From an uncultured Roseburia sp. (lineage in GTDB: Bacteria > Bacillota > Clostridia > Lachnospirales > Lachnospiraceae), in assembly GCA_947573605.1 (NCBI GenBank), contig CANPGM010000011.1:1-64000 (forward strand): 64,000 nucleotides of DNA. The letters run 5' to 3'. The notes under the pieces are model-generated. The model saw only the letters and a program-made list of their open reading frames with translations, made no database searches and was not told the DNA's origin. This document shows positions 1 to 64,000 of the stretch, piece by piece. The position numbers and the translations under genes were made by a program. The first letter of the stretch is position 1, and each line of letters begins with the position of its first letter.

Positions 1-27
1 TATAGGAAACTGCGTCGTCAGACGCAT
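1..27 (+). repeat. 27-bp dispersed repeat, copy A
   Basis: These first 27 bases (TATAGGAAA, then a GCGTC/GACGC hairpin, then AT) recur as a reverse complement at 10349-10375 with 24 of 27 bases identical. In both copies a GAGTGC-type hairpin lies further along. The copy may continue off the left edge. It looks like a small intergenic palindromic repeat of unknown function. Confidence 0.6.
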
Positions 28-32
28 ACAAG

Positions 33-54
33 AGAGTGCGAAGCGCTCTTTTTT
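33..54 (+). terminator. Intrinsic terminator of an off-window gene
   Basis: A 7-bp stem (AGAGTGC with GCGCTCT, one G-U pair, GAA loop) is followed directly by a run of T. This fits a rho-independent terminator for a plus-strand gene ending left of the window. Confidence 0.6.
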
Positions 55-162
55 ACCGAATTTATCGGCAAATTGTAGAATAATTTGTCGGTTATGCAAT
101 CTGCACAAAAGTATGTAAAAAAATCGAAATTTATAAAAGAGGCTCTCTTTTGTATCAAAAAG

Positions 163-233
163 TTATCCACATAAAAAAGGCCGAAAAACGCGGAAGATGA
201 AAGTTATACACGAAGTTATTCACATTATCCACA
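163..233 (+). other. Cluster of four DnaA-box-like 9-mers
   Basis: Four 9-mers fit or nearly fit TTATNCACA, all in the same direction: TTATCCACA at 163-171, TTATACACG at 204-212, TTATTCACA at 216-224 and TTATCCACA at 225-233. The last two abut. The surrounding bases 55-430 are AT-rich and hold no convincing gene; a 65-codon frame at 319-516 has no family resemblance and overlaps the promoter of the next gene. No dnaA, dnaN or rpmH is visible, so whether this is an origin, a DnaA-titrating site or a DnaA-controlled regulatory region cannot be decided here. Confidence 0.6.
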
Positions 234-430
234 GAAAGGAAGGTTGAAAACCGGTTTAAAACAAGACGGGAAAAGAATATATGTTTTGTGAAGATATGAT
301 AAAGCGCAAAAATCGGTTTTGCCTGTCAAACGGCAAAGCGGGAATAATAATGTAAAAATATGGAAATATTTTTGTAAAATGTCAGAAAAATATCTGATTG
401 TGCAAAAGAAAAGCGAATGTCAGTTGCAAC

Positions 431-459
431 TTGAAATATTGAAACAGGTTTGCTATACT
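431..459 (+). promoter_or_regulatory. Sigma-A-type promoter, extended -10
   Basis: TTGAAA at 431-436 and TATACT at 454-459 are separated by 17 bp, with TGC directly before the -10. Transcription would start near 466 and drive the WecG/TagA-like gene and the YitT-family gene. The gene at 509 is preceded by AAGGGAG. Confidence 0.7.
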
Positions 460-508
460 TCATACATATGTTTCACTGGAAATGAAAAGAATATCCTAAG
501 GGAGAACT

Positions 509-1189
509 ATGATTAAGAAGATAGATATACTTGGGGTTCCATTGGACAACTATACCGTTCGCGAGGCAATCAGGCAGGTGGAAAGCTACATGGGAAATCA
601 TGTGTTAAATGCGGTTGAAAGCATTTCGCTTAAGATGCTGATTGACTCGGAAAACGATGTCGTTTTAAAAGAGGTAATTAGTTCATTGGATCTTGCAGTA
701 ATAGGGGAAAAGGAAATCATACAGGCTGCCGGGCTCGAAAATATGCAGCGGATTCGCGAAACGGAGGAAAACGATTTTTATTTTGAGTTCTTTAAGCGGA
801 TCGAACGGAATAAGATGAAAGTATTCCTGCTGGGAGAGACGCAGGAAAAGCTATCGGAGCTGAAGGAGGAGCTGGGGCTTGATTTTCCGAAGCTTTTGCT
901 TACGGGAGAATATGCGGTTGCGAATTGTGCAGGCGACCTGGAGGTTGTAATTAACGACATGAATGCCGCGACGCCGGATGTGATTGTATCCGTGCTTCCT
1001 TCGCCGCTTCAGGAACACTTTTTGCGGGAACATAAGGATAAGATGAGCGCGAATCTCTGGTATGGAATAGGCGGGATTCCGATTCGAAAGAAAAAGCATG
1101 TGATTATTTCGGGGATTCAAAGTGTTATGCACCGTATGAGACTGAAAAGCATTATCAGTAAATATCATATGAATAATGAGGAAGAATAG
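509..1189 (+). CDS. Divergent WecG/TagA/CpsF-family glycosyltransferase-like protein
   Basis: This 226-residue protein resembles the WecG/TagA/CpsF fold. The N-terminus (IDILGVPLDNYT), the central VFLLGETQEKL and the SVLPSPLQEHFL segment match family landmarks. The hallmark catalytic elements are missing: the TPN segment is replaced by NAVESISL, the catalytic Asp-Gly motif by LAVIGEKEI, and the C-terminal RAP/EWLYRL block is degenerate. Compare the canonical member at 50660 in this window. It stands alone with a YitT-like membrane gene 2 bases downstream, away from any polysaccharide locus. It may be a non-catalytic relative or have changed substrate. Family assignment is fairly secure; activity is doubtful. 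Confidence 0.65.
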   Translation: MIKKIDILGVPLDNYTVREAIRQVESYMGNHVLNAVESISLKMLIDSENDVVLKEVISSLDLAVIGEKEIIQAAGLENMQRIRETEENDFYFEFFKRIERNKMKVFLLGETQEKLSELKEELGLDFPKLLLTGEYAVANCAGDLEVVINDMNAATPDVIVSVLPSPLQEHFLREHKDKMSANLWYGIGGIPIRKKKHVIISGIQSVMHRMRLKSIISKYHMNNEEE

Positions 1190-1191
1190 TT

Positions 1192-2073
1192 TTGATACAG
1201 AATTTTGTGAATAAGAGATCCGCTTTTTTGGAGTATGTATTTATTATTATAGGAACGGGATTTATTGCGACAGGCGTACAATGCCTCTACGATCCGATTA
1301 ATTTAATTACCGGCGGTTTTTCCGGTCTTGCAATTATTATCAGAAAGCTTTCGCAGAGTGTCATAGAGGGCGGTATCCCGCTCTGGCTTACCAATATTGT
1401 GTTAAACGTTCCTGTGTTTCTGATTGCGCTCAAGGTAAAAGGAAAGAAATTTATCTGGCGGACGCTGATTGGGACGCTGCTTTTATCCGCATGGCTCTAT
1501 GTGATACCGCGGGTTGATTTAACGCAGGGGGATTATATTCTTGCCGCGGTGTTCGGCGGCTGTATCAGCGGAATCGGGATGGGACTAGTGCTGATGGCGA
1601 GGGCGACGACCGGCGGTACGGATATGGTAGCGACTGTCATCCAGCATTTTTTAAGACAGTATTCGATTGTTCAGATAATGCAGATTCTCGACGGCCTTAT
1701 TGTGTTATGCGGCCTTTACGTATTCGGAATCAAAGCCGGAATGTATGCGATTGTTGCAATTTTTATTACAACAAAAGTCTCAGACGGCCTGATGGAGGGC
1801 TTTAAATATTCCAAAGCGGCGTTTATCATAACTTCGAAATACGAAGAAGTCGCAAAACGGATTTTAGAAGACATGGACCGCGGCGTAACCGGATTATTTG
1901 CAAAAGGGATGTATTCCGGGGATGAGAAATGTATGCTTTACTGTGTAGTATCCAAAAAGGAGATTGTTCAGGTAAAAGAAATCGTTGCACGGCTTGACCC
2001 GCGTGCATTCGTCATTGTTTCGGATGCCAGGGAAGTGCTCGGCGAGGGGTTTTTGGAGTATACGAGAAAGTAA
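1192..2073 (+). CDS. YitT-family membrane protein (DUF161/DUF2179)
   Basis: This 293-residue protein starts with TTG two bases after the preceding stop, so the pair is probably translationally coupled. The N-terminal two thirds carries about five hydrophobic segments with glycine-rich repeats such as LITGGFSGLAIII and ARATTGGTDMVA, typical of YitT. The last ~80 residues (AAFIITSKYEEVAKRI...) form the soluble DUF2179 domain. YitT proteins are widespread in Firmicutes and their substrate is not established, so no function is assigned. A strong terminator follows. Confidence 0.85.
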   Translation: MIQNFVNKRSAFLEYVFIIIGTGFIATGVQCLYDPINLITGGFSGLAIIIRKLSQSVIEGGIPLWLTNIVLNVPVFLIALKVKGKKFIWRTLIGTLLLSAWLYVIPRVDLTQGDYILAAVFGGCISGIGMGLVLMARATTGGTDMVATVIQHFLRQYSIVQIMQILDGLIVLCGLYVFGIKAGMYAIVAIFITTKVSDGLMEGFKYSKAAFIITSKYEEVAKRILEDMDRGVTGLFAKGMYSGDEKCMLYCVVSKKEIVQVKEIVARLDPRAFVIVSDAREVLGEGFLEYTRK

Positions 2074-2144
2074 AGTCCGTACCTGCCGCATGGAATTTGT
2101 GAACTATGCATATAGGCAAAATTATTAATTTTGTGTTAAAAATT

Positions 2145-2187
2145 GAGGAAATGCATAAAAAAGTGTGCATTTCCTCTTTCTTTTTTT
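2145..2187 (+). terminator. Intrinsic terminator after the YitT-family gene
   Basis: A perfect 11-bp stem (GAGGAAATGCA with TGCATTTCCTC, 10-base loop) is followed by a T-rich tract. It separates the first transcription unit from the regulator gene at 2345. Confidence 0.85.
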
Positions 2188-2344
2188 GCAATCTTGCATT
2201 AATATAGAGATTGGGTATTTTTATTTTCGGAGGAAAGGACAAAATCTTTTGTGAAAGTTGTCTATGGCACAGAAATAATTGGGAGGGGTGTGTCAGAATC
2301 CGAATACCGTTTCAGACAGAAACAATATTAAAGGAGTATAGCAT

Positions 2345-3433
2345 ATGATATCGAACCAGATACTTCAGAACACAATTGACGGACTGAAGGGAATTACAAG
2401 AATTGATTTATGTATTATTGACGTAGAAGGCAAGGTACTTGCAGCTACATTCCCGGATGCGGACAAATATGTGGAAGCCGCACACGCGTTTGTAGGTTCT
2501 CCTGCAGACAGTCAGGTAGTAAACGGAATTCAGTTTTTTAAGGTTTTTGACGAGCACCAGTTAGAGTACGTACTGTTAGCCGGAGGCGACAGCGAAGACG
2601 TATACATGGTGGGGAAAATTGCCAGTTTTCAAATTCAGAATCTTTTGATAGCATATAAGGAAAGATTTGATAAGGATAATTTTATTAAGAATCTGCTGCT
2701 GGATAATCTGCTTTTGGTAGATATCTATAACAGGGCTAAAAAGCTGCATATTGATACGGAAGTGCGCAGGGTTGTGTTTATCGTTGAAACGAACCGGGAT
2801 AAGGACGGAAACGAGCTGGAAAAGATCCGTGGAATTTTTGGGGGAAAATCAAGGGATTTTGTAACGGCGGTTGACGAAAAAAACATTATTGTCGTGCGAG
2901 AGGTGGCGGATAACGAAACCTATGACGACTTGAACAGGACGGCGGAAGTGATTGCAAACCTGTTTCGTCCGGATATCGACAGCGACGTACATGTGGCCTA
3001 CGGAACAATTGTAAACGAAATCAAAGAAGTGTCGCGTTCTTATAAAGAAGCAAGAATGGCGCTTGACGTGGGAAAAATTTTCTTTGAGGATAAGGATGTT
3101 ATCGCATACTCTACATTGGGAATCGGACGATTGATCTATCAGCTCCCGATTCCGCTGTGCAAGATGTTTATTAAAGAAATCTTCGACGGAAAGTCCCCGG
3201 ATGATTTTGACGAGGAGACATTGATTACCATTAATAAATTTTTTGAAAACAGCCTGAATGTATCGGAAACCTCAAGGCAGCTTTATATCCACAGAAACAC
3301 GCTTGTATACAGGCTTGACAAGCTGCAGAAATATACGGGGCTTGATCTGCGCGTCTTTGAGGACGCCATTACGTTTAAGATAGCGCTTATGGTTGTAAAG
3401 TACATGAAGTATATGGAAACACTGGATTACTAG
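2345..3433 (+). CDS. CdaR/PucR-type transcriptional regulator
   Basis: This 362-residue protein has the layout of CdaR/PucR regulators. An N-terminal sensory region (about 1-130) begins ISNQILQNTIDGLKGI, a central region follows, and the C-terminus (about 295-350) is a PucR-type helix-turn-helix with FFENSLNVSETSRQLYIHRNTLVYRLDKLQ. AAAGGAG precedes the ATG. Members of the family sense sugar diacids or purine intermediates, but no catabolic gene is nearby. Instead ftsE starts 12 bases downstream, so it could be co-transcribed with the division and wall-hydrolase genes. The ligand and regulon cannot be told from sequence. Confidence 0.8.
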   Translation: MISNQILQNTIDGLKGITRIDLCIIDVEGKVLAATFPDADKYVEAAHAFVGSPADSQVVNGIQFFKVFDEHQLEYVLLAGGDSEDVYMVGKIASFQIQNLLIAYKERFDKDNFIKNLLLDNLLLVDIYNRAKKLHIDTEVRRVVFIVETNRDKDGNELEKIRGIFGGKSRDFVTAVDEKNIIVVREVADNETYDDLNRTAEVIANLFRPDIDSDVHVAYGTIVNEIKEVSRSYKEARMALDVGKIFFEDKDVIAYSTLGIGRLIYQLPIPLCKMFIKEIFDGKSPDDFDEETLITINKFFENSLNVSETSRQLYIHRNTLVYRLDKLQKYTGLDLRVFEDAITFKIALMVVKYMKYMETLDY

Positions 3434-3444
3434 AGGAGGGAGCA

Positions 3445-4128
3445 ATGATAAAGTTAGAGCACGTCAGTAAGTCGTACTCTGCCGGAATACCGGCGTTAAA
3501 TGATGTCAGTATAAGTATTGAAGAAGGAGAGTTCGTATTTGTCGTCGGCGACAGCGGATCGGGAAAATCGACGCTGATAAAGCTTCTGTTAAAGGAGCTG
3601 GAGCCGACGGAAGGTACGATAACGATAAACGGAAGAAAGCTGAATCGTATCAAACGCAGACAGATTCCGAAATTCCGCAGGAACATCGGAGTGGTTTTTC
3701 AGGACTTCCGATTATTGAAGGACCGGAATATCTATGATAACGTAGCGTTTGCACAGAAAGTGGTCGGAGAATCAAGCCGTGCGATTCGAAAGAACGTGCC
3801 GAGTATGCTTTCAATGGTGGGTCTTGCCGCAAAATACCGCTCCTATCCGAAACAGCTTTCCGGAGGAGAACAGCAGAGAGTCGCAATTGCCAGGGCATTG
3901 ATTAACGAGCCGAAAATTCTGCTTGCCGACGAGCCTACGGGGAATCTTGACAGTAACAATGCATGGGAGATCATGAAACTTTTGGAGGAAATCAACGGCC
4001 GCGGGACGACGGTTGTGGTAGTAACGCACAATATGGAGATTGTGAAGGCGATGAATAAGCGCGTCATCACGGTGCAGAAAGGCGTTGTCACTGAGGACAG
4101 CGAGGGTGACGGCTTCGATGAGGATTAG
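3445..4128 (+). CDS. ftsE: Cell-division ABC ATPase FtsE
   Basis: This 227-residue ATPase has Walker A GDSGSGKST (about 35-43), Q-loop VVFQDFRLL, signature LSGGEQQR, Walker B ILLADEPTGNLD and the H-loop VVVTHN. Length and sequence fit FtsE. With FtsX it forms a membrane complex that uses ATP-driven shape changes to switch on periplasmic or extracellular peptidoglycan hydrolases. GAGGGAG lies before the ATG. Its last 11 bases overlap ftsX, and a coiled-coil M23 hydrolase, the expected partner, follows ftsX. Confidence 0.95.
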   Translation: MIKLEHVSKSYSAGIPALNDVSISIEEGEFVFVVGDSGSGKSTLIKLLLKELEPTEGTITINGRKLNRIKRRQIPKFRRNIGVVFQDFRLLKDRNIYDNVAFAQKVVGESSRAIRKNVPSMLSMVGLAAKYRSYPKQLSGGEQQRVAIARALINEPKILLADEPTGNLDSNNAWEIMKLLEEINGRGTTVVVVTHNMEIVKAMNKRVITVQKGVVTEDSEGDGFDED

Positions 4129-5026
4129 TACTTTTTTTTATACAATCATTCAGGGATTAAAAAATATCTGGAAAAATCTGATGTTTTCCGTTGCGTCGAT
4201 TGCGACGATGACGGCGTGTATTTTTCTGTTCGGACTCTTTTATATTATTGTGACAAATTTTCAGTCGATGGTAAAGGAAGCGGAATCCGGCATTGCAATT
4301 ACGGTACTTTTTGACGAGGGGATCTCTCAGGAACAGATTGAAGAAATCGGCCGTCTGGTTGACCAGAGAGTGGAGGTTTCCCGCTATGAGTTTATTTCCG
4401 CCGAACAGGCATGGGAAACCTGCAAGCAGGGTTACTTCAAGGGGCATGAGGAAGTTGCGGAAGTATTCGCAGATGATAATCCGCTGGTAAATTCGGCCAG
4501 CTATGCGATTTATATGAACGATATATCCATGCAGGATACACTTGTTACATATCTGGAATCTGTGGAAGGCGTGCGTCAGGTAAATAAGTCGGCGGAAATT
4601 GCCAACACGCTGACGGATTTTAATAAGCTGATCGGTTATGTTTCCGCCGGAATCATTATTATTCTGCTTGGCGTAGCGATCTTTTTAATAAGCAATACGA
4701 TTACAGTCGGTATATCGGTCCGCAGGGAAGAAATCGGAATTATGAAACTGATCGGGGCGACGGATTATTTTGTAAGAGCGCCATTTGTAGTAGAGGGAAT
4801 CGTAATCGGATTAATCGGCGCAGCTATCCCGCTCGGTATCTTATATATATTATATGGAAAGATTATTGTCTATATCGGAGATAAATTCAGTTTTATCAGT
4901 AAAATGATGAATTTCCTTCAGGCCGAGGAAGTATTTCGGACACTTGTTCCGGTAGCGCTGATTCTTGGTGTAGGTATCGGTTTTATCGGAAGTCATATTA
5001 CGATAAGAAAGCATTTGAAGGTATAA
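4118..5026 (+). CDS. ftsX: Cell-division membrane protein FtsX
   Basis: This protein has 302 residues from the ATG at 4118 (MRISTFFYTIIQGLKN), chosen because FtsX proteins begin this way; the same frame is open back to 4085. One N-terminal membrane helix (about 22-45) is followed by an extracellular loop domain of ~125 residues and three C-terminal helices (about 170-195, 220-245, 275-300). It lacks ATPase motifs. It carries FtsE's conformational signal across the membrane to a coiled-coil hydrolase. The start overlaps the end of ftsE by 11 bases, which suggests coupled translation and fixed stoichiometry. Confidence 0.93.
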   Translation: MRISTFFYTIIQGLKNIWKNLMFSVASIATMTACIFLFGLFYIIVTNFQSMVKEAESGIAITVLFDEGISQEQIEEIGRLVDQRVEVSRYEFISAEQAWETCKQGYFKGHEEVAEVFADDNPLVNSASYAIYMNDISMQDTLVTYLESVEGVRQVNKSAEIANTLTDFNKLIGYVSAGIIIILLGVAIFLISNTITVGISVRREEIGIMKLIGATDYFVRAPFVVEGIVIGLIGAAIPLGILYILYGKIIVYIGDKFSFISKMMNFLQAEEVFRTLVPVALILGVGIGFIGSHITIRKHLKV

Positions 5027-5032
5027 ACGCCT

Positions 5033-6343
5033 ATGAAAAACATATTCTATTTAAAAAGAATTGCGGCAACGGGATTGCTGATTCTTCTGACAGCGGGAAT
5101 GACCGTGCACGCCGCTTCCGGTTCCGACGATCCGCAGGCCGCCGGTTTAAAAGGGAACGGCGCTCAGGCGGGCGCCTCCGGCTCAGGGACCGTTTCCGGT
5201 TCGCAAAGTTCCGGTAATAATACGTCCGGTTCAAAACAGGAGGATTCGGATAGCAAGACGCTTACGGATGCCAAAAAGGAGAAAGAAGCATTAGAACAGC
5301 AGCTTGCGAATGCGAAGAAAACGCTCAGTAATCTGAAAGAGTCCAAAGGCGGCATCGAGGAAAATTTAAGAGAGCTGCACGCAAGTCTGATTCAGATATC
5401 CGAACGGATTGCGGGATTAGAGCAGCAGCTCGCACAGAAAAATAACGAGCTGGAAGCTGCGAGAATTGAGCTTGCAGGAGCGAGGGAAAATGCCGACAGG
5501 CAGTATCAGGACATGAAAGTCCGGATTCAGTTTATGTATGAAAACGGACAGAGCACCTTTATGGAAATGCTGCTTTCCTCCGGTACGATTGCGGAATTTC
5601 TAAATTCTGCAGAGTATATTTCGCAGATAGAACAGTATGACAGGTCAAAGCTTGAGGAATATCAATCGGTGATTGCCAGAGTGGAGGCTGCGGAAGCGCA
5701 GCTTGAAAAGGATTACGAAGAGATTGAGATTTTAAAAGCGGATGTGGAAGAAGAAAAGGCTGCGGTCGCGGAGCTGATGCGCCAGAGAGAAACGGAGCTG
5801 GCCGGTATTAAGAACAATATTTCGGAAGCGATGTCGGAAGCGGAATATTTTGAAGCCGAATTAAAGGCTGCGGAGGAGCTGATTGCGGAAATTATACGAA
5901 TCGAGGCGGAAAAGCGGGCGGCAGGAATTACAGACAGTCCGTATTCCGGCGGTGTGTTTACCTGGCCGTGTCCGAGCAGTCAGACAATTACAAGCAATTT
6001 TGGTCCGAGAAATTCACCGACGGCAGGCGCGTCTTCCGATCACAAAGGGATTGATATCGGAGCTTCTTACGGCGCGGATATTGTTGCCGCGGCGCCGGGA
6101 ACCGTAAAGGCCGCAACATACAGCAGTACCGCGGGAAATTACATTATGATTGATCATGGCGGCGGGCTGTATACCGTTTATATGCATGCTTCTTCTCTGG
6201 TTGCATCGGTGGGTGATACCGTATCGGCCGGGCAGCTAATTGCAAAAGTCGGAAGTACGGGAATTTCTACGGGAAATCATCTGCATTTCGGCGTTTCGTT
6301 AAATGGAAGCTATGTCAGTCCCTGGAATTATCTGGGGAATTAA
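5033..6343 (+). CDS. Secreted coiled-coil murein hydrolase, M23 family (EnvC/CwlO-type)
   Basis: This 436-residue protein has a signal peptide (about 1-27, ending VHAA), a Ser/Gly-rich linker to about 70, and a long coiled coil (about 75-295). The conserved hairpin insert MKVRIQFMYENGQST...EFLNSAEYISQI is at about 160-200. A C-terminal M23/LytM domain (about 305-436) carries the zinc motifs HKGID and HLHFG. It would cut peptide cross-links in peptidoglycan. Six bases separate it from ftsX, which matches the known FtsEX-hydrolase pairing (EnvC, PcsB, CwlO). The coiled coil is paralogous to that of the SleB-domain protein at 31265. Confidence 0.92.
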   Translation: MKNIFYLKRIAATGLLILLTAGMTVHAASGSDDPQAAGLKGNGAQAGASGSGTVSGSQSSGNNTSGSKQEDSDSKTLTDAKKEKEALEQQLANAKKTLSNLKESKGGIEENLRELHASLIQISERIAGLEQQLAQKNNELEAARIELAGARENADRQYQDMKVRIQFMYENGQSTFMEMLLSSGTIAEFLNSAEYISQIEQYDRSKLEEYQSVIARVEAAEAQLEKDYEEIEILKADVEEEKAAVAELMRQRETELAGIKNNISEAMSEAEYFEAELKAAEELIAEIIRIEAEKRAAGITDSPYSGGVFTWPCPSSQTITSNFGPRNSPTAGASSDHKGIDIGASYGADIVAAAPGTVKAATYSSTAGNYIMIDHGGGLYTVYMHASSLVASVGDTVSAGQLIAKVGSTGISTGNHLHFGVSLNGSYVSPWNYLGN

Positions 6344-6425
6344 GGTTGGAATAAACGCTTTTTACCCGTGAAAAGCCGTTAATGCGGCGGAATGAGAGAA
6401 AAATGAAGCGGGGAAAGCATTGTTT

Positions 6426-6473
6426 AGAGGGTATCCCACCCATTGTATTTTATTATGGGATACCCTCTTTTTC
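6426..6473 (+). terminator. Intrinsic terminator after the M23 hydrolase
   Basis: A perfect 13-bp stem (AGAGGGTATCCCA with TGGGATACCCTCT, 17-base loop) ends in a short T run. It closes the ftsE-ftsX-hydrolase unit. The next gene's ribosome binding site lies just beyond, so some read-through is possible. Confidence 0.85.
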
Positions 6474-6502
6474 CCATATATATAGAGAAGGAGGCAGCGC
6501 AG

Positions 6503-7852
6503 ATGGGAATTGGGATGGATGATCAAAATGACGGGGGGTATCAGAATAACGGGATGTATCCTTATTCGGGATTTCCGGGCGGCATGAACCTGCCGCCGCA
6601 GAAAAAACAAAAGAGCAGAATCGGGCTTGGAATATTAATCGGCGTATTGGGAACGGTTTTTCTCGGAGGGCTTTCGATTGGGGCTGCCTGTCTTGCTACA
6701 AATACGCAGATTGTATTTGCCGATCGAGGGGTTCAGGAACAGCAGGCGGACACGTCGGAGAAGTCGATTTTAGACGCGGAAGCGATAGCAAAAATCAGAG
6801 AACTGACTGCTTATGCATATCTCTACTATTATGACGACGTGGAGACGGATGAATTAAAGGACGGCATGTATTCCGGACTTTTGACCGGGCTGGGCGACCG
6901 TTACTCCGTTTATTACAATGAAGAAGACTACAAGGCTTTGCAGATAAGCACGACAGGGCAGTATTACGGAATCGGAGCGGGATTGAAACAGGATCAGGAT
7001 ACAATGGTAGTTACCGTAAACCGTGTTTATGAGGGAACGCCTTCGCATGAAGCGGGGTTAAAAAAAGACGACGTGATTCTTTCGGTGGACGGCACGGAAA
7101 GTACCAGTATGGAAGTTACAGAGCTTGTCAAAATCATCCGCGGAGCGGAAGGGACAACCGTACACTTAGAAGTTTACAGACCCTCGACCGGTGAGAATCT
7201 TGCTTTTGACGTAGAACGGAAAGACATTACGCTTCCAAGCGTCGAGTATGAAATGCTGGAGAACCAGATCGGATACATCCGTATCGACTCTTTCGAAAAA
7301 GAGACGGCGCATCAGTTTGAAAATGCGGTGGCCGATTTGACCGGACAGGGAATGCGGGCGGTAATTTTCGACGTTCGTTACAATCCGGGCGGTCTGGTAA
7401 GTTCGGTTTCCACAATTTTAGACGATATTCTGCCGGAAGGACTGCTTGTCTATATTGAGGATAAATACGGGAACCGTGAGGATTATACTTCGGACGAAGA
7501 GAAAAAGATGGAGCTGCCGATAGCGGTTCTGATTAACGGAGACAGCGCAAGCGCCGCGGAAATATTTGCCGGCGCAATTAAGGACTATGAATACGGTACG
7601 CTTATCGGAACGAAGACGTTCGGAAAAGGAATTGTCCAGACGATCTTTCCGCTTGAGGATGGAGACGCCGTTAAGCTTACGACGGCAAAATATTTTACAC
7701 CGAAGGGAAATTATATTCACGGAGTCGGAATCGAGCCGGATCTGGAATTAAAATATGAGTATCTTGACGAAGACGGGGTAGAATATGAAAAGGAGTATGA
7801 TAATCAGATATTAAAAGCAATAGAGGTATTAACGGAAGAGTTAGGGGATTAA
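6503..7852 (+). CDS. S41-family C-terminal processing peptidase with PDZ domain
   Basis: This protein has 449 residues from the ATG at 6503, which has GAGAAGGAGG upstream; an earlier ATG at 6443 lies inside the terminator. The Gly/Asn-rich cytoplasmic N-terminus (to about 35) is followed by one membrane helix (GLGILIGVLGTVFLGGL). A linker and a PDZ domain (about 145-235) lead into the S41 protease domain, with catalytic serine in NGDSASAAEI and lysine in TKTFGKG. Ctp proteases trim extracytoplasmic proteins, often wall hydrolases or their regulators. A role in turnover of the neighbouring M23 hydrolase is plausible but unproven. Confidence 0.92.
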   Translation: MGIGMDDQNDGGYQNNGMYPYSGFPGGMNLPPQKKQKSRIGLGILIGVLGTVFLGGLSIGAACLATNTQIVFADRGVQEQQADTSEKSILDAEAIAKIRELTAYAYLYYYDDVETDELKDGMYSGLLTGLGDRYSVYYNEEDYKALQISTTGQYYGIGAGLKQDQDTMVVTVNRVYEGTPSHEAGLKKDDVILSVDGTESTSMEVTELVKIIRGAEGTTVHLEVYRPSTGENLAFDVERKDITLPSVEYEMLENQIGYIRIDSFEKETAHQFENAVADLTGQGMRAVIFDVRYNPGGLVSSVSTILDDILPEGLLVYIEDKYGNREDYTSDEEKKMELPIAVLINGDSASAAEIFAGAIKDYEYGTLIGTKTFGKGIVQTIFPLEDGDAVKLTTAKYFTPKGNYIHGVGIEPDLELKYEYLDEDGVEYEKEYDNQILKAIEVLTEELGD

Positions 7853-7854
7853 CA

Positions 7855-8355
7855 ATGAAAGGACCGGTTTATCGTATTGCGACGGGACTGCTGGTATTGG
7901 CCTGGATGGCAGTGATTTACTGTTTTTCCGCACAGAATGCGGATTTGTCGGGCAGCATCAGCGGGAATGTCTGCGACGGAATCGTATCAACCGTAAACGA
8001 TGCGTTTCGAATGAACATGACGGAACAGGAAGTAACCGCCGCTGCCGACCGGATGGAATTTCCGGTGAGGAAAATGGCGCATATGTTTGAATTTGCTGTT
8101 TTGGGAATTTTTTCGTTTGCATTTTTTCATGGCGTTACAACAAAAGAAAGAAGGAAATATTTGTATTCGGTGCTTACTGTAATCGTTTACGCGTCTGCGG
8201 ATGAGCTTCATCAGTTTTTCAGCGACGGAAGGGCGGCAAGAGTTTCGGATGTACTGATTGATACCGCAGGGGCATTGCTCGGACTTGCATTCTTGTATTT
8301 TATTTTGAAATTTGTTAGAAGTCGTTGCGAAATGCGGCCGTATCCCGTAAAATAG
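7855..8355 (+). CDS. VanZ-like membrane protein
   Basis: This is a 166-residue membrane protein. It has an N-terminal helix followed by CFSAQNADLS, the RKMAHMFEFAVLG segment, and the family signature SADELHQFFSDGRAARVSDVLIDT (split over two helices) near 115-140. VanZ-like proteins are common in Firmicutes; the founding member gives low-level teicoplanin resistance, but most have no known function. It begins two bases after the protease stop and is probably in the same transcript. Confidence 0.85.
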   Translation: MKGPVYRIATGLLVLAWMAVIYCFSAQNADLSGSISGNVCDGIVSTVNDAFRMNMTEQEVTAAADRMEFPVRKMAHMFEFAVLGIFSFAFFHGVTTKERRKYLYSVLTVIVYASADELHQFFSDGRAARVSDVLIDTAGALLGLAFLYFILKFVRSRCEMRPYPVK

Positions 8356-8411
8356 CAGTATATGGTGCAGCGTTTTGTACCGTAAAAAATAAGGGTAAAG
8401 AGGTGATAACT

Positions 8412-9549
8412 GTGGTAGAACTTGATCAATTTAAGGTTACTCTGAATTCATACCGGGGACCGCTGCAGGAAGTGAGGGATTCACTTTGACCTGGCAACGA
8501 AAGAGCAGAAAATAGAAGAACTCGAACGGGAAATGGAAGCGGCGGATTTCTGGAACGATCCGGAGATTTCGCAGAATAAGATGAAGGTCTTAAAGAGCCT
8601 GAAGAACGACGTGGAGACCTTTGGAAATCTTACCGGACAGTTTGAAGATATTGAGACGTTAATCGAAATGGGATACGAGGAAAACGACGTTTCTCTGATT
8701 CCCGAAATTGAAGCGGAGCTGCAGGCGTTTTGTGAAACGTTTGAAAGTATCCGAATTAAGACGCTGCTTTCCGGCGAGTATGACGGAAGCAATGCGATTC
8801 TGTCTCTGCATGCGGGAGCAGGCGGAACGGAATCCTGCGACTGGGCGGCGATGCTTTACCGCATGTATGCAAGATGGGCGGACGATAAGGGATATTCCCT
8901 TGAGGTTTTGGATTCGCTCGACGGAGAAGAGGCCGGGATTAAGTCCATTACGTTTCAAATAAACGGAGAAAACGCTTACGGATATTTAAAATCCGAAAAG
9001 GGTGTGCACCGCCTGGTACGTATTTCGCCGTTTAACGCGGCAGGAAAAAGGCAGACGTCGTTTGTGTCATGCGACGTAATGCCGGATATTGAAGAAAATC
9101 TGGATATTGAAATTAACGATGAAGATATCCGCATTGATACGTATCGCTCCAGCGGCGCCGGAGGACAGCATATCAATAAGACGTCTTCCGCTATTCGTAT
9201 TACGCATTTTCCGACCGGAATTGTGGTACAGTGCCAGAACGAGCGCTCCCAATTCCAGAATAAGGATAAGGCAATGCAAATGTTAAAGGCAAAGCTCTAT
9301 TTGCTAAAGCAGCAGGAAAATATGGAAAAAGCGGCAGGAATCCGCGGAGAGGTGACGGAGATCGGCTGGGGCAACCAGATCCGTTCCTATGTGATGCAGC
9401 CATATACAATGGTAAAGGACCACAGAACCGGAACGGAATCCGGAAATGTGGACAGCGTAATGGACGGGAAGCTGGACCCTTTTATCAACGGATATCTGAA
9501 ATGGCTTTCTTTGGGCTGTCCGAAAGGAACGGGTGCGGAACATGAATAA
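8412..9549 (+). CDS. prfB: Peptide chain release factor 2 with programmed +1 frameshift
   Basis: The gene is in two frames. The first runs from GTG at 8412 (AGAGGTGA upstream; VELDQFKVTLNSYRG) to a TGA at 8487-8489. The second continues from GAC at 8488 to the TAA at 9547-9549, giving about 378 residues. The second part carries the GGQ loop (SSGAGGQHINKT), which triggers peptidyl-tRNA hydrolysis. An SPF-type stop-codon reader motif (SPF, in RISPFNAAGK) marks it as RF2, the UGA/UAA factor. Frameshifting at the UGA lets RF2 control its own level. A caller that begins at 8533 would miss about 40 N-terminal residues. Confidence 0.95.
8474..8490 (+). promoter_or_regulatory. RF2 recoding site (CTTTGAC slip)
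   Basis: The slippery CTT codon (8484-8486) precedes an in-frame TGA and a C, exactly the CTTTGAC heptamer of prfB genes. A GAGGG anti-SD-pairing stretch lies just upstream at 8474-8478. When RF2 is scarce, the ribosome slips +1 on CTT and skips T8487. Confidence 0.93.
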
Positions 9550-10300
9550 GGCGATCGTATGGCTGGTGGTTGCTGCAGTTGTATCCATTCTGGGTTACTG
9601 CGGCTACCGCTATGTAAAAGGAAAGATTGAGAGCTTTTCAAGAGCGCTTTTCGGAACGAATTCATTGATTGACGGATGGAATAAGCAGGCGGATGAGCTG
9701 TCCCGCACGCCGAAGTCCGTTTCCGGTATGACGCGCATTTTCGAACCTCAGATTCAACGGGATTTTCCGGATTTTAATCTGGTTCAGTTTAAAAATAAAG
9801 CGGAAAATATGCTGATTTCGGCTTTGAACGCGGTTGACGCCGAGAATGTCTCCCTGTTAAAAGAGCCCACGGAGGAATTAAAAAGTCAGGTGGAAAACCA
9901 GATTGAAACAAATCGCTCCGCGGGAATTTCGGAGGTTTACGAACGGATTCGGATTCACCGTACCGAAATAGCGAATTATGTGAAAAAAGACGGAAAATGT
10001 ATGATTATTTTCCAAAGCGCGGTCGAACATATGCATTACAAAAAAAAGGAGAATAAAATAGTCTGGGGGGATGCGGATCGGCTGACTCAGACAAAGTATA
10101 ATATAGAACTTTTATACATTCAGGATGAAAAGCTATCCAAAAAGGACAATGCGGTGGGAACGACCTGTCCGAACTGCGGCGCGCCCATAACGAAGCTCGG
10201 CGCGATGTATTGTGAATTCTGCGGACTGGCGGTGACGCCGATTAATCTGAAAGTTTGGACGTTTCATAAATACTATGAAGTCGATTATCATCGCGTATAA
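9542..10300 (+). CDS. Membrane-anchored zinc-ribbon protein, Tim44/NTF2-like middle
   Basis: This protein has 252 residues from ATG 9542; a GTG at 9533 overlapping the prfB end is also possible and better spaced from AAAGGA. It has one N-terminal membrane helix (AIVWLVVAAVVSILGYCGY). The middle domain (about 40-190) has the feel of Tim44/NTF2-like ligand-binding folds (FPDFNLVQFKNKAENMLISAL). Near the C-terminus is a zinc ribbon with CPNC and CEFC pairs. It immediately precedes YdjI/YdjG/YdjH-like genes, three of which also carry CxxC ribbons or stress-linked domains, so it probably belongs to that envelope module. The fold assignment is inference. Confidence 0.6.
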   Translation: MNKAIVWLVVAAVVSILGYCGYRYVKGKIESFSRALFGTNSLIDGWNKQADELSRTPKSVSGMTRIFEPQIQRDFPDFNLVQFKNKAENMLISALNAVDAENVSLLKEPTEELKSQVENQIETNRSAGISEVYERIRIHRTEIANYVKKDGKCMIIFQSAVEHMHYKKKENKIVWGDADRLTQTKYNIELLYIQDEKLSKKDNAVGTTCPNCGAPITKLGAMYCEFCGLAVTPINLKVWTFHKYYEVDYHRV

Positions 10301-10375
10301 AAAGAGTGCATTGTACTCTTTGCAAATTCGTTATTTGCGAACTTGTGAATGCGTCTTACGACGCGATTTCCTATA
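10301..10375 (-). repeat. Dispersed repeat, inverted copy B, with tandem hairpins
   Basis: Bases 10349-10375 are the reverse complement of 1-27 (24 of 27 identical). Next to it are two more hairpins: AAAGAGT/ACTCTTT at 10301-10321 and GCAAAT/ATTTGC at 10322-10338. The first could act as a weak terminator for the zinc-ribbon gene, though no T run follows. The whole gap between 10301 and 10403 is hairpin-forming. Confidence 0.6.
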
Positions 10376-10403
10376 CGGAAAAAAATGACAGGAGGAAAAT
10401 GTT

Positions 10404-11765
10404 ATGGGAATTATTAAAGCGGCGGCACAGGCAATGGGCGGAGCGCTTGCGGATCAGTGGTTAGAGGTATATGAACCGAACGATATGAGCGATAAAACGG
10501 TCTTTACCAACGGTTCGTTAATCCGCAGAGGACAAAATGTAAAGGGGACGAATCAGACCGTAACCAACGGTTCCGTGATTCATGTTTACGACAATCAGTT
10601 TATGATGTTAGTCGACGGCGGAAAGGTTGTGGACTATACGGCGGAGCCGGGGTATTACAAGGTGGATAATTCTTCACTGCCTTCGCTGTTTAACGGGCAA
10701 TTCGGCGACTCCTTAAAGGAAGCTTTTAACCGTATTAAATACGGCGGACAGACGCCGACGCTTCAGAAGGTATTTTTTATCAATCTGCAGGAAATAAAGG
10801 GAATTAAGTTCGGAACCAGAAATCCGATCAATTATTTTGATAATTTTTATAATGCGGAGCTTTTTTTAAGAGCGCACGGTACATATTCCATTAAAATTAC
10901 AAATCCGCTTCAGTTCTACGCGGAGGTAATTCCGAGAAACAAAGACAGAGTAGTAATCGACGAAATTAACGAGCAGTATGTGTCCGAATTTTTAGAGGCG
11001 CTGCAGTCTTCGATTAACCAGATGTCGGCGGACGGTACGCGTATTTCTTTTGTGACGTCGAAAGCGCGCGAGCTTGGGAAGTATATGGCGGATACGCTTG
11101 ACGAAGAGTGGAATAAACTGCGCGGTATGGAGATACAGGCGGTCGGTATCGCAAGCGTTTCTTATGACGAACAGTCACAGAAGATGATCAGCTTAAGAAA
11201 CGAAGGCGCGATGTTGAGCGATCCGATGATTCGTGAAGGTTATGTACAGGGCGCTATGGCACGCGGCATTGAGTCGGCAGGTAAAAATCCGAACGGCGCG
11301 GCGGCCAGCTTTATGGGCGTCGGAATGGGAATGAACGCAGGCGGAAATATGATGGGAGCCGCTTCACAGGCTAATTATGCACAGATGCAGATGCAGCAGG
11401 GAATGGGGATGCCCGGTACAGGAATGCCCGGTGCGGGAGCAAATTCATCTTGGAATACAGGACGCGGCCAGACGATTGGAAACGGCGTACAGGCAGGCGC
11501 AATGGGCGCAATGGGCGCGGCGGGCGCGGCGGCGTTCTGGACCTGCGAATGCGGAGCGAAAAATACCGGAAAGTTCTGCAGTGAATGCGGTAAGAGCGCG
11601 CCTGTGCCGAAGAAAGGATGGACGTGCGAATGCGGAACGGAGAATACCGGGAAGTTTTGCAGCAACTGTGGAAAGCCCGCGCCTGCACCGGCGGATTGGA
11701 CGTGTGAATGCGGGCAGGTAAATACCGGAAAATTCTGCAGTAATTGCGGAAAGAGCAGGAATTGA
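10404..11765 (+). CDS. SPFH-domain protein, YdjI-like, with three C-terminal zinc ribbons
   Basis: This 453-residue protein begins with the YdjI-type SPFH/virion-core-like domain (about 1-290; MGIIKAAAQAMGGALADQW, ADTLDEEWNKLRGMEI). A Gly/Met/Ala-rich linker (about 300-370) follows. The C-terminus has three tandem zinc ribbons, each with a CECG...CSECG or CSNCG pair. There is no signal or membrane helix, so it is cytosolic and probably membrane-associated. In Bacillus subtilis YdjG, YdjH and YdjI work with the phage-shock protein PspA; here all three have counterparts but no PspA gene is seen. AGGAGG precedes the ATG. Confidence 0.88.
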   Translation: MGIIKAAAQAMGGALADQWLEVYEPNDMSDKTVFTNGSLIRRGQNVKGTNQTVTNGSVIHVYDNQFMMLVDGGKVVDYTAEPGYYKVDNSSLPSLFNGQFGDSLKEAFNRIKYGGQTPTLQKVFFINLQEIKGIKFGTRNPINYFDNFYNAELFLRAHGTYSIKITNPLQFYAEVIPRNKDRVVIDEINEQYVSEFLEALQSSINQMSADGTRISFVTSKARELGKYMADTLDEEWNKLRGMEIQAVGIASVSYDEQSQKMISLRNEGAMLSDPMIREGYVQGAMARGIESAGKNPNGAAASFMGVGMGMNAGGNMMGAASQANYAQMQMQQGMGMPGTGMPGAGANSSWNTGRGQTIGNGVQAGAMGAMGAAGAAAFWTCECGAKNTGKFCSECGKSAPVPKKGWTCECGTENTGKFCSNCGKPAPAPADWTCECGQVNTGKFCSNCGKSRN

Positions 11766-11767
11766 CA

Positions 11768-12826
11768 ATGGCGGTTGTCAGTTTTAAATGTCCCAACTGC
11801 GACGGCGAGCTGATTTTTGACCCGGCGTCGCAGAACTATAAATGCGAATACTGCAGCTCAAAGTTTACACAAAGAGAGCTTGATGCGATGCAGCAGGCGC
11901 CTGCAAACGGCAGGGAGAACAAAGCGGAGACAGATCAGAGGACTTCTGCCGGGGAGGACGCGAGGCTCTATTCCTGTCCGAGCTGCGGCGCGCAGATTTT
12001 AACGGACGCCACGACGGCGGCGACGTATTGTTACTACTGCCATAATCCGGTTATTTTGGGCACGAGGCTTTCCGGGGAGTTTCTTCCCGATCGCATTATT
12101 CCGTTTACGGTCACAAAAGAAGCGGCCGTAAAAGGGTTTTTGGACTATGTGGGAAAAAAGAAATTTGTGCCGAAAGCTTTTTTTAACAAAAGTCAGATTG
12201 AAAGTATGTCAGGCGTTTATTTTCCTTACTGGAGCTACGACGTTGATCTTGCGGGGCGTCTTGAAGGCGAGGCAAGGAGAGTTCGGACCTGGCGGTCGGG
12301 CGATATCGTATATACGGAGACAAAGCATTATGCCGTTGTCCGAGAGGGCAATATATCGCTGGACAATTTAACGGAAACGGCGTTAAATAAGGCAAATCAG
12401 AAGCTGATTCAGGGCGTAATGCCGTTTGATTTCAGTAAAACGAAGCCTTTTCATATGGGCTATCTCTCCGGATTTCTGGCGGAAAAGAGAGATATCGAGC
12501 AAAGCGCCGTAAAGGGAAAGATGCAGGGGAAAATGAGAGGCTTTGCCGAACAGCTTCTGCGTCAGACGGTAAGCGGATATAGTTCTCATTCTCTGCGAAA
12601 CATTCGGTTTCATGCGCTTTCGGAGCGTTTTTCCTATTGTCTGTATCCGGTATGGACGCTCACTTATAAGGCGAAGGACGGAAAGATTTATTACTACTCA
12701 ATGAACGGGCAGACCGGAAAGGTGTGCGGGGAGCTTCCCCTTGACTATAAAAAACTGTCCTTAGTCAGCGCAGTCGTATTCGCGGTTGTTGCGGCGCTTG
12801 GGTTGATCGGAGGATATCTGGTATGA
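11768..12826 (+). CDS. YdjG-like zinc-ribbon membrane protein
   Basis: This protein has 352 residues from ATG 11768, two bases after the YdjI-like stop; the in-frame ATG at 11744 lies inside the upstream gene. It has an N-terminal TFIIB-type ribbon (CPNC...CEYC) and a second ribbon near residues 68-90 (CPSC...CYYC). A soluble region (IIPFTVTKEAAVKGFLDY, GVYFPYWSYDVDL) and one C-terminal membrane helix (LVSAVVFAVVAALGLIGGYLV) follow. In B. subtilis YdjG is the membrane partner that recruits PspA with YdjH. The last four bases overlap the TPM gene, so YdjG- and YdjH-like proteins are probably made together. Confidence 0.85.
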   Translation: MAVVSFKCPNCDGELIFDPASQNYKCEYCSSKFTQRELDAMQQAPANGRENKAETDQRTSAGEDARLYSCPSCGAQILTDATTAATYCYYCHNPVILGTRLSGEFLPDRIIPFTVTKEAAVKGFLDYVGKKKFVPKAFFNKSQIESMSGVYFPYWSYDVDLAGRLEGEARRVRTWRSGDIVYTETKHYAVVREGNISLDNLTETALNKANQKLIQGVMPFDFSKTKPFHMGYLSGFLAEKRDIEQSAVKGKMQGKMRGFAEQLLRQTVSGYSSHSLRNIRFHALSERFSYCLYPVWTLTYKAKDGKIYYYSMNGQTGKVCGELPLDYKKLSLVSAVVFAVVAALGLIGGYLV

Positions 12827-13653
12827 TAAAACGCCTGAAACAAGTGATAAGTCTTTTTATGCTGGTTCTTATTTTTTCCGGCGCGGCGCAGACTGCGGTG
12901 ATGGCCGATACGGCCGGAAATGTTTATGACGATGCGGGACTGCTTGATTCTGAAGAGACGGAAGATGTGAACAGCGGAATCGACGCGCTGAAATCAAAAA
13001 CCGGATGGGAAGTTTTTGCGGTAACGACCGACAATGCACAGGGGAAAACGGCTGCCGCATATGCCGACGATTTTTATGACGGGCTTACGTCGGAAGATTC
13101 ACACGGAATCGCGCTTCTGATTGATATGGATAACAGAGAGGTCTATATTTCCACATACGGCGAAGCGATTCGCTACCTGACCGATGCGCGGATTGAAGAT
13201 ATTCTTGACGAAGCGTTCGGTTACGCCGGAAGCGCCGAATACGGTCAGTGCTTTTTAACTATGCTAAACGGTGTGGAACGAAGCTACGATAACGGAATTG
13301 TAAAAGGGCAGTATAATTACGATACGGAAACGGGCAAGCGGTCGTATTACCGCAGCATTACTTTGGAGGAAGCGTTTGGGGCGCTTTTGCTTGCGGCGGG
13401 CGCGGCGGCAGCCGTATTTCTTATTACGCTGGGAAAATACCGGCTGAAAATCGGTACATATAATTACGATTACCGCAGTCACAGCAGAGTTGCACTTACA
13501 AATAAAGAAGACCGGCTGGTAAATCAGACGACGACGCATCACCGGGTTGAGCGGCAGACTACCGGCAGCAGCGGCGGCAGAAGCACGACCAGAAGCAGTA
13601 CACATACCAGCAGCAGCGGCCGTACGCACGGCGGCGGAGGCAAAAAGTTTTAA
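12823..13653 (+). CDS. TPM-domain membrane protein (YdjH/YgcG-like)
   Basis: This is a 276-residue protein. It has a signal peptide (about 1-28), a TPM domain outside the membrane (about 30-165; VYDDAGLLDSEETEDVNSGI, GIALLIDMDNREVYISTYG), a membrane helix (about 182-205) and a low-complexity cytoplasmic tail rich in Ser, Thr and Gly. The tail ends HGGGGKKF. TPM domains occur in YdjH and in thylakoid Psb32-type proteins. Coupling by a four-base overlap to the YdjG-like gene supports the YdjH role. A terminator follows at 13684. Confidence 0.85.
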   Translation: MIKRLKQVISLFMLVLIFSGAAQTAVMADTAGNVYDDAGLLDSEETEDVNSGIDALKSKTGWEVFAVTTDNAQGKTAAAYADDFYDGLTSEDSHGIALLIDMDNREVYISTYGEAIRYLTDARIEDILDEAFGYAGSAEYGQCFLTMLNGVERSYDNGIVKGQYNYDTETGKRSYYRSITLEEAFGALLLAAGAAAAVFLITLGKYRLKIGTYNYDYRSHSRVALTNKEDRLVNQTTTHHRVERQTTGSSGGRSTTRSSTHTSSSGRTHGGGGKKF

Positions 13654-13683
13654 CGAACGTTTTTGTGCAAAAGTTTTCATTGG

Positions 13684-13716
13684 AAAAGAGGTTGCTTTGG
13701 CAGCCTCTTTGTGTTA
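13684..13716 (+). terminator. Intrinsic terminator after the TPM gene
   Basis: A 10-bp stem (AAGAGGTTGC with GCAGCCTCTT, one G-U pair, TTTG loop) leads into a T-rich stretch. It ends the YdjI-YdjG-YdjH-like unit. Confidence 0.8.
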
Positions 13717-13821
13717 TTATCTTTCTGGCAAGGACAGTTGTAAGCGTGAAAAAAACATGCAAAACTTATGTTTTCAGTGGTAAGGACTTGATAGTTGTTT
13801 TGACAAAGGGGATAAGGATTT

Positions 13822-14271
13822 ATGATTGAGAAGGAACAGTATTACGTACTGCGGAAACGGGCAGTGCCGGAAGTACTGCTGAAAGTAGTAGAGGCAAAAC
13901 GCCTGCATGATTCCGGTAAGATGGCCTCCGTTCAGGAGGCGGTTGAACATGTCGGGATCAGCCGGAGTTCGTTTTATAAATATAAAGAAGATATTTTCCC
14001 TTTTCATGAGACGGCAAAGGGGAAAACAATTACGGTTGTGATACAACTGGAGGATGAGCCGGGAATTTTGTCTGCGGTATTAACAAAAGTAGCGGAGTTT
14101 CACGGGAATATTTTAACGATTCATCAGAGTATACCGATTAACGGAGTCGCTTCTCTTACATTAAGCATTGACATTCTGCCGGAGACGGGCGACGTTACGG
14201 AAATGGTGAATCAGATTGAGTCGGAGCCCGGAATCCATTATGTGAAAATTCTTGGGCAGGAAAAAAACTAA
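13822..14271 (+). CDS. ACT-domain protein (PheB/UPF0735 family)
   Basis: This 149-residue protein has an N-terminal helix-turn-helix-like segment (about 30-60; ASVQEAVEHVGISRSSFYKYK). A C-terminal ACT domain (about 68-145; ITVVIQLEDEPGILSAVLTKVAEFHGN split by loops) follows. The family is often called PheB but is not a chorismate mutase; it probably senses an amino acid. It stands 68 bases before homoserine dehydrogenase, as in many Firmicutes, which suggests a role in threonine/methionine-branch control. The ATG has AAAGGGGATAAGG upstream. Confidence 0.88.
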   Translation: MIEKEQYYVLRKRAVPEVLLKVVEAKRLHDSGKMASVQEAVEHVGISRSSFYKYKEDIFPFHETAKGKTITVVIQLEDEPGILSAVLTKVAEFHGNILTIHQSIPINGVASLTLSIDILPETGDVTEMVNQIESEPGIHYVKILGQEKN

Positions 14272-14339
14272 AAACGGGTATTCTTGTATTCGGGGATATG
14301 CCGTAAAAGGATCAGTTAGATTGGAGGAAAGATTTTAAG

Positions 14340-15545
14340 ATGATAAAAGCAGCCGTTATGGGATATGGAACAATAGGTTCGGGGGTAGTCGAAGTACTTT
14401 CCAGGAACAGAGAGACGATTGCGAAACGGGCGGGCGATGTGATAGAAGTAAAATATGTGCTTGATCTCAGAGACTTTAAGGACGACCCGATTCAAAAGAA
14501 AATCGTTCATGACTACAGAATGATTGCGGATGACCCGGAGATTGCGATCGTAGTGGAAACGATGGGAGGCGTGGAGCCCGCATATACATTTGTAAAAGCA
14601 ATGCTTACGGCGGGAAAGCATGTCACGACGTCAAATAAAGCGCTGGTTGCGGAGAAGGGGGCGGAGCTGATTGCGCTGGCACGGCAGAAAAAAGTAAACT
14701 TTATGTTTGAGGCCAGCGTGGGCGGCGGCATACCGATTATCAGGCCGTTAAACGCCTGTCTGACGGGCGACGTCATGGAAGAGATTACTGGAATTGTAAA
14801 CGGTACGACCAATTATATGATGACGGAAATGACCGAGAAGGGCGTCGATTTTGACGAGGTATTAAAAGACGCGCAAAACAGAGGCTACGCGGAGAAGGAT
14901 CCGACGGCGGATATTGAAGGATATGACGCGGGGCGTAAGATTGCGATTCTGACTTCCCTTGTGTGCGGAAAACAGACGGATTTTGAGGATGTGTACACGG
15001 AAGGCATTTCTCATATTACGGCTGCGGATATCAGGTATGCGAAGGAGATGGGCAGAGCGATTAAGCTGCTGGCGACAAGCAGAAGAGTCAAAACGTCATA
15101 CGCGGTAATGGTAGCGCCGTTTCTGCTTCCCAAAACACATCCGCTTTACAGTGTGAACGGGGTATTTAATGCTATTTTTGTAAGAGGAAATGTTTCGGGC
15201 GACGTCATGTTTTACGGAAGCGGCGCCGGAAAGCTTCCGACAGCGGGCGCCGTTGTTTCGGATATTGTGGAAATGGCAAAGCATATTGATAAAAACATTC
15301 GAGTGGAATGGTCCCCGGAAAAATTGGCGCTTGCGGATTATACATGTTTTAAGAATCGGTTTTTTGTCCGGGCAAAAGCGGATAAAGCGAACGCGGTTGA
15401 GGCATTCGGCGGGATCACTGCCGTAGAAGCGGAAGGAATCGACGGGGAAATCGGATTTATTACAGAGAAAATGACCGAGGCGGAGTTTGAAAAAAGAGCT
15501 GCTTTGCTGCCCGGTATCATTCAGAAAATACGCGTTGCGGATTAG
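14340..15545 (+). CDS. hom: Homoserine dehydrogenase
   Basis: This 401-residue enzyme has an N-terminal Rossmann motif GYGTIGSGV (about 9-17), the catalytic-domain stretch FEASVGGGIPIIRPL, the GIVNGTTNYMM loop and the DPTADIEGYDAGRK substrate loop with the conserved Asp/Lys. A C-terminal regulatory tail (about 320-401) resembles an ACT-like region but is short. It reduces aspartate semialdehyde to homoserine with NAD(P)H. It follows the ACT protein and precedes an ApgM-family enzyme 11 bases away that may use its product. GGAGG lies before the ATG. Confidence 0.95.
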   Translation: MIKAAVMGYGTIGSGVVEVLSRNRETIAKRAGDVIEVKYVLDLRDFKDDPIQKKIVHDYRMIADDPEIAIVVETMGGVEPAYTFVKAMLTAGKHVTTSNKALVAEKGAELIALARQKKVNFMFEASVGGGIPIIRPLNACLTGDVMEEITGIVNGTTNYMMTEMTEKGVDFDEVLKDAQNRGYAEKDPTADIEGYDAGRKIAILTSLVCGKQTDFEDVYTEGISHITAADIRYAKEMGRAIKLLATSRRVKTSYAVMVAPFLLPKTHPLYSVNGVFNAIFVRGNVSGDVMFYGSGAGKLPTAGAVVSDIVEMAKHIDKNIRVEWSPEKLALADYTCFKNRFFVRAKADKANAVEAFGGITAVEAEGIDGEIGFITEKMTEAEFEKRAALLPGIIQKIRVAD

Positions 15546-15556
15546 GGAGGCAGATT

Positions 15557-16759
15557 GTGAAATATATTGTGATTTTAGGAGACGGAATGGCGGATTTACC
15601 GATGGATGCGTTAGAAGGAAAAACGCCGCTTGAATATGCAAACACACCGAAAATGGATGAGCTTGCTTCTATGGGAGAAATCGGTATGGTACATACGATT
15701 CCGGACGGTATGAAGCCGGGCAGCGATACGGCAAATCTTTCGGTACTTGGATACAACCCCAAGAAGTTTTATTCGGGGCGTTCTCCGCTTGAGGCGCTTT
15801 CTATCGGAATACCCATGAAGGAGACCGATATTGCGCTGCGCTGCAATATCGTTACGCTTTCCGAAGAAGAGGAAGCGTATGCGGACCGCACGATTATCGA
15901 CCACAGCTCCGGGGAAATCAGCACGGAGGACTGTGCGGTTTTACTGGAAGCGGTCAGAAAAGAGCTGGAGACAGAGGAATTTCATTTTTATACGGGCACG
16001 AGTTATCGCCATTGCCTGATCTGGGACAGAGGCGAGATTTTAGATCTGGTGCAGCCGCATGACGTACTCGGACAGACAATCGGCGATAAATTGCCAATGC
16101 ATCCGAAGCTTCGGGAAATGATGGAGAAAAGTTATGATATTTTAGTCAGTCATCCGATTAATCTTGCGCGTAAAGAGGCGGGACTGCATCCGGCAAATTC
16201 CTGCTGGTTCTGGGGAGCGGGTACAAGACCGGCGCTTTTTCCGTTCAAAGAGCGGGCGCATTTAGACGGAGCAATGATATCCGCAGTCGATCTCTTAAAG
16301 GGAATCGCACAGGGCGCCTCCATGAAAGTGATCCATGTGGACGGTGCAAACGGCGGGCTTGATACTAATTATGAGGGAAAGGCACAGGCGGCGTTGGACG
16401 TTTTGACAAAGGGAGGCTGCGACTTTGTCTATGTACATCTGGAAGGGCCGGACGAAATGGGACATCAGGGGAGCGCAGAGAAAAAAATAAAAGCGATTGA
16501 GCGGCTGGACCAGCGGATTATTAAGCCGATTGCGGAGGGACTTCACGCCGCAGGCTGCGATTTTCGTATGGTCATTCTTCCGGATCATCCGACCCCGGTT
16601 TCGATTCGTACGCATACGGCGGACAGCGTGCCGTATCTGCTCTATGACAGCAGAAAACGGGAGAACCGTAACTGGCGCTATAATGAAAGAGAAGCTGCCG
16701 CGGCAGGAAATTATATTGCCAAAGGACATAAACTGCTCGATTATCTGCTGGAACTTTAA
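15557..16759 (+). CDS. ApgM-family phosphoglycerate mutase, possible homoserine kinase
   Basis: This 400-residue alkaline-phosphatase-superfamily metalloenzyme starts with GTG (AGGGAGG upstream). Key segments are ILGDGMAD (metal Asp), PGSDTANLSVLGY (active-site Ser), YVHLEGPDEMGHQG and ILPDHPTPVSIRTHT. The fold is that of archaeal-type cofactor-independent phosphoglycerate mutase. Bacterial members linked to hom have been proposed to phosphorylate homoserine in place of ThrB. Here it directly follows hom and no thrB is seen, which favours that reading, but threonine synthase is also not in the window. Mutase activity cannot be excluded. Confidence 0.85.
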   Translation: MKYIVILGDGMADLPMDALEGKTPLEYANTPKMDELASMGEIGMVHTIPDGMKPGSDTANLSVLGYNPKKFYSGRSPLEALSIGIPMKETDIALRCNIVTLSEEEEAYADRTIIDHSSGEISTEDCAVLLEAVRKELETEEFHFYTGTSYRHCLIWDRGEILDLVQPHDVLGQTIGDKLPMHPKLREMMEKSYDILVSHPINLARKEAGLHPANSCWFWGAGTRPALFPFKERAHLDGAMISAVDLLKGIAQGASMKVIHVDGANGGLDTNYEGKAQAALDVLTKGGCDFVYVHLEGPDEMGHQGSAEKKIKAIERLDQRIIKPIAEGLHAAGCDFRMVILPDHPTPVSIRTHTADSVPYLLYDSRKRENRNWRYNEREAAAAGNYIAKGHKLLDYLLEL

Positions 16760-16818
16760 GACAGAAAACTGCGATACAAAATGAACGCGAAAAAACGTGC
16801 GAAGAAATGAGGAATTTT

Positions 16819-17517
16819 ATGAAAATAATTGGAATTATCGGCGCAATGGAGCTGGAAGTAGAGACACTGAAATCAAAAATGGAAGTAAAGTCCGTCGAGA
16901 AGAAGGCCGGGATGCATTTTTACGAGGGTACCATAGACGGTGTGGAAGCCGTGATTGTAAGAAGCGGAATCGGAAAGGTAAACGCCGGTATCTGCGCACA
17001 GATTCTGGTAGACTTATTCGGCGTTACGCATATTATCAATACAGGCGTGGCAGGCTCTTTGGACGCGGCAATCAATATTGGAGATATCGTTATCAGTGAA
17101 GACGTATTGCAGCATGACGTGGATGCGACCGGCTTCGGTTATGCTCCGGGTGAAATACCGCAGCTTGGAACGATAAGTTTTCCGGCGGACGAAAAGATGG
17201 CGGCGCTTGCGAAAAGTGTCTGTGAAAAGGTGAATACCAAAATTAAAGCGTTTACCGGACGTATTGTCAGCGGCGATCAGTTTATCTGCGATAAAGCCGT
17301 AAAGGAGAAAATCAGCGCGGCATTCGGCGGGCTCTGTACGGAAATGGAGGGCGCCGCAATCGGGCAGGCGGCATATTTAAACAACGTCCCGTTTGTAATT
17401 TTAAGAGCGATCTCCGATAAAGCGGACAATTCGGCCGAAATGGATTATCCGGCGTTTGAAAGAGCGGCGGCGGAGCACTGTGCGAAGCTGGTGGAGGAGT
17501 TTATTTCGGAATTATAA
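16819..17517 (+). CDS. mtnN: 5'-methylthioadenosine/S-adenosylhomocysteine nucleosidase
   Basis: This protein has 232 residues from ATG 16819, chosen over ATG 16807 because AGGAATTTT gives proper spacing. It has the MTAN/Pfs fold: [12 protein letters not shown] with the catalytic Glu, GVAGSL, SGDQFI, and the catalytic block [10 protein letters not shown] followed by RAISDKAD. It cleaves adenine from MTA and SAH, recycling methionine and yielding S-ribosylhomocysteine. Its place after hom and the ApgM-like gene fits sulfur amino acid metabolism. Confidence 0.93.
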
Positions 17518-17554
17518 TCCTTTTTGTGAGAGAAATAAGGGGGGAATCGCGGGG

Positions 17555-19063
17555 ATGGCATCATATATTATGGCGCTGGATGCGGGGACGACAAGCAACC
17601 GCTGCATTTTGTTCAACAGAGCGGGCGAGATTTGCGCGATGGCGCAAAAAGAATTTCAGCAGATATTTCCAAAGCCCGGCTGGGTTGAGCACGATGCGGA
17701 CGAGATCTGGTCTTCTATGCTCGGCGTCGCCGTTGAGGCAATGAACAGAATCGGAGCGTCGGCGTCGGATATTGCGGCAATCGGCATTACAAACCAGAGA
17801 GAAACGTCGATCGTATGGAACAAAGAAACGGGCGAGCCGGTCTGCCATGCAATTGTATGGCAGTGCCGGAGGACGGCCGATATTGCGGACGATTTAAAGA
17901 AAAAGGGGTTAGAGGAAACTTACCGAAAAAAAACAGGGCTGATGATTGACGCCTATTTTTCCGCGACGAAGATTAAATGGATTCTGGATCATGTGGACGG
18001 AGCCAGAAAACTGGCGGAGGAAGGAAAGCTGTTGTTTGGGACGGTGGAAACATGGCTGATCTGGAAGTTTACAAAAGGAGGGGTTCATGTCACCGATTAT
18101 TCTAACGCCTCCAGGACGATGCTGTTTAACATTAACCGTCTCTGCTGGGATAAGGAAATTTTAAACGAGCTGTCGATACCGGAGACTATGCTTCCAAAGC
18201 CCGTTCCGTCAAGCCAGGTTTACGGATACACGGACGCCGCTTTTTTCGGAGGGAAAATTCCGATTGCCGGAGCCGCGGGGGATCAGCAGGCGGCGCTTTT
18301 CGGGCAGGCCTGCTTTCATAAAGGAGAGGCAAAAAACACCTACGGAACCGGCTGCTTTCTTTTGATGAACACCGGGGAAACGCCGGTCTTTTCTGAAAAC
18401 GGGCTGGTAACGACAATTGCATGGGGACTTGACGGCCATGTAAATTATGCGCTGGAGGGTTCTATCTTTGTGGCAGGCGCCGCGCTGCAATGGCTGCGTG
18501 ACAATATGCGTTTAATTGACTCGGCTGCGGATTCGGAGTATATGGCAAACAAAGTGGAGGATACGCACGGCTGCTATGTGGTACCGGCGTTTACCGGACT
18601 CGGCGCGCCGCACTGGGATCAGTATGCAAGAGGCACTATTGTAGGCATTACCAGAGGAACCGATAAAAATCACATTATTCGCGCGACGTTAGAATCGATT
18701 GCGCTTCAGGTCTGCGACGTCATAGACGCCATGCGTGCGGATGCGGGAGCAGACTTAAAATCGTTAAAAGTGGACGGAGGAGCGAGCGCGAACAACTTTT
18801 TAATGCAGTTTCAGGCGGATATGACAAATGTTCCGGTGATACGTCCCCGGTGCGTGGAGTCGACCGCGCTCGGAGCCGCTTATCTGGCGGGCCTTGCAGT
18901 GGGATATTGGAAAAACAGCGACGAAGTACTGAACAATCAGAAACCGGACCGCGTTTTTTCACCGGAAATGCCGGAGACGGACAGACGGGAAAAAAGAAAA
19001 GGCTGGGAAAAGGCGGTTCGATATGCGTATGGCTGGGCAAAAGAGGAATCTGCGCAGGAATGA
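17555..19063 (+). CDS. glpK: Glycerol kinase
   Basis: This protein has 502 residues from ATG 17555 ([17 protein letters not shown]) behind a G-rich ribosome binding site; the frame is open upstream into mtnN. FGGY-kinase landmarks are DAGTTSNR at the N-terminus, the substrate motif [10 protein letters not shown], the central [13 protein letters not shown] and the adenine-binding [17 protein letters not shown] near 410-430. It phosphorylates glycerol to sn-glycerol 3-phosphate. No glycerol facilitator or glycerol-3-phosphate dehydrogenase is adjacent. Confidence 0.96.
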
Positions 19064-19071
19064 GGAAAGAA

Positions 19072-19770
19072 ATGGAAGTAAGATTTTTACAAAGCAATGA
19101 GATACCGGCGGCTTCCGCTCTGGCAGCGGAGGTTTACCGTGCGTTTGTAGTTCCGTTTACAATGGCTCCGTATGAAGCGGAGCAGTTTTGGCGCTATGCG
19201 GATGCGAATCATTTAAGGAAGGAAGCGGTCTGCGGCAGGCTGTTTTTATGGGGAATCTTTGAGAACGGAGCAATGTGCGCAGTCGGAGCAATGCAGAATG
19301 TCGGACATATTACAATGCTTTATGTCAGGCAGCCATATCAGAGAAGAGGGTTTGCGACGCTGCTTTTAAATACGATGCGGGATTTTGCGTTTTTCCGGCT
19401 GCACACGGGCCGCGTAACGGCGTGCGTTTTTCCGAAGCACAATCTGCCGTTTTTTGGCAGGCGCGGGTTTTGCCGGATACCGGGGATACCGGAACAGGGC
19501 GCTTATATTCCGCTGGAATGCAGACAAGTGATGCTTTCGTACCCGAATCGGGCCGGATATATGCCGTACGGAAATTCCGGGGTGGTTTATGCCCAATATC
19601 CCTGCGAACAGATAAAGAAGAAAAGAACGGAAGTCGTTTATCCGACGAAAAAGGTCCGTATAAAAACAATTTTGCTTCTGGCAGCAGTCACGCTTGCACT
19701 TTGTTTTATGGTGGGAATCGGATACTCCGTTTATCATATTGCAGCGGATGGTCTGCTTTGCATAATGTAA
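19072..19770 (+). CDS. GNAT-family acetyltransferase with C-terminal membrane helix
   Basis: This protein has 232 residues from ATG 19072 (GAGGAAAGAA upstream); ATG 19060, overlapping the glpK stop, is an alternative. A GNAT domain (about 1-150) has the acetyl-CoA loop MLYVRQPYQRRGFATLLL and FFGRRGFCRI. Unusually, a basic linker (about 180-200) leads to one C-terminal membrane helix (ILLLAAVTLALCFMVGIGYS). The enzyme would be a tail-anchored acetyltransferase facing the cytoplasm. The substrate is unknown, and it is probably co-transcribed with glpK. Confidence 0.8.
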   Translation: MEVRFLQSNEIPAASALAAEVYRAFVVPFTMAPYEAEQFWRYADANHLRKEAVCGRLFLWGIFENGAMCAVGAMQNVGHITMLYVRQPYQRRGFATLLLNTMRDFAFFRLHTGRVTACVFPKHNLPFFGRRGFCRIPGIPEQGAYIPLECRQVMLSYPNRAGYMPYGNSGVVYAQYPCEQIKKKRTEVVYPTKKVRIKTILLLAAVTLALCFMVGIGYSVYHIAADGLLCIM

Positions 19771-19803
19771 ATATATGGTTGGATTAATTTTCTTACAAAA
19801 CAG

Positions 19804-19832
19804 TTGAAAATCATTCTGCGATATGGTAAACT
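19804..19832 (+). promoter_or_regulatory. Probable promoter of carAB
   Basis: TTGAAA at 19804-19809 and TAAACT at 19827-19832 are separated by 17 bp. This would give a leader of about 125 bases before carA that contains the hairpins described next. Confidence 0.5.
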
Positions 19833-19849
19833 CATAACAATTTAATATG

Positions 19850-19917
19850 GGAACGCAAGAGGGAGTTCTCTCGTGTTCCTGTTCAAAAAAGAAAAAACGG
19901 AAGCGTTTTTTTTTTTT
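19850..19917 (+). promoter_or_regulatory. carAB leader hairpin plus terminator-like element
   Basis: A 12-bp stem with one mismatch (GGAACGCAAGAG against CTCTCGTGTTCC, 19850-19879) is followed by an AAAAAACG/CGTTTTTT stem with a GAAG loop (19892-19911) that runs into T12. This looks like an attenuator in front of carA. No clear PyrR-binding loop was recognised, and the second stem has few GC pairs, so attenuation is a hypothesis. The second stem may instead be the terminator of the glpK-GNAT unit. Confidence 0.5.
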
Positions 19918-19966
19918 GCGCGGGAAACGCCGGAAAACAGCATATAAAGGAAAGGACAGGGATAAT

Positions 19967-21043
19967 ATGAAAGCTTTTTTGATACTTGAAGACGGAACCG
20001 TATTTACCGGAACCGGAATAGGATCCGGAAAAGAGGTTGTCAGTGAAATCGTATTTAATACCTCAATGACCGGCTATTTGGAGGTTTTAACTGATCCGTC
20101 TTATGCCGGACAGGCTGTAGTCATGACATATCCGCTGATTGGCAATTACGGAATCACGCCGGATATGGAATCAAAACGTCCCTGGCCGGACGCCTATATT
20201 GTCAGAGAATTATCGAGAATGCCAAGTAATTTCCGCTCGGAAGGAACGATTCAGGGATTTCTGGAAAAATACGATATTCCGGGGATCGCAGGAATCGATA
20301 CGAGAGCGCTTACCAAAATTCTCCGGGAAAAGGGAACCATGAACGGCATGATTACCAGAGACGAAAACTACACAATGGAGGACGTTCTTTCGCGGCTGAA
20401 AGCATATCGCACGGGAAATGTCGTGGAGAAAGTAACCTGTAGGGAAAAATATGTACTGCAGGGAAAAAAGGGCGCTGCTTTACAGAAAAAAATTGCGCTG
20501 CTGGATCTGGGGGCAAAGGACAATATCGCCCGTTCTTTAACGCAACGCGGCTGTGAAGTGACCGTTTATCCGGCGCATACGGCTGCGGAAGAAATCTTAT
20601 CCTCAGGCTGCGACGGGGTGATGTTAAGCAACGGCCCTGGAGATCCGAAAGAATGTACCGAAATTATAAAGGAGATAAAAAAGCTGTATGATTCCGACCT
20701 GCCTGTTTTTGCAATCTGTCTGGGACATCAGCTTATGGCGCTTGCCGTCGGTGCGGATACCTACAAAATGAAATATGGGCACCGGGGAGGGAATCATCCG
20801 GTTAAGGATTTGAAAACGGGACGCGTCTATATTTCTTCTCAGAATCATGGTTATGTCGTGGATACGGAGCGCCTTGACGAAGCAGTTGCAAGACCGGCGT
20901 TTATAAATGTAAACGACGGGACGAACGAAGGGCTTGAATACGTCGGAAAAAAGATTTACACCGTACAGTTTCATCCGGAGGCGTGTCCCGGACCGCAGGA
21001 TTCGGGTTATTTATTTGACCGCTTTATCGACATGCTGGATTAA
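19967..21043 (+). CDS. carA: Carbamoyl-phosphate synthase small subunit
   Basis: This protein has 358 residues from ATG 19967 (MKAFLILEDGTVFTG); longer reading frames include the leader. The N-terminal CarA domain (about 1-150) is followed by a class I glutamine amidotransferase domain with the nucleophile in AICLGHQ and the catalytic His-Glu in VQFHPEACPGPQDSG. It supplies ammonia from glutamine to CarB for carbamoyl phosphate, a precursor of pyrimidines and arginine. No pyr or arg genes are adjacent. Confidence 0.96.
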   Translation: MKAFLILEDGTVFTGTGIGSGKEVVSEIVFNTSMTGYLEVLTDPSYAGQAVVMTYPLIGNYGITPDMESKRPWPDAYIVRELSRMPSNFRSEGTIQGFLEKYDIPGIAGIDTRALTKILREKGTMNGMITRDENYTMEDVLSRLKAYRTGNVVEKVTCREKYVLQGKKGAALQKKIALLDLGAKDNIARSLTQRGCEVTVYPAHTAAEEILSSGCDGVMLSNGPGDPKECTEIIKEIKKLYDSDLPVFAICLGHQLMALAVGADTYKMKYGHRGGNHPVKDLKTGRVYISSQNHGYVVDTERLDEAVARPAFINVNDGTNEGLEYVGKKIYTVQFHPEACPGPQDSGYLFDRFIDMLD

Positions 21044-21058
21044 GAAGGAGGATTGGAT

Positions 21059-24000
21059 ATGCCAAAAAATAACGAGATAAAAAAGGTACTTGTCATCGGG
21101 TCCGGGCCGATTGTCATCGGACAGGCCGCGGAATTTGATTATGCGGGCACACAGGCATGCCGTTCTTTAAAAGAAGAAGGGATAGAAGTAGTTCTGGTCA
21201 ATTCGAATCCGGCGACGATTATGACAGATAAAGAAATTGCGGACGAAGTATATATCGAGCCCCTGACAGTCGGCGTTTTGGAACAGATTATCGCAAAGGA
21301 AAGACCGGACAGCGTCCTTCCGACGTTAGGCGGACAGGCAGGATTAAATCTCGGAATGGAGCTGGAAGAGAAGGGGATTCTTGCGAAATACGGAGTAAAG
21401 CTGATTGGTACGAGCGCTGAGACGATTTTTAAGGCGGAAGACCGTCAGGCATTTAAAGATACAATGGAAAAAATAGGCGAGCCGTGCGCGGCTTCGCAGG
21501 TAGTTAACAACGTACGGGACGGGATTAAGTTTACGAATACCATCGGATATCCGGTTGTGCTGCGGCCCGCATTTACGCTTGGCGGCAGCGGCGGCGGAAT
21601 CGCGCATAATGAAACGGAGCTTGTGGAAATTTTAACAAACGGCCTGCGCTTAAGCCGCGTCGGGGAGGTATTGGTAGAACGCTGCATCGCGGGCTGGAAG
21701 GAAATCGAATACGAAGTCATGCGGGATGCCGCAGGCAATTGTATTACGGTTTGTAATATGGAAAACATTGATCCGGTCGGCGTGCATACCGGAGACTCTA
21801 TTGTAGTTGCGCCTTCTCAGACGCTGGGCGATAAGGAATACCAGATGCTTCGTACATCTGCATTAAATATCATATCGGAATTAAATATTACGGGAGGATG
21901 CAATGTACAGTATGCGCTTCATCCGACCAGTTTTGAATATTGCGTAATCGAGGTCAATCCGCGTGTTTCGCGTTCATCGGCGCTTGCCTCAAAGGCGACC
22001 GGCTATCCGATTGCAAAGGTTGCGGCAAAGATTGCGCTGGGTTATACGCTGGATGAAATTAAGAATGCGATTACCGGAAAAACCTATGCGAGCTTTGAAC
22101 CGATGCTTGATTATTGCGTCGTAAAGATTCCAAGACTTCCGTTTGACAAGTTCCTTACGGCAAAGCGGACGCTGACGACACAGATGAAGGCAACCGGAGA
22201 AGTCATGAGTATTTGCGACAATTTTGAAGGGGCGCTGATGAAGGCAATCCGCTCCTTAGAACAGCATGTAGACAGTCTGATGTCATACGATTTTTCCGAC
22301 TTAAGCAAGGAAGAACTTTTCGCGCATCTTGAAATTGTAGACGACCGCAGAATTTGGGTGATTGCGGAAGCGATCCGGCGCGGCATTTCCTATGAAACCA
22401 TTCATAATATTACTATGATAGACAATTGGTTTATCGATAAAATTGCAATTCTGGTAGAGATGGAAGAGGCGTTAAGAAAAGGGCCGCTCACATCGGAACT
22501 TTTAAAAGAAGCAAAGCGTATCGAGTTTCCGGACACCGTGATAGCGGCGCTTACGGGAAAAACAGAGAGAGAAATACACGATATGCGTTATGAAAACGGA
22601 ATTGTGGCGGCTTATAAAATGGTCGATACCTGCGCCGCGGAATTTGAAGCAAGCACGCCTTACTATTATTCCGTCTTCGGCAGCGAAAATGAGGCTGCGA
22701 TAACCAATCCGGCGAAAAAGGTTCTCGTCTTGGGTTCGGGCCCGATTCGAATCGGACAGGGGATCGAATTTGATTACTGCTCCGTACACAGCACATGGGC
22801 GTTTTCCAGGGAAGGCTGGGAAACGGTGATTGTCAATAACAATCCGGAAACCGTTTCGACGGATTTCGACATTGCGGATAAGCTTTATTTTGAGCCGCTG
22901 ACGCCGGAAGATGTGGAAGCGATTGTAAGACTGGAAAAACCGGACGGAGCGGTGGTGCAGTTCGGCGGGCAGACCGCGATTAAGCTGACGGAAAGCCTTA
23001 TGAAAATGGGCGTTAAAATCCTGGGGACGAAGGCGGAGGATGTCGACGCGGCCGAGGACAGAGAGCTGTTTGATAAAATACTGGAAGAGACGGAAATTCC
23101 GAGAGCGGCCGGCGGCACCGTATTTACAGCGGAGGAAGCAAAAGAGGTTGCAGGACGTCTGGGTTATCCGGTGCTCGTAAGACCGTCGTACGTTCTGGGC
23201 GGACAGGGGATGCGGATTGCTTTTAACGACGAAGAAATCGAGGAATTTATCGGAATTATTAACCGGATCGCACAGGATCACCCGATTCTTGTAGATAAAT
23301 ATCTTCAGGGAAAGGAAATCGAGGTTGACGCCGTCTGCGACGGCACGGATATTTTAATTCCGGGCATCATGGAGCATATCGAGCGGACCGGCGTCCATTC
23401 GGGAGACAGCATTTCGGTATATCCGGCTCCGACCATCAGCGAAGCGGTTCGGGAAATGATTGTAGAATATACGAAACGTCTTGCGAAAGCGCTTCATGTA
23501 GTGGGACTGATCAATATTCAGTTTATTGTAATGGACGAACAGGTTTATGTCATTGAGGTCAATCCGCGTTCTTCAAGAACGGTGCCTTACATCAGCAAAG
23601 TTACGGGGATTCCGATTGTGGATCTGGCGACGAAAGTTATTATCGGAAATACAATCCGCGGCATGGGTTACGAACCGGGGCTTGCTCCGGAGGCGGATTA
23701 TATTGCGATAAAAATGCCGGTATTTTCATTTGAAAAGCTGCGCGGCGCGGAAATTTCGCTCGGACCGGAAATGAAGTCGACCGGAGAATGTCTGGGAATT
23801 GCAAAGACCTTTAACGAGGCCCTTTATAAAGCTTTTCTGGGGGCGGGCGTTGAGCTGCCGAAATATAAGCAGATGATTATCACCGTGAAAGACGCAGACA
23901 AACCGGAGGCCGTGGATGTGGCAAAGCGTTTTGAAGAGCTGGGATACCGGATTTACGCGACCAGAAGCACGGCAAAATATTTAAAAGAGCATGGGGTAGA

Positions 24001-24265
24001 AGCCCGCAGGGTGAACAAGCTCTCACAGGAATCTCCGAATGTCATGGATCTGATTTTAGGTCACAAAATAGATCTTGTCATCGATACGCCGACACAGGGG
24101 AACGGCGATAAGACAAGAGACGGCTTTTTAATCCGCAGAAATGCGATTGAAACGGGGGTATACTGCATTACGGCAATGGATACGGCAAATGCGCTGGCAA
24201 GAAGCCTGGAAACGGCTACCGACACGCTGACGCCGATTGATATCGCAAAAGTAAAAACCATATAA
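21059..24265 (+). CDS. carB: Carbamoyl-phosphate synthase large subunit
   Basis: This protein has 1068 residues from ATG 21059 with AAGGAGG seven bases upstream, close to the usual length. It has two ATP-grasp halves, each with a VLVIGSGPI or VLVLGSGPI start, and paired metal-binding motifs (VIEVNPRVSRSSALASK and VIEVNPRSSRTVPYISK, about residues 300 and 840). A C-terminal MGS-like allosteric domain (about 930-1060) contains GNGDKTRDGFLIRR. It makes carbamoyl phosphate with CarA. The gene is intact with no frame disruptions. Confidence 0.97.
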   Translation: MPKNNEIKKVLVIGSGPIVIGQAAEFDYAGTQACRSLKEEGIEVVLVNSNPATIMTDKEIADEVYIEPLTVGVLEQIIAKERPDSVLPTLGGQAGLNLGMELEEKGILAKYGVKLIGTSAETIFKAEDRQAFKDTMEKIGEPCAASQVVNNVRDGIKFTNTIGYPVVLRPAFTLGGSGGGIAHNETELVEILTNGLRLSRVGEVLVERCIAGWKEIEYEVMRDAAGNCITVCNMENIDPVGVHTGDSIVVAPSQTLGDKEYQMLRTSALNIISELNITGGCNVQYALHPTSFEYCVIEVNPRVSRSSALASKATGYPIAKVAAKIALGYTLDEIKNAITGKTYASFEPMLDYCVVKIPRLPFDKFLTAKRTLTTQMKATGEVMSICDNFEGALMKAIRSLEQHVDSLMSYDFSDLSKEELFAHLEIVDDRRIWVIAEAIRRGISYETIHNITMIDNWFIDKIAILVEMEEALRKGPLTSELLKEAKRIEFPDTVIAALTGKTEREIHDMRYENGIVAAYKMVDTCAAEFEASTPYYYSVFGSENEAAITNPAKKVLVLGSGPIRIGQGIEFDYCSVHSTWAFSREGWETVIVNNNPETVSTDFDIADKLYFEPLTPEDVEAIVRLEKPDGAVVQFGGQTAIKLTESLMKMGVKILGTKAEDVDAAEDRELFDKILEETEIPRAAGGTVFTAEEAKEVAGRLGYPVLVRPSYVLGGQGMRIAFNDEEIEEFIGIINRIAQDHPILVDKYLQGKEIEVDAVCDGTDILIPGIMEHIERTGVHSGDSISVYPAPTISEAVREMIVEYTKRLAKALHVVGLINIQFIVMDEQVYVIEVNPRSSRTVPYISKVTGIPIVDLATKVIIGNTIRGMGYEPGLAPEADYIAIKMPVFSFEKLRGAEISLGPEMKSTGECLGIAKTFNEALYKAFLGAGVELPKYKQMIITVKDADKPEAVDVAKRFEELGYRIYATRSTAKYLKEHGVEARRVNKLSQESPNVMDLILGHKIDLVIDTPTQGNGDKTRDGFLIRRNAIETGVYCITAMDTANALARSLETATDTLTPIDIAKVKTI

Positions 24266-24331
24266 TTTCATAGTTTCATATAAAAAAACTGGATTCATTT
24301 GTAGGATTTTGTGGAAAAATACCGAATTTTA

Positions 24332-24360
24332 TTGAATTAAAGGGGTGAATATGCTAAAAT
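24332..24360 (+). promoter_or_regulatory. Extended -10 promoter of the hydrogenase-domain chemoreceptor
   Basis: TTGAAT at 24332-24337 and TAAAAT at 24355-24360 are 17 bp apart, with TGC before the -10. It lies 77 bases before the start codon and isolates this gene from carAB. Confidence 0.7.
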
Positions 24361-24436
24361 AAGCAAATAGAAAAAGCAATGAATTACGGTTTTGCTGTCG
24401 TTGTAATTACAACGGCGTAAAGGGGAAGGGTGAAGT

Positions 24437-26371
24437 ATGCAGTTAGTATATACGAACGAAAATTGTATCGGCTGCAATAAATGTATCAGGGCCTGCAGCT
24501 GTGTTGGGGCTAATATTTCGGCTGTGGTGGACGGTAAGGACAGAATCGAGGTAGATCCGACAAAATGTATTGCGTGCGGGGCGTGTATGGATGCCTGCGA
24601 GCACAGCGCAAGAGAATACAATGACGATACGTTACAGTTTTTTGAGGATTTAAAGCGGGGTGAACGAATTTCGCTTTTGATTGCCCCGGCTTTTAAGGCC
24701 AATTATCCTTCGGAGTACGAATCCGTGCTGGGAGGATTGAAAAGTCTTGGCGTAAACCGGATGATTAACGTATCCTTCGGGGCGGATATTACCACCTGGG
24801 GCTATCTGAATTATATCAGTAAATATCACTTTACCGGAGGAATCTCACAGCCCTGTCCGGCAATTGTCGGCTATATTGAGCGCTATATTCCAGATCTGCT
24901 GCCTCGTCTGTTCCCGGTACAGAGTCCTTTAATGTGCGCGGCAATCTATGCCAGAAAGCAGATGGGCATTACCGATAAACTGGCGTTTATCAGTCCCTGC
25001 GTAGCAAAAAAAATGGAAATCCAGGATCCAAATAACGGGGGATTGGTTACTTATAACGTAACGTTTGACCATCTGATGAAATACGTCAGGGAGAACCGTA
25101 TTTCCGGTTCTCTGGCAAGCGATGAAATCGAATACGGACTTGGGTCCGTCTATCCGAATCCGGGCGGATTGAAGGAAAACGTTTACTGGTTTTTGGGCGA
25201 AGACATCTTCATCAGACAAATTGAAGGCGAAAAGCATGTGTATCACTATCTGATGAATAACAGAGACGAGATCGCCCAGGGCAGGACGAAGTATCTCTTT
25301 ATGGACGCGTTAAACTGCGCGGAAGGATGCCTTTACGGCACCGGCGTAGAGGCGCAAAAGGCTGCCTGCGACGACGCGTTTTACAATGTGCAGCAGATAA
25401 AGGCCGCCTGCAAAAAGAACGGAAAAAGCGGCGCCTGGTCGAGAAATCTGACTCCGGCCGCTCGATTAAAGAAGCTGAATAAGCAGTTTTCGGGGCTGAG
25501 ATTGGAGGACTATCTCAGAAAGTACACGGACCGCTCGGCGGAATGCGCGTTTAATGAGCCGACGCGCGAGGAACTGGAGCAGGTTTACATAAAAATGAAA
25601 AAAGACACGCCGGAGTCCCGGACGATTAACTGCGGCTGCTGCGGTTACGAAACGTGCGAAGACATGGCAAAGGCGATTTACAACGGATTTAACAGACGCA
25701 GAAACTGCATTTATTATATGAAGCGCCGGACGGAAATCGAAAAAGAACATGCGGAAGAGCTTGCACAGGCCGTAGAGCTTGAGAAAGAAGAAATCAAAGA
25801 CCGTCAGGCCGTTACGATTGAGATTGTAAAGAGCGTCAACGAGATGTTTGAGGATTTGTATCGTTCGGTAGACGATATGGCAAGCGGGAATGAGAGCAAC
25901 GCCGAAGAGAGCACCGGTATTTCCGGCGATATGCTTCACTTGAAGGAGTTCTGCGAAAAGTTAGACGAGTCCATGCATCAGATCGAAGGGCTTTTAAATG
26001 AGCTGGGCGAAAACAATAAAGAAGTGGTATCCATCGCTTCGCAGACGAATCTGCTTGCTTTAAATGCCAGCATTGAAGCGGCGAGAGCCGGAGACGCAGG
26101 CCGCGGGTTTGCGGTTGTGGCAAGCGAAATCAATCAGCTTGCATCCAATTCAAAGGATACGGCTGTGCGAAGTAATTCCAACCAGGAAAAAGTACTGAAA
26201 TCAATTGAAGATATTTTAAAAGACACCAAAGAGCTTATGGCTGTTATTGCGGGAGTCAACGACAGAACGCAGAATCTGGCGGCCTCTTCCGAGGAAATTG
26301 CAGCGTCGTCGGACGTTATCGTTCGTACGGCGGATAATGTAAAACAGGAATTAGATAAACTAACAATGTAA
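24437..26371 (+). CDS. Soluble [FeFe]-hydrogenase-like sensor fused to a chemoreceptor signalling domain
   Basis: This 644-residue protein has no membrane helix. Residues 1-60 hold two 4Fe-4S motifs (Cys 10, 13, 16, 20 and 44, 47, 50, 54). About 75-370 is a hydrogenase large-subunit-like domain with H-cluster-type cysteines in [17 protein letters not shown] and [10 protein letters not shown] further cluster motif CGCCGYETC is near 399-407, and a coiled coil follows. The C-terminus (about 480-644) is a methyl-accepting chemotaxis signalling domain with the hairpin tip [20 protein letters not shown]. This suggests a cytosolic redox or H2 sensor signalling to CheA/CheW. It is flanked by its own promoter and terminator. 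Confidence 0.88.
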
Positions 26372-26398
26372 TAATATTCGAAGGCAGAGAGGTATAAA

Positions 26399-26443
26399 GA
26401 ATGCTGCAAAACAGGAACGACTGTTTTGCAGCATTCTTTTTTT
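26399..26443 (+). terminator. Strong intrinsic terminator after the chemoreceptor
   Basis: A perfect 16-bp stem (GAATGCTGCAAAACAG and its complement, GAACGA loop) is followed by T7. Confidence 0.95.
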
Positions 26444-26455
26444 CGGAAAAAGAGA

Positions 26456-26496
26456 TTGACAAATCTGTATATAAAGTGTATATATTGATATATACA
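26456..26496 (+). promoter_or_regulatory. Promoter with overlapping palindromic GntR (YtrA-type) operator
   Basis: Consensus TTGACA at 26456-26461 lies 17 bp from TATATA at 26479-26484. A perfect 9-bp inverted repeat, TGTATATAT-TG-ATATATACA, covers 26477-26496 and sits on the -10. YtrA-subfamily GntR repressors bind such AT-rich palindromes, and a GntR gene is third in the operon, so autoregulation is likely. Confidence 0.82.
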
Positions 26497-26583
26497 GTAA
26501 AAGCACAGTTAAAGGACGGGAAAAACGCGGAATGCTGGAAACCGGGCGGATATGAGGCGGTTAGGGAGAAGAGGGGGATAGGC

Positions 26584-27438
26584 ATGTTAAAAGTAGAGCG
26601 CGCAGTAAAACAAATCGGGGATTTTAAGCTCGGACCCGTTTCAATAGAGCTTTCGGGCGGTTATATTATGGGACTGATCGGTCAAAACGGTTCGGGAAAA
26701 ACGACCTTGTTACATCTGATTGCAGGACTGCTGCGGCCCAAAGAGGGGGACGTTTCTGTTTTTGGCAAAAGCTATCAGACGTCGGAGCGGGCAATCCGGG
26801 AGGGGCTTGGCGTCGTATTGCAGGAACGAATGTTTGAAGCGCACCGGACGCTGGAGGAGAACGGAAATGATTACGGAAAATACTATGAAAACTACCGCAG
26901 GGAAAAGCTTTTAAACCGCATCGAGAGGTTCGGGCTTATCCCGAAACAAAAATATAAAAATTTATCAAAAGGAGAGGAATTAAAGTTCCAGCTTGCTTTT
27001 GCGCTGGCGCATGAACCGAAGCTTTTACTCTTAGACGAACCTACCGCTAATTTTGACCCGGAATTTCGAGAAGAATTCTTTTTGGTTTTAAAGGAATTTA
27101 TTGCAGACGGAGCGCACAGCGTAATTCTGGCGACGCATTTGACCGAGGATCTGGATCGGATTGCGGATTATATTACCTGGCTGGAAAAAGGAAAACAATT
27201 GTTTTCTACAGATATAGAAAATCTCCGTGATATGTATCGGATGGCAGCGGGGGAACATTACAAAGTCATGCTGCTTCCGCAGGAGAATATTATCTGTATG
27301 GAACAGGGAAGTTTCGGTACAAAAGCATTGGTGCGGCATAAAAGGCGTCTTGATTATCACGGGCTTGAGACGTCAAGGCCGTCGCTGGAGGAATTGATGT
27401 ATTTTATTACGAGACGGAAAAATGAGCCGTATCAATAG
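26584..27438 (+). CDS. ABC transporter ATP-binding protein (first of two)
   Basis: This protein has 284 residues from ATG 26584, preceded by GAGGGGG; the frame is open upstream through the terminator, which is not coding. It has Walker A GQNGSGKTT (about 36-44), Q-loop VVLQERMFE, a variant signature LSKGEELKFQ, Walker B LLLLDEPTANFD and the H-loop ILATHLTED. It is first in an operon of ATPase, membrane protein, GntR, ATPase, membrane protein that resembles YtrA-controlled ABC systems induced by wall-active stress. The exported or sensed substrate is unknown. Confidence 0.88.
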   Translation: MLKVERAVKQIGDFKLGPVSIELSGGYIMGLIGQNGSGKTTLLHLIAGLLRPKEGDVSVFGKSYQTSERAIREGLGVVLQERMFEAHRTLEENGNDYGKYYENYRREKLLNRIERFGLIPKQKYKNLSKGEELKFQLAFALAHEPKLLLLDEPTANFDPEFREEFFLVLKEFIADGAHSVILATHLTEDLDRIADYITWLEKGKQLFSTDIENLRDMYRMAAGEHYKVMLLPQENIICMEQGSFGTKALVRHKRRLDYHGLETSRPSLEELMYFITRRKNEPYQ

Positions 27439-27454
27439 AAAAGGAGGGAAGAAA

Positions 27455-28183
27455 ATGATCGTTCATGTTTTCTGCGATTATCTGAATGCATTTCGGTGGG
27501 GAAAAATAAAGGAAGCATTCGGTAATTTTACTTTCGGTTGGTTATTTATCTATGTCCTGGTAATTTATCCGTTTATGATCCTTCGTATCTGGGAGGACAA
27601 CTGGTTTTCCTATTACGGAAGTGTCATACCGGCATGTTTTATCGGATTTTCCATGTGTGTAACGGAAGTTCGTCTGCCGAAGCTTATGCTGCTTTGTCCG
27701 TTAGATCGGGAGGAGCGGAAAAAATATCTGTATCTGATGTTTGCGGCGCGCCTCTTTGTCCCGATGACGCCGGGACTGGTGTTATACGGCGTCGGCTGTT
27801 ATCGGATCAATGTGTCTCCGGTATGCTGCGCCGTAGGAATTTTTTCGCTGTTTTCTTTTGCGCTCTGCGCTTGCATTTCTTCTTCCTGGCAGCGAAACGG
27901 ATATAAAAACGGCAAATGGAGCGGGCGTCGTCCGCAAAGAGAGATACCGGAAGAACTGAAGGGACTGGAACCGGCGGGACTGACCGGAGTCGGCGTCGGG
28001 ATTGTGTTACTGGCGGGAAGCGTTGCGTTTATGAACTTTGGGACATGGCGCTGGCTTGATGCCGTATGGGCGGCCGCAATCGTTCTGGAGCTGATTTTAG
28101 ATATTCTGGCCGTCAGATATATCAGGCCGGTTGTAGAAATTGCCGCGGATTACGAGCGGACCTGCGATTATTTAGATAATTGA
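27455..28183 (+). CDS. Putative ABC permease subunit
   Basis: This protein has 242 residues from ATG 27455 behind AGGAGG. It has about five to six hydrophobic segments (near 22-45, 53-72, 95-115, 125-145, 180-200, 205-225), joined by a basic stretch WSGRRPQREIPEEL. No specific family motif was recognised. Its position directly after an ATPase gene makes it the probable membrane partner. It could also be a membrane protein working with both ATPases of the operon. Confidence 0.6.
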   Translation: MIVHVFCDYLNAFRWGKIKEAFGNFTFGWLFIYVLVIYPFMILRIWEDNWFSYYGSVIPACFIGFSMCVTEVRLPKLMLLCPLDREERKKYLYLMFAARLFVPMTPGLVLYGVGCYRINVSPVCCAVGIFSLFSFALCACISSSWQRNGYKNGKWSGRRPQREIPEELKGLEPAGLTGVGVGIVLLAGSVAFMNFGTWRWLDAVWAAAIVLELILDILAVRYIRPVVEIAADYERTCDYLDN

Positions 28184-28257
28184 CGAAGCAATAGTAAATA
28201 CGTTTCTGGTAAGGGCATATCCCGGATGTGGCCGGTAGATATGAAAAGGGTAGATTT

Positions 28258-28635
28258 ATGAAAATGATAATAAAACCGCAGGGGACAATGGCAATTTATG
28301 AACAGATTGTAAATCAGTTAAAGAATGCCGTTGTATCAGGCGAATTGAGCGCCGGAGAGGCACTGCCCTCCATAAGGGCGCTGGCGGGCGAGCTGCAGGT
28401 CAGTGTGATTACGACAAAGCGCGCCTATGAAGAGCTGGAAAAGGAAGGACTGATCCGTTCTGCAGCCGGAAAAGGATTTTATGTCTGCGAATACAATAAG
28501 GACTACCTGAAGGAAAAACAGCTGATTATGATAGAGTCGCGTTTAACGGAGCTGATTCATGAGGCGAAGGGAGCGGGGCTAAGCTGTGAAGAATTGTTGG
28601 AAATGACGGAAACTCTTTATCGGGATGGAGTGTAA
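28258..28635 (+). CDS. GntR-family regulator, YtrA subfamily
   Basis: This protein has 125 residues from ATG 28258 (AAAAGGG upstream). An N-terminal winged helix (about 10-75) contains YEQIVNQLKNAVVSGELSAG, LPSIRALAGELQVS and KRAYEELEKEGLI, classic GntR landmarks. A short helical tail of about 45 residues replaces a large effector domain, as in the YtrA subfamily. It lies between two ABC pairs and probably represses the promoter at 26456 through its palindrome. No promoter is seen directly upstream. Confidence 0.9.
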   Translation: MKMIIKPQGTMAIYEQIVNQLKNAVVSGELSAGEALPSIRALAGELQVSVITTKRAYEELEKEGLIRSAAGKGFYVCEYNKDYLKEKQLIMIESRLTELIHEAKGAGLSCEELLEMTETLYRDGV

Positions 28636-28690
28636 GAGGAAGCGGACGCTTGAAACGCCGGCTTCACCGGTCGGGAACGGGAGGAAATAC

Positions 28691-29377
28691 ATGGATGACA
28701 AGACGACATTGAAATTTTCACATGTGACGGGAAAAGGAAAAAAATTCGGATTAAAGGACGTCAGCTTTTCGCTGCCCGCAGGATATCTGATGGGGCTTGC
28801 CGGGAAAAACGGAGCGGGGAAGACGACTCTGATCGATTATATTATGAATCCGAATATCCGTTATAGCGGAACCATTTCAATTGATGGAATGGATATTCGC
28901 AAGGATTTTACGGCGGCGAAGGACAAAATAGGATTTGTCTCCGAAGAGAATCGTTTTTTTGAGACATATTCAGCCGCAGTAAATGCAAAGCTTCTGGGAA
29001 GATTTTATAAACAGTGGGATGCGAAGCTCTTTGATACGGTGTTACGGGAGACGGGGGTTTCCGGCGCAAGGACGGTCGGGCAAATGTCGCGCGGAGAGCG
29101 GTTTAAATTCCAGATGGCGTTTGCAATGGCGCACCGGCCGGTCTTATATCTGCTCGACGAGGCCACGGCGGGCATGGACCCGGTTTTTCGAATTGATTTC
29201 TTTAAAATGCTCCATAAAGTCATTGAATCGGGCGAGGCTTCCGTTTTATTAACCAGTCATATTCAGGAGGAACTCGTGCAGAAAACAGACTATACCGGGA
29301 TTTTGGAAAAAGGAATTATGACAAAGTTTGGAGAAAGTGTGGAAGTATGGAAAGAAAAAACGAATACGAACGGATAA
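28691..29377 (+). CDS. ABC transporter ATP-binding protein (second of two)
   Basis: This protein has 228 residues from ATG 28691 (GGGAGGAAATAC upstream). It has Walker A GKNGAGKTT (about 37-45), a Q-loop replaced by FVSEENRFFE, signature MSRGERFKFQ, Walker B VLYLLDEATAGMD and the H-loop LLTSHIQEE. Both ATPases of the operon share the unusual basic signature and the FKFQ/LKFQ extension, so they are related. Its 3' end overlaps the next membrane-protein gene by 31 bases. Confidence 0.88.
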   Translation: MDDKTTLKFSHVTGKGKKFGLKDVSFSLPAGYLMGLAGKNGAGKTTLIDYIMNPNIRYSGTISIDGMDIRKDFTAAKDKIGFVSEENRFFETYSAAVNAKLLGRFYKQWDAKLFDTVLRETGVSGARTVGQMSRGERFKFQMAFAMAHRPVLYLLDEATAGMDPVFRIDFFKMLHKVIESGEASVLLTSHIQEELVQKTDYTGILEKGIMTKFGESVEVWKEKTNTNG

Positions 29378-29841
29378 AAAGCTTTTTTAAAGACTACAGC
29401 TTCATACGGTCGGATTGCACGCCGTTTCTGATGCTATCAATCTTTTTTGAGCTGTTTCACGGAGTGGCGATGATGGTGCCGTATCAGGAGGCGGTACTTG
29501 ACGGCGCCGTCTATCTTGTACCGATGACGACCGGTATTTTCGGCCCGGCCTTTTATCTGATTCCGTCTTTTCTGACGGTGGGGAAGGGAAAACGAATGAA
29601 AATCGGGGAACTGTTAAAGTATTTGCCGGTGGAAAGAAAGTATCTGAAAAGATTTCGTGCAGAGCGGCTCGCTGTTTTTGTATGCAGAGTGTTTCCGGTT
29701 TTCTTCTGCTTACAGCTTTTGTTTTCCGGTCTGTATTACCGGGAGATTGGAATCGGAAACATTCTTTACGCTCTGTGCTTTGGCCTGTTCTGGCCGTTTT
29801 TATCGAATTTGTGTATGATTTTATGGAATGGAGAGAAATAA
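29347..29841 (+). CDS. Putative ABC permease subunit (small)
   Basis: This 164-residue membrane protein has about four hydrophobic segments (near 25-45, 52-75, 112-130, 137-157) and a basic patch GKGKRMKIGELLKYLPVERKY in the middle. The LLKYLPVERKYLKRFR segment recalls the PLDREERKKYLYLMF segment of the other operon membrane protein. This suggests the two are distant relatives and may pair. It overlaps the preceding ATPase gene by 31 bases, indicating coupled translation. No named family was recognised. Confidence 0.55.
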   Translation: MERKNEYERIKSFFKDYSFIRSDCTPFLMLSIFFELFHGVAMMVPYQEAVLDGAVYLVPMTTGIFGPAFYLIPSFLTVGKGKRMKIGELLKYLPVERKYLKRFRAERLAVFVCRVFPVFFCLQLLFSGLYYREIGIGNILYALCFGLFWPFLSNLCMILWNGEK

Positions 29842-29846
29842 AAATC

Positions 29847-29897
29847 AGCAGGCCCTTTTCCTGTGAAACGCAATGCTTCCGGGAGTATGGGCCTGCT
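29847..29897. terminator. Bidirectional terminator between convergent genes
   Basis: A perfect 9-bp stem, AGCAGGCCC with GGGCCTGCT, has T-rich sequence on the plus strand and a T run on the minus strand. It serves the ABC operon and the oppositely oriented HD-GYP-like gene. Confidence 0.8.
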
Positions 29898-29924
29898 TCT
29901 ATTTGCTGCGGACGATCTGCGGGA

Positions 29925-31097
29925 TCAGTTCTGCCGCTGTTCGATCTTTTCCTTCGCACGACGGAACCGTTCCGTCGTTTTCTGTAAATGAGCGTCCGCG
30001 GAAAAATGCTCCAGACTGTTTTCGTCGATTCGGATCCGGTTATCCATGGTCTTCATAATATCGACAATTTTTAGTTCGCTTCCGATATTCGGATCGCTTA
30101 AATCGTAGAGCTGATTGTCTTTAAAGTTTAAAATCATAGGATGAAGCAGATCGTCCGGGTTCTCTGCTACGACAAGTCCTTTTTCCCCGTTAGAGAAATC
30201 CAGACATGCGCCCGGAGGAAGAATGTGGATGCAGTTTGCAAGCGCTGCAACCGCGCTGGGCTTGAACAGGCGGCTGTTCTTTTTCAGATATTTGATCGCG
30301 ATAAGCTCGGATACGGGCGGCTGGTCAAGACTCATAGCCGTCATACGGTCAAACTTATCCGCAACTTTCAGAATATCGGCAAACAATTTGATTTCGGGAG
30401 ATACCTCTTTCGGTTTGGCGGATGCGCTGCTTTCGTAAACAAACTGTTTCATGATCTCAAGACCTAATCTGGAAATGCCGGATTCGTCCGCAAACGTTCG
30501 TATGGTCTCAAATCCCTTTTCAAGATTCTGCTGAATCGCGTCATATTCGCTGACCGTCAGATTCTCCCCTTTTTCAAGAATGGAGCGCGGTACATAGAGA
30601 TAACCGAAATCATAGAGAAGCGCGGCGGTAACAAGGGCCTGCTCCTGCTCAGGGTTAAACTTCATCTCATTTGCAAGCATGGCTGCAAGAATGGCGACAC
30701 TGATGGAGTGCTTATAGGCGAAGTCTGCGGAACTGCGCAGATTCTGAGTAAAGTTCAGCTTATGGTTTAGCGAGCCGTAACGGCTAATGATATTGTTCGT
30801 AAGCTCTACAATGCCGGAAGCAGCTTTCCCTGCCGTCAGTCGATCCATACAGTCCTTGATTTTAAACATGTAGATAGTCTGAAACTGTTCGAATTCGATA
30901 TCCTCTTTGGAAAGCGGCGGCACCGGTTCCGCCGGTTCGAGGATAAAAAGACCGATCAGTCCGAAATTCTCCACGCTGTTAATACCCTGTACCGTTAGCT
31001 GGGTATTTCTTTCGTAGAGGAGAACGCCCATCTTGTTATAGATTGGCTTTGCCAGGCGCATACCCGGCCTTAAATCCGATGTTTTCACAAATTGCAT
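29925..31097 (-). CDS. Degenerate HD-GYP-domain protein
   Basis: This protein has 390 residues from ATG 31097; ATG 31109 touches the AAAGGA and is too close. An N-terminal domain (about 1-110; LRPGMRLAKPIYN) typical of HD-GYP proteins precedes the HD-GYP region (about 125-310). The first helix keeps KHSISVAILAAMLAN, and LYVPRSILEKGENLTVSEY fits the family. Key residues are lost: the HD pair reads YD in LLYDFGY, the later His is Asn in QQNLEKG, and the HHExxDGxGYP block is absent. Cyclic-di-GMP hydrolysis is therefore unlikely; binding or scaffolding is possible. It is the only minus-strand gene here. Confidence 0.8.
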   Translation of the reverse strand: MQFVKTSDLRPGMRLAKPIYNKMGVLLYERNTQLTVQGINSVENFGLIGLFILEPAEPVPPLSKEDIEFEQFQTIYMFKIKDCMDRLTAGKAASGIVELTNNIISRYGSLNHKLNFTQNLRSSADFAYKHSISVAILAAMLANEMKFNPEQEQALVTAALLYDFGYLYVPRSILEKGENLTVSEYDAIQQNLEKGFETIRTFADESGISRLGLEIMKQFVYESSASAKPKEVSPEIKLFADILKVADKFDRMTAMSLDQPPVSELIAIKYLKKNSRLFKPSAVAALANCIHILPPGACLDFSNGEKGLVVAENPDDLLHPMILNFKDNQLYDLSDPNIGSELKIVDIMKTMDNRIRIDENSLEHFSADAHLQKTTERFRRAKEKIEQRQN

Positions 31098-31196
31098 AGA
31101 TATAACCATTCCTTTCAGATTCTAAAGTATGCAGTGCTTTTGTCACGAAAAGCAATTGTATGAGAAAAAGTACTATATTAACCATATAATAGCATA

Positions 31197-31225
31197 TTGA
31201 AAGCTTAATTACAATCTGCTATCAT
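31197..31225 (+). promoter_or_regulatory. Extended -10 promoter of the SleB-domain hydrolase
   Basis: TTGAAA at 31197-31202 and TATCAT at 31220-31225 are 17 bp apart, with TGC before the -10. It lies in the divergent region between the HD-GYP-like gene and the hydrolase gene. The minus-strand promoter was not located with confidence. Confidence 0.7.
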
Positions 31226-31264
31226 AAGACAAATAACATTTTTTTTAAGGGGATGGCGGTTCCT

Positions 31265-32419
31265 ATGAATAGAATACCGATGAAAAGAGTTTTGGCTGCA
31301 TTTCTGGTTCTTTGTATCCTGACGCTTACGACGGTGTATGCGGAGGTTACGCAGGACGATATCGATGCGGCAAAAGACGAGCTTGACAAATTAGAAGATC
31401 AGAAGGACAATGCCGAGAACGCCGCAGAAAATTACGCGGGGGAGCGGGAAAAGCTCAATGGGGATTTGAATAGTTTAAACGGCCAGCTTCAGAGTATCGC
31501 CGCTTCCATGAATGAGCTGGAAGGAAAAATTGCGAACAAGGAATTTGAAATTGCCGCTGCAACAGATTCACTTGCCGCGGCGGAGTTAAAGTCGGCCGAT
31601 CAGTATGAAAATATGAAAAGGCGTATTCAGTTTATGTATGAAAACGGAAATACGTCTCTGCTTGTCGCGTTGTTTGAATCCGGCTCCATATCGGAATTTT
31701 TAAACCGTGCGGCGTATATTTCCGATATCAATCAGTATGACAGAGAAAAACTGGAAGAATTTGAAACGCTGCAGCGGGAGATTGCGGAGAACAAGCAGAA
31801 GCTGGAGGCGGACAGGAACGAGCTTCTGGCGCTACGCACGGATATGGAGGACAAGCAGAATACCGTAAACAGCCTGATTCAGGCGACCAGAGCGAATCTG
31901 TCGAATGCGGAGGCAAATCTGGCGGGAGCGCTCGGAAATATTGAGGATATTGAAGAAAAGATCAGAAAGATGGAGGAATACGAGCGGCAGCTGGAGGAAC
32001 AGAAGGCCAAAGAGGACGCCGCGAGACTCGCCGCAATAAAAGAACAGGAGGCCGAGGATACCTCCGGCGTTATATACATACCGGAAGAAAGCGATTTATA
32101 TCTGCTGGGGGCCATTATTCAGTGCGAAGCGGAAGGAGAGCCCTACGAAGGAAAACTGGCGGTGGGAAGCGTTGTTTTAAACCGGGTAAAGAGTTCTTAT
32201 TTTCCGAATACAATATCCGGCGTGATCTATCAGTCGGGACAGTTTTCCCCGGTTGCCAGCGGGCGGTACGAATACCGGCTTCAGGCGGGGGTCAACGAAG
32301 AATGTATGCGGGCGGCGCAGGAAGTGCTCGATGGAAATATTACGCTGAACTGTCTGTTTTTCCGGACGAACAACGGCATTATAACGGGGATCGTAATCGG
32401 AAATCACGTATTTTATTAA
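31265..32419 (+). CDS. Secreted coiled-coil protein with SleB/CwlJ-type hydrolase domain
   Basis: This protein has 384 residues from ATG 31265; ATG 31253 directly abuts the AAGGGG and is less likely. It has a signal peptide (about 1-26, ending VYA). A long coiled coil (about 28-265) contains MKRRIQFMYENGNTS...EFLNRAAYISDI, nearly the same insert as the FtsEX-linked M23 hydrolase. A C-terminal Hydrolase_2 domain (about 275-384) carries the catalytic Glu in IQCEAEGEPYEGK and VVLNRVKSSYFPNTI. SleB-type enzymes are lytic transglycosylases of spore cortex or wall. The shared coiled coil suggests FtsEX may control it too. Confidence 0.88.
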   Translation: MNRIPMKRVLAAFLVLCILTLTTVYAEVTQDDIDAAKDELDKLEDQKDNAENAAENYAGEREKLNGDLNSLNGQLQSIAASMNELEGKIANKEFEIAAATDSLAAAELKSADQYENMKRRIQFMYENGNTSLLVALFESGSISEFLNRAAYISDINQYDREKLEEFETLQREIAENKQKLEADRNELLALRTDMEDKQNTVNSLIQATRANLSNAEANLAGALGNIEDIEEKIRKMEEYERQLEEQKAKEDAARLAAIKEQEAEDTSGVIYIPEESDLYLLGAIIQCEAEGEPYEGKLAVGSVVLNRVKSSYFPNTISGVIYQSGQFSPVASGRYEYRLQAGVNEECMRAAQEVLDGNITLNCLFFRTNNGIITGIVIGNHVFY

Positions 32420-32455
32420 TGAAAAGAAAACGGCAAAACAGCCGGCAGTACGAAA

Positions 32456-32497
32456 AAGAACGTTTTTGTGAAAAATATACAAAAAACGTTCTTTTTT
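32456..32497 (+). terminator. Intrinsic terminator after the SleB-domain gene
   Basis: A perfect 12-bp stem (AAGAACGTTTTT with AAAAACGTTCTT, 14-base loop) is followed by a T run. The gap from here to 32749 carries only the promoter and Rex-like site listed separately, plus small palindromes (CCGCATGCGG near 32645 and TCTGCA/TGCAGA near 32655 followed by T7). Confidence 0.85.
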
Positions 32498-32510
32498 GCA
32501 GATAAATCTA

Positions 32511-32539
32511 TTGCAATAGAATTGAAAATATGATAGCAT
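32511..32539 (+). promoter_or_regulatory. Probable promoter of the butyrate operon
   Basis: TTGCAA at 32511-32516 and TAGCAT at 32534-32539 are 17 bp apart, with TG one base before the -10. It would give a structured leader of about 205 bases before thl. Confidence 0.5.
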
Positions 32540-32689
32540 GAACAAGTACGGAAAAGCTTGAAAAATGTCTGAATACATATCATCGTACCCGAATATATCA
32601 GAGACAGGGGAATCCATTCCGTCGTGCGGCATTACGAATACGACCGCATGCGGATCTGCATTGTGCAGAAATTATTTTTTTGCAAAAGA

Positions 32690-32707
32690 TTGTTAAAAAA
32701 TTAACAG
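32690..32707 (+). promoter_or_regulatory. Rex-like redox operator upstream of thl
   Basis: TTGTTAA-AAAA-TTAACAG matches the Rex consensus TTGTTAAnnnnTTAACAA at every fixed position but the last. Rex represses fermentation genes when NADH is low, and thl/hbd/bcd operons are known Rex targets in clostridia. It lies 43 bases before the thl start codon and well downstream of the visible promoter, so it may act as a roadblock or mark a nearer promoter that was not recognised. Confidence 0.75.
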
Positions 32708-32749
32708 CATTTTTCAGCAAACTTTATTTTTTAAGAAGGAGACGAGAAA

Positions 32750-33937
32750 ATGGCAAACAAAGTAGTTTTAGCAGGCGCATGCCGTACTGCAATCGGTAAA
32801 ATGGGTGGGGCTTTAAGCAATACTCCGGCGGCAGATCTGGGAGCAATCGTAATTAAGGAAGCGTTAAACAGAGCAGGCGTAAAGCCTGAACAGGTTGACG
32901 AAGTATTAATGGGCTGCGTAATTCAGGCCGCTCAGGGACAGAACGTTGCACGTCAGGCTTCTATCAAGGCAGGTCTGCCGATCGAAGTTCCGGCCGTTAC
33001 ATTGAACGTGGTATGCGGTTCCGGATTAAAGTGCGTCAATGAAGCGGCTGCACTGATCCAGTCAGGACAGGCGGACATTGTTGTTGCGGGCGGTATGGAA
33101 AATATGTCTATGGCTCCGTATGCCATGACAAAGGCTCGTTTTGGATATCGTATGAACAATGCGACAATTATCGACACAATGGTAAACGATGCTCTGACAG
33201 ATGCGTTCAACCACTATCATATGATGATTACGGCTGAAAACGTATGTGATAAATATGGTCTTACGCGTGAAGAACTGGATGCATTTTCCGCAAACAGCCA
33301 GCAGAAATGCGAGAAGGCAATCGCGGAAGGCAAGTTCAAAGACGAGATCGTACCGGTTCCGGTTAAAGTTAAGAGAGAAGTTGTAGATTTCGTAACGGAT
33401 GAAGGTCCGCGCCCGGGAACGACAGCCGAATCTCTGGCTAACTTAAAATGCTGCTCCGGTAAGGAAGGCGGACTTGTTACGGCAGGAAATGCTTCCGGTA
33501 TCAACGACGGCGCCGCTGCAATCGTTGTTATGAGCGAAGAGAAGGCAAAAGAACTTGGCGTGAAGCCGATGGCTGCATGGGTAGCAGGCGCGCTTGGCGG
33601 CGTAGAGCCGGAAATCATGGGCGTTGGACCGGTTGCTTCCACCAGAAAGGTACTTGCAAAGACAGGACTTACTATTGACGATATGGACTTAATCGAGGCA
33701 AACGAAGCGTTTGCGGCGCAGTCCGTTGCAGTTGCAAGAGATTTGAATTTCGATATGTCCAAAGTAAACGTAAACGGCGGCGCAATCGCGCTCGGACATC
33801 CGGTAGGAGCTTCCGGCTGCCGTATCCTTGTTACGCTGCTGCATGAAATGCAGAAGAGAGGATCAAACAGAGGTCTTGCTACTCTTTGCATCGGCGGCGG
33901 AATGGGCTGCTCTACAATTGTTGAGAAATACGAATAA
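32750..33937 (+). CDS. thl: Acetyl-CoA C-acetyltransferase (thiolase)
   Basis: This 395-residue thiolase has the nucleophilic Cys in [10 protein letters not shown] (about residue 89), the His in [10 protein letters not shown] and the C-terminal catalytic Cys in [10 protein letters not shown] (about 387). It condenses two acetyl-CoA to acetoacetyl-CoA, the first step of butyryl-CoA synthesis. AGAAGGAG precedes the ATG. Codon choice (frequent GCT/GCA, GTT/GTA) looks like that of highly expressed genes. It opens the hbd-bcd-etfB-etfA operon. Confidence 0.96.
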
Positions 33938-33984
33938 TTACCAGGGGTTTTTTGTTTAAAATATAGAATTCAGGAGGAACGACA

Positions 33985-34824
33985 ATGAAAGTTGGAATTA
34001 TTGGAGCGGGAACAATGGGTTCCGGAATCGCTCAGGCATTTGCACAGACAGAAGGATACGAAGTATATCTGTGCGATATCAACGAAGAATTTGCAGCAAA
34101 CGGAAAAAATAAAATTGCAAAGGGCTTTGCAAAGAGAGTTGAAAAAGGCAAGATGAATCAGGAAGACGCCGATAAGATTCTTGCAAAGATTACTACCGGC
34201 GTAAAAGATATTTGTACAGACGCCGATCTGGTAGTGGAAGCTGCGCTTGAAGTAATGGATATTAAGAAACAGACCTTTAAGGAATTACAGAACATTGTTC
34301 CGTCCACCTGTATGTTTGCGACGAATACTTCTTCCCTTTCCATTACGGAAATCGGAGCAGGTCTTGACAGACCGGTTATCGGAATGCATTTCTTCAATCC
34401 GGCTCCGGTTATGAAGCTGATCGAAGTAATTAAAGGAGAGAATACGCCGGATGAATTAAGAGATAAGATTGTAGAAATTTCCAAAGCAATCGGCAAGACT
34501 CCGGTAGAAGTAAACGAAGCTGCAGGATTTGTAGTAAACAGAATCTTAATCCCGATGATTAACGAAGGTATCGGAATTGTTGCGGACGGCGTTGCATCGG
34601 TAGAAGGCGTTGACACGGCTATGAAATTAGGCGCAAATCACCCGATGGGACCGTTGGAGCTGGGGGATCTTGTAGGCCTTGACATCGTTCTTGCAATTAT
34701 GAACGTATTATATGACGAGACAGGCGATCCGAAGTATCGTCCGCATCCGCTTCTTAAAAAGATGGTCCGCGCAGGAAAGTTAGGACGCAAGACCGGAATC
34801 GGTTTCTACGATTACAGCAAATAA
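33985..34824 (+). CDS. hbd: 3-Hydroxybutyryl-CoA dehydrogenase
   Basis: This 279-residue protein has the N-terminal Rossmann motif [13 protein letters not shown] and the catalytic [14 protein letters not shown] segment (His about 137). The C-terminal domain contains [13 protein letters not shown] and [16 protein letters not shown]. It reduces acetoacetyl-CoA to 3-hydroxybutyryl-CoA with NAD(P)H. AGGAGG precedes the ATG. The usual crotonase gene is not found before or after it, so dehydration to crotonyl-CoA must depend on a gene elsewhere. Confidence 0.96.
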
Positions 34825-34836
34825 ACCGTATTTGCA

Positions 34837-34872
34837 GCAGACACCTGCCGTAGGGGATACGGCAGTGTCTGC
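34837..34872 (+). other. Strong intercistronic hairpin between hbd and bcd
   Basis: GCAGACAC plus TGCCGT (one bulged C) pair with ACGGCA plus GTGTCTGC around a 7-base loop, a 14-bp stem. No T run follows, so it is more likely an RNA-stability or processing element than a terminator. Confidence 0.6.
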
Positions 34873-34904
34873 ATTATAAATTCAGGAAATGAGGTAAAAA
34901 AATC

Positions 34905-36059
34905 ATGGATTTCTCTTTAGATAAAAAACATGAAATGGCGCGTTCTCTGTTCAGAGAATTTGCCGAGAATGAAGTTAAGCCGCTTGCACAGGAAGTGGAT
35001 GAGACAGAAGAATTCCCGATGGAAACAGTGAAGAAAATGCAGAAAAACGGTTTTATGGGGATTCCGGTGCCGAAGGAATACGGCGGACAGGGATGCGATC
35101 CGCTTACATATGTAATGTGCGTAGAAGAATTATCGAAAGTATGCGCAACAACAGGCGTTGTTGTATCCGCGCATACATCTCTCTGCATTGATCCGATTTT
35201 AACATACGGAACGGAAGAACAGAAGCAGAAATATGTAAAACCGCTTGCAACGGGAGAAAAGCTCGGCGCATTTGCACTGACGGAACCGGGCGCGGGCACG
35301 GACGCTCAGGGCGCGCAGACGAAGGCGGTGCTGGACGGCGACGAGTGGATTTTAAACGGTTCGAAATGCTTCATTACGAACGGTAAAGTAGCGGATGTTT
35401 ATATTGTTATTGCAATTACAAGCGTTGTGGAAGACAAGAGAGGCAGAAAGAAAAAGAATTTTTCTGCTTTTATCGTAGATAAAGGAGCGCCGGGCTTCTC
35501 ATTCGGAACAAAGGAAAAGAAAATGGGTATCCGCGGTTCCTCTACATATGAGTTGATTTTTGAGGACTGCAGAATTCCGAAGGAAAATCTTCTCGGACCG
35601 GAAGGAAAAGGTTTCCCGATCGCAATGCATACGCTTGACGGCGGACGTATCGGTATCGCGGCTCAGGCGCTTGGTATTGCAGAAGGCGCATTGGACAGAG
35701 CAATTGCTTATACAAAAGAAAGAAAGCAGTTCGGACGTTCCATTGCACAGCAGCAGAATACGCAGTTTAAGCTGGCTGATATGGCTGCGAGAATCGAGGC
35801 TGCACAGCTTCTGGTTTATAAAGCGGCAATGGCGAAGGCGACACAGAAGGTTTACTCCGTAGAGGCTGCAAAAGCAAAATTATTTGCGGCAGAAACCGCT
35901 ATGGCAGTTACTACAGAAGTGGTACAGTTGTTCGGCGGTTATGGATATATCAGAGAATATGACGTAGAGCGTATGATGCGCGATGCGAAGATTACCGAGA
36001 TTTACGAAGGAACAAGCGAGGTTCAGAGAATGGTAATCTCAGGCGCGCTGCTGAAATAG
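34905..36059 (+). CDS. bcd: Butyryl-CoA (short-chain acyl-CoA) dehydrogenase
   Basis: This 384-residue flavoprotein of the acyl-CoA dehydrogenase family has FALTEPGAGTDAQG (FAD loop), WILNGSKCFITNG, the RKQFGRSI segment and the catalytic-base region IYEGTSEVQRMVISGALLK. With EtfAB it reduces crotonyl-CoA to butyryl-CoA, in clostridia by flavin-based electron bifurcation with ferredoxin reduction. The immediate etfB-etfA neighbours support this over beta-oxidation. Confidence 0.95.
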   Translation: MDFSLDKKHEMARSLFREFAENEVKPLAQEVDETEEFPMETVKKMQKNGFMGIPVPKEYGGQGCDPLTYVMCVEELSKVCATTGVVVSAHTSLCIDPILTYGTEEQKQKYVKPLATGEKLGAFALTEPGAGTDAQGAQTKAVLDGDEWILNGSKCFITNGKVADVYIVIAITSVVEDKRGRKKKNFSAFIVDKGAPGFSFGTKEKKMGIRGSSTYELIFEDCRIPKENLLGPEGKGFPIAMHTLDGGRIGIAAQALGIAEGALDRAIAYTKERKQFGRSIAQQQNTQFKLADMAARIEAAQLLVYKAAMAKATQKVYSVEAAKAKLFAAETAMAVTTEVVQLFGGYGYIREYDVERMMRDAKITEIYEGTSEVQRMVISGALLK

Positions 36060-36113
36060 CAGGTCGCATTTTATAGTAATTCGGCAAAATAATAGAATAA
36101 GGAGTGAAATACC

Positions 36114-36896
36114 GTGAAGATAGTTGTATGTATTAAACAGGTACCCGATACAAAGGGCGGCGTCAAATTTAACCCGGACGGTACATTAGACAGAGCTGCG
36201 ATGCTTACCATCATGAATCCGGATGATAAAGCAGGTTTGGAAGCAGCGCTTAGATTAAAAGAGCAGTATGGAGCAGAAGTTACGGTCCTTACAATGGGTC
36301 TTCCGAAGGCCGACGAGGTTTTGCGTGAGGCAATGGCAATGGGAGCCGACAGAGGAATTCTTGTGACGGACCGCGTTTTGGGCGGAGCCGATACCTGGGC
36401 AACATCTACTACGATTGCAGGAGCAATTCGTAATCTGGAATATGATTTAATTATTACAGGACGTCAGGCAATCGACGGCGATACGGCGCAGGTAGGACCG
36501 CAGATTGCGGAGCACCTCGGACTGCCGGTAATTTCCTATGCGCAGGATATTAAAATTGACGGCGATTCTGTAATCGTTCAGCGTCAGTACGAAGATAGAT
36601 ATCATGAGTTAAAAGTAAAAATGCCCTGTTTAATTACAGCGCTTTCCGAATTAAACCAGCCGCGTTATATGACGCCGGGCGGAATCTTCGATGCCTATGA
36701 AAAAGAAGTAACCGTTTGGGGCCGTGCGGATTTAAAGGACGTAGATGATTCCGATCTCGGATTAAAAGGCTCTCCGACCAAGATTGCAAAGGCATCCGAT
36801 AAAGTTCGCAAAGGTGCGGGTGAGAAGGTTGTCCTTGATACGGACGAAGCTGTTGCATACTTAATCGGTAAATTCAAAGAGAAACACGTTATCTAA
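36114..36896 (+). CDS. etfB: Electron transfer flavoprotein, beta subunit
   Basis: This 260-residue protein has the EtfB start MKIVVCIKQVPDT, the nucleotide-binding LIITGRQAIDGDTAQVGP and the signature region LPVISYAQDIKI...MPCLITALSELNQPRYMT. In the Bcd complex this subunit carries the FAD thought to receive electrons from NADH. GTG and ATG choices are not ambiguous; AAGGAGTGAAAT precedes the GTG-linked start. Confidence 0.95.
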   Translation: MKIVVCIKQVPDTKGGVKFNPDGTLDRAAMLTIMNPDDKAGLEAALRLKEQYGAEVTVLTMGLPKADEVLREAMAMGADRGILVTDRVLGGADTWATSTTIAGAIRNLEYDLIITGRQAIDGDTAQVGPQIAEHLGLPVISYAQDIKIDGDSVIVQRQYEDRYHELKVKMPCLITALSELNQPRYMTPGGIFDAYEKEVTVWGRADLKDVDDSDLGLKGSPTKIAKASDKVRKGAGEKVVLDTDEAVAYLIGKFKEKHVI

Positions 36897-36924
36897 CTAT
36901 AAATAAGGAAAAGTGGTGAAAAAA

Positions 36925-37965
36925 ATGGGTTTAGAAGAATTTAAGGGAGTATTTATTTTCGCGCAGCAGGTAGATGGCGTACTGGACGGCGTTGCTTTTG
37001 AGCTGCTTGGAAAAGGAAAAGATCTGGCAAAGGATTTAAATACAGACGTAACGGCGGTATTGGTTGGCTCCGGAATTAAAGGACTGGCAGACCAGCTCGC
37101 AGAGTACGGCGCAGATAAAGTAATCGTAGTTGACGACCCGGAATTAAAAGAATACCGGACAGAGCCGTATGCACATGCGCTTGCTTCCGTAATTAACAAA
37201 TATAAACCGGAAATCGTATTAGTCGGAGCTACCGCAATCGGACGTGACCTCGGACCTACCGTTTCCGCAAGAGTGAAAACGGGTCTTACAGCGGACTGTA
37301 CCGTACTTGAAATCGGTGATTTCCCGTTAAACGTATCGGAAGGACAGGAACAGTCGCATAATCAGTTACTGATGACGCGTCCGGCGTTCGGCGGAAATAC
37401 GATTGCGACGATCGCATGTCCGTACAACCGTCCGCAGATGGCGACCGTAAGACCGGGCGTAATGCAGAAAATAGCTCCGATTGCCGGCGCTCATGCTAAT
37501 GTTGAAGAATTTAATCCGGGCTTTACTCCCGATAACAGATATGTGGAAATTCTTAATATTGTGAAAGCAGTTAAGAACACCGCAAATATTATGGATGCAA
37601 AGATTCTGGTATCCGGTGGACGCGGCGTTGGGTCCAAAGAAAACTTTAAGCTGCTTGACGATCTGGCAGAAGTACTTGGCGCTACCGTAAGCTGTTCCCG
37701 TGCCGTAGTAGAAAACGGCTGGCAGCCGGTAGATTTACAGGTCGGACAGACCGGTAAGACAGTACGTCCGCAGATTTATTTCGCAATCGGTATTTCCGGC
37801 GCGATTCAGCATGTTGCAGGTATGGAGGATTCCGACCTTATCGTTGCCATCAACAAGGATGAGGACGCTCCGATATTTGACGTAGCCGATTACGGCCTGG
37901 TAGGCGATTTGAATAAAATCGTTCCGGCTCTGACGGCTGCATTAAAATCTGAAATGGGAAAATAA
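36925..37965 (+). CDS. etfA: Electron transfer flavoprotein, alpha subunit
   Basis: This protein has 346 residues from ATG 36925 (AAGTGGTGA upstream); GTG 36913 is possible but less likely. The N-terminal domain (about 1-190) is followed by the FAD-binding C-terminal domain, with SGGRGVGSKENFKLLDDLA, SRAVVENGW, QVGQTGKTVRPQIYFAIGIS and a conserved IVAINKDEDAPIF. It pairs with EtfB and Bcd. A terminator closes the operon 32 bases later. Confidence 0.96.
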   Translation: MGLEEFKGVFIFAQQVDGVLDGVAFELLGKGKDLAKDLNTDVTAVLVGSGIKGLADQLAEYGADKVIVVDDPELKEYRTEPYAHALASVINKYKPEIVLVGATAIGRDLGPTVSARVKTGLTADCTVLEIGDFPLNVSEGQEQSHNQLLMTRPAFGGNTIATIACPYNRPQMATVRPGVMQKIAPIAGAHANVEEFNPGFTPDNRYVEILNIVKAVKNTANIMDAKILVSGGRGVGSKENFKLLDDLAEVLGATVSCSRAVVENGWQPVDLQVGQTGKTVRPQIYFAIGISGAIQHVAGMEDSDLIVAINKDEDAPIFDVADYGLVGDLNKIVPALTAALKSEMGK

Positions 37966-37996
37966 ATAACGGCTGTAAAATATGGCAATTGGGAAG

Positions 37997-38035
37997 AACT
38001 GCTGCAAAACGGAATCTCGTTTTGCGGCAGTTTTG
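37997..38035 (+). terminator. Intrinsic terminator of the butyrate operon
   Basis: A 15-bp stem with one G-U pair (AACTGCTGCAAAACG against CGTTTTGCGGCAGTT) leads into TTTTG. Bases 38036-38146 show nothing else recognisable. Confidence 0.88.
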
Positions 38036-38146
38036 TCGTCCGAAATCAGGCGCTTAAGAACGGATACGGGCACCATGACGAAAGGGACGGCAAAAACATT
38101 GAAAAACCTGTGTATTATTAAGCTTTAGACCGGTAAAATAAGGTAC

Positions 38147-38173
38147 TTGTACAACGGGTTTATATGCTATAAT
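38147..38173 (+). promoter_or_regulatory. Promoter of the surface-glycan locus
   Basis: TTGTAC at 38147-38152 and a perfect TATAAT at 38168-38173 with TGC in front (extended -10) are 15 bp apart. A second, weaker candidate is TTGACT 38237-38242 with TAAAGT 38260-38265 at 17 bp. The leader of about 130 bases to the first gene is AT-rich and shows no clear riboswitch. Confidence 0.65.
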
Positions 38174-38306
38174 GCCATATTTTTATCTCTTTTTTTTGAC
38201 TTAAGTGATACTTTTATACAAGGATAATTCTGGTTATTGACTTTTTTCGAAAAATGTTCTAAAGTGATATAAAAAAGAGCGATAAACTTGTAGTGCGAAG
38301 GCAGGG

Positions 38307-39035
38307 ATGAAGGTGTATATAGATATTCATAATCACACACTGTTTGGCGTGGATGACGGTCCGGAGGAAATGAATGAATCTGTGGCTATGCTGGAACATG
38401 CATTTGAACAGGGAATCGAAGCAGTTATTCTCACCCCCCATTACCGGCACGGCATGTTTGCCTACCGGACGGAGACTGTCGAGCAGCATTTTTCCGAATT
38501 AAAGGCGGAGGCGGACAGAATCGGCATTGCAGTTTATCTCGGATGTGAATATCACGTAAATAGTCAGATGATAGAAGCGCTTCGTTCCGGAAAAGTTCAT
38601 TCGCTTGCCGATACGGACTATGTCCTGACCGAATATTCTTATGAGACCGAGTATTCATACATATCGGAGCATACAAACCGCCTGATTTCCTGCGGCTATA
38701 TTCCGGTTATCGCGCATGTGGAGCGATACGAATGCTTTATCAAAAAACCGCAATTATGCGAAGAGCTTTCCAACCGGGGGGCTTATATTCAGATAAATGC
38801 AGATAGTGTACTGGGATTGGCAGGTAAGATGCCGGAGCGCTGCTGTAAAAAACTATTAAAAAATGAATGGGCGGATATCGTTGCCAGTGATTCTCATGAT
38901 TTGGAAGAACGCAGGAACAATATGGCTCGCTGCTATCAGTTTGTGGCAAAAAAATACGGAGAGCATTATGCCGGCAGACTTTTCTATCGGAACCCGAAAA
39001 AGATCATTCAGGATGCGTCAGTACACGAACTGTAA
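38307..39035 (+). CDS. CpsB/YwqE-type tyrosine-protein phosphatase (PHP family)
   Basis: This 242-residue metal-dependent phosphatase has the PHP start DIHNHTLFGVDDGP, LTPHYRHGMF, IPVIAHVERYECF and VASDSHDLEERRNN, giving the His/Asp/Glu metal ligands. CpsB-type enzymes dephosphorylate the tyrosine tail of the CpsD kinase, setting capsule output. It is first in the locus, ahead of the Wzz-like and kinase genes, the standard Gram-positive order. The GGATGAAGG overlap makes the exact start slightly uncertain. Confidence 0.92.
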   Translation: MKVYIDIHNHTLFGVDDGPEEMNESVAMLEHAFEQGIEAVILTPHYRHGMFAYRTETVEQHFSELKAEADRIGIAVYLGCEYHVNSQMIEALRSGKVHSLADTDYVLTEYSYETEYSYISEHTNRLISCGYIPVIAHVERYECFIKKPQLCEELSNRGAYIQINADSVLGLAGKMPERCCKKLLKNEWADIVASDSHDLEERRNNMARCYQFVAKKYGEHYAGRLFYRNPKKIIQDASVHEL

Positions 39036-39104
39036 AAACAGTATCAAGGCGGATTGAATTGATATAGAGGCAGGCAGAAACAGAATATTAGAAAGGAATA
39101 AATA

Positions 39105-39881
39105 ATGCAGGAAAAATACCAGGATGATGAAGTTGAAATTGACTTGGGAGAACTGCTTTTTGAACTCTTGGGTCATTGGAAGATGATTCTTATGTCTGCG
39201 GTTATCGTAGGAGCGATTGCATTTGTATTCAGTAAATTCCTGATAACTCCGCAGTATGAATCTACAGCCGAATTATATGTATTATCAGAAAGTACATCAA
39301 TCACCAGTCTGGCAGATATTCAGGTGGGCAGTAACCTTACGAACGATTATATCGTTGTTACAAAGGGAAGGCCGGTTATTGAACAGGTAATTGACAATCT
39401 CGGATTGGAAGATGAAACCTACCATACGTTAAAAGATAAAATTACGCTGAATAATCCTTCGGACTCGCGTATTTTGGACATTACGGTTACGGACCCTGAT
39501 CCGGCTCGCGCGAAAAAAATCGCGGATGAAATCGCGGAGGTGGCGTCCGCTTTTATTTCTGAAAAAATGAAGCAGGAGCCGCCGAGAATTACCCAGTACG
39601 GCTATACGGACGGAAATCCCGTAAGCCCGAGCATTCCGAAAAATGTACTGATCGGCGCATTTTTAGGCGCGTTTTTGGCAATGGCGCTTGTGATTATTTC
39701 TTATCTGCTTAACGATACGATTATGGGAGCGGAGGACGTTGAGAAACGGCTTGGCATTAATCTGCTTGGAAGCCTTCCGTTAGAAGAAGACGCGGAAGAA
39801 TACGACGGAAAGTCGAGATCGAAATCCAGGAAAAAGAAAAAGAAATCGTCAGGAAGCAAGCAGACAAAGAAAAGCGCCTGA
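39105..39881 (+). CDS. Wzz/CpsC-type chain-length and kinase-adaptor protein
   Basis: This 258-residue protein has two membrane helices, about 26-45 (MILMSAVIVGAIAFVFS) and about 178-200 (LIGAFLGAFLAMALVIIS), flanking an extracellular Wzz domain. The proline-rich stretch before helix 2 (NPVSPSIPKN) is typical. A cytoplasmic tail rich in Lys and Ser (SRKKKKKSSGSKQTKKSA) ends it. CpsC-type proteins activate the separate tyrosine kinase and affect polymer length; the basic tail could meet the kinase's acidic end. Confidence 0.92.
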   Translation: MQEKYQDDEVEIDLGELLFELLGHWKMILMSAVIVGAIAFVFSKFLITPQYESTAELYVLSESTSITSLADIQVGSNLTNDYIVVTKGRPVIEQVIDNLGLEDETYHTLKDKITLNNPSDSRILDITVTDPDPARAKKIADEIAEVASAFISEKMKQEPPRITQYGYTDGNPVSPSIPKNVLIGAFLGAFLAMALVIISYLLNDTIMGAEDVEKRLGINLLGSLPLEEDAEEYDGKSRSKSRKKKKKSSGSKQTKKSA

Positions 39882-39908
39882 TTAACAGAGGCAGAATGGG
39901 TGTAAAAA

Positions 39909-40697
39909 ATGGAAACAATTGAACTTCGTAATACAAAGGAATTCAGTTATACAAAAAAAGAATCTCTCCGCGCATTAAAAACAAATATACAGTTCTGCGG
40001 AGACGACGTAAAAACAATTATGTTTACAAGTTCCGTCCCGAACGAGGGAAAAAGTACGGTTACGTTCGATCTTGCACGGTCGCTGACAGAATCGGGGAAA
40101 AGCGTTTTATTTATTGATACGGATATGAGAAAATCGGTTTTGGTCGGTCGTTTTCGTGCCAAGACAGAAGGCAAAGATGAAGTTTTGGGTCTTTCTCATT
40201 ACCTGTCGGGACAGAAGAAGCTGACAGAAGTACTGTATGCAACGCAGATTCCCAAGCTGTGTATGATATTTGCAGGGCCGTCCGTTCCGAATCCGACTGA
40301 GATATTGGAAAAGAAATATTTTCTTGACCTGATTGAGTTTGGCAGGCAGCAGTTCGACTATGTGCTGATTGACTGTGCGCCGATTGGAGCCGCGATTGAC
40401 GCGGCGATTGTGGCAAAACACTGCGACGGAGCGGTAATTGTGATTGCACAGGGAATGGCAGGAAGCCGTATGATAAGCGGAGTAAAGAAGCAGCTGGAAG
40501 CTTCCGGCGTGCGTATTCTCGGAGCGGTTCTCAATAAAGTGAAAATGGAAAAGAGCCATTATTACGGATATGGGAAATATTACGGCAGATATTATGGTAA
40601 GTATTACGGCAGATATTACGGAAGCTACTACGGCAGCTATTACGGCAGCTATTACGGAAATTACTATAAGAGAGAGGATGACGAAGAGACTGAATGA
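39909..40697 (+). CDS. CpsD-type bacterial tyrosine kinase with very long Tyr tail
   Basis: This 262-residue BY-kinase has Walker A in SSVPNEGKSTVTFDLA (about 42-57), Walker A' VLFIDTDMRKS and Walker B FDYVLIDCAP. The C-terminus carries 19 tyrosines in 36 residues as (YYGx) repeats, followed by an acidic end REDDEETE. Such kinases autophosphorylate their Tyr cluster in trans, and cycling through the CpsB phosphatase controls capsule assembly. The cluster is much longer than the three to four tyrosines of well-studied CpsD proteins. Confidence 0.93.
   Translation: METIELRNTKEFSYTKKESLRALKTNIQFCGDDVKTIMFTSSVPNEGKSTVTFDLARSLTESGKSVLFIDTDMRKSVLVGRFRAKTEGKDEVLGLSHYLSGQKKLTEVLYATQIPKLCMIFAGPSVPNPTEILEKKYFLDLIEFGRQQFDYVLIDCAPIGAAIDAAIVAKHCDGAVIVIAQGMAGSRMISGVKKQLEASGVRILGAVLNKVKMEKSHYYGYGKYYGRYYGKYYGRYYGSYYGSYYGSYYGNYYKREDDEETE
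40560..40667 (+). repeat. Tandem 12-bp repeats encoding (YYGx)n
   Basis: Degenerate TATTAYGGNARN-type 12-mers encode YYG followed by K, R, S or N. Nine YY pairs lie within 36 codons. The near-identical units could expand or contract by recombination or slippage without breaking frame. Confidence 0.85.
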
Positions 40698-42163
40698 GAC
40701 AGGAGAGAGGTCCAATCCATTTATTAGTGATAGCGGAAGTTATTATATTAGTGATTGTCAGCGTGCTTGGAGTGGTGGAGTCCTTTAAACCGAAAGAAAC
40801 ATCCGAATTTAATGTAGAAGAATCAAGTGAGAATTCTATTCCGGAGCTGCCGACTGAACAGGAAGGCAACAGTGAGACAGCGGAGCCTGAGCCGACGGAG
40901 CAGGAGTCGGAAACGGAATCGGAAGATGATACGGAAGACGAGTCCTCTGCAGTTGCGGAAACATTTCCCGAAGAGGTAGAGACAAAAGTTGCTTCCATGA
41001 CTACGGAAGAGAAGGTGGCGCAGCTTTTTGTGATATCGCCGGAAGCTCTGACCGGTCAGGAAGGAGTAACGATTGCCGGTGAAGGAACGAAAAACGCGCT
41101 TGCACAATATCCGGTAGGCGGACTTGTGTATTCCAATGATAATTACGTAGGGGATCGGCAGGCGGAAGCGCTGCTTGCCGGTGCAGAACAGTTTTCAAAT
41201 GAACGCTCCGGTCTTTATCTGTGGCTTTTGGCTGCGGGAAACGGACAGGACGGACGGCTTATGACGGCGATGTCAAATGATTTTGAGGCAAAGCCGCTGA
41301 CGGCATATATTAAGAAAGAGGATGCGATTCGCACATTACAGTCGAATGAATCTGTATTTTTTCCGATACATTTCCCGGAAAATCAGGATTTGATTGACGA
41401 ATCCGTATTCTGTGTTATGATAAGTAATGCGGCGGATGTTTCCGTTACCGGCCAGGAAGGAGTGCCATGCTGCCTTTCAAAAGAATCGGTCGATTATCTG
41501 CGGAGTACGCTTCACTATAGCGGCCTTATAATGACGGACACTTTGTCCGCAGAGGCGGTTGCTTCGGGATATTCGGCGGGAGAGGCTGCCGTTTTGGCAG
41601 TGCAGGCCGGAGTGGATCTGATTTATCAGCCCGCTGATTTTGCGGCGGCGTATCAGGCAGTGCTTGATGCGGTAAACGCCGGAGGAATTACATCCGAACA
41701 GCTTGATCTTGCAGTAAAGCATATTCTTTCAAAAAAATTGTTTATAAACGCGCCGGCGGCGCCTGATTCGGGCGGCACGGCGAGCAGCGGAGGCAACAGA
41801 GCCGACGCTTCGTCCGGCAATTCTGCAGACGGTAGAAAGCCAAATCAGAACGGTACCGGCCAGCAGGCCGGGAATGACAAACAGCCGGAAAATAACGGCG
41901 GAGGCCAGACGTCTCCTGCGGAAAACAATCCGCCTGCAGGAAACAGTAATTCTCCTGCGGAAAACAATAATCCGCCTGTACAGAACGAACCTCCTGTGGA
42001 GAATAACAATCCGCCCCAGGAAAACAATCCGCCTGAAAACGGCAATGAAAAAGAGCCGGGTGAAGACGACGGGGGAGAAGGAAGCTCGGAAGAAGATAAA
42101 GGAAGCGAAAGCGGCGAAGAAGAAGATCCGGATTCGGACAGCGAAGCAGACGAGGAACCATAA
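40694..42163 (+). CDS. Membrane-anchored GH3-like protein with degenerate active site
   Basis: This 489-residue protein starts four bases inside the kinase stop. It has an N-terminal membrane helix (about 8-28), a Glu/Ser/Thr-rich linker (to about 95), and a GH3-N-like domain (about 97-355) with VASMTTEEKVAQLFVIS, VGGLVYSNDN, GLIMTDTLSAEAV (the nucleophile position in NagZ enzymes) and AGVDLIYQPADFAAAY. The KHFPGHG-type His/Asp loop of NagZ is not found, and the middle of the barrel looks shortened. The last ~130 residues are Pro/Glu/Asn-rich and end in an acidic tail. It is perhaps a glycan-binding pseudoenzyme. Confidence 0.7.
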   Translation: MRQERGPIHLLVIAEVIILVIVSVLGVVESFKPKETSEFNVEESSENSIPELPTEQEGNSETAEPEPTEQESETESEDDTEDESSAVAETFPEEVETKVASMTTEEKVAQLFVISPEALTGQEGVTIAGEGTKNALAQYPVGGLVYSNDNYVGDRQAEALLAGAEQFSNERSGLYLWLLAAGNGQDGRLMTAMSNDFEAKPLTAYIKKEDAIRTLQSNESVFFPIHFPENQDLIDESVFCVMISNAADVSVTGQEGVPCCLSKESVDYLRSTLHYSGLIMTDTLSAEAVASGYSAGEAAVLAVQAGVDLIYQPADFAAAYQAVLDAVNAGGITSEQLDLAVKHILSKKLFINAPAAPDSGGTASSGGNRADASSGNSADGRKPNQNGTGQQAGNDKQPENNGGGQTSPAENNPPAGNSNSPAENNNPPVQNEPPVENNNPPQENNPPENGNEKEPGEDDGGEGSSEEDKGSESGEEEDPDSDSEADEEP

Positions 42164-42194
42164 ATTTGTCTTTTAAATAAAAACAGGAATCAGA

Positions 42195-43250
42195 ATGAGA
42201 AAAGAATCGGGTTATAACGGTAAAAAACTGAATAACATTATTATGATTCTATTTGTCGGTATTCTCGCAGTCGCGTTGACGATAGTTGTGGTTCTTGCCG
42301 TAAGGAAGAACACAGAGGCTTCATCTGCGGACAGTACCGAGGAATCTGTGAATACCGAACCAGGTATGGAAGAACCGGAAAAATGGCAGGAAGGAACGAT
42401 AAGCTATAACGGAAAGCATTATCGTTATAATAATCAGATTAAAACGTATCTGTTTATGGGAATTGATAAAGATGATCCGGTCGGCCCCTCGCCTGACAGA
42501 ATCAGCGGAGGTCAGTCCGACTCGCTGTTTTTATTGGTACAGAATGCAAAAGAAGAAACGCTTTCGATTGTTGCAATCAATCGAAATGCCATGACGCAGA
42601 TAGACACCTGTGACGAAGAGGGAAATGCTTTGGGGCAGATTACCGCGCAGATTTGTCTTCAGCATGGATATGGAGACGGGATGGAAATAAGCTGCAGAGC
42701 CAGCGTAGAAGCGGTATCCCGTTTGTTCCGCAACCTGCCGATTAACGGCTATCTTGCTCTTAATATGGGAGCGATTCCGCAAATGAACGATGCGGTCGGC
42801 GGCGTTACGGTTGAGATTATGAACGATTTGGAAAATCAGGGTATGGGTGTCTCGTTAAAACAGGGAGATACCGTAACATTAACAGGAGATCAGGCGTATG
42901 TCTATCTCAGACAGAGAGATATTAATGAATTCGGCAGTGCAACACTTCGTCTGGAACGCCAGAAACAGTTTCTGACGGGCTTTATGGCTAAGGCAAAACA
43001 GGTGGCGGGAGAGGATCAGTCCTCCGTTCTTCGGATTTATAATTCCGTTGAAGATTATCTCGTTACGAATATTGATTTTGTGAGCCTTGCGGGCGAAGCG
43101 TTAGAATATAGATTTGATGAGTCGCTGATGTATACCGTTCCCGGTGAAACTGTTATGGGAGAAGTCTACGAGGAATTTTATGTGGATGAGGATGCGCTTT
43201 ATCAGATGATTCTGGACGTCTTCTACGAAGAAGTAGAAGCGGTACAGTGA
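42195..43250 (+). CDS. LytR-CpsA-Psr (LCP)-like wall ligase
   Basis: This 351-residue protein has an N-terminal membrane helix (about 14-37) and an extracellular LCP domain (about 75-310). Landmarks are KTYLFMGIDKD, GGQSDSLFLLV, LSIVAINRNA, the AVGGVTVEI stretch and TGDQAYVYLRQRD...RLERQKQFL. LCP enzymes move lipid-linked glycans onto peptidoglycan or proteins. The usual PRD near the lipid phosphate site reads NRN here, and the RYR...D element is LRQRD, so it is somewhat divergent. Its presence supports covalent anchoring of this locus's polymer. Confidence 0.85.
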   Translation: MRKESGYNGKKLNNIIMILFVGILAVALTIVVVLAVRKNTEASSADSTEESVNTEPGMEEPEKWQEGTISYNGKHYRYNNQIKTYLFMGIDKDDPVGPSPDRISGGQSDSLFLLVQNAKEETLSIVAINRNAMTQIDTCDEEGNALGQITAQICLQHGYGDGMEISCRASVEAVSRLFRNLPINGYLALNMGAIPQMNDAVGGVTVEIMNDLENQGMGVSLKQGDTVTLTGDQAYVYLRQRDINEFGSATLRLERQKQFLTGFMAKAKQVAGEDQSSVLRIYNSVEDYLVTNIDFVSLAGEALEYRFDESLMYTVPGETVMGEVYEEFYVDEDALYQMILDVFYEEVEAVQ

Positions 43251-43327
43251 TATTAGGTTCAATGGGCAATCCCGGAGAATTTAATATAAACCACATGAAT
43301 AAAGGATGAAAGGAGGGAAATGAGGCC

Positions 43328-43951
43328 ATGAAGAAGAAAATTGCAGTGTTACTTACTGCTTTAATGGTACTCACAATGGGTACTACAGTATTCGCAGCAG
43401 GAAGTTCATCCAGCAACGCTGAGCCGGTTAAGACTCAGGCACAGGTTGCCGCTGAAAAGGAGGCTGAAGCTCTTGCTTCAGGTGTTTCTGCAGGTGCGGC
43501 AGGTATCGTTATTGATGGAGCTGCTTCCACAGTGAACGCTTCCATTACTGCTGTTGCTCCGGCAACGGTAGATTCTGCAAAGAGTGCAGCAACTGTATTA
43601 GCAGGTTCTAATGCAAGTGTATTAAAAGTTGTAAATGTAACACTTCCGGTAAATTTTAAGTCTGTAACCATTACTTTTGCAGTAAGCGGCGTTAAGGCAG
43701 GACAGAGTGTTTCCGTATTACATCAGACAGCTTCTGGTGCATGGGAATTACTTCCGGCTACCGCTGGTAACGGTACAATTACCGCTACATTCACATCTTT
43801 ATCTCCTGTTGCATTTATTGTAAACGGAACGGCAGCTGGTACAGCAGCTTCTCCGAAGACAGGAAACGCATTACCAATTTTCGCAGTTGTTGCAGTTATC
43901 TGCCTTGCAGGTGTTGCAGTATGCGGAAAAAATGTTAAATTTAACAACTAA
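43328..43951 (+). CDS. Secreted Ala-rich surface protein with SPKTG sorting signal
   Basis: This 207-residue protein has a signal peptide (about 1-23, ending VFA) and a low-complexity Ala/Val/Ser-rich body. A small beta-rich domain (about 100-165; SVSVLHQTASGAWELLPA) follows. The C-terminus is a sorting signal: SPKTG (about 175-179), a hydrophobic stretch and a KNVKFNN tail. SPKTG is a known class B sortase recognition motif in Clostridioides difficile, and a sortase B gene is next. Codons are strongly biased to GCT/GCA and GTT/GTA, unlike its neighbours, suggesting high expression. AGGAGGG precedes the ATG region. Confidence 0.85.
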   Translation: MKKKIAVLLTALMVLTMGTTVFAAGSSSSNAEPVKTQAQVAAEKEAEALASGVSAGAAGIVIDGAASTVNASITAVAPATVDSAKSAATVLAGSNASVLKVVNVTLPVNFKSVTITFAVSGVKAGQSVSVLHQTASGAWELLPATAGNGTITATFTSLSPVAFIVNGTAAGTAASPKTGNALPIFAVVAVICLAGVAVCGKNVKFNN

Positions 43952-44013
43952 TTCATATATCTTTTAAAAGGTATATAAAAATGTTCTTAAAAACAACATG
44001 TGGTTAATGGGTC

Positions 44014-44042
44014 GGAGCCGCATTTGCGGCTCTGATTTCATT
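44014..44042 (+). terminator. Probable terminator after the SPKTG protein
   Basis: An 8-bp stem (GGAGCCGC with GCGGCTCT, one G-U pair, ATTT loop) is followed by a T-rich stretch. It could be partial and make the surface protein more abundant than its sortase. Confidence 0.6.
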
Positions 44043-44079
44043 TAAAAAAAGAATAACTGTGTTAAAAGGATAGAGAAAT

Positions 44080-44988
44080 ATGGCTGGAAATAATAAAAGA
44101 GAAGATAATAAGCAGAAAAGGCGTTTATATATAGGTATTATTGCTGTTCTTTTGATTGTTTTGATTGTATGTGTGGGGGTGTTAATCCGTAACGGGATTG
44201 TACAGCGGCGCGCCGAAAAGACATTTGAGGATTTGGCAAATGCAAGTACGGAAGATATGAGAAATACGGACAGCGGAACAGAGACGGAAAAAGAGTCGGA
44301 AACCGAACCGGAGACGGAGGAGGAACCGTCTGCGTCAGGATATGAAATCCCGGAAAAGAACCTGGATTGGGAAGCGCTTCGAGCACAGAATGAACATATT
44401 TACGCGTGGATTTATATTCCCGATACCAACATCGATTATCCCGTTTTACAGCATCCGACGGAGCTAAATTATTATCTGGACCGGAATCTGGACGGCAGTT
44501 CGGGATATCCCGGATGTATTTACACGCAGAATTTAAATGATAAGGATTTCATGGACCCGAATACAATCCTCTATGGACATAATATGAAGAACGGTTCTAT
44601 GTTCCAGAATCTTCATAATTATGAGGACAGTGTATTTTTTGACGAAAACCGCTATGCTTATATTTATACGCCGGACGAAACTTACGTATATGAAATTTTT
44701 GCGGCATATGAATACAGTGATAAGCATTTGTTATATTCATATGATTTTGAAACCCCCGATTCGTTTGACCTGTATCTGGATGAGGTAAAAAGCGTCAGAG
44801 GCATGTCGGATCACATCAGGGAAGAAAGTGAGGTAAACGGCAACAGCCATGTCATTACGCTTTCTACCTGTATCAGCGGTAAACCGAATAACCGCTGGTT
44901 GGTTCAGGCTGTGATGTTAAACGATCCGACGCTTTCGGATAATCCGTCGGATGCAGAAAATAATACGGAGGCAGGGACAGGAGTTTAA
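44080..44988 (+). CDS. Class B sortase
   Basis: This 302-residue protein has an N-terminal membrane helix (about 17-38), a Glu/Thr-rich linker and a class B sortase domain (about 90-285). It has WIYIPDTNIDYPVLQ, the catalytic His in LYGHNMKNG, the Cys in ITLSTCISG and the Arg in NNRWLVQAV. Sortases cleave between Thr and Gly of the sorting motif and join the protein to the wall. The SPKTG protein directly upstream is its expected substrate; no other candidate is in the window. Confidence 0.93.
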   Translation: MAGNNKREDNKQKRRLYIGIIAVLLIVLIVCVGVLIRNGIVQRRAEKTFEDLANASTEDMRNTDSGTETEKESETEPETEEEPSASGYEIPEKNLDWEALRAQNEHIYAWIYIPDTNIDYPVLQHPTELNYYLDRNLDGSSGYPGCIYTQNLNDKDFMDPNTILYGHNMKNGSMFQNLHNYEDSVFFDENRYAYIYTPDETYVYEIFAAYEYSDKHLLYSYDFETPDSFDLYLDEVKSVRGMSDHIREESEVNGNSHVITLSTCISGKPNNRWLVQAVMLNDPTLSDNPSDAENNTEAGTGV

Positions 44989-45000
44989 GCAGAGAACAAG

Positions 45001-45043
45001 AGGACAGTTTGAAAGCGCGGAACACTTTCGAACTGCCTGTTTA
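45001..45043 (+). terminator. Probable terminator after the sortase gene
   Basis: An 11-bp stem (CAGTTTGAAAG with CTTTCGAACTG) extends through AGG/CCT with one bulge and is followed by GTTTAT. The T run is weak, so read-through into the sugar-transferase gene is likely. A second hairpin (TACCGC/GCGGTA, 45049-45064) sits just before that gene's AGGAGG. Confidence 0.55.
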
Positions 45044-45078
45044 TAAAGTACCGCAAGTGCGGTATGCAGGAGGCATTT

Positions 45079-46530
45079 ATGTATAAACGGGGATTGCAGG
45101 GATGGTTAAAGCATATAGATTTTATCTTTATAGATTATATTTGTATGCAGCTTGCATTTATGCTGGCGTATGCAATCCGTCATGGTCACTGGGTTTTATA
45201 TTTAAATACGGATTACCTGAATATGATGATTGTATTAACGCTCATAGATATTTTTGTGGGAGTGATGTTCGCTTCTTTTAAAAACATATTAAAAAGAGGC
45301 TATTACCGCGAACTGGCTGCGACGGTAAAACATGTCTGCCTGGTTGAGCTGATGTCCGCTTTTTATCTGTTTTCTACACAGCGTGGAGATATTTATTCAC
45401 GAACGGTCTTTTATTTGTTTGTGCCTTTTTATATTCTTTTCAGCTATGGGGCGCGGACGGTGTGGAAACTGTATCTGAAAAAGAAGATTAAAGCCGGAGA
45501 CAAACGTTCCATGCTGATTGTTACAACCGGCGCTCTTTTGGAGAAAGCGATTGCAAATATCATCAATAATAATTATATCGGTGTGACGGTGACCGGCGCG
45601 GCAGTGCTGGACTGTGACAGAAAGGGAGAGGAAGTAAACGGAATCCCCGTTGTCGCCGACCATGAAAATGTCTCGGACTATATATGCAGAAGATGGATTG
45701 ACGAGGTGCTGATTGTTCTGCCGGAAGGAGTGTCCTGTCCCACGGAACTTTTAGATGATTTTCGCACAATGGGCGTTGTAATACATGCTGCAATTGCGGA
45801 AAATATGGCGTCGGGAGGCACAAGGCAGCTGATTGAACGAATCGGCAACTATACGGTTCTGACAACCAGTTTAAATTATGCTACTACGTCACAATTGATG
45901 TTAAAACGTACGATTGATATTATAGGCGGATTGATCGGATGTCTGGTTACCGGCATATTGTTTCTTTTTATAGCGCCTATGATTTATATCAGTTCGCCGG
46001 GGCCGATCTTTTTTGTACAGACCAGAGTCGGAAAAAACGGAAAGCTGTTTAAAATGTACAAATTCCGTACCATGTATATGGATGCGGAAGAGCGAAAAAA
46101 AGAGTTGCTGGCCGAAAACCGGATCAGCGACGGCATGATGTTTAAACTGAAATACGATCCGAGAATCATCGGAAACCGAAAACTTCCCGATGGAACCGTT
46201 AAGGAAGGAATCGGAAGTTTTCTTCGAAAAACAAGTCTGGATGAAATGCCACAAATGTTCAATGTTCTGAAAGGTGACATGAGTCTTGTGGGCACCAGGC
46301 CGCCGACATTGGACGAATGGAAGAAATACGAACTCCATCACAGAGCGAGACTTGCAATTAAACCGGGAATCACCGGAATGTGGCAGGTCAGCGGAAGAAG
46401 CAATATTACGAACTTTGACGAAGTTGTGAAGCTGGATACCAGATATATCAACGAGTGGAGTATGGGACTGGACTTTCGGATTTTATTTAAGACGGTCGGC
46501 GTAGTAGTGAAAAACGACGGTGCGATGTAG
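45079..46530 (+). CDS. Initiating undecaprenyl-phosphate sugar-phosphate transferase (CpsE/WbaP-type)
   Basis: This protein has 483 residues from ATG 45079 (AGGAGG six bases upstream). It has four to five N-terminal membrane helices (to about 120), a Rossmann-like middle domain and one further helix (about 285-305). The C-terminal bacterial sugar-transferase domain contains KRTIDIIGG, FKMYKFRTMYMDAE, LRKTSLDEMPQMFNVLKGDMSLVGTRPP (split) and GITGMWQVSGRS. It transfers a sugar phosphate to the lipid carrier, the first committed step. The sugar is not predictable. Confidence 0.94.
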   Translation: MYKRGLQGWLKHIDFIFIDYICMQLAFMLAYAIRHGHWVLYLNTDYLNMMIVLTLIDIFVGVMFASFKNILKRGYYRELAATVKHVCLVELMSAFYLFSTQRGDIYSRTVFYLFVPFYILFSYGARTVWKLYLKKKIKAGDKRSMLIVTTGALLEKAIANIINNNYIGVTVTGAAVLDCDRKGEEVNGIPVVADHENVSDYICRRWIDEVLIVLPEGVSCPTELLDDFRTMGVVIHAAIAENMASGGTRQLIERIGNYTVLTTSLNYATTSQLMLKRTIDIIGGLIGCLVTGILFLFIAPMIYISSPGPIFFVQTRVGKNGKLFKMYKFRTMYMDAEERKKELLAENRISDGMMFKLKYDPRIIGNRKLPDGTVKEGIGSFLRKTSLDEMPQMFNVLKGDMSLVGTRPPTLDEWKKYELHHRARLAIKPGITGMWQVSGRSNITNFDEVVKLDTRYINEWSMGLDFRILFKTVGVVVKNDGAM

Positions 46531-46571
46531 GGCACAGTTGCAGACTGATATTTTAGGGAAAAGAGGAAAAG

Positions 46572-47606
46572 ATGATAATTACAAAGACGCCGTTTCGTAT
46601 GTCTTTTTTTGGCGGTGGAACCGATATTGAGAGTTTTTTTAAAGAAAACGGCGGTGCGGTGCTTTCTACTACATTTGATAAATATTGTTATGTAAATGTC
46701 AGGCATCTGCCTCGTTTTTTTAATTATTCTACAGAACTTACTTATTCCAAAATGGAGCGTGTAACATCTTTGGATGAAATACGCCATCCGGCAATCAGAG
46801 AAGCAATGCGTATGTTGGATATGCATGAAATCAGGCTTACCTATGAAGCCGACCTTCCTGCCCGTTCGGGGCTTGGGACGAGCAGCTCTTTTGCAGTCGG
46901 GATGTTAAATGCATTTTATGCATTAAAAGGAAAATATGCCGATAAGAAAAAACTGGCGGATGAAGCGATTTATCTGGAAAGAGTTCTTTGTGACGAGGCT
47001 GGAGGATGGCAGGATCAGATTGCAGCGTCATTCGGAGGGTTTAACCGCATTAATTTTAGCAGTGATGGATATGAGGTACTTCCCATAATTATTGCGCCGG
47101 AAAGAAAGCGTTGTCTGAATCAAAATCTGCTGATGTTTTTTACCGGTTTTACGCGGCTTTCTTCTGAAGTTCAAAAAGCGAACGGCGCAGGAGGAGGAGA
47201 CAAAACTGCGCAGTTAAAAGAAATACTTTCTCTTGTCGATGAAGCGGAAAGGATATTGACGGATAAAACAGGTGATTTGGATGAGTTTGGAAGGCTGCTT
47301 GACCATACGTGGAAATTGAAGCGTCGGACGGGAGCCGCCGTTACAACAGATGATATCGACTCCTTATATGCAAAGGGGATTGCGGCGGGGGCTCTGGGAG
47401 GAAAGCTTCTCGGAGCCGGCGGAGGCGGATTTCTGCTTTTTTATGTGCGGCCAGAATATCAAAATGCCGTTAAGGAGACAATGAAGGATTTACTCTACGT
47501 ACCGTTTGAATTTGAAAATGGCGGTACCAGGGTCATCCATTATACGCCGGAAAGTTATGAACCGCGGGAAAACAAAATTAACTGTAAATCAGGAGACGGG
47601 TTATGA
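46572..47606 (+). CDS. hddA: D-glycero-alpha-D-manno-heptose 7-phosphate kinase
   Basis: This 344-residue GHMP kinase has the start TKTPFRMSFFGGGTDIESF, the phosphate-binding LPARSGLGTSSSFAVG (about 95-110) and the C-terminal GGKLLGAGGGGFLLFYV. These match HddA, which phosphorylates the anomeric carbon of heptose 7-phosphate. Its neighbours supply the rest of the GDP-heptose pathway (hddC-gmhB fusion, gmhA), which makes this assignment firm. The gene overlaps the next by four bases. Confidence 0.92.
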   Translation: MIITKTPFRMSFFGGGTDIESFFKENGGAVLSTTFDKYCYVNVRHLPRFFNYSTELTYSKMERVTSLDEIRHPAIREAMRMLDMHEIRLTYEADLPARSGLGTSSSFAVGMLNAFYALKGKYADKKKLADEAIYLERVLCDEAGGWQDQIAASFGGFNRINFSSDGYEVLPIIIAPERKRCLNQNLLMFFTGFTRLSSEVQKANGAGGGDKTAQLKEILSLVDEAERILTDKTGDLDEFGRLLDHTWKLKRRTGAAVTTDDIDSLYAKGIAAGALGGKLLGAGGGGFLLFYVRPEYQNAVKETMKDLLYVPFEFENGGTRVIHYTPESYEPRENKINCKSGDGL

Positions 47607-48937
47607 AAGTTGTAATAATGGCCGGCGGAAAGGGAACCAGGATTTCTTCTGTTGCACGCGATATTCCAAAGCCAATGATTCAAATAGAAGGAAAGCCCGT
47701 ACTGGAACATGAGATTGAGTGCCTTTGCGCGCAGGGATTTAAAGAGATAATTTTGACGGTCGGTCATTTAGGAGGCGTGATTACAGACTATTTCGGAGAC
47801 GGCAGTAAAATTTCTCCGGTGACAGGAAAACCGTTTGGCGTAAAGATTGAATATTATATCGAAAAAGAGCCGTTGGGAAACGCGGGCGCTCTTTTTCAGA
47901 TAAGGGATCAATTAAAGGAAGATTTTTTGCTGTTAAACGCAGACGCTGTGTTTGATGTAGATTTTAACAGGTTTGTAGAGTATCACAGGAAAAAAGGCGG
48001 ACTGGTTACGTTGTTTACGCATCCCAATAGTCATCCGTATGACAGCGGATTGATTTTCGCAGATAATGACGGCGCTGTGGTACAGTGGTTGACAAAAGAG
48101 GATAACAGACCGGAGTTTTACAAAAACCGCGTCAATGCGGGGCTTCATGTAATTTCTCCGAAGGTATTGGAAAGAGCGGCGTTTGAGATGGAACAGGAGA
48201 AAAGTGTTTCCATAGACGACAAGCCAATAAAAGTTGACCTTGACAGACAGATTCTAAAGCCTCTGGCCGGAAGCGGGAAGATGTTCTGCTATGACAGTCC
48301 CGAATATGTCAGAGATATGGGAACGCCGGAACGATATGAGTCGGTCTGCAGAGATTTTAGAAACGGGAAGATACAAATGAAAAATCTGAAGAGAAAACAA
48401 AAAGCAATTTTTCTTGACAGGGATGGAACGATTAATCAATATGTCGGATTTTTACGACGGGCGGAAGAATTTAAACTACTGCAGAATGCAGCAAAGGCGA
48501 TAAAAAAAATCAATGATTCGGGCTATCTTGCAATTGTGATAACAAATCAGCCTGTGATTGCAAGAGGTGAGACAACGTATGATGAATTGGAACAAATACA
48601 CAATAAAATGGAAACGCTTCTGGGTGAAAATGGGGCGTATCTGGATGGGATCTATTTTTGTCCGCACCACCCGGACCGGGGATTTGTGGGCGAAGTAGAA
48701 GAATTAAAGATTCATTGTAAATGCAGAAAACCGCAGCCGGGAATGCTTTTACAGGCTGCATTGGATTTCCATATTGATTTAGGCAAGTCATGGATGATTG
48801 GCGACGGAGAAACGGATGTCAGGGCGGGAATCGCTGCAGGATGTAAAACAGCGCTAATCAGTAGGGAAAACAAGGATTTTGGCCAGACGGTTTGCGTAGA
48901 GTCACTGGAACAATTTGCGTTTGAATATTTGGAATAG
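47603..48937 (+). CDS. HddC-GmhB fusion: heptose-1-P guanylyltransferase and heptose bisphosphatase
   Basis: This 444-residue two-domain enzyme has a sugar nucleotidyltransferase at about 1-250 (VVIMAGGKGTRISS, KPMIQIEGKPVLEHEIE, FLLLNADAVFDVDF, VNAGLHVISP). A HAD-IIIA phosphatase occupies about 260-440 (AIFLDRDGTINQYVGFL, the Cys/His zinc loop CPHHPDRG...CKCRKPQPGM, WMIGDGETDVRAG). One protein would remove the 7-phosphate and then add GMP to give GDP-heptose. Fusions of this type are known in some bacteria. Whether the nucleotide is GDP is inferred from hddA and the GMD-like dehydratase. Confidence 0.9.
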   Translation: MKVVIMAGGKGTRISSVARDIPKPMIQIEGKPVLEHEIECLCAQGFKEIILTVGHLGGVITDYFGDGSKISPVTGKPFGVKIEYYIEKEPLGNAGALFQIRDQLKEDFLLLNADAVFDVDFNRFVEYHRKKGGLVTLFTHPNSHPYDSGLIFADNDGAVVQWLTKEDNRPEFYKNRVNAGLHVISPKVLERAAFEMEQEKSVSIDDKPIKVDLDRQILKPLAGSGKMFCYDSPEYVRDMGTPERYESVCRDFRNGKIQMKNLKRKQKAIFLDRDGTINQYVGFLRRAEEFKLLQNAAKAIKKINDSGYLAIVITNQPVIARGETTYDELEQIHNKMETLLGENGAYLDGIYFCPHHPDRGFVGEVEELKIHCKCRKPQPGMLLQAALDFHIDLGKSWMIGDGETDVRAGIAAGCKTALISRENKDFGQTVCVESLEQFAFEYLE

Positions 48938-48968
48938 ACAGCAGAAGACTGGAAACATGAGGGATGAA

Positions 48969-49625
48969 ATGAAAACGCTGGATCGGAAGCTACGAAAGCA
49001 TATGGATTTACTTTTAACTCGTTATCCTGCGCTGGAAAGTATCAAACAGAATATTATTGATGCATATCTGGTTATGGAAGAGACTTATAAAAACGGAGGC
49101 AAGCTTTTAATTGCGGGCAACGGCGGCTCTGCTGCGGATTCGGAGCATATTGCGGGAGAACTGATGAAGCGGTTTAAAACACCCCGTCCGGTGAGTGAGG
49201 AATTTGCCCGAAAGCTGATTGCAGTTGACCCGGAGCGGGGAAAAGAACTGGCAGTAAATTTGGAGTGCAGTCTGACAGCGATTCCGCTGGTGTCTCATGA
49301 GGCATTAACTACGGCGTATATTAATGATGTGGATGGGCTGGGAGTATTTGCACAGCAGCTGTTCGGATATGGAAAGCCGGGAGATGCATTTCTGGGTATT
49401 TCTACCTCCGGCAACAGTAAAAATATTTTGAATGCAACCGTGGTTGCCAGAGCATTAGGGATTCAGGTAATCGGTCTTACCGGTGCAAAAGGGGGCGAGC
49501 TGTCGCTGGTTGCAGATATATCAGTAAATGTGCCGGAAACAGAAACGTATATGATTCAGGAACTGCATCTGCCGATTTATCACTGCTGGTGTCTGATGCT
49601 GGAAGATTATTTTTTTGGAGAGTAA
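48969..49625 (+). CDS. gmhA: Phosphoheptose isomerase (SIS domain)
   Basis: This protein has 218 residues from ATG 48969 (GAGGGATGA upstream); ATG 48957 has poorer spacing. The SIS domain has LLIAGNGGSAADSEHIAGELMKRF (split) near 42-66, FLGISTSGNSKNI and the C-terminal LHLPIYHCWCLMLEDYF. GmhA converts sedoheptulose 7-phosphate to D-glycero-D-manno-heptose 7-phosphate, the entry step of the pathway. A conserved insert (PVSEEFARKLIAVDPERGKEL) is longer than in the E. coli enzyme. Confidence 0.92.
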   Translation: MKTLDRKLRKHMDLLLTRYPALESIKQNIIDAYLVMEETYKNGGKLLIAGNGGSAADSEHIAGELMKRFKTPRPVSEEFARKLIAVDPERGKELAVNLECSLTAIPLVSHEALTTAYINDVDGLGVFAQQLFGYGKPGDAFLGISTSGNSKNILNATVVARALGIQVIGLTGAKGGELSLVADISVNVPETETYMIQELHLPIYHCWCLMLEDYFFGE

Positions 49626-49656
49626 AGGCCGCTAAAGCGGCAGAATGAGAGGAAAG

Positions 49657-50625
49657 ATGAATATATTGGTAACAGGCGCCGGCGGTATGGTTGGTTCTCA
49701 TATGGTAGAACTTTTAAATGAAAAGGGAGAAAATGTAATCGGAACCTATTATAAGCCGACTACAAATATAAAGGAGCTGCCTGAACAAATCAAAATGCTG
49801 GAATGCGATGTTCGTTATGCTCCAAGTGTAGAAAAGATTCTTTTGGAATATCAGCCCGAACAGATTTACCATTTGGCGGCGCAAAGCTATCCTACCGTTT
49901 CCTGGGAACGCCCATATGAGACAATTGACACAAATATAAACGGTACGATTGCCGTATTTGAGGCTGTAAAGAAAGTAAAGCTTTTCAAAAATCCCGAATA
50001 TGATCCTGTTATTGTTGTAGCCTGCTCAAGCGCCGAATACGGGGAGACGTTAAACCAGCTAGAAGGGGATGAAATCTATGTCAGGGAGACGGCCGAGCTT
50101 AAGCCCCTCCACCCATATGGAGTCAGTAAGGTTGGACAGGATTTGATTGCTTTTCAGTATTATATGAACGACCATATTCGATGCATTCGGGCCAGAATTT
50201 TTAATTCTACAGGTACCAGAAAGGTAAATGATGTGACATCGGATTTTACGTATCGTGCAGTCAGAGCGGAACGATCGGGCATCTATGAGCTGCGAACCGG
50301 GAATCTTGAAACGCGCAGAGCGATTATGGATCAAAGGGATCTGGTGAATGCGCTGATGCTCCTTGCCAAAAAGGGAACGCCAGGAGAGGCGTATAATATT
50401 TCTTCCGAACATATCTATAAAATGAGCGATATCGTGGAGATGATTGAAAAGCAGATCGGCCACAGTTTAAAAATAAATGTTGATGCGGCATTGCTTCGTC
50501 CGACAGACGAGAAAGTTATTGTAGGAGATGTGTCCAAATTGAAACGGGACACGGGATGGAAACAGGAAATTTCCATGGAGCAGACAATTGCAGACATGCT
50601 TCAATACTGGAGGCAGCATTTATAG
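49657..50625 (+). CDS. NAD-dependent sugar-nucleotide dehydratase/epimerase, GMD-like
   Basis: This protein has 322 residues from ATG 49657 (GAGAGGAAAG upstream). The SDR fold has GAGGMVGSHM, YHLAAQSYPTVSWERPYET, the catalytic Ser/Glu in CSSAEYGE and Tyr/Lys in HPYGVSK. The pattern fits GDP-mannose 4,6-dehydratase relatives. In this setting the likely substrate is GDP-D-glycero-D-manno-heptose, giving a 6-deoxy or 4-keto heptose, but GDP-mannose remains possible. It starts 31 bases after gmhA. Confidence 0.82.
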   Translation: MNILVTGAGGMVGSHMVELLNEKGENVIGTYYKPTTNIKELPEQIKMLECDVRYAPSVEKILLEYQPEQIYHLAAQSYPTVSWERPYETIDTNINGTIAVFEAVKKVKLFKNPEYDPVIVVACSSAEYGETLNQLEGDEIYVRETAELKPLHPYGVSKVGQDLIAFQYYMNDHIRCIRARIFNSTGTRKVNDVTSDFTYRAVRAERSGIYELRTGNLETRRAIMDQRDLVNALMLLAKKGTPGEAYNISSEHIYKMSDIVEMIEKQIGHSLKINVDAALLRPTDEKVIVGDVSKLKRDTGWKQEISMEQTIADMLQYWRQHL

Positions 50626-50659
50626 GACGCAGCATTGCAAATTTGTCGGAGGTTGGAGA

Positions 50660-51418
50660 ATGGCTTTAAGACGAATGAAATTTATGAACACATATGTGGA
50701 TAATGTTTCCAAAGCGGAGGCGATTTTACACATAGAGGATTGTATAAAAAAAAGAAAAATCGGACATGTCATTACTCCAAATGTAGATCAGATTATCCGC
50801 AATGAGAAAGATGCATACTTTCGGAAAATATGTGAACATGCCGAGCTGCTATTGATAGACGGGACGCCGCTGATGTGGATTGCAAAATGGTATGGAACGC
50901 CTGTCAAAGAAAAAATATGCGGTTCTGATTTGATGCCGGAGCTTTGTGCAATAGCCGCACAGAAGGGATATTCGATTTTTCTGCTGGGGGCTGCAGAAGG
51001 CGTAGCCGCTAAAGCCGCAGAAAACTTAAAGAAAAAAAATCCCGGATTAAAAGTTGCCGGGGTATATGCTCCGCCGTTTGGTTTTGAAAAGAACCCGGAG
51101 GAAATCAATAGAATAAATGAAATTCTGAAGGAATCCGGCGCCGATCTTTTATTCGTCGGAATGGGTGTGCCGAAACAGGATATTTTTATTTATGAAAATA
51201 TGAATCAGTATCAGATTCCGATGTCCTTTTCGATTGGCGCAACAATTGATTTTGAAGCCGGAGTTCAAAAACGGGCGCCGCGCTGGATAAATAAAATCGG
51301 AATGGAATGGCTGTATCGGCTTTTGAGTGATCCCGGAAGAATGTTTAAACGCTATATCATAGACGATATGAAAATTTTTAAATTAGCATGGAAATACAAA
51401 AAAGAGGATAGAAGATGA
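50660..51418 (+). CDS. WecG/TagA/CpsF-family glycosyltransferase
   Basis: This protein has 252 residues from ATG 50660 (GGAGGTTGGAGA upstream). All family landmarks are present: VITPNVDQIIRN, LLIDGTPLMW with the catalytic Asp, FLLGAAEGVA, LFVGMGVPKQD and the C-terminal RAPRWINKIGMEWLYRLL. Members add ManNAc or related sugars to a lipid-linked first sugar, so this is probably the second transferase of the repeat unit. Contrast the degenerate relative at 509. It overlaps the next gene by four bases. Confidence 0.92.
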   Translation: MALRRMKFMNTYVDNVSKAEAILHIEDCIKKRKIGHVITPNVDQIIRNEKDAYFRKICEHAELLLIDGTPLMWIAKWYGTPVKEKICGSDLMPELCAIAAQKGYSIFLLGAAEGVAAKAAENLKKKNPGLKVAGVYAPPFGFEKNPEEINRINEILKESGADLLFVGMGVPKQDIFIYENMNQYQIPMSFSIGATIDFEAGVQKRAPRWINKIGMEWLYRLLSDPGRMFKRYIIDDMKIFKLAWKYKKEDRR

Positions 51419-52518
51419 ATCTGAAAGAACAGAGAATTCTTTTTTTTACCAGATCAATGAATGCCGGGGGAACAGAGAACGTTATATTACAGCTTTGCGA
51501 AATATTTAAACCGATGGCTGAAAAAATAGTGGTCTGTTCCGCCGGAGGTGTTTATACTGAAAAACTGGATAAAATGGGAATCCGGCATTATGAAATACCG
51601 GATATTGAGATGAAATCGCCGACTGTAATAAAACAGACAATTGCGATTCTGAAAAAAACAGTCAGAGAAGAGCGGATTACGGTAATTCATACGCATCATC
51701 GGATGGCGGCGTTTTACGTAGCGCTGCTTTGTCTGTACAAAAAATGCGCTTTTCTCAATACCAGCCATAATACGTTTGAAAACAGGAAAGGGCTGACCCG
51801 GTTTGCATACAGGCATGCACATCTTATTGCATGCGGAGAGACAGTGAAAAAGAATCTTGTTCAAACGTTCCGGCTGCCGGATGCGCAGATAACGGTTCTG
51901 CATAATGCCGTGAAGCCTTTTGACGGAAATATAAGAAAGGATAAACAGCTTGCCGGCTTGAAAGAGGAAGGATATTTTTTGGTGGGAAATATAGGACGTC
52001 TTTCGGAGCAAAAGGGCATGGAATATTTTATAGAGGCGATTCCTCTGGTCTTAAAACATTGTGCACGAGCACGATTCCTTATTATCGGTACGGGCGAGGA
52101 AGAGGAGAAACTGAAAAAACTTGCCGCCGCTCTTGGAATCCGTGAAGTTCTTTCATTTATGGGATTTCGACCCGATATTCAAAATCTGATGTCTCAGCTT
52201 GATTTAGTCGTTTTAAGCTCCCTATGGGAGGGACTGCCGTTGACGCCGATAGAGGCTTTTTCGGTTGGAAGGACAATTGTTGCAACGGATGTGGAAGGCA
52301 CAGCGGAAATTGTCCGGGACAAAGAAAACGGGTTACTCGTTCAGAAGAAGTCGCCGGAACAGATGGCGGAAAAAATAGTCTGGATGATCAGAGAGAAAGA
52401 GGAAAGAAAAAAATTGGAAGAAAACGCCGCAGAAACGTATCAGGCAGAGTTTTCGTTTGCATGTTTTGCGGAGAAATATATCACATATTATAAGGAGGCC
52501 ATAAATGAGCGAGCATAA
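51415..52518 (+). CDS. Glycosyltransferase family 4
   Basis: This 367-residue GT-B enzyme has the N-terminal [18 protein letters not shown] acceptor half, and a donor half with [19 protein letters not shown] (about 183-201) and [16 protein letters not shown]...[11 protein letters not shown], containing the GT4 EX7E element. It adds a sugar to the growing lipid-linked repeat in the cytoplasm. Linkage and donor cannot be predicted. It overlaps both neighbours by a few bases. Confidence 0.9.
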
Positions 52519-53077
52519 GAAAAGCTTGGGAAACTCTATGCCCAAACCATTGAAATGTATTTATTATGCAGTAGTGCTATTTGGAAATGCAGTAATTAAC
52601 AAGATTCCAAGCAGGCATATCAGAAAATGGTTTTATCAGATTATGGGCGCTCATATCGGGAAAGGTACGTTTCCGTGCAGACGGGTAGAGGTGTTGTTTC
52701 CAAAAGGTCTGTCGTTAGGAGAAAATGTCGCCGTCGGCTGGTTTGCGGAACTGGATGCACTGGGCGGAATATCGATTTCACATGACGGGAATATTTCGAG
52801 CCATGTAAAGATCATAACAGGCAGTCATGATGTGGATGATCCTGAGTTCACGGCAGATTTTCAGCCGGTTCATATCGGGCATCACTGCTGGATCGGAACC
52901 GGGGCTACCATACTGCAGGGCGTTACCATAGGCGACGGAGCAGTGGTTGCCGCAGGAGCCGTAGTTACGAAAGATATTCCTCCCTATGAAGTTTGGGGTG
53001 GAGTACCTGCAAAATTTATTAGAAAAAGAAATGAGAATCTTGTTTATAAAATTAAAAGCGCTTCCTTGCTTCATTGA
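52505..53077 (+). CDS. Left-handed beta-helix acyltransferase (first)
   Basis: This 190-residue hexapeptide-repeat transferase has a region near 85-170 with [20 protein letters not shown] (the catalytic His type), [20 protein letters not shown] and the usual exit [13 protein letters not shown]. An N-terminal hydrophobic segment (about 14-35) may bind the membrane. Such enzymes O-acetylate sugars with acetyl-CoA. It begins 14 bases inside the GT4 gene. Confidence 0.87.
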
Positions 53078-53116
53078 ATCGAATGTAAAGCAAAGCGGCA
53101 GAGGAGCCTTCTTAAA

Positions 53117-53662
53117 ATGAGAAACATTGTGAAAAGGGGAAGATTGTTTTTAAAATCTGTTATCCTGTTTTGTAAGTATAAAATGTTATATGGAAAGCGA
53201 ATACAATTAAAACCTGTTAATTCTATTAAAGGTACGCTGAAGATCGAACTGGCGGAAAATGGGAAATGCTCTATTGGAGAATTTCTCATGTGCAGCGGGC
53301 CGACTTATATAAAATGTTCTAAAAACAGCGAATTAAAGATAGGTGGACATCTTTTCCTGAATCATAATTGTTCGATTACCTGCAATGAGCAAATCATAAT
53401 TGGCGACGATTGCAATATTGCAAATAATGTTGTTATTGTAGATCATGATCATATTATGACGGCCGACGGCGTGCTGGGAGATACATTAAGCGCGCCGGTA
53501 GAAATCGGAAATAAAGTATGGATTGGTGCAAATGCTGTTATTTTGAAAGGAATTACGATTGGCGACGGCGCGGTGATTGCTGCCGGAGCCGTTGTGAACA
53601 AAGATATTCCTTCTCATGAGGTATGGGGCGGAGTACCGGTAAAATTTATACGAAAATTATAA
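53117..53662 (+). CDS. Left-handed beta-helix acyltransferase (second)
   Basis: This 181-residue hexapeptide transferase has the repeats IGDDCNIANNVVIVDHDHIM, VWIGANAVILKGITIGDGAV and VWGGVPVKFIRKL. It shares the C-terminal half with the preceding gene, so the two may come from a duplication. Its N-terminal half is different and more basic. The base composition is more AT-rich than the flanks (many ATT/AAA codons), as in the following genes, which hints at separate acquisition. Confidence 0.87.
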   Translation: MRNIVKRGRLFLKSVILFCKYKMLYGKRIQLKPVNSIKGTLKIELAENGKCSIGEFLMCSGPTYIKCSKNSELKIGGHLFLNHNCSITCNEQIIIGDDCNIANNVVIVDHDHIMTADGVLGDTLSAPVEIGNKVWIGANAVILKGITIGDGAVIAAGAVVNKDIPSHEVWGGVPVKFIRKL

Positions 53663-53703
53663 TATTTTCATAATGCAGATCTAAATGGAAATGGGAGGCT
53701 GAT

Positions 53704-54432
53704 ATGATTCCAAAACGGATTCATTATTGTTGGTTTGGGAGGAATCCTTTGCCGCAGGATGTAAAAAAATGTATGGAATCCTGGAAACGGTTCTGTCCTG
53801 ATTATGAAATAACGGAATGGAATGAGTCTAATTTTGATATAAACTGCCATCCGTTTGTAAAAAGCGCATATGAAGCAAAGGCATGGGCGTTTGTTTCGGA
53901 CTACGCGAGATTGAAAGTTGTCTATGATCATGGCGGCATCTATTTGGACACAGACGTAGAGCTTCTGAAAAATCCTGATTTTTTGCTGAATTATCCGTGT
54001 TATATCGGAGTTCAGCAAGTAGGACATTTTTGTACGACGGGATTGGGCTATGGAGCCGTTAAGGGGAATCCAACCGTAAAGCGAATGATAATGCAATATG
54101 ACGGCCTGGTCTATAAAAAGGAAGATATAGAAAATGTCGTATGTCCCAGGATGAACCATAAAGTGATGGTTGATCTGGGATACCGATTTTGTAATGAAGT
54201 CACAGAGACAGAAGGCGTACTTATTTTACCGCCGCGCTACCTTGATCCGCTGGCGCCGGGTGATACCACAAATTTATTATGCAAAGATACTGTTTCTATT
54301 CATCATTACTCCGCAAGCTGGACATCGACATCAAATAAGTGGAAGAGAAAAATTTTTCGGATGATAGGTGCGGAAAGACTTTATAAGGTAAAAAGATTTC
54401 TAAAGTATAAAAAGAAAGAGAAGCTCGAATGA
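53704..54432 (+). CDS. Glycosyltransferase with DXD motif (GT32-like)
   Basis: This 242-residue protein has the family start IPKRIHYCWFGRNPLP, the central AFVSDYARLKVVYDHGGIYLD (split) and DTDVELLKNPDFLL with the metal-binding DXD. The C-terminus has VSIHHYSASWTS. It resembles capsular and OCH1-type GT32 transferases. It probably adds mannose, galactose or a similar sugar to the repeat unit. It overlaps the polymerase gene by four bases. Confidence 0.87.
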   Translation: MIPKRIHYCWFGRNPLPQDVKKCMESWKRFCPDYEITEWNESNFDINCHPFVKSAYEAKAWAFVSDYARLKVVYDHGGIYLDTDVELLKNPDFLLNYPCYIGVQQVGHFCTTGLGYGAVKGNPTVKRMIMQYDGLVYKKEDIENVVCPRMNHKVMVDLGYRFCNEVTETEGVLILPPRYLDPLAPGDTTNLLCKDTVSIHHYSASWTSTSNKWKRKIFRMIGAERLYKVKRFLKYKKKEKLE

Positions 54433-55661
54433 AGGTAACGAAGAGACAGATTTTATATGCCCTCCTTTTTTTATCGGTTATATTGAATTCTATAATGGTT
54501 CAGTACGTGATCGGTATGAACTATTTTGACGAACTGGCAGCCTTGTTTTCTTTTACTTATATAATATTTCATTGGCGTAAAGGAATGCAAAAAAGATATT
54601 TTAATGTTGTAATGGTTGTTGCCGTTATAATTGTAATTGGTCTGACGGGAAATCTGATATGGTCCTATCAGGAAGGCGGGCTTGTTGTCATAAAGGATAT
54701 TGTTGCATTTTCTAAAATGCCGGTTACAATGGTAGCCCTATCGATGTGGAGCGATAAAAAAAGTAATGACAGTGCGCTTGAAGCTGCATATACGTTGTCT
54801 AAGATTATTTTGACAATTATGTTTGTATTTGCAATTATATCGTTGTTTGTTGATATCGGCATGTCTCACGATGTTAGAAGGGGTATCAGTTCTTTTAGAT
54901 TTTTATTTAATCATCCGACCTTTCTGGTTTACGCGGTAGTTGTAATGTCTGTTGTAATGGTTGCACATGGAATACAGCGTAAGGATATAAAATATCATAT
55001 TGAGGCGATCGCTCTATTGATTTTAAGTATGCGTGATAAAGCATTTTTGTATTTGGTTGCATACGTCTTTTTGCTAATCTTGATTCCGAATATTAAACGG
55101 ATTAAGATTCGGTATATTATCATTGTGGGTATAGCCGGACTGGTAGTATCTTACAGTAAAATTATGGCCTATTTATCTTATTCGTGGTCGCCTCGTGCCG
55201 GAATGTATTTGACCGGTTTTCAACTGCTCAGGAAGTGTTTCCCGATAGGAAGCGGGTTCGGAACGTTTGCAAGTCCGCTGTCCGGTGAGTATTATTCAAA
55301 AGTATATTATATGTATGGTTTCAGCAGAATACCTGGAGTAAGTCCCAATAATTATGAGAATTTGGGGGATGCCGGATGGCCGTATTATTACGGGCAGTTT
55401 GGAGTGATCGGATGTTTGCTGTTTGCGTTTATACTTTTCTCGCTGTATAAAATAATTGTTCGTAAATACCTTGTGCTGGAATGGAAAAGAAAAGCGGCGT
55501 ATCTTATGCTGGCGTATCTTTTTATTGCTTCGTTGGTGGAGAGTATTTTTATTAACGAGGCAGGCGTAACATCTATGATCGTTATTTTTGTATTTTTAGG
55601 GCAAGAAGCGTTCATAAAATCCGATCAGACGGGACAAATCGAAAATGGGCAAAAATTATGA
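54429..55661 (+). CDS. Wzy-like polysaccharide polymerase
   Basis: This 410-residue integral membrane protein has about ten to eleven hydrophobic segments. A large loop near 255-320 is rich in Gly, Pro and Tyr (RAGMYLTGFQLLRKCFPIGS, GFGTFASPLSGEYYSK), typical of O-antigen polymerase loops. Sequence families are poorly conserved, so the call rests on topology and on the position between transferases and flippase. The region is AT-rich compared with the housekeeping genes. It overlaps the acyltransferase gene. Confidence 0.75.
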   Translation: MKVTKRQILYALLFLSVILNSIMVQYVIGMNYFDELAALFSFTYIIFHWRKGMQKRYFNVVMVVAVIIVIGLTGNLIWSYQEGGLVVIKDIVAFSKMPVTMVALSMWSDKKSNDSALEAAYTLSKIILTIMFVFAIISLFVDIGMSHDVRRGISSFRFLFNHPTFLVYAVVVMSVVMVAHGIQRKDIKYHIEAIALLILSMRDKAFLYLVAYVFLLILIPNIKRIKIRYIIIVGIAGLVVSYSKIMAYLSYSWSPRAGMYLTGFQLLRKCFPIGSGFGTFASPLSGEYYSKVYYMYGFSRIPGVSPNNYENLGDAGWPYYYGQFGVIGCLLFAFILFSLYKIIVRKYLVLEWKRKAAYLMLAYLFIASLVESIFINEAGVTSMIVIFVFLGQEAFIKSDQTGQIENGQKL

Positions 55662-56667
55662 CAGACTGGATGCGGGAAAACTTTTCATGGCGATCTGCGT
55701 CGTCGCAATTCATACTCATCCGTTGGAATTTTGTACGCTGGAGTCTGTGAACAGGCTCTATAACGTTTTTATTTATACTGCGGTGCCTTATTTTTTTCTT
55801 GCAACAGGTTTTTTGCTGGGAGAAAAAATGAAGGCGAAGTCAAACTGTGAAAAGGCCGCTGTTTTCAAACAATATGCGCATAAAACAATCAGACTATATC
55901 TGATCTGGAATATTTTATATTTTCCGCTGGCAGTTTACGGTTACTGCATGGAAGGACGCGGCATAGGCAGCGCAGTCCTCGAATATATCCGCGGTCTGCT
56001 TTTTATCGGTCAGCATTTTCATTCCTGGCAGTTGTGGTATCTGCTTTCCGCAATTTATGCGGTTACCGTTCTTGCCTTTTTAAATGATCGCGGTGTAAAA
56101 AAGGGCGTTATTCTGCTATTGGGCGGTATTTTGTTCCTTATCGGCACGGTGATGACGTCGCTTATCGAGACAGGAGCGACAAACAGTTTTATATTCTTAT
56201 GGAGCAAGGTGTTTGGCGGAACCGGCCGGTTATTTTATGGATTGTTTTATATAGAAGCCGGAATTCTCATTAGCGGCGGTTTAACTAAACTGAGAGATAA
56301 GACAGGGATTCTTGCTGCCGGCGTTTGTTTCGGTCTGCTATGCGGATATTTTGCCGGAGACGGAATATTGGGTGAGATCGTTCAAAATATAAGCCGAATT
56401 CCAATTGCAGCGGGACTGCTGTGTCTAAGTGTGAAGGACGGTAAGAGATCCATTTCCATACCCGGGGGGGGGTATGTTGCACTCAGAAAAATCAGTACGG
56501 TTCTTTATTTCGTACATATGTGGGTATTTTCCCTGTATTGTTTAGCGAAAGGCGGCCGGATTACTTTCGGCCCCGAAGCTTTTTTGACGACAATTACTGT
56601 TTCGTTGACGGCGGGGCTGATCCTTGTTTTGATACACAGTAAAAAAATAGATTCTTTCTTTTTTTAA
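55645..56667 (+). CDS. Acyltransferase family 3 membrane enzyme with G9 tract
   Basis: This 340-residue protein has about ten membrane helices. The family start is RLDAGKLFMAICVVAIHTHPLEF with the conserved His; LIWNILYFPLAVYGY and HSWQLWYLLSAIYA follow. AT-3 enzymes carry acyl groups across or at the membrane onto surface sugars. An uninterrupted G9 run (56464-56472) encodes three glycines near residue 275. Gain or loss of one G would truncate the last ~65 residues, so the enzyme may switch on and off. Confidence 0.85.
   Translation: MGKNYDRLDAGKLFMAICVVAIHTHPLEFCTLESVNRLYNVFIYTAVPYFFLATGFLLGEKMKAKSNCEKAAVFKQYAHKTIRLYLIWNILYFPLAVYGYCMEGRGIGSAVLEYIRGLLFIGQHFHSWQLWYLLSAIYAVTVLAFLNDRGVKKGVILLLGGILFLIGTVMTSLIETGATNSFIFLWSKVFGGTGRLFYGLFYIEAGILISGGLTKLRDKTGILAAGVCFGLLCGYFAGDGILGEIVQNISRIPIAAGLLCLSVKDGKRSISIPGGGYVALRKISTVLYFVHMWVFSLYCLAKGGRITFGPEAFLTTITVSLTAGLILVLIHSKKIDSFFF
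56464..56472 (+). repeat. G9 homopolymer inside the acyltransferase gene
   Basis: Nine consecutive G follow CCC within the coding frame (Pro-Gly-Gly-Gly). No other G run of this length was noticed in the window. Such tracts are typical slippage sites. Confidence 0.85.
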
Positions 56668-56677
56668 GGATATGGTA

Positions 56678-58126
56678 ATGAAAGCAGGTAAAGTGATAAA
56701 TAAGTATAAAAATCTGTCGGAACCTGTCAAAGCTTCGTTCTGGTATACAATCTGCAACGTTTTGAATAAGGGGATCGCGCTTTTGTCCACTCCGATTTTT
56801 ACAAGAATACTCACGGAGGAACAGTACGGTACGTTCTCCATTTTTCAATCCTGGTTTAGCATTATTCTGATCTTTACCTCTTTTAATATTTTTTTGGGAG
56901 GCTATACAAAAGGGCTGCTTCTATACAGAGATAAAAGAGATGAATTTACATCTTCCTTGTTATCTTTGACAACATTGATTACAATGGTATTTGCAGCAGC
57001 GTACGTATTAAACATAGATTTCTGGACAGATGTTTTTGAGTTATCTCCCGTGCTTATGCTGGCGATGTTCATAGAGCTTCTGACAATGCCGGCTTTGGAA
57101 TTTTGGTCGGCGCGGGAAAGATTCGATTACCGTTATAAAAAATATGTAGCGATTTCTGTCGCAATGAGCATATTAAGTCTGGGAGGAGGCGTTGTCGCCG
57201 TACTCAGTACGTCCTGTAAAGTTGAAGCAAGGGTATATTCCGATGTAATTGCAAAGGCGATATTTGCGGGAACCCTGTTTGTACTTGTTCTTGCGAAAGG
57301 CAGGAAATTTTTTGACAGAGCTTACTGGAAGTACGCGCTTGCTTTTAACCTGCCGCTGATTCCTCATTATTTATCTAATTATGTGCTGAACCAGTCCGAC
57401 CGTCTGATGATTGGCCGGATGGCCGGAGCCGAACAGGCTGCATATTACAGCGTTGCATATACAATTTCTACTATGGCGGTATTAATTACTACTTCGATTA
57501 ATAACTCGCTGACGCCATATATTTATAAATCCATTGATACCGGAGAAAAAACAGGGATTAAGAAGGCGACGCAGCCGCTGATTCTTCTGGTTGCAGGGCT
57601 TAGCGTTCTGACAATGGCCTTTGCTCCGGAAATCATTCTTCTGTTTGCCGGAAGAAAATATGCGGACGCAATCTATGTAATTCCGCCGATTGCAGCCTCC
57701 GTTTTTTTTATTTTTCTATATTCGTTGTTCAGTACAATAGAATATTTTTATCAAAAAACGGGGTTTATTGCAGTTGCGACATGTATCAGCGCAGGTTTAA
57801 ATCTGGTTTTAAATTATCTCTTTATTTCTCTGTACGGCTATTATGCAGCGGGATATACGACACTGGTGTGCTATATTTGCCTCGCGGTTATGCATTATGC
57901 GTTTTATAAGAAAGTATTGAGAAAAGAAATGCCGGAGATTAGAAACTTATATGATATGAAATTGATTTTGGTTACGGCATCGGCCGTACTTCTCGTTATG
58001 CTGGTAATGGCGTTTACTTACCATATGTATCTGATTCGTTACGGAATCATTGTAATCCTGTTTGCAGTTGGGATTGGGAAACGTAAAAAGATAGCGGCGG
58101 CCGTACGGGGATTTTCAAAAAAGTAG
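56678..58126 (+). CDS. Wzx-type polysaccharide flippase (MATE/MOP superfamily)
   Basis: This protein has 482 residues from ATG 56678 (AAGGATATGGTA upstream). It has twelve or more hydrophobic segments. The MOP-family features are PVKASFWYTICNVLNKGIALLSTPIFTRILTEEQYG (spread over the first helix) and FNLPLIPHYLSNYVLNQSDRLMIGR. It would move the lipid-linked repeat unit to the outer face for Wzy polymerisation. The neighbours Wzy, Wzz and the initiating transferase complete a Wzx/Wzy pathway. Confidence 0.9.
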   Translation: MKAGKVINKYKNLSEPVKASFWYTICNVLNKGIALLSTPIFTRILTEEQYGTFSIFQSWFSIILIFTSFNIFLGGYTKGLLLYRDKRDEFTSSLLSLTTLITMVFAAAYVLNIDFWTDVFELSPVLMLAMFIELLTMPALEFWSARERFDYRYKKYVAISVAMSILSLGGGVVAVLSTSCKVEARVYSDVIAKAIFAGTLFVLVLAKGRKFFDRAYWKYALAFNLPLIPHYLSNYVLNQSDRLMIGRMAGAEQAAYYSVAYTISTMAVLITTSINNSLTPYIYKSIDTGEKTGIKKATQPLILLVAGLSVLTMAFAPEIILLFAGRKYADAIYVIPPIAASVFFIFLYSLFSTIEYFYQKTGFIAVATCISAGLNLVLNYLFISLYGYYAAGYTTLVCYICLAVMHYAFYKKVLRKEMPEIRNLYDMKLILVTASAVLLVMLVMAFTYHMYLIRYGIIVILFAVGIGKRKKIAAAVRGFSKK

Positions 58127-58156
58127 TTATTTGAATTGGTCAGAGGGGAGGCTTTG

Positions 58157-59374
58157 ATGAGCATAATAGGATACCTGAGGAAAAACGGAGTAAAACATGC
58201 GTTAGACGTCATCTATCAGTACAAAATAGATCTGTTTCTGCAGAAACTAATGCTTCCGTTTTTAAAAAAGAAACCGCTGAAAGATGTGATTCTGATAGAA
58301 AGCCATGATGATTTTGACTGTAACGGAGGGGCGTTTTATGACTATCTGATTGCCGGCGGCTATCACAGAAAATATAAAATTGTGTGGCTGTTAAAACATA
58401 AGATTCCGAAAAAGCTTCCCCCGAATGTGGAGGCGTTTCATCTGTACAAGCCGGGAATAAAAAAGGATTACTATATATGTAGGGCCAAGTACTTTCTTGC
58501 CGATAATGTTGTGACAAACAAGGTGAGAAAGGAACAGCTTTCTTTCTATTTGTGTCATGGCGCATTCGGATTAAAAAATTGCGTGGGTATGCTGAATCTG
58601 CCGGAAAGTGTAGATTACATCGCATCTTCTTCAAAAAATTATGATCCGATCCTTTCCGTACAGGTCGGCAGAGCATACCCGAATCAATCCATGATTCATA
58701 CCGGTTATCCGTTTCATGACGTGATATTCCAGGAGCATGTTGAAAATGAGGTAAAAAAGATTTCGGATAAAGAGTATCGGAAAACAATTATCTGGATGCC
58801 GACGTTCCGTAAGGGCGGCGGATTCCGAAGAAACGACAGTGTCGACGAACAGCCGCTTGGACTGCCTCTGATAAAAAGCAGGGAAATGCTGCAGGCGCTG
58901 CAGGACTATTTGGAAAAAGAGAATGTATTGATGATAATTAAGATACATCCCAAGCAGGATCCGTCGACGATTAAGGACCTGGAAAGCCTTGAGAATATCA
59001 AGGTCGTTACCGGTCTTACGATGAAGGAACTCAATCTGAATAATTACAGAATGATAAGGGATGCAGACGCTTTAATCAGTGATTACTCTTCTATTGCTTA
59101 TTCCTTCCTGCTGCTGAATCGCCCGATCGGATTTGTTTTGTCTGATTTAAGCAGCTATAAGCTGGGACTCGTCGTTGAAAATCCGGATGAGTTTATCGTC
59201 GGCCCCAAGATTTATACCTTTGAGGATTTTATCAGCTTTTGTTCCGATGTGGTAAACGGACGGGATGCGTTTGAAGCGAAACGAAAAAAGGTAATTGACT
59301 GGCTTTATGAAGACTGTGACGGAAACAGCTGCGCGCGGCTGGCTGAATTCATGGGACTTGAAAGGCCAAAGTAA
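58157..59374 (+). CDS. CDP-glycerol glycerophosphotransferase-like (TagF/TagB family)
   Basis: This protein has 405 residues from ATG 58157 (GAGGGGAGG upstream). The conserved C-terminal GT-B domain has YLCHGAFGLKN, IWMPTFRKGGGFRR, IIKIHPKQD and DADALISDYSSIAYSFLLL. The family transfers polyol phosphates such as glycerol phosphate from CDP donors. No tagD-type CDP-glycerol synthesis gene is seen, but a CDP-choline-forming enzyme is next. A CDP-linked donor made by the neighbour is therefore worth considering, though TagF-like use of CDP-choline is not established. Confidence 0.87.
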   Translation: MSIIGYLRKNGVKHALDVIYQYKIDLFLQKLMLPFLKKKPLKDVILIESHDDFDCNGGAFYDYLIAGGYHRKYKIVWLLKHKIPKKLPPNVEAFHLYKPGIKKDYYICRAKYFLADNVVTNKVRKEQLSFYLCHGAFGLKNCVGMLNLPESVDYIASSSKNYDPILSVQVGRAYPNQSMIHTGYPFHDVIFQEHVENEVKKISDKEYRKTIIWMPTFRKGGGFRRNDSVDEQPLGLPLIKSREMLQALQDYLEKENVLMIIKIHPKQDPSTIKDLESLENIKVVTGLTMKELNLNNYRMIRDADALISDYSSIAYSFLLLNRPIGFVLSDLSSYKLGLVVENPDEFIVGPKIYTFEDFISFCSDVVNGRDAFEAKRKKVIDWLYEDCDGNSCARLAEFMGLERPK

Positions 59375-59399
59375 CGGCGGAAGCAGAGGGTATTTGGTA

Positions 59400-61163
59400 A
59401 TGAATCAACAAGTTTTTAATGTTCTCAGGTATTTTGCAGAAAATCCGGGAAAGATTACGCAGCGTATGATTTCGGAAGAAATCGGAATATCGCCGGAGAG
59501 CGTAAATGAAATGGTAACGCAGTTAATCGGAGAAAAGCAAATAACGGAGGATTATGAGATAACGGAAACAGGAATCGAGGCTCTGAAACCGTTTGAGGTA
59601 GAAAATGCAATTATTCTCGCTGCGGGGATGAGTACGCGATTTGCGCCCTTTTCTTATGAAAAACCAAAAGGACTTACGGTTGTAAAGGGAGAGGTTTTAA
59701 TCGAACGCCAGATCATACAGCTCCAGACTGCAGGAGTGAAGGAAATCATTGTTGTGCTTGGGCATATGATGGAAAAATTTCTGTATCTGATGGATCAGTA
59801 CGGAGTTAAAGTAGTGATCAATAATGAATACAGGTATAAGAATACGCATTCAAGCATTTATTTTGCAAGGGATTATCTGAAAAATACGTATATATGCTGT
59901 GCGGATAATTATTATACGAAAAATGTGTTCCATAAATACGAATATCATGCGCTTTATTCTACCCTGTATATGTCCGGTATCTGGCGTGGCGAGCGGGGCG
60001 TTTTTTGTGAGGAAGACGGGCTGATTATCAATACGAGACGGCCTGCCGTCGACCAGTGGGGAATGAACGGATATGCATATTTTGACAGGGAGTTCAGCAG
60101 GAATTTTGGCCCGATTCTTGAAGAAATATACAATAAGCCGGGTACAAATGATTTATATTGGGAGCAGGTATATGCGGAACATATCGATCGTCTGCATTTG
60201 TATGAAGTCAGGTATACCGACGACGTGATCCTGGAGTTCGATTCGCTTTCCGAACTTGAGGCGTTTGACCCGGAATATATAAAGTACAATGATTTGCAGC
60301 TTCTGCGTAACATTTGTTCTGCGCTCCGGTGTTCCGCCGCCGATATTTACGGGATAAAGCCCGTGGCAAAAGGTTTTACAAATAAATCGTTTCGTTTTTG
60401 CTGCCGCGGGAAAAAGTACATTTACCGTGTGCCGGGCAGACCGTTTTCGGAATTTATTGACAGACGAATAGAAAAAGGCGCTTTGGAAACGGCAAAGAGA
60501 ATCGGCATCGATACTTCCTATATATATCAGGATGAAGCTGCGGGCTGGAAGATAGCGGGGTATATTGAGTCTACGGAAGTATTTGACTTTTCCAATGAGA
60601 AGCATTTAAAGCTGCTTTGTGATATTTTTCACAAATTATATGATCATAATCTGACGTGCGGACGTATCTTCGATCATCTGTACGAGGCGAAACGATTATT
60701 GGAAAAGCTGCGGCTGATGGATGAAGAAACATACGACGCGGCTGCCGGTCTGTTAGGAAAAATTGAGAAGACAGACAGAGAGGTGAAAGGGGACGGATGG
60801 CCGATTCAGATGATACACAACGACGTATACGAAGATAATTTATTAGTCTCAGGGGAACAGTTATATCTGATTGACTGGGAATATGCGGGCGACGCCGACA
60901 AGGGTGTAGATCTTTGCAAATTGTTTGTAAAAAACGAAGCGACGGGCGAAGATATTGAAAGGTATCTGAGCCTTTATTTTGGCAGAAAACCTGACTGTGA
61001 AGAATGCAGGCATATAGTCGGATGCGCGGTTGTGTCTTTTTATTACTGGTACGTATGGGCGTTGTATATGGTAAAAAAAGGAAATGATTATGCGGATCTG
61101 GCCTTTAAATATCTTACGATTACAAACAGATATATCAATGAGTATGAAAACAGGAAAAGCTGA
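59400..61163 (+). CDS. HTH-LicC-LicA-like fusion: phosphocholine cytidylyltransferase and choline kinase
   Basis: This protein has 587 residues from ATG 59400; the open frame continues upstream into the TagF-like gene. Three domains are visible: a winged helix (about 1-65; ITQRMISEEIGISPESVNEMV), a nucleotidyltransferase (about 68-290; AIILAAGMSTRFAPFSYEKP), and a choline/ethanolamine-kinase-like phosphotransferase (about 310-587; VAKGFTNKSFRF, IHNDVYEDNLL, LIDWEYAG). It would phosphorylate choline and activate it as CDP-choline. The transferase LicD is not visible in the window. Confidence 0.87.
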   Translation: MNQQVFNVLRYFAENPGKITQRMISEEIGISPESVNEMVTQLIGEKQITEDYEITETGIEALKPFEVENAIILAAGMSTRFAPFSYEKPKGLTVVKGEVLIERQIIQLQTAGVKEIIVVLGHMMEKFLYLMDQYGVKVVINNEYRYKNTHSSIYFARDYLKNTYICCADNYYTKNVFHKYEYHALYSTLYMSGIWRGERGVFCEEDGLIINTRRPAVDQWGMNGYAYFDREFSRNFGPILEEIYNKPGTNDLYWEQVYAEHIDRLHLYEVRYTDDVILEFDSLSELEAFDPEYIKYNDLQLLRNICSALRCSAADIYGIKPVAKGFTNKSFRFCCRGKKYIYRVPGRPFSEFIDRRIEKGALETAKRIGIDTSYIYQDEAAGWKIAGYIESTEVFDFSNEKHLKLLCDIFHKLYDHNLTCGRIFDHLYEAKRLLEKLRLMDEETYDAAAGLLGKIEKTDREVKGDGWPIQMIHNDVYEDNLLVSGEQLYLIDWEYAGDADKGVDLCKLFVKNEATGEDIERYLSLYFGRKPDCEECRHIVGCAVVSFYYWYVWALYMVKKGNDYADLAFKYLTITNRYINEYENRKS

Positions 61164-61201
61164 CTCGTTATGCGCAAAAAAGCGCGGAAATGGAGTGAAA
61201 A

Positions 61202-61297
61202 ATGGAAGTCTGGATTGCGGTTCTTTTAGGTATCTTTATTATTGCTACAGGAGTCATCTCTCTTGTGCGGTTTTGTAAAGACATGGGAGAGGAATGA
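61202..61297 (+). CDS. 31-residue membrane peptide (symporter accessory-like)
   Basis: This short gene is easily missed: ATG 61202 to TGA 61297, with GGAG seven bases before the ATG. The peptide is one membrane helix (VWIAVLLGIFIIATGVISLV) with a basic/acidic tail ending KDMGEE. Its stop overlaps the symporter start at ATGA. Small accessory peptides of this kind are known beside SSS symporters, so a role in assembly or stability of the transporter is likely. Confidence 0.75.
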   Translation: MEVWIAVLLGIFIIATGVISLVRFCKDMGEE

Positions 61298-62886
61298 ACA
61301 TGAATATTTATTTTGCAGGAATGATAATTTCAATGGCTGCTTATATTGTGCTGGGTTTTGTGATAAGCAGATCGGTAAAGAACGCAAACGATTTCTATGT
61401 TGCGGGCAGAAATGCGCCGACACTGTTAATTACAGGATCGCTCGTAGCTTCTTATTGCTCCACCGGTTTATTTATGGGGGACGTCGGGGAGGCTTACGAC
61501 GGTTTTTATGTTCCGGTTCTGATTACGGTCGCTATGCTGGTAACCGGTTATGTACTCGGAAGTATTTTTTTCGGCAAGTACTTAAGACGGAGTAAGGTTT
61601 TGACGATGCCGGAATTTTTCGGAAAGCGATTCCGGTCGAGAAAGATGAAAATTCTCTCATCTTTGACGGGGCTTGTGATTTATCTGGTATATATGCTTTC
61701 CATTATGCAGGGTATCGGAACGTTAATGAATTATGTAACGGGAGTGCATTACAATGTATGTATTTTACTGGCATTAATCACGTTTACGATTCTTACGGTT
61801 ACTTCCGGATCAAAGGGAGTTCTTATTACCGATACGATTATGTTTGGCTTATTTACAGTTGCGGCCGTTATCGGCGCGTTCGTGATTGTAAATAAAGCGG
61901 GCGGATGGACAGAGGCTGTACGCTCCGTTACGCAGATAAATCCCGATATTTTTTCCTGGCACGGAAATTTGAATCACTATTATCCGACGGGAACAGAAAA
62001 TATGATTTGGGCGCTTATGACCGGTTTTACCTGGATTACCGTGTGTATGGTCGGCCCGTGGCAGTCGAGTCGTTATTTAATGGCAAAAAACGAACATGCC
62101 GTGATTCGTTCCTCCTGTCTTGCCGCATTTTTTGTGTTTTTAATTGAATTTTTGATGATGACAGTCGGCGCGTTTCTTACAAGATTTCAGCCGGATATGC
62201 CGGGGCCTTCCTATGCGATGATTTGGGGCGCAACCAATCTTTTGCCTGCGCTGCTGGGCGTTCTTTTGCTGACAGGAGTGCTGGCGGCGGCAATTTCATC
62301 CGCCACTACATTTCTCTCACTGATTAGTTCTTCCATTGCGAACGATTTATTTGAAATCCGTGATGAAAAGAAAAAAGTCGGCACAGGCAGAATCGCGATC
62401 GGCATTTCGAGTGCGGTTATTCTGTTACTTGCGGTATTCAATCCTCCGGATATCTATGTCATCATGTGCCTGAGCGGGACGGTCGTCGTATGCGCGTGGT
62501 TTCCGGTATGCGTTGCGAGTATCTGGAGTAAACGCGTAACGAAAACGGGGGCGTTTTGCGGAATGCTGTGCGGATTTTTGGGCTGTGCGGCGGTAAAAAT
62601 CTATTCTACGGTAAGCGGGGCGAGTATCCCGATTTATCTGGATGCGTTTTTTGTCGGACTGGTTATGAATGTTTTGGGATTGATTATCGGTTCGGCGTTT
62701 ACGAAAGTAAGTCCGGAAGAAAAAGAAGAACATGAGAAACTGATGGTGACTCCGCCGGAAGAACGCGATTTGCAGGAGACTAAAATTACACGCAGATTTT
62801 TGACAGGGTACATTTTTACAGGCGCAGTAATTATGCTGCTGCTGCTGTTTTTGTGGGCCGTGCCGTATGCGAATACGGTAATGTAA
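61294..62886 (+). CDS. Sodium:solute symporter family (SSS) transporter
   Basis: This 530-residue protein has about 13 membrane helices. SSS landmarks are RNANDFYVAGRN-like VKNANDFYVAGRN, LVASYCSTGLFMGDVGEAYDGFY, GSKGVLITDTIMFGLF and AAAISSATTFLSLISSSIANDLFE with the sodium-site serines. The true start may be ATG 61300 (GAGAGGA upstream). The substrate is unknown. The next genes and the choline-activating enzyme upstream make a quaternary amine or related compound a reasonable guess. Confidence 0.88.
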   Translation: MNMNIYFAGMIISMAAYIVLGFVISRSVKNANDFYVAGRNAPTLLITGSLVASYCSTGLFMGDVGEAYDGFYVPVLITVAMLVTGYVLGSIFFGKYLRRSKVLTMPEFFGKRFRSRKMKILSSLTGLVIYLVYMLSIMQGIGTLMNYVTGVHYNVCILLALITFTILTVTSGSKGVLITDTIMFGLFTVAAVIGAFVIVNKAGGWTEAVRSVTQINPDIFSWHGNLNHYYPTGTENMIWALMTGFTWITVCMVGPWQSSRYLMAKNEHAVIRSSCLAAFFVFLIEFLMMTVGAFLTRFQPDMPGPSYAMIWGATNLLPALLGVLLLTGVLAAAISSATTFLSLISSSIANDLFEIRDEKKKVGTGRIAIGISSAVILLLAVFNPPDIYVIMCLSGTVVVCAWFPVCVASIWSKRVTKTGAFCGMLCGFLGCAAVKIYSTVSGASIPIYLDAFFVGLVMNVLGLIIGSAFTKVSPEEKEEHEKLMVTPPEERDLQETKITRRFLTGYIFTGAVIMLLLLFLWAVPYANTVM

Positions 62887-62911
62887 AGCTGAAAAGGAAG
62901 TTTTTGCAATC

Positions 62912-64000
62912 ATGAGTAAAATAAAACAGGAAAAGAATAAAACCAAATCTCTGTCATGGAAGCAGGCAATTCAAAAAGGGCTTCGTCCGGGTGTAATTTT
63001 AGTTCCGGTAATCATTTTTATTACCTTAACCATTATTGGAATGATTGATTCGGAATCGTTTGTTTCCATGCTGAACACGTTTTTTGTTTCGCTGATGGTG
63101 AACGGAAGCTGGCTGATTGCGCTTGGTACGCTGGCGTTTATTATTTTTCTGATCGTGGTATGTTTTCATCCGATTGGGAAAGTGAGACTTGGCGGTAAGG
63201 ATGCAAAACCGGAATATAGTTTGTGGAACTGGTTTGCGATATCACTATGCGCAGGAATCGGTACGGGAATTGTGTTCTGGGGTGCGGTGGAGCCTTTAAA
63301 GTTCGCGGTACAGCCGCAGCTATCTACGGGCATTGCGCCGAATACAAGAGAGGCTGTAATCTGGTCTCTGGGAAAAAGTTATATGCACTGGTCTTTTGCT
63401 CCTTATGCCACATATGCGGTGTTCGGCGTAATCATTGCGTTTGCTTATTATAATCTCCACCGTAGTTTTTCGGTAAGTGCGGGATTTGCGCCTTTGCTGG
63501 GTGAGAAGGCGGAAAAATCATGGTTTCGCGGGATTGTAGATACGTTGACCGCTTTTGCAATCACGGGCGGAGTGGCCGGTTCTTTGGGATACGGTCTGCT
63601 TCAGATTGCCAGCGGTCTGGAAACGGTTTTCGGGATTCCGGCGCAGACGGTTTCCTATATTGCGATTTGTGTGGTAATTGTAGCAATTTATAATATTTCC
63701 AGTATCACCGGAATGAACCGGGGGATCCGCTGGCTGAGCGATAAAAATGCGTGGCTGTTTTTGATTCTAATGGTATTGGCATTTGTATTCGGTCCGGCAC
63801 AGTGGATATGCAATTTATTTACCGAATAGTTTGGGAATTTTATTTCTACATTTGTCGAATCGATTACTGCCGTTTCTGCATTTTCAGATACCGGAGAGGC
63901 GGTCGGGAGCGTGTGGTATCAGTCGAGCGAGCTATGGCCGCAGTGGTGGGATGAATATTACTTTGTGGACTTTCTGAGCTTCGGACCGATTGTCGGCCTG
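62912..64000 (+). pseudogene. BCCT-family transporter interrupted by an in-frame TAG (partial)
   Basis: The frame from ATG 62912 encodes a betaine/choline/carnitine-type transporter (HPIGKVRLGGKDAKPEYSLW split, FAISLCAGIGTGIVFWGAVEP, MHWSFAPYATYAVFGVI, ITGGVAGSLGYGLLQI, SSITGMNRGIRWLSD). A TAG at 63827-63829 follows NLFTE after 305 residues. The same frame then stays open with matching family sequence (FGNFISTF..., WPQWWDEYYFVDFLSFGPIVGL) to the window edge. It is most simply a recent nonsense mutation; amber readthrough or a sequence error are alternatives. The transporter would import choline or betaine. Confidence 0.8.

Follow-up and report, generated by a model that had tools for sequence, protein, structure and literature searches.

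The window, by which we mean the whole 64,000-nucleotide stretch analysed here, carries a capsule-type locus whose features all lie on the plus strand. It includes the genes of a CpsB phosphatase (PF19567, 269 bits against a cut-off of 27; 38307..39035), a CpsC chain-length/co-polymerase protein (Wzz, Pfam match to PF02706; 39105..39881) and a CpsD tyrosine autokinase (TIGR01007, 196.4 bits, cut-off 108.05; 39909..40697). These are followed by the genes of an LCP glycopolymer transferase (42195..43250, 351 aa), a surface protein with an SPKTG sorting motif (43328..43951, 207 aa), a class B sortase (44080..44988, 302 aa) and a WbaP-like initiating sugar-phosphate transferase (PF02397, 206.8 bits; 45064..46530). 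The LCP, SPKTG protein and sortase genes therefore sit between CpsBCD and the initiating transferase, where a preliminary description of this DNA had placed them. Between CpsD and the LCP there is also a gene, absent from that description and present in part of the compared loci only, for a protein with a GH3 N-terminal domain, an N-terminal transmembrane segment and a long Pro/Asn/Glu-rich tail (40694..42163). Further downstream lie genes for a GHMP kinase, a nucleotidyltransferase-HAD fusion and a SIS isomerase (46572..49625), which are probable heptose-precursor genes. The locus had been called a Wzx/Wzy locus; this holds for the Wzx flippase (Pfam match to PF01943; 56672..58126), and the Wzy polymerase is presumed from the position and membrane-protein look of the product of 54429..55661, for which a Pfam search gave no family at E <= 0.001.

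The sortase belongs to class B according to TIGR03064 (158.3 bits, cut-off 153.75), and its catalytic-cysteine motif, TLxTC, is present as TLSTC (44857-44871). The SPKTG protein exhibits a signal peptide and the SPKTG motif at residues 175-179 (43850..43864), followed by a hydrophobic stretch and a short basic tail, and has no Pfam family at E <= 0.01. It is likely the substrate of the neighbouring sortase. The proposal that this sortase is dedicated is supported by a scan of its own genome, a 97.4% complete draft, for the S-P-K-T-G-type codon pattern: only 2 of the 14 matches spell S-P-K-T-G, of which one is the window protein and the other is immediately preceded by a stop. Furthermore, the two other sortases of this genome fall in a different clade. 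The SPKTG protein is single-copy in its own genome at E <= 1, and an explanation by paralogues was rejected. The codon bias noted in the preliminary description was confirmed, as the SPKTG gene deviates most among the 54 plus-strand frames of at least 150 aa in the window (z = 17.3; next 9.7). Its codon usage tracks that of EF-Tu (r = 0.749, rank 2 of 54), more closely than does that of the LCP (r = 0.49) or of the sortase (r = 0.525). Judged by its codon usage, the SPKTG protein looks abundant.

The LCP matches PF03816 (73.4 bits, cut-off 24.6) and TIGR00350 (62.7 bits, cut-off 62.3), and the LCPs of this type of locus form a distinct subtype. R130, R241 and R252 are kept in all 79 sequences of the subtype. 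The arginine of the GRSD motif is replaced by a glutamine in 72 of these 79 sequences, giving GQSD in the window (residue Q107), and is an arginine in 7 of 9 ordinary LCPs. LcpA of Actinomyces oris requires R149 and R266 but can do without R128 (PMC6381275), which we read as the putative GRSD arginine. LcpA is stabilised by a disulfide, C179-C365; the window LCP exhibits no cysteine after residue 167 and hence no C-terminal cysteine.

The LCP, the SPKTG protein and the sortase constitute a conserved trio, found in 59 loci and in at least five gene orders. The preliminary description had suggested surveying related genomes for the same gene order; the linkage was found, and one shared order was not. 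In the SPKTG-anchored survey, relatives outside the own genome were found at 57 places of the family sample, a few of the matches being limited to the N-terminal part of the query, and 45 of these are small proteins (open frame around the match below 350 aa; protein G022:C30 appears twice). Within 5 kb of the small proteins, the LCP subtype was found in 36/45 cases, a related sortase in 31/45 and both in 29/45, and CpsB/C/D were found within 10 kb in 24/45. The linkage whose absence was to count against the preliminary description is therefore conserved, the LCP subtype accompanying these proteins more often than the Cps genes do, and the interpretation given in that description is supported in part. 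One or both partners are lacking within 5 kb for 16 of the 45, 6 of them also being without Cps genes; these counts leave out LCPs below 250 bits and sortases below 230 bits, and such absences are upper bounds because several contigs stop near the gene of interest. None of the 12 relatives in frames of at least 350 aa has the LCP subtype or a related sortase. This survey keeps all matches, including L111, and is fairer than loci picked by SPKTG or sortase matches. L111, whose DNA is identical to that of L005, was dropped from the His/Ser, spacing, LCP-arginine, hairpin, sortase-less-pair, gene-order, sortase-clade and distance analyses, and SPKTG matches below 60 bits or of at least 350 aa were dropped from the His/Ser, spacing, hairpin, sortase-less-pair, gene-order and distance analyses.

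Surveys anchored on the other genes gave similar associations. At 37 of the best 40 sortase places of the genus, the LCP was found in 31/37, an SPKTG-domain match of any score in 30/37 and Cps genes in 22/37, and 7/37 have no LCP/SPKTG pair. Of 60 genomes, 37 contain CpsB, at 42 places in all; the LCP subtype is present at 9 of the 42, accompanied at 7 of these 9 by a related sortase. The other 33, that is, most of the sampled CpsB loci, are without the module: they show no sortase of at least 230 bits, and 5 carry an ordinary LCP. Class-wide, 23 of the 26 LCP-subtype places outside the own genome were analysed as loci, the other three having no locus and standing outside the count (L238 and L103 are the same place, as are L239 and L204). 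With looser cut-offs (sortase matches down to 129 bits, SPKTG-domain matches down to 31), a sortase or SPKTG-domain match lies within 1.5 kb in 17/23 and neither partner in 6/23; for ordinary LCPs the figure is 0/6. The CpsB-, sortase- and LCP-anchored surveys rule out a chance co-occurrence of the trio. Plain adjacency of a sortase and its substrate is also insufficient, as the LCP-SPKTG association (36/45) is at least as tight as the sortase-SPKTG association (31/45), and the LCP-SPKTG pair is also seen without a nearby sortase. This is the case in seven loci in which the analysed stretch shows no sortase of 230 bits (L135, L143, L145, L148, L150, L152 and L158), some of them near contig ends; in L152 the SPKTG relative has no sorting signal. 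Across 35 loci, SPKTG distances correlate more closely with those of the sortase (r = 0.72) and LCP (0.69) than with those of CpsB (0.59) or CpsD (0.52). As LCP distances correlate more closely with CpsD (0.85) and CpsB (0.84) than with the SPKTG protein (0.69), a co-evolution of the LCP with the SPKTG protein is not singled out.

According to the usual account, LCP enzymes link Gram-positive capsules directly to peptidoglycan. The conservation of the trio in many relatives suggests that a protein anchor keeps some capsules on the cell. The explanation that we favour, with a probability of about 0.5, is that the SPKTG protein holds the capsule, loading by the LCP being the simplest route, and that the sortase bolts this protein to the peptidoglycan. 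The Wzx/Wzy polymer would be made on a lipid carrier, and the specialised LCP subtype would transfer it to the abundant SPKTG protein, or to something that this protein holds. The class B sortase would join the SPKTG protein to peptidoglycan, and the capsule would thereby be kept on the cell through a protein. The computation by itself establishes the gene identities, the linkage, the LCP subtype and the expression-type codon bias of the SPKTG gene; the part of the SPKTG protein as acceptor or holder of the polymer is a putative one that we infer.

The closest published case is in Mediterraneibacter gnavus ATCC 29149, where capsule display requires both srtB4 and the neighbouring LCP gene: mutants of either show defects in the capsule halo and in the polysaccharide signal (PMC13121745). 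Judged by the gene types given in the text of that paper, not by sequence, the srtB4 cluster (RGna_12030-12060) resembles the window in combining a sortase gene with genes for an LCP and a CpsB-type phosphatase; no LCP subtype is established in the text for this cluster, whereas the window LCP is of a distinct one. The same text assumes that the LCP attaches the capsule to peptidoglycan and does not establish the SrtB4 substrate. The role of a protein-anchoring enzyme in displaying a sugar polymer on this gut commensal is left unexplained there. The SPKTG protein may already appear among the candidate proteins near sortases in its Supplementary Fig. S4b. As the LCP and sortase tags are consecutive, a substrate gene would lie outside that pair, and we predict that RGna_12030 is the SrtB4-substrate gene. 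The conserved trio offers a direct and testable answer to the need for a sortase in capsule display, namely a protein anchor, and names a candidate sortase substrate in every genome that carries it.

A second relevant system is that of A. oris, in which LcpA glycosylates the sortase-anchored protein GspA and the LCP gene adjoins the gene of this protein (PMC6381275). The window and, within 5 kb, 36 of the 45 small SPKTG relatives likewise exhibit an LCP gene near the gene of a candidate sortase-anchored protein. A. oris, however, uses the housekeeping SrtA, whereas the window has a class B sortase. Loss of the sortase gene is lethal in A. oris, and mutations in gspA or lcpA suppress this lethality (PMC6381275), which means that sortase phenotypes can be indirect. 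This lends some weight to the idea that the SPKTG protein is an independent operon mate and that a sortase mutant loses its capsule because the protein, when not anchored, blocks the membrane or the LCP. We nevertheless consider this unlikely, as the protein is co-conserved with the LCP subtype over genera and families while the gene order is shuffled, and as M. gnavus without srtB4 grows in vitro at a rate comparable to that of the wild type (PMC13121745). In Clostridioides difficile, SrtB and its (S/P)PXTG substrates share with the window a class B sortase and an SPKTG-type motif; in the window, unlike there, the genes of the candidate substrate and the sortase are part of a capsule locus and are accompanied by that of an LCP.

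Residues 55-168 of the SPKTG protein (43490..43831) are predicted, with medium confidence, to form a ZU5/FIIND-like beta-sandwich, residues 55-70 having low model confidence. His132 (43721..43723) is in register with the catalytic histidine of NLRP1, and Ser159 (43802..43804), in an S-L-S motif, is the sole invariant column of a 44-sequence alignment. Neither the ZU5/FIIND likeness nor the distinct LCP subtype figures in the preliminary description. The spacing between the two, 27, is the same as that between H942 and S969 of rNLRP1; in the family, 28 is the commonest spacing and the range is 26-39. About half of the family, including the window protein, exhibits a leucine instead of a phenylalanine before the serine. 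The histidine is present in 66/72 and the serine in 67/71 SPKTG relatives, percentages that are not unbiased since the loci were picked as SPKTG-protein or sortase matches. The window protein resembles the autoproteolytic ZU5/FIIND/GPS domains of NLRP1, CARD8 and PIDD in its predicted fold, its His-Ser spacing of 27 and its S-[F/L]-S motif. Unlike them, it is small, stand-alone and anchored, falls below the Pfam FIIND cut-off and lacks the UPA domain that follows the cleavage site, only a linker and the sorting signal lying beyond residue 168. Bacterial surface ZU5 proteins have been described (PMC3482391).

Profile searches gave matches below the thresholds. The window protein has no FIIND match at E <= 1 in the Pfam search. 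Of 44 single members of the family, 10 matched FIIND at E <= 1, the best with 8.5e-4; wherever bit scores were given, these stayed under the cut-off. PF13553 (FIIND) gave nine matches at E <= 1 in 8 of the 60 genus genomes, none over the cut-off (best 18.5 bits, cut-off 25.8) and none in the window's SPKTG protein. Five of the nine, including the top three, lie in SPKTG genes (L084, L082, L080, L091 and L092, assigned by coordinates compared by eye with the loci), all at profile positions 74-127. The four remaining matches, of which one is in the own genome, cover other profile regions in frames of 27-144 aa. Sub-cut-off matches also occur in 5 of 14 control genomes. A sequence search of the family alignment against solved structures returned 18 matches with E of 0.059 or worse, none of them ZU5.

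In this predicted beta-sandwich, the core motif is the only obvious acceptor site. This would also suit a wall-bound organiser, the LCP putting the polymer on peptidoglycan, as assumed for M. gnavus (PMC13121745), and the ZU5-like protein holding or spacing it non-covalently. The apparent abundance of the protein agrees with such a role, which is possible, if rather doubtful: it does not account for the association of the SPKTG protein with one particular LCP subtype rather than with LCPs of any kind, nor for the occurrence of the LCP-SPKTG pair without a nearby sortase. FIIND/ZU5 domains also serve in regulated switches in animals (PMC3210808, PMC8081665), and CpsB/C/D are linked to 24 of the 45 small relatives, so the ZU5-like domain could conceivably act as a checkpoint that senses the state of the wall or polymer and tunes the LCP or CpsBCD. 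However, the EF-Tu-like codon usage is more in line with a structural protein made in bulk than with a sensor, and the predicted protein has no cytoplasmic domain, which makes this role very unlikely.

By analogy with the self-cleaving NLRP1 and CARD8, the His-Ser pair and the S-[L/F]-S site indicate that the SPKTG protein might cut itself. That it is a self-cleaving ZU5 anchor, cut between Leu158 and Ser159, seems rather improbable. If so, nothing but beta-sheet packing would keep the polymer-bearing N-terminal part on the wall-bound C-terminal strand, and the capsule link could be released. Alternatively, a sugar hydroxyl would take the serine ester intermediate, giving a protein-polymer bond. 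In Hedgehog autoprocessing, the ester is captured by cholesterol. The ZU5 likeness would connect the attachment of capsules with a fold whose self-cleavage is known from inflammasome proteins of animals.

Loci of this type are known in part. Within the literature searched, the module, the LCP subtype and the ZU5 link appear new: among freely accessible papers, at the level of abstracts, no SPKTG substrate or ZU5 domain was found joined to a capsule locus. Such loci can be sought by a sequence signature that combines a GQSD-type LCP with LH...WE...S[LF]SP...SPKTG. A minor feature is the gap between the SPKTG and sortase genes (43952-44079), which folds with -33.4 kcal/mol. Its hairpin (44012..44035) is a possible attenuator with a poor T-run after it, and was not flagged by the terminator scan as the T-run rule failed. 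The case for a conserved attenuator, in the form of a terminator behind the SPKTG gene, is only suggestive: a terminator-like hairpin lies within 120 nt in 20 of 72 SPKTG relatives, and after the LCP in 6/74, SrtB in 2/76, CpsB in 0/47, CpsC in 2/47 and CpsD in 8/49.

With regard to the capsule locus of the window, the plus strand carries from position 38307, in order, CpsB, CpsC, CpsD, a GH3-domain protein, an LCP ligase (42195-43250), a small surface protein of 207 residues with an SPKTG sorting motif (43328-43951), a class B sortase, SrtB (44080-44988), and the initiating transferase. The preliminary description was thus correct both in the positions of the LCP, the SPKTG protein and the sortase and in placing this trio between the capsule regulators and the initiating transferase.

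The three genes stay together in relatives, but their order changes. Relatives of the SPKTG protein were found in 46 of 299 genomes of the family, its own included (E <= 0.001), and the 57 places in other genomes were all taken, with flanking stretches of up to about 9 kb either way. When the frame was shorter than 350 residues (45 places), the LCP subtype of the window, with GQSD instead of GRSD, was within 5 kb in 36, a sortase of the window's type was present in 31, both in 29, and Cps genes within 10 kb in 24; six had none of these partners. The LCP subtype, the window-type sortase and the Cps genes were absent from all 12 places with frames of 350 residues or more. Around the window-type sortase in the genus (37 places from the best 40), the LCP subtype was present in 31, an SPKTG-domain match in 30 and Cps genes in 22. 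Of 23 places with the LCP subtype that were examined across the class (391 genomes), 17 had a sortase or an SPKTG-domain match within 1.5 kb, versus none of six with ordinary LCPs; partner-linked subtype LCPs also occur beyond the family (loci L240-L245, L247, L248, L250 and L251). The trio is a minority option among CpsB loci: the LCP subtype was found in nine of 42, seven of them with the sortase, and in none of the other 33 did a sortase reach 230 bits.

The same gene order had been proposed as something to look for in related genomes; co-location is kept, whereas the order varies. Among 59 loci, SrtB-LCP-SPKTG (22) and LCP-SPKTG-SrtB (20) predominate over LCP-SrtB-SPKTG (5), SrtB-SPKTG-LCP (4) and SPKTG-LCP-SrtB (4), and four loci have extra gene copies. 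In a distance comparison over 35 loci, the SPKTG protein tracks SrtB (0.72) and the LCP (0.69) best, and the LCP tracks CpsD (0.85) and CpsB (0.84) more closely than the SPKTG protein. The SPKTG genes or the entire trio are doubled at L105, L107 and L171. At L101, L104, L166, L202 and L206, which have the LCP and the sortase, the SPKTG-domain match lies in a frame of only 77-107 residues, in some cases with a sorting motif.

The SPKTG gene shows the largest codon-use deviation among the 54 frames of the window (z 17.3), as expected from its earlier description as biased, and ranks second in likeness to EF-Tu. Its median z across the surveyed loci is 4.59 (72 genes), versus 0.22-1.36 for CpsB, CpsC, CpsD, LCP and SrtB; in 42 of 63 loci no other gene of the compared set deviates as strongly. 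As the LCP, SrtB, CpsD and the initiating transferase of the window all have z below 1, the SPKTG protein is probably a bulk product alongside catalytic ones; a regulatory role for it appears very unlikely.

The sortase had also been called dedicated, which agrees with its phylogeny. In a tree of 79 sortases, 66 of which have the LCP subtype within 3 kb, it clusters with the LCP-linked sortases of relatives, whereas the other two of the three sortases in its genome, a 3.08 Mb draft, form one clade with two unlinked ones (support 0.93). The S-P-K-T-G codon pattern, with a loose first position, occurs at 14 places in this draft, but the true spelling only in the window protein and at one place on contig C62. 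As the latter directly follows a stop, the window protein is the sole S-P-K-T-G protein of the draft, within that motif.

The residues of 79 subtype LCPs were compared with those of nine ordinary LCPs from the same set of loci. Gly89, Asp91, Asp109, Arg130, Arg241 and Arg252 (window numbering) are invariant in the subtype, the arginine of GRSD is replaced by glutamine in 72, position 152 is glutamine in 68 and mostly lysine in ordinary LCPs, and Cys167 is common to 68. The own genome encodes one further LCP, of the ordinary type, which scores 118.8 bits against PF03816, versus 75.6 for the window LCP. LcpA of A. oris is described as the first LCP for which glycosylation of a wall-anchored protein was shown, a reaction abolished by R149A and R266A but not by R128A (PMC6381275). 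R128 is, on our reading, the GRSD arginine; if so, the subtype lacks exactly the dispensable arginine.

In M. gnavus, srtB4 shares a capsule cluster with an LCP gene and is required for the India-ink halo, Alcian-blue polysaccharide and surface fibres; complementation restores the capsule, and the LCP and phosphatase genes are also required (PMC13121745). The text of that paper leaves the substrate of SrtB4 unestablished and refers, for candidate proteins close to sortases, to a supplementary figure. The requirement for the sortase would follow if it anchors a protein on which the capsule hangs, and the trio suggests such a protein: SrtB would anchor the SPKTG protein, which would carry or hold the polymer, most simply after transfer by the LCP, as in A. 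oris. We give this reading a probability of about one half. A role of the SPKTG protein as a non-covalent organiser of the capsule is possible but doubtful, and an indirect effect behind the sortase requirement is less likely still. A sortase in a capsule locus (2026) and LCP-mediated glycosylation beside a sortase substrate (A. oris) were already known. Within the literature searched, the following are apparently new: the trio as a module that is conserved across Clostridia while its gene order shuffles, the LCP subtype characteristic of it, its small abundant protein, and the predicted ZU5/FIIND-like core of this protein.

Downstream of the initiating transferase, the plus strand carries probable genes for heptose precursors, then glycosyltransferases, a presumed Wzy and an acyltransferase, followed by Wzx, a TagF-like transferase and a fusion of choline kinase with a nucleotidyltransferase. 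The first of these, encoding a GHMP kinase, a nucleotidyltransferase-HAD fusion and an SIS isomerase (46572-49625), resemble those of a GDP-heptose route, here inside a Gram-positive capsule locus. The genes after Wzx (58136-63829), which encode the TagF-like transferase, the fusion, with an additional HTH, an SSF transporter and a BCCT (choline/betaine-type) transporter, may indicate phosphocholine on the capsule polymer. In part of the genus (L081, L083-L089, L092 and L094), the place after the sortase is taken, instead of by an initiating transferase, by a conserved protein of about 630 residues and two smaller ones (about 200-230 and 280-296 residues). The GH3-domain protein (40694-42163), whose N-terminal half appears degenerate and which has a long tail rich in Pro, Asn and Glu, is present in seven of the surveyed loci (L075-L079, L090 and the window).
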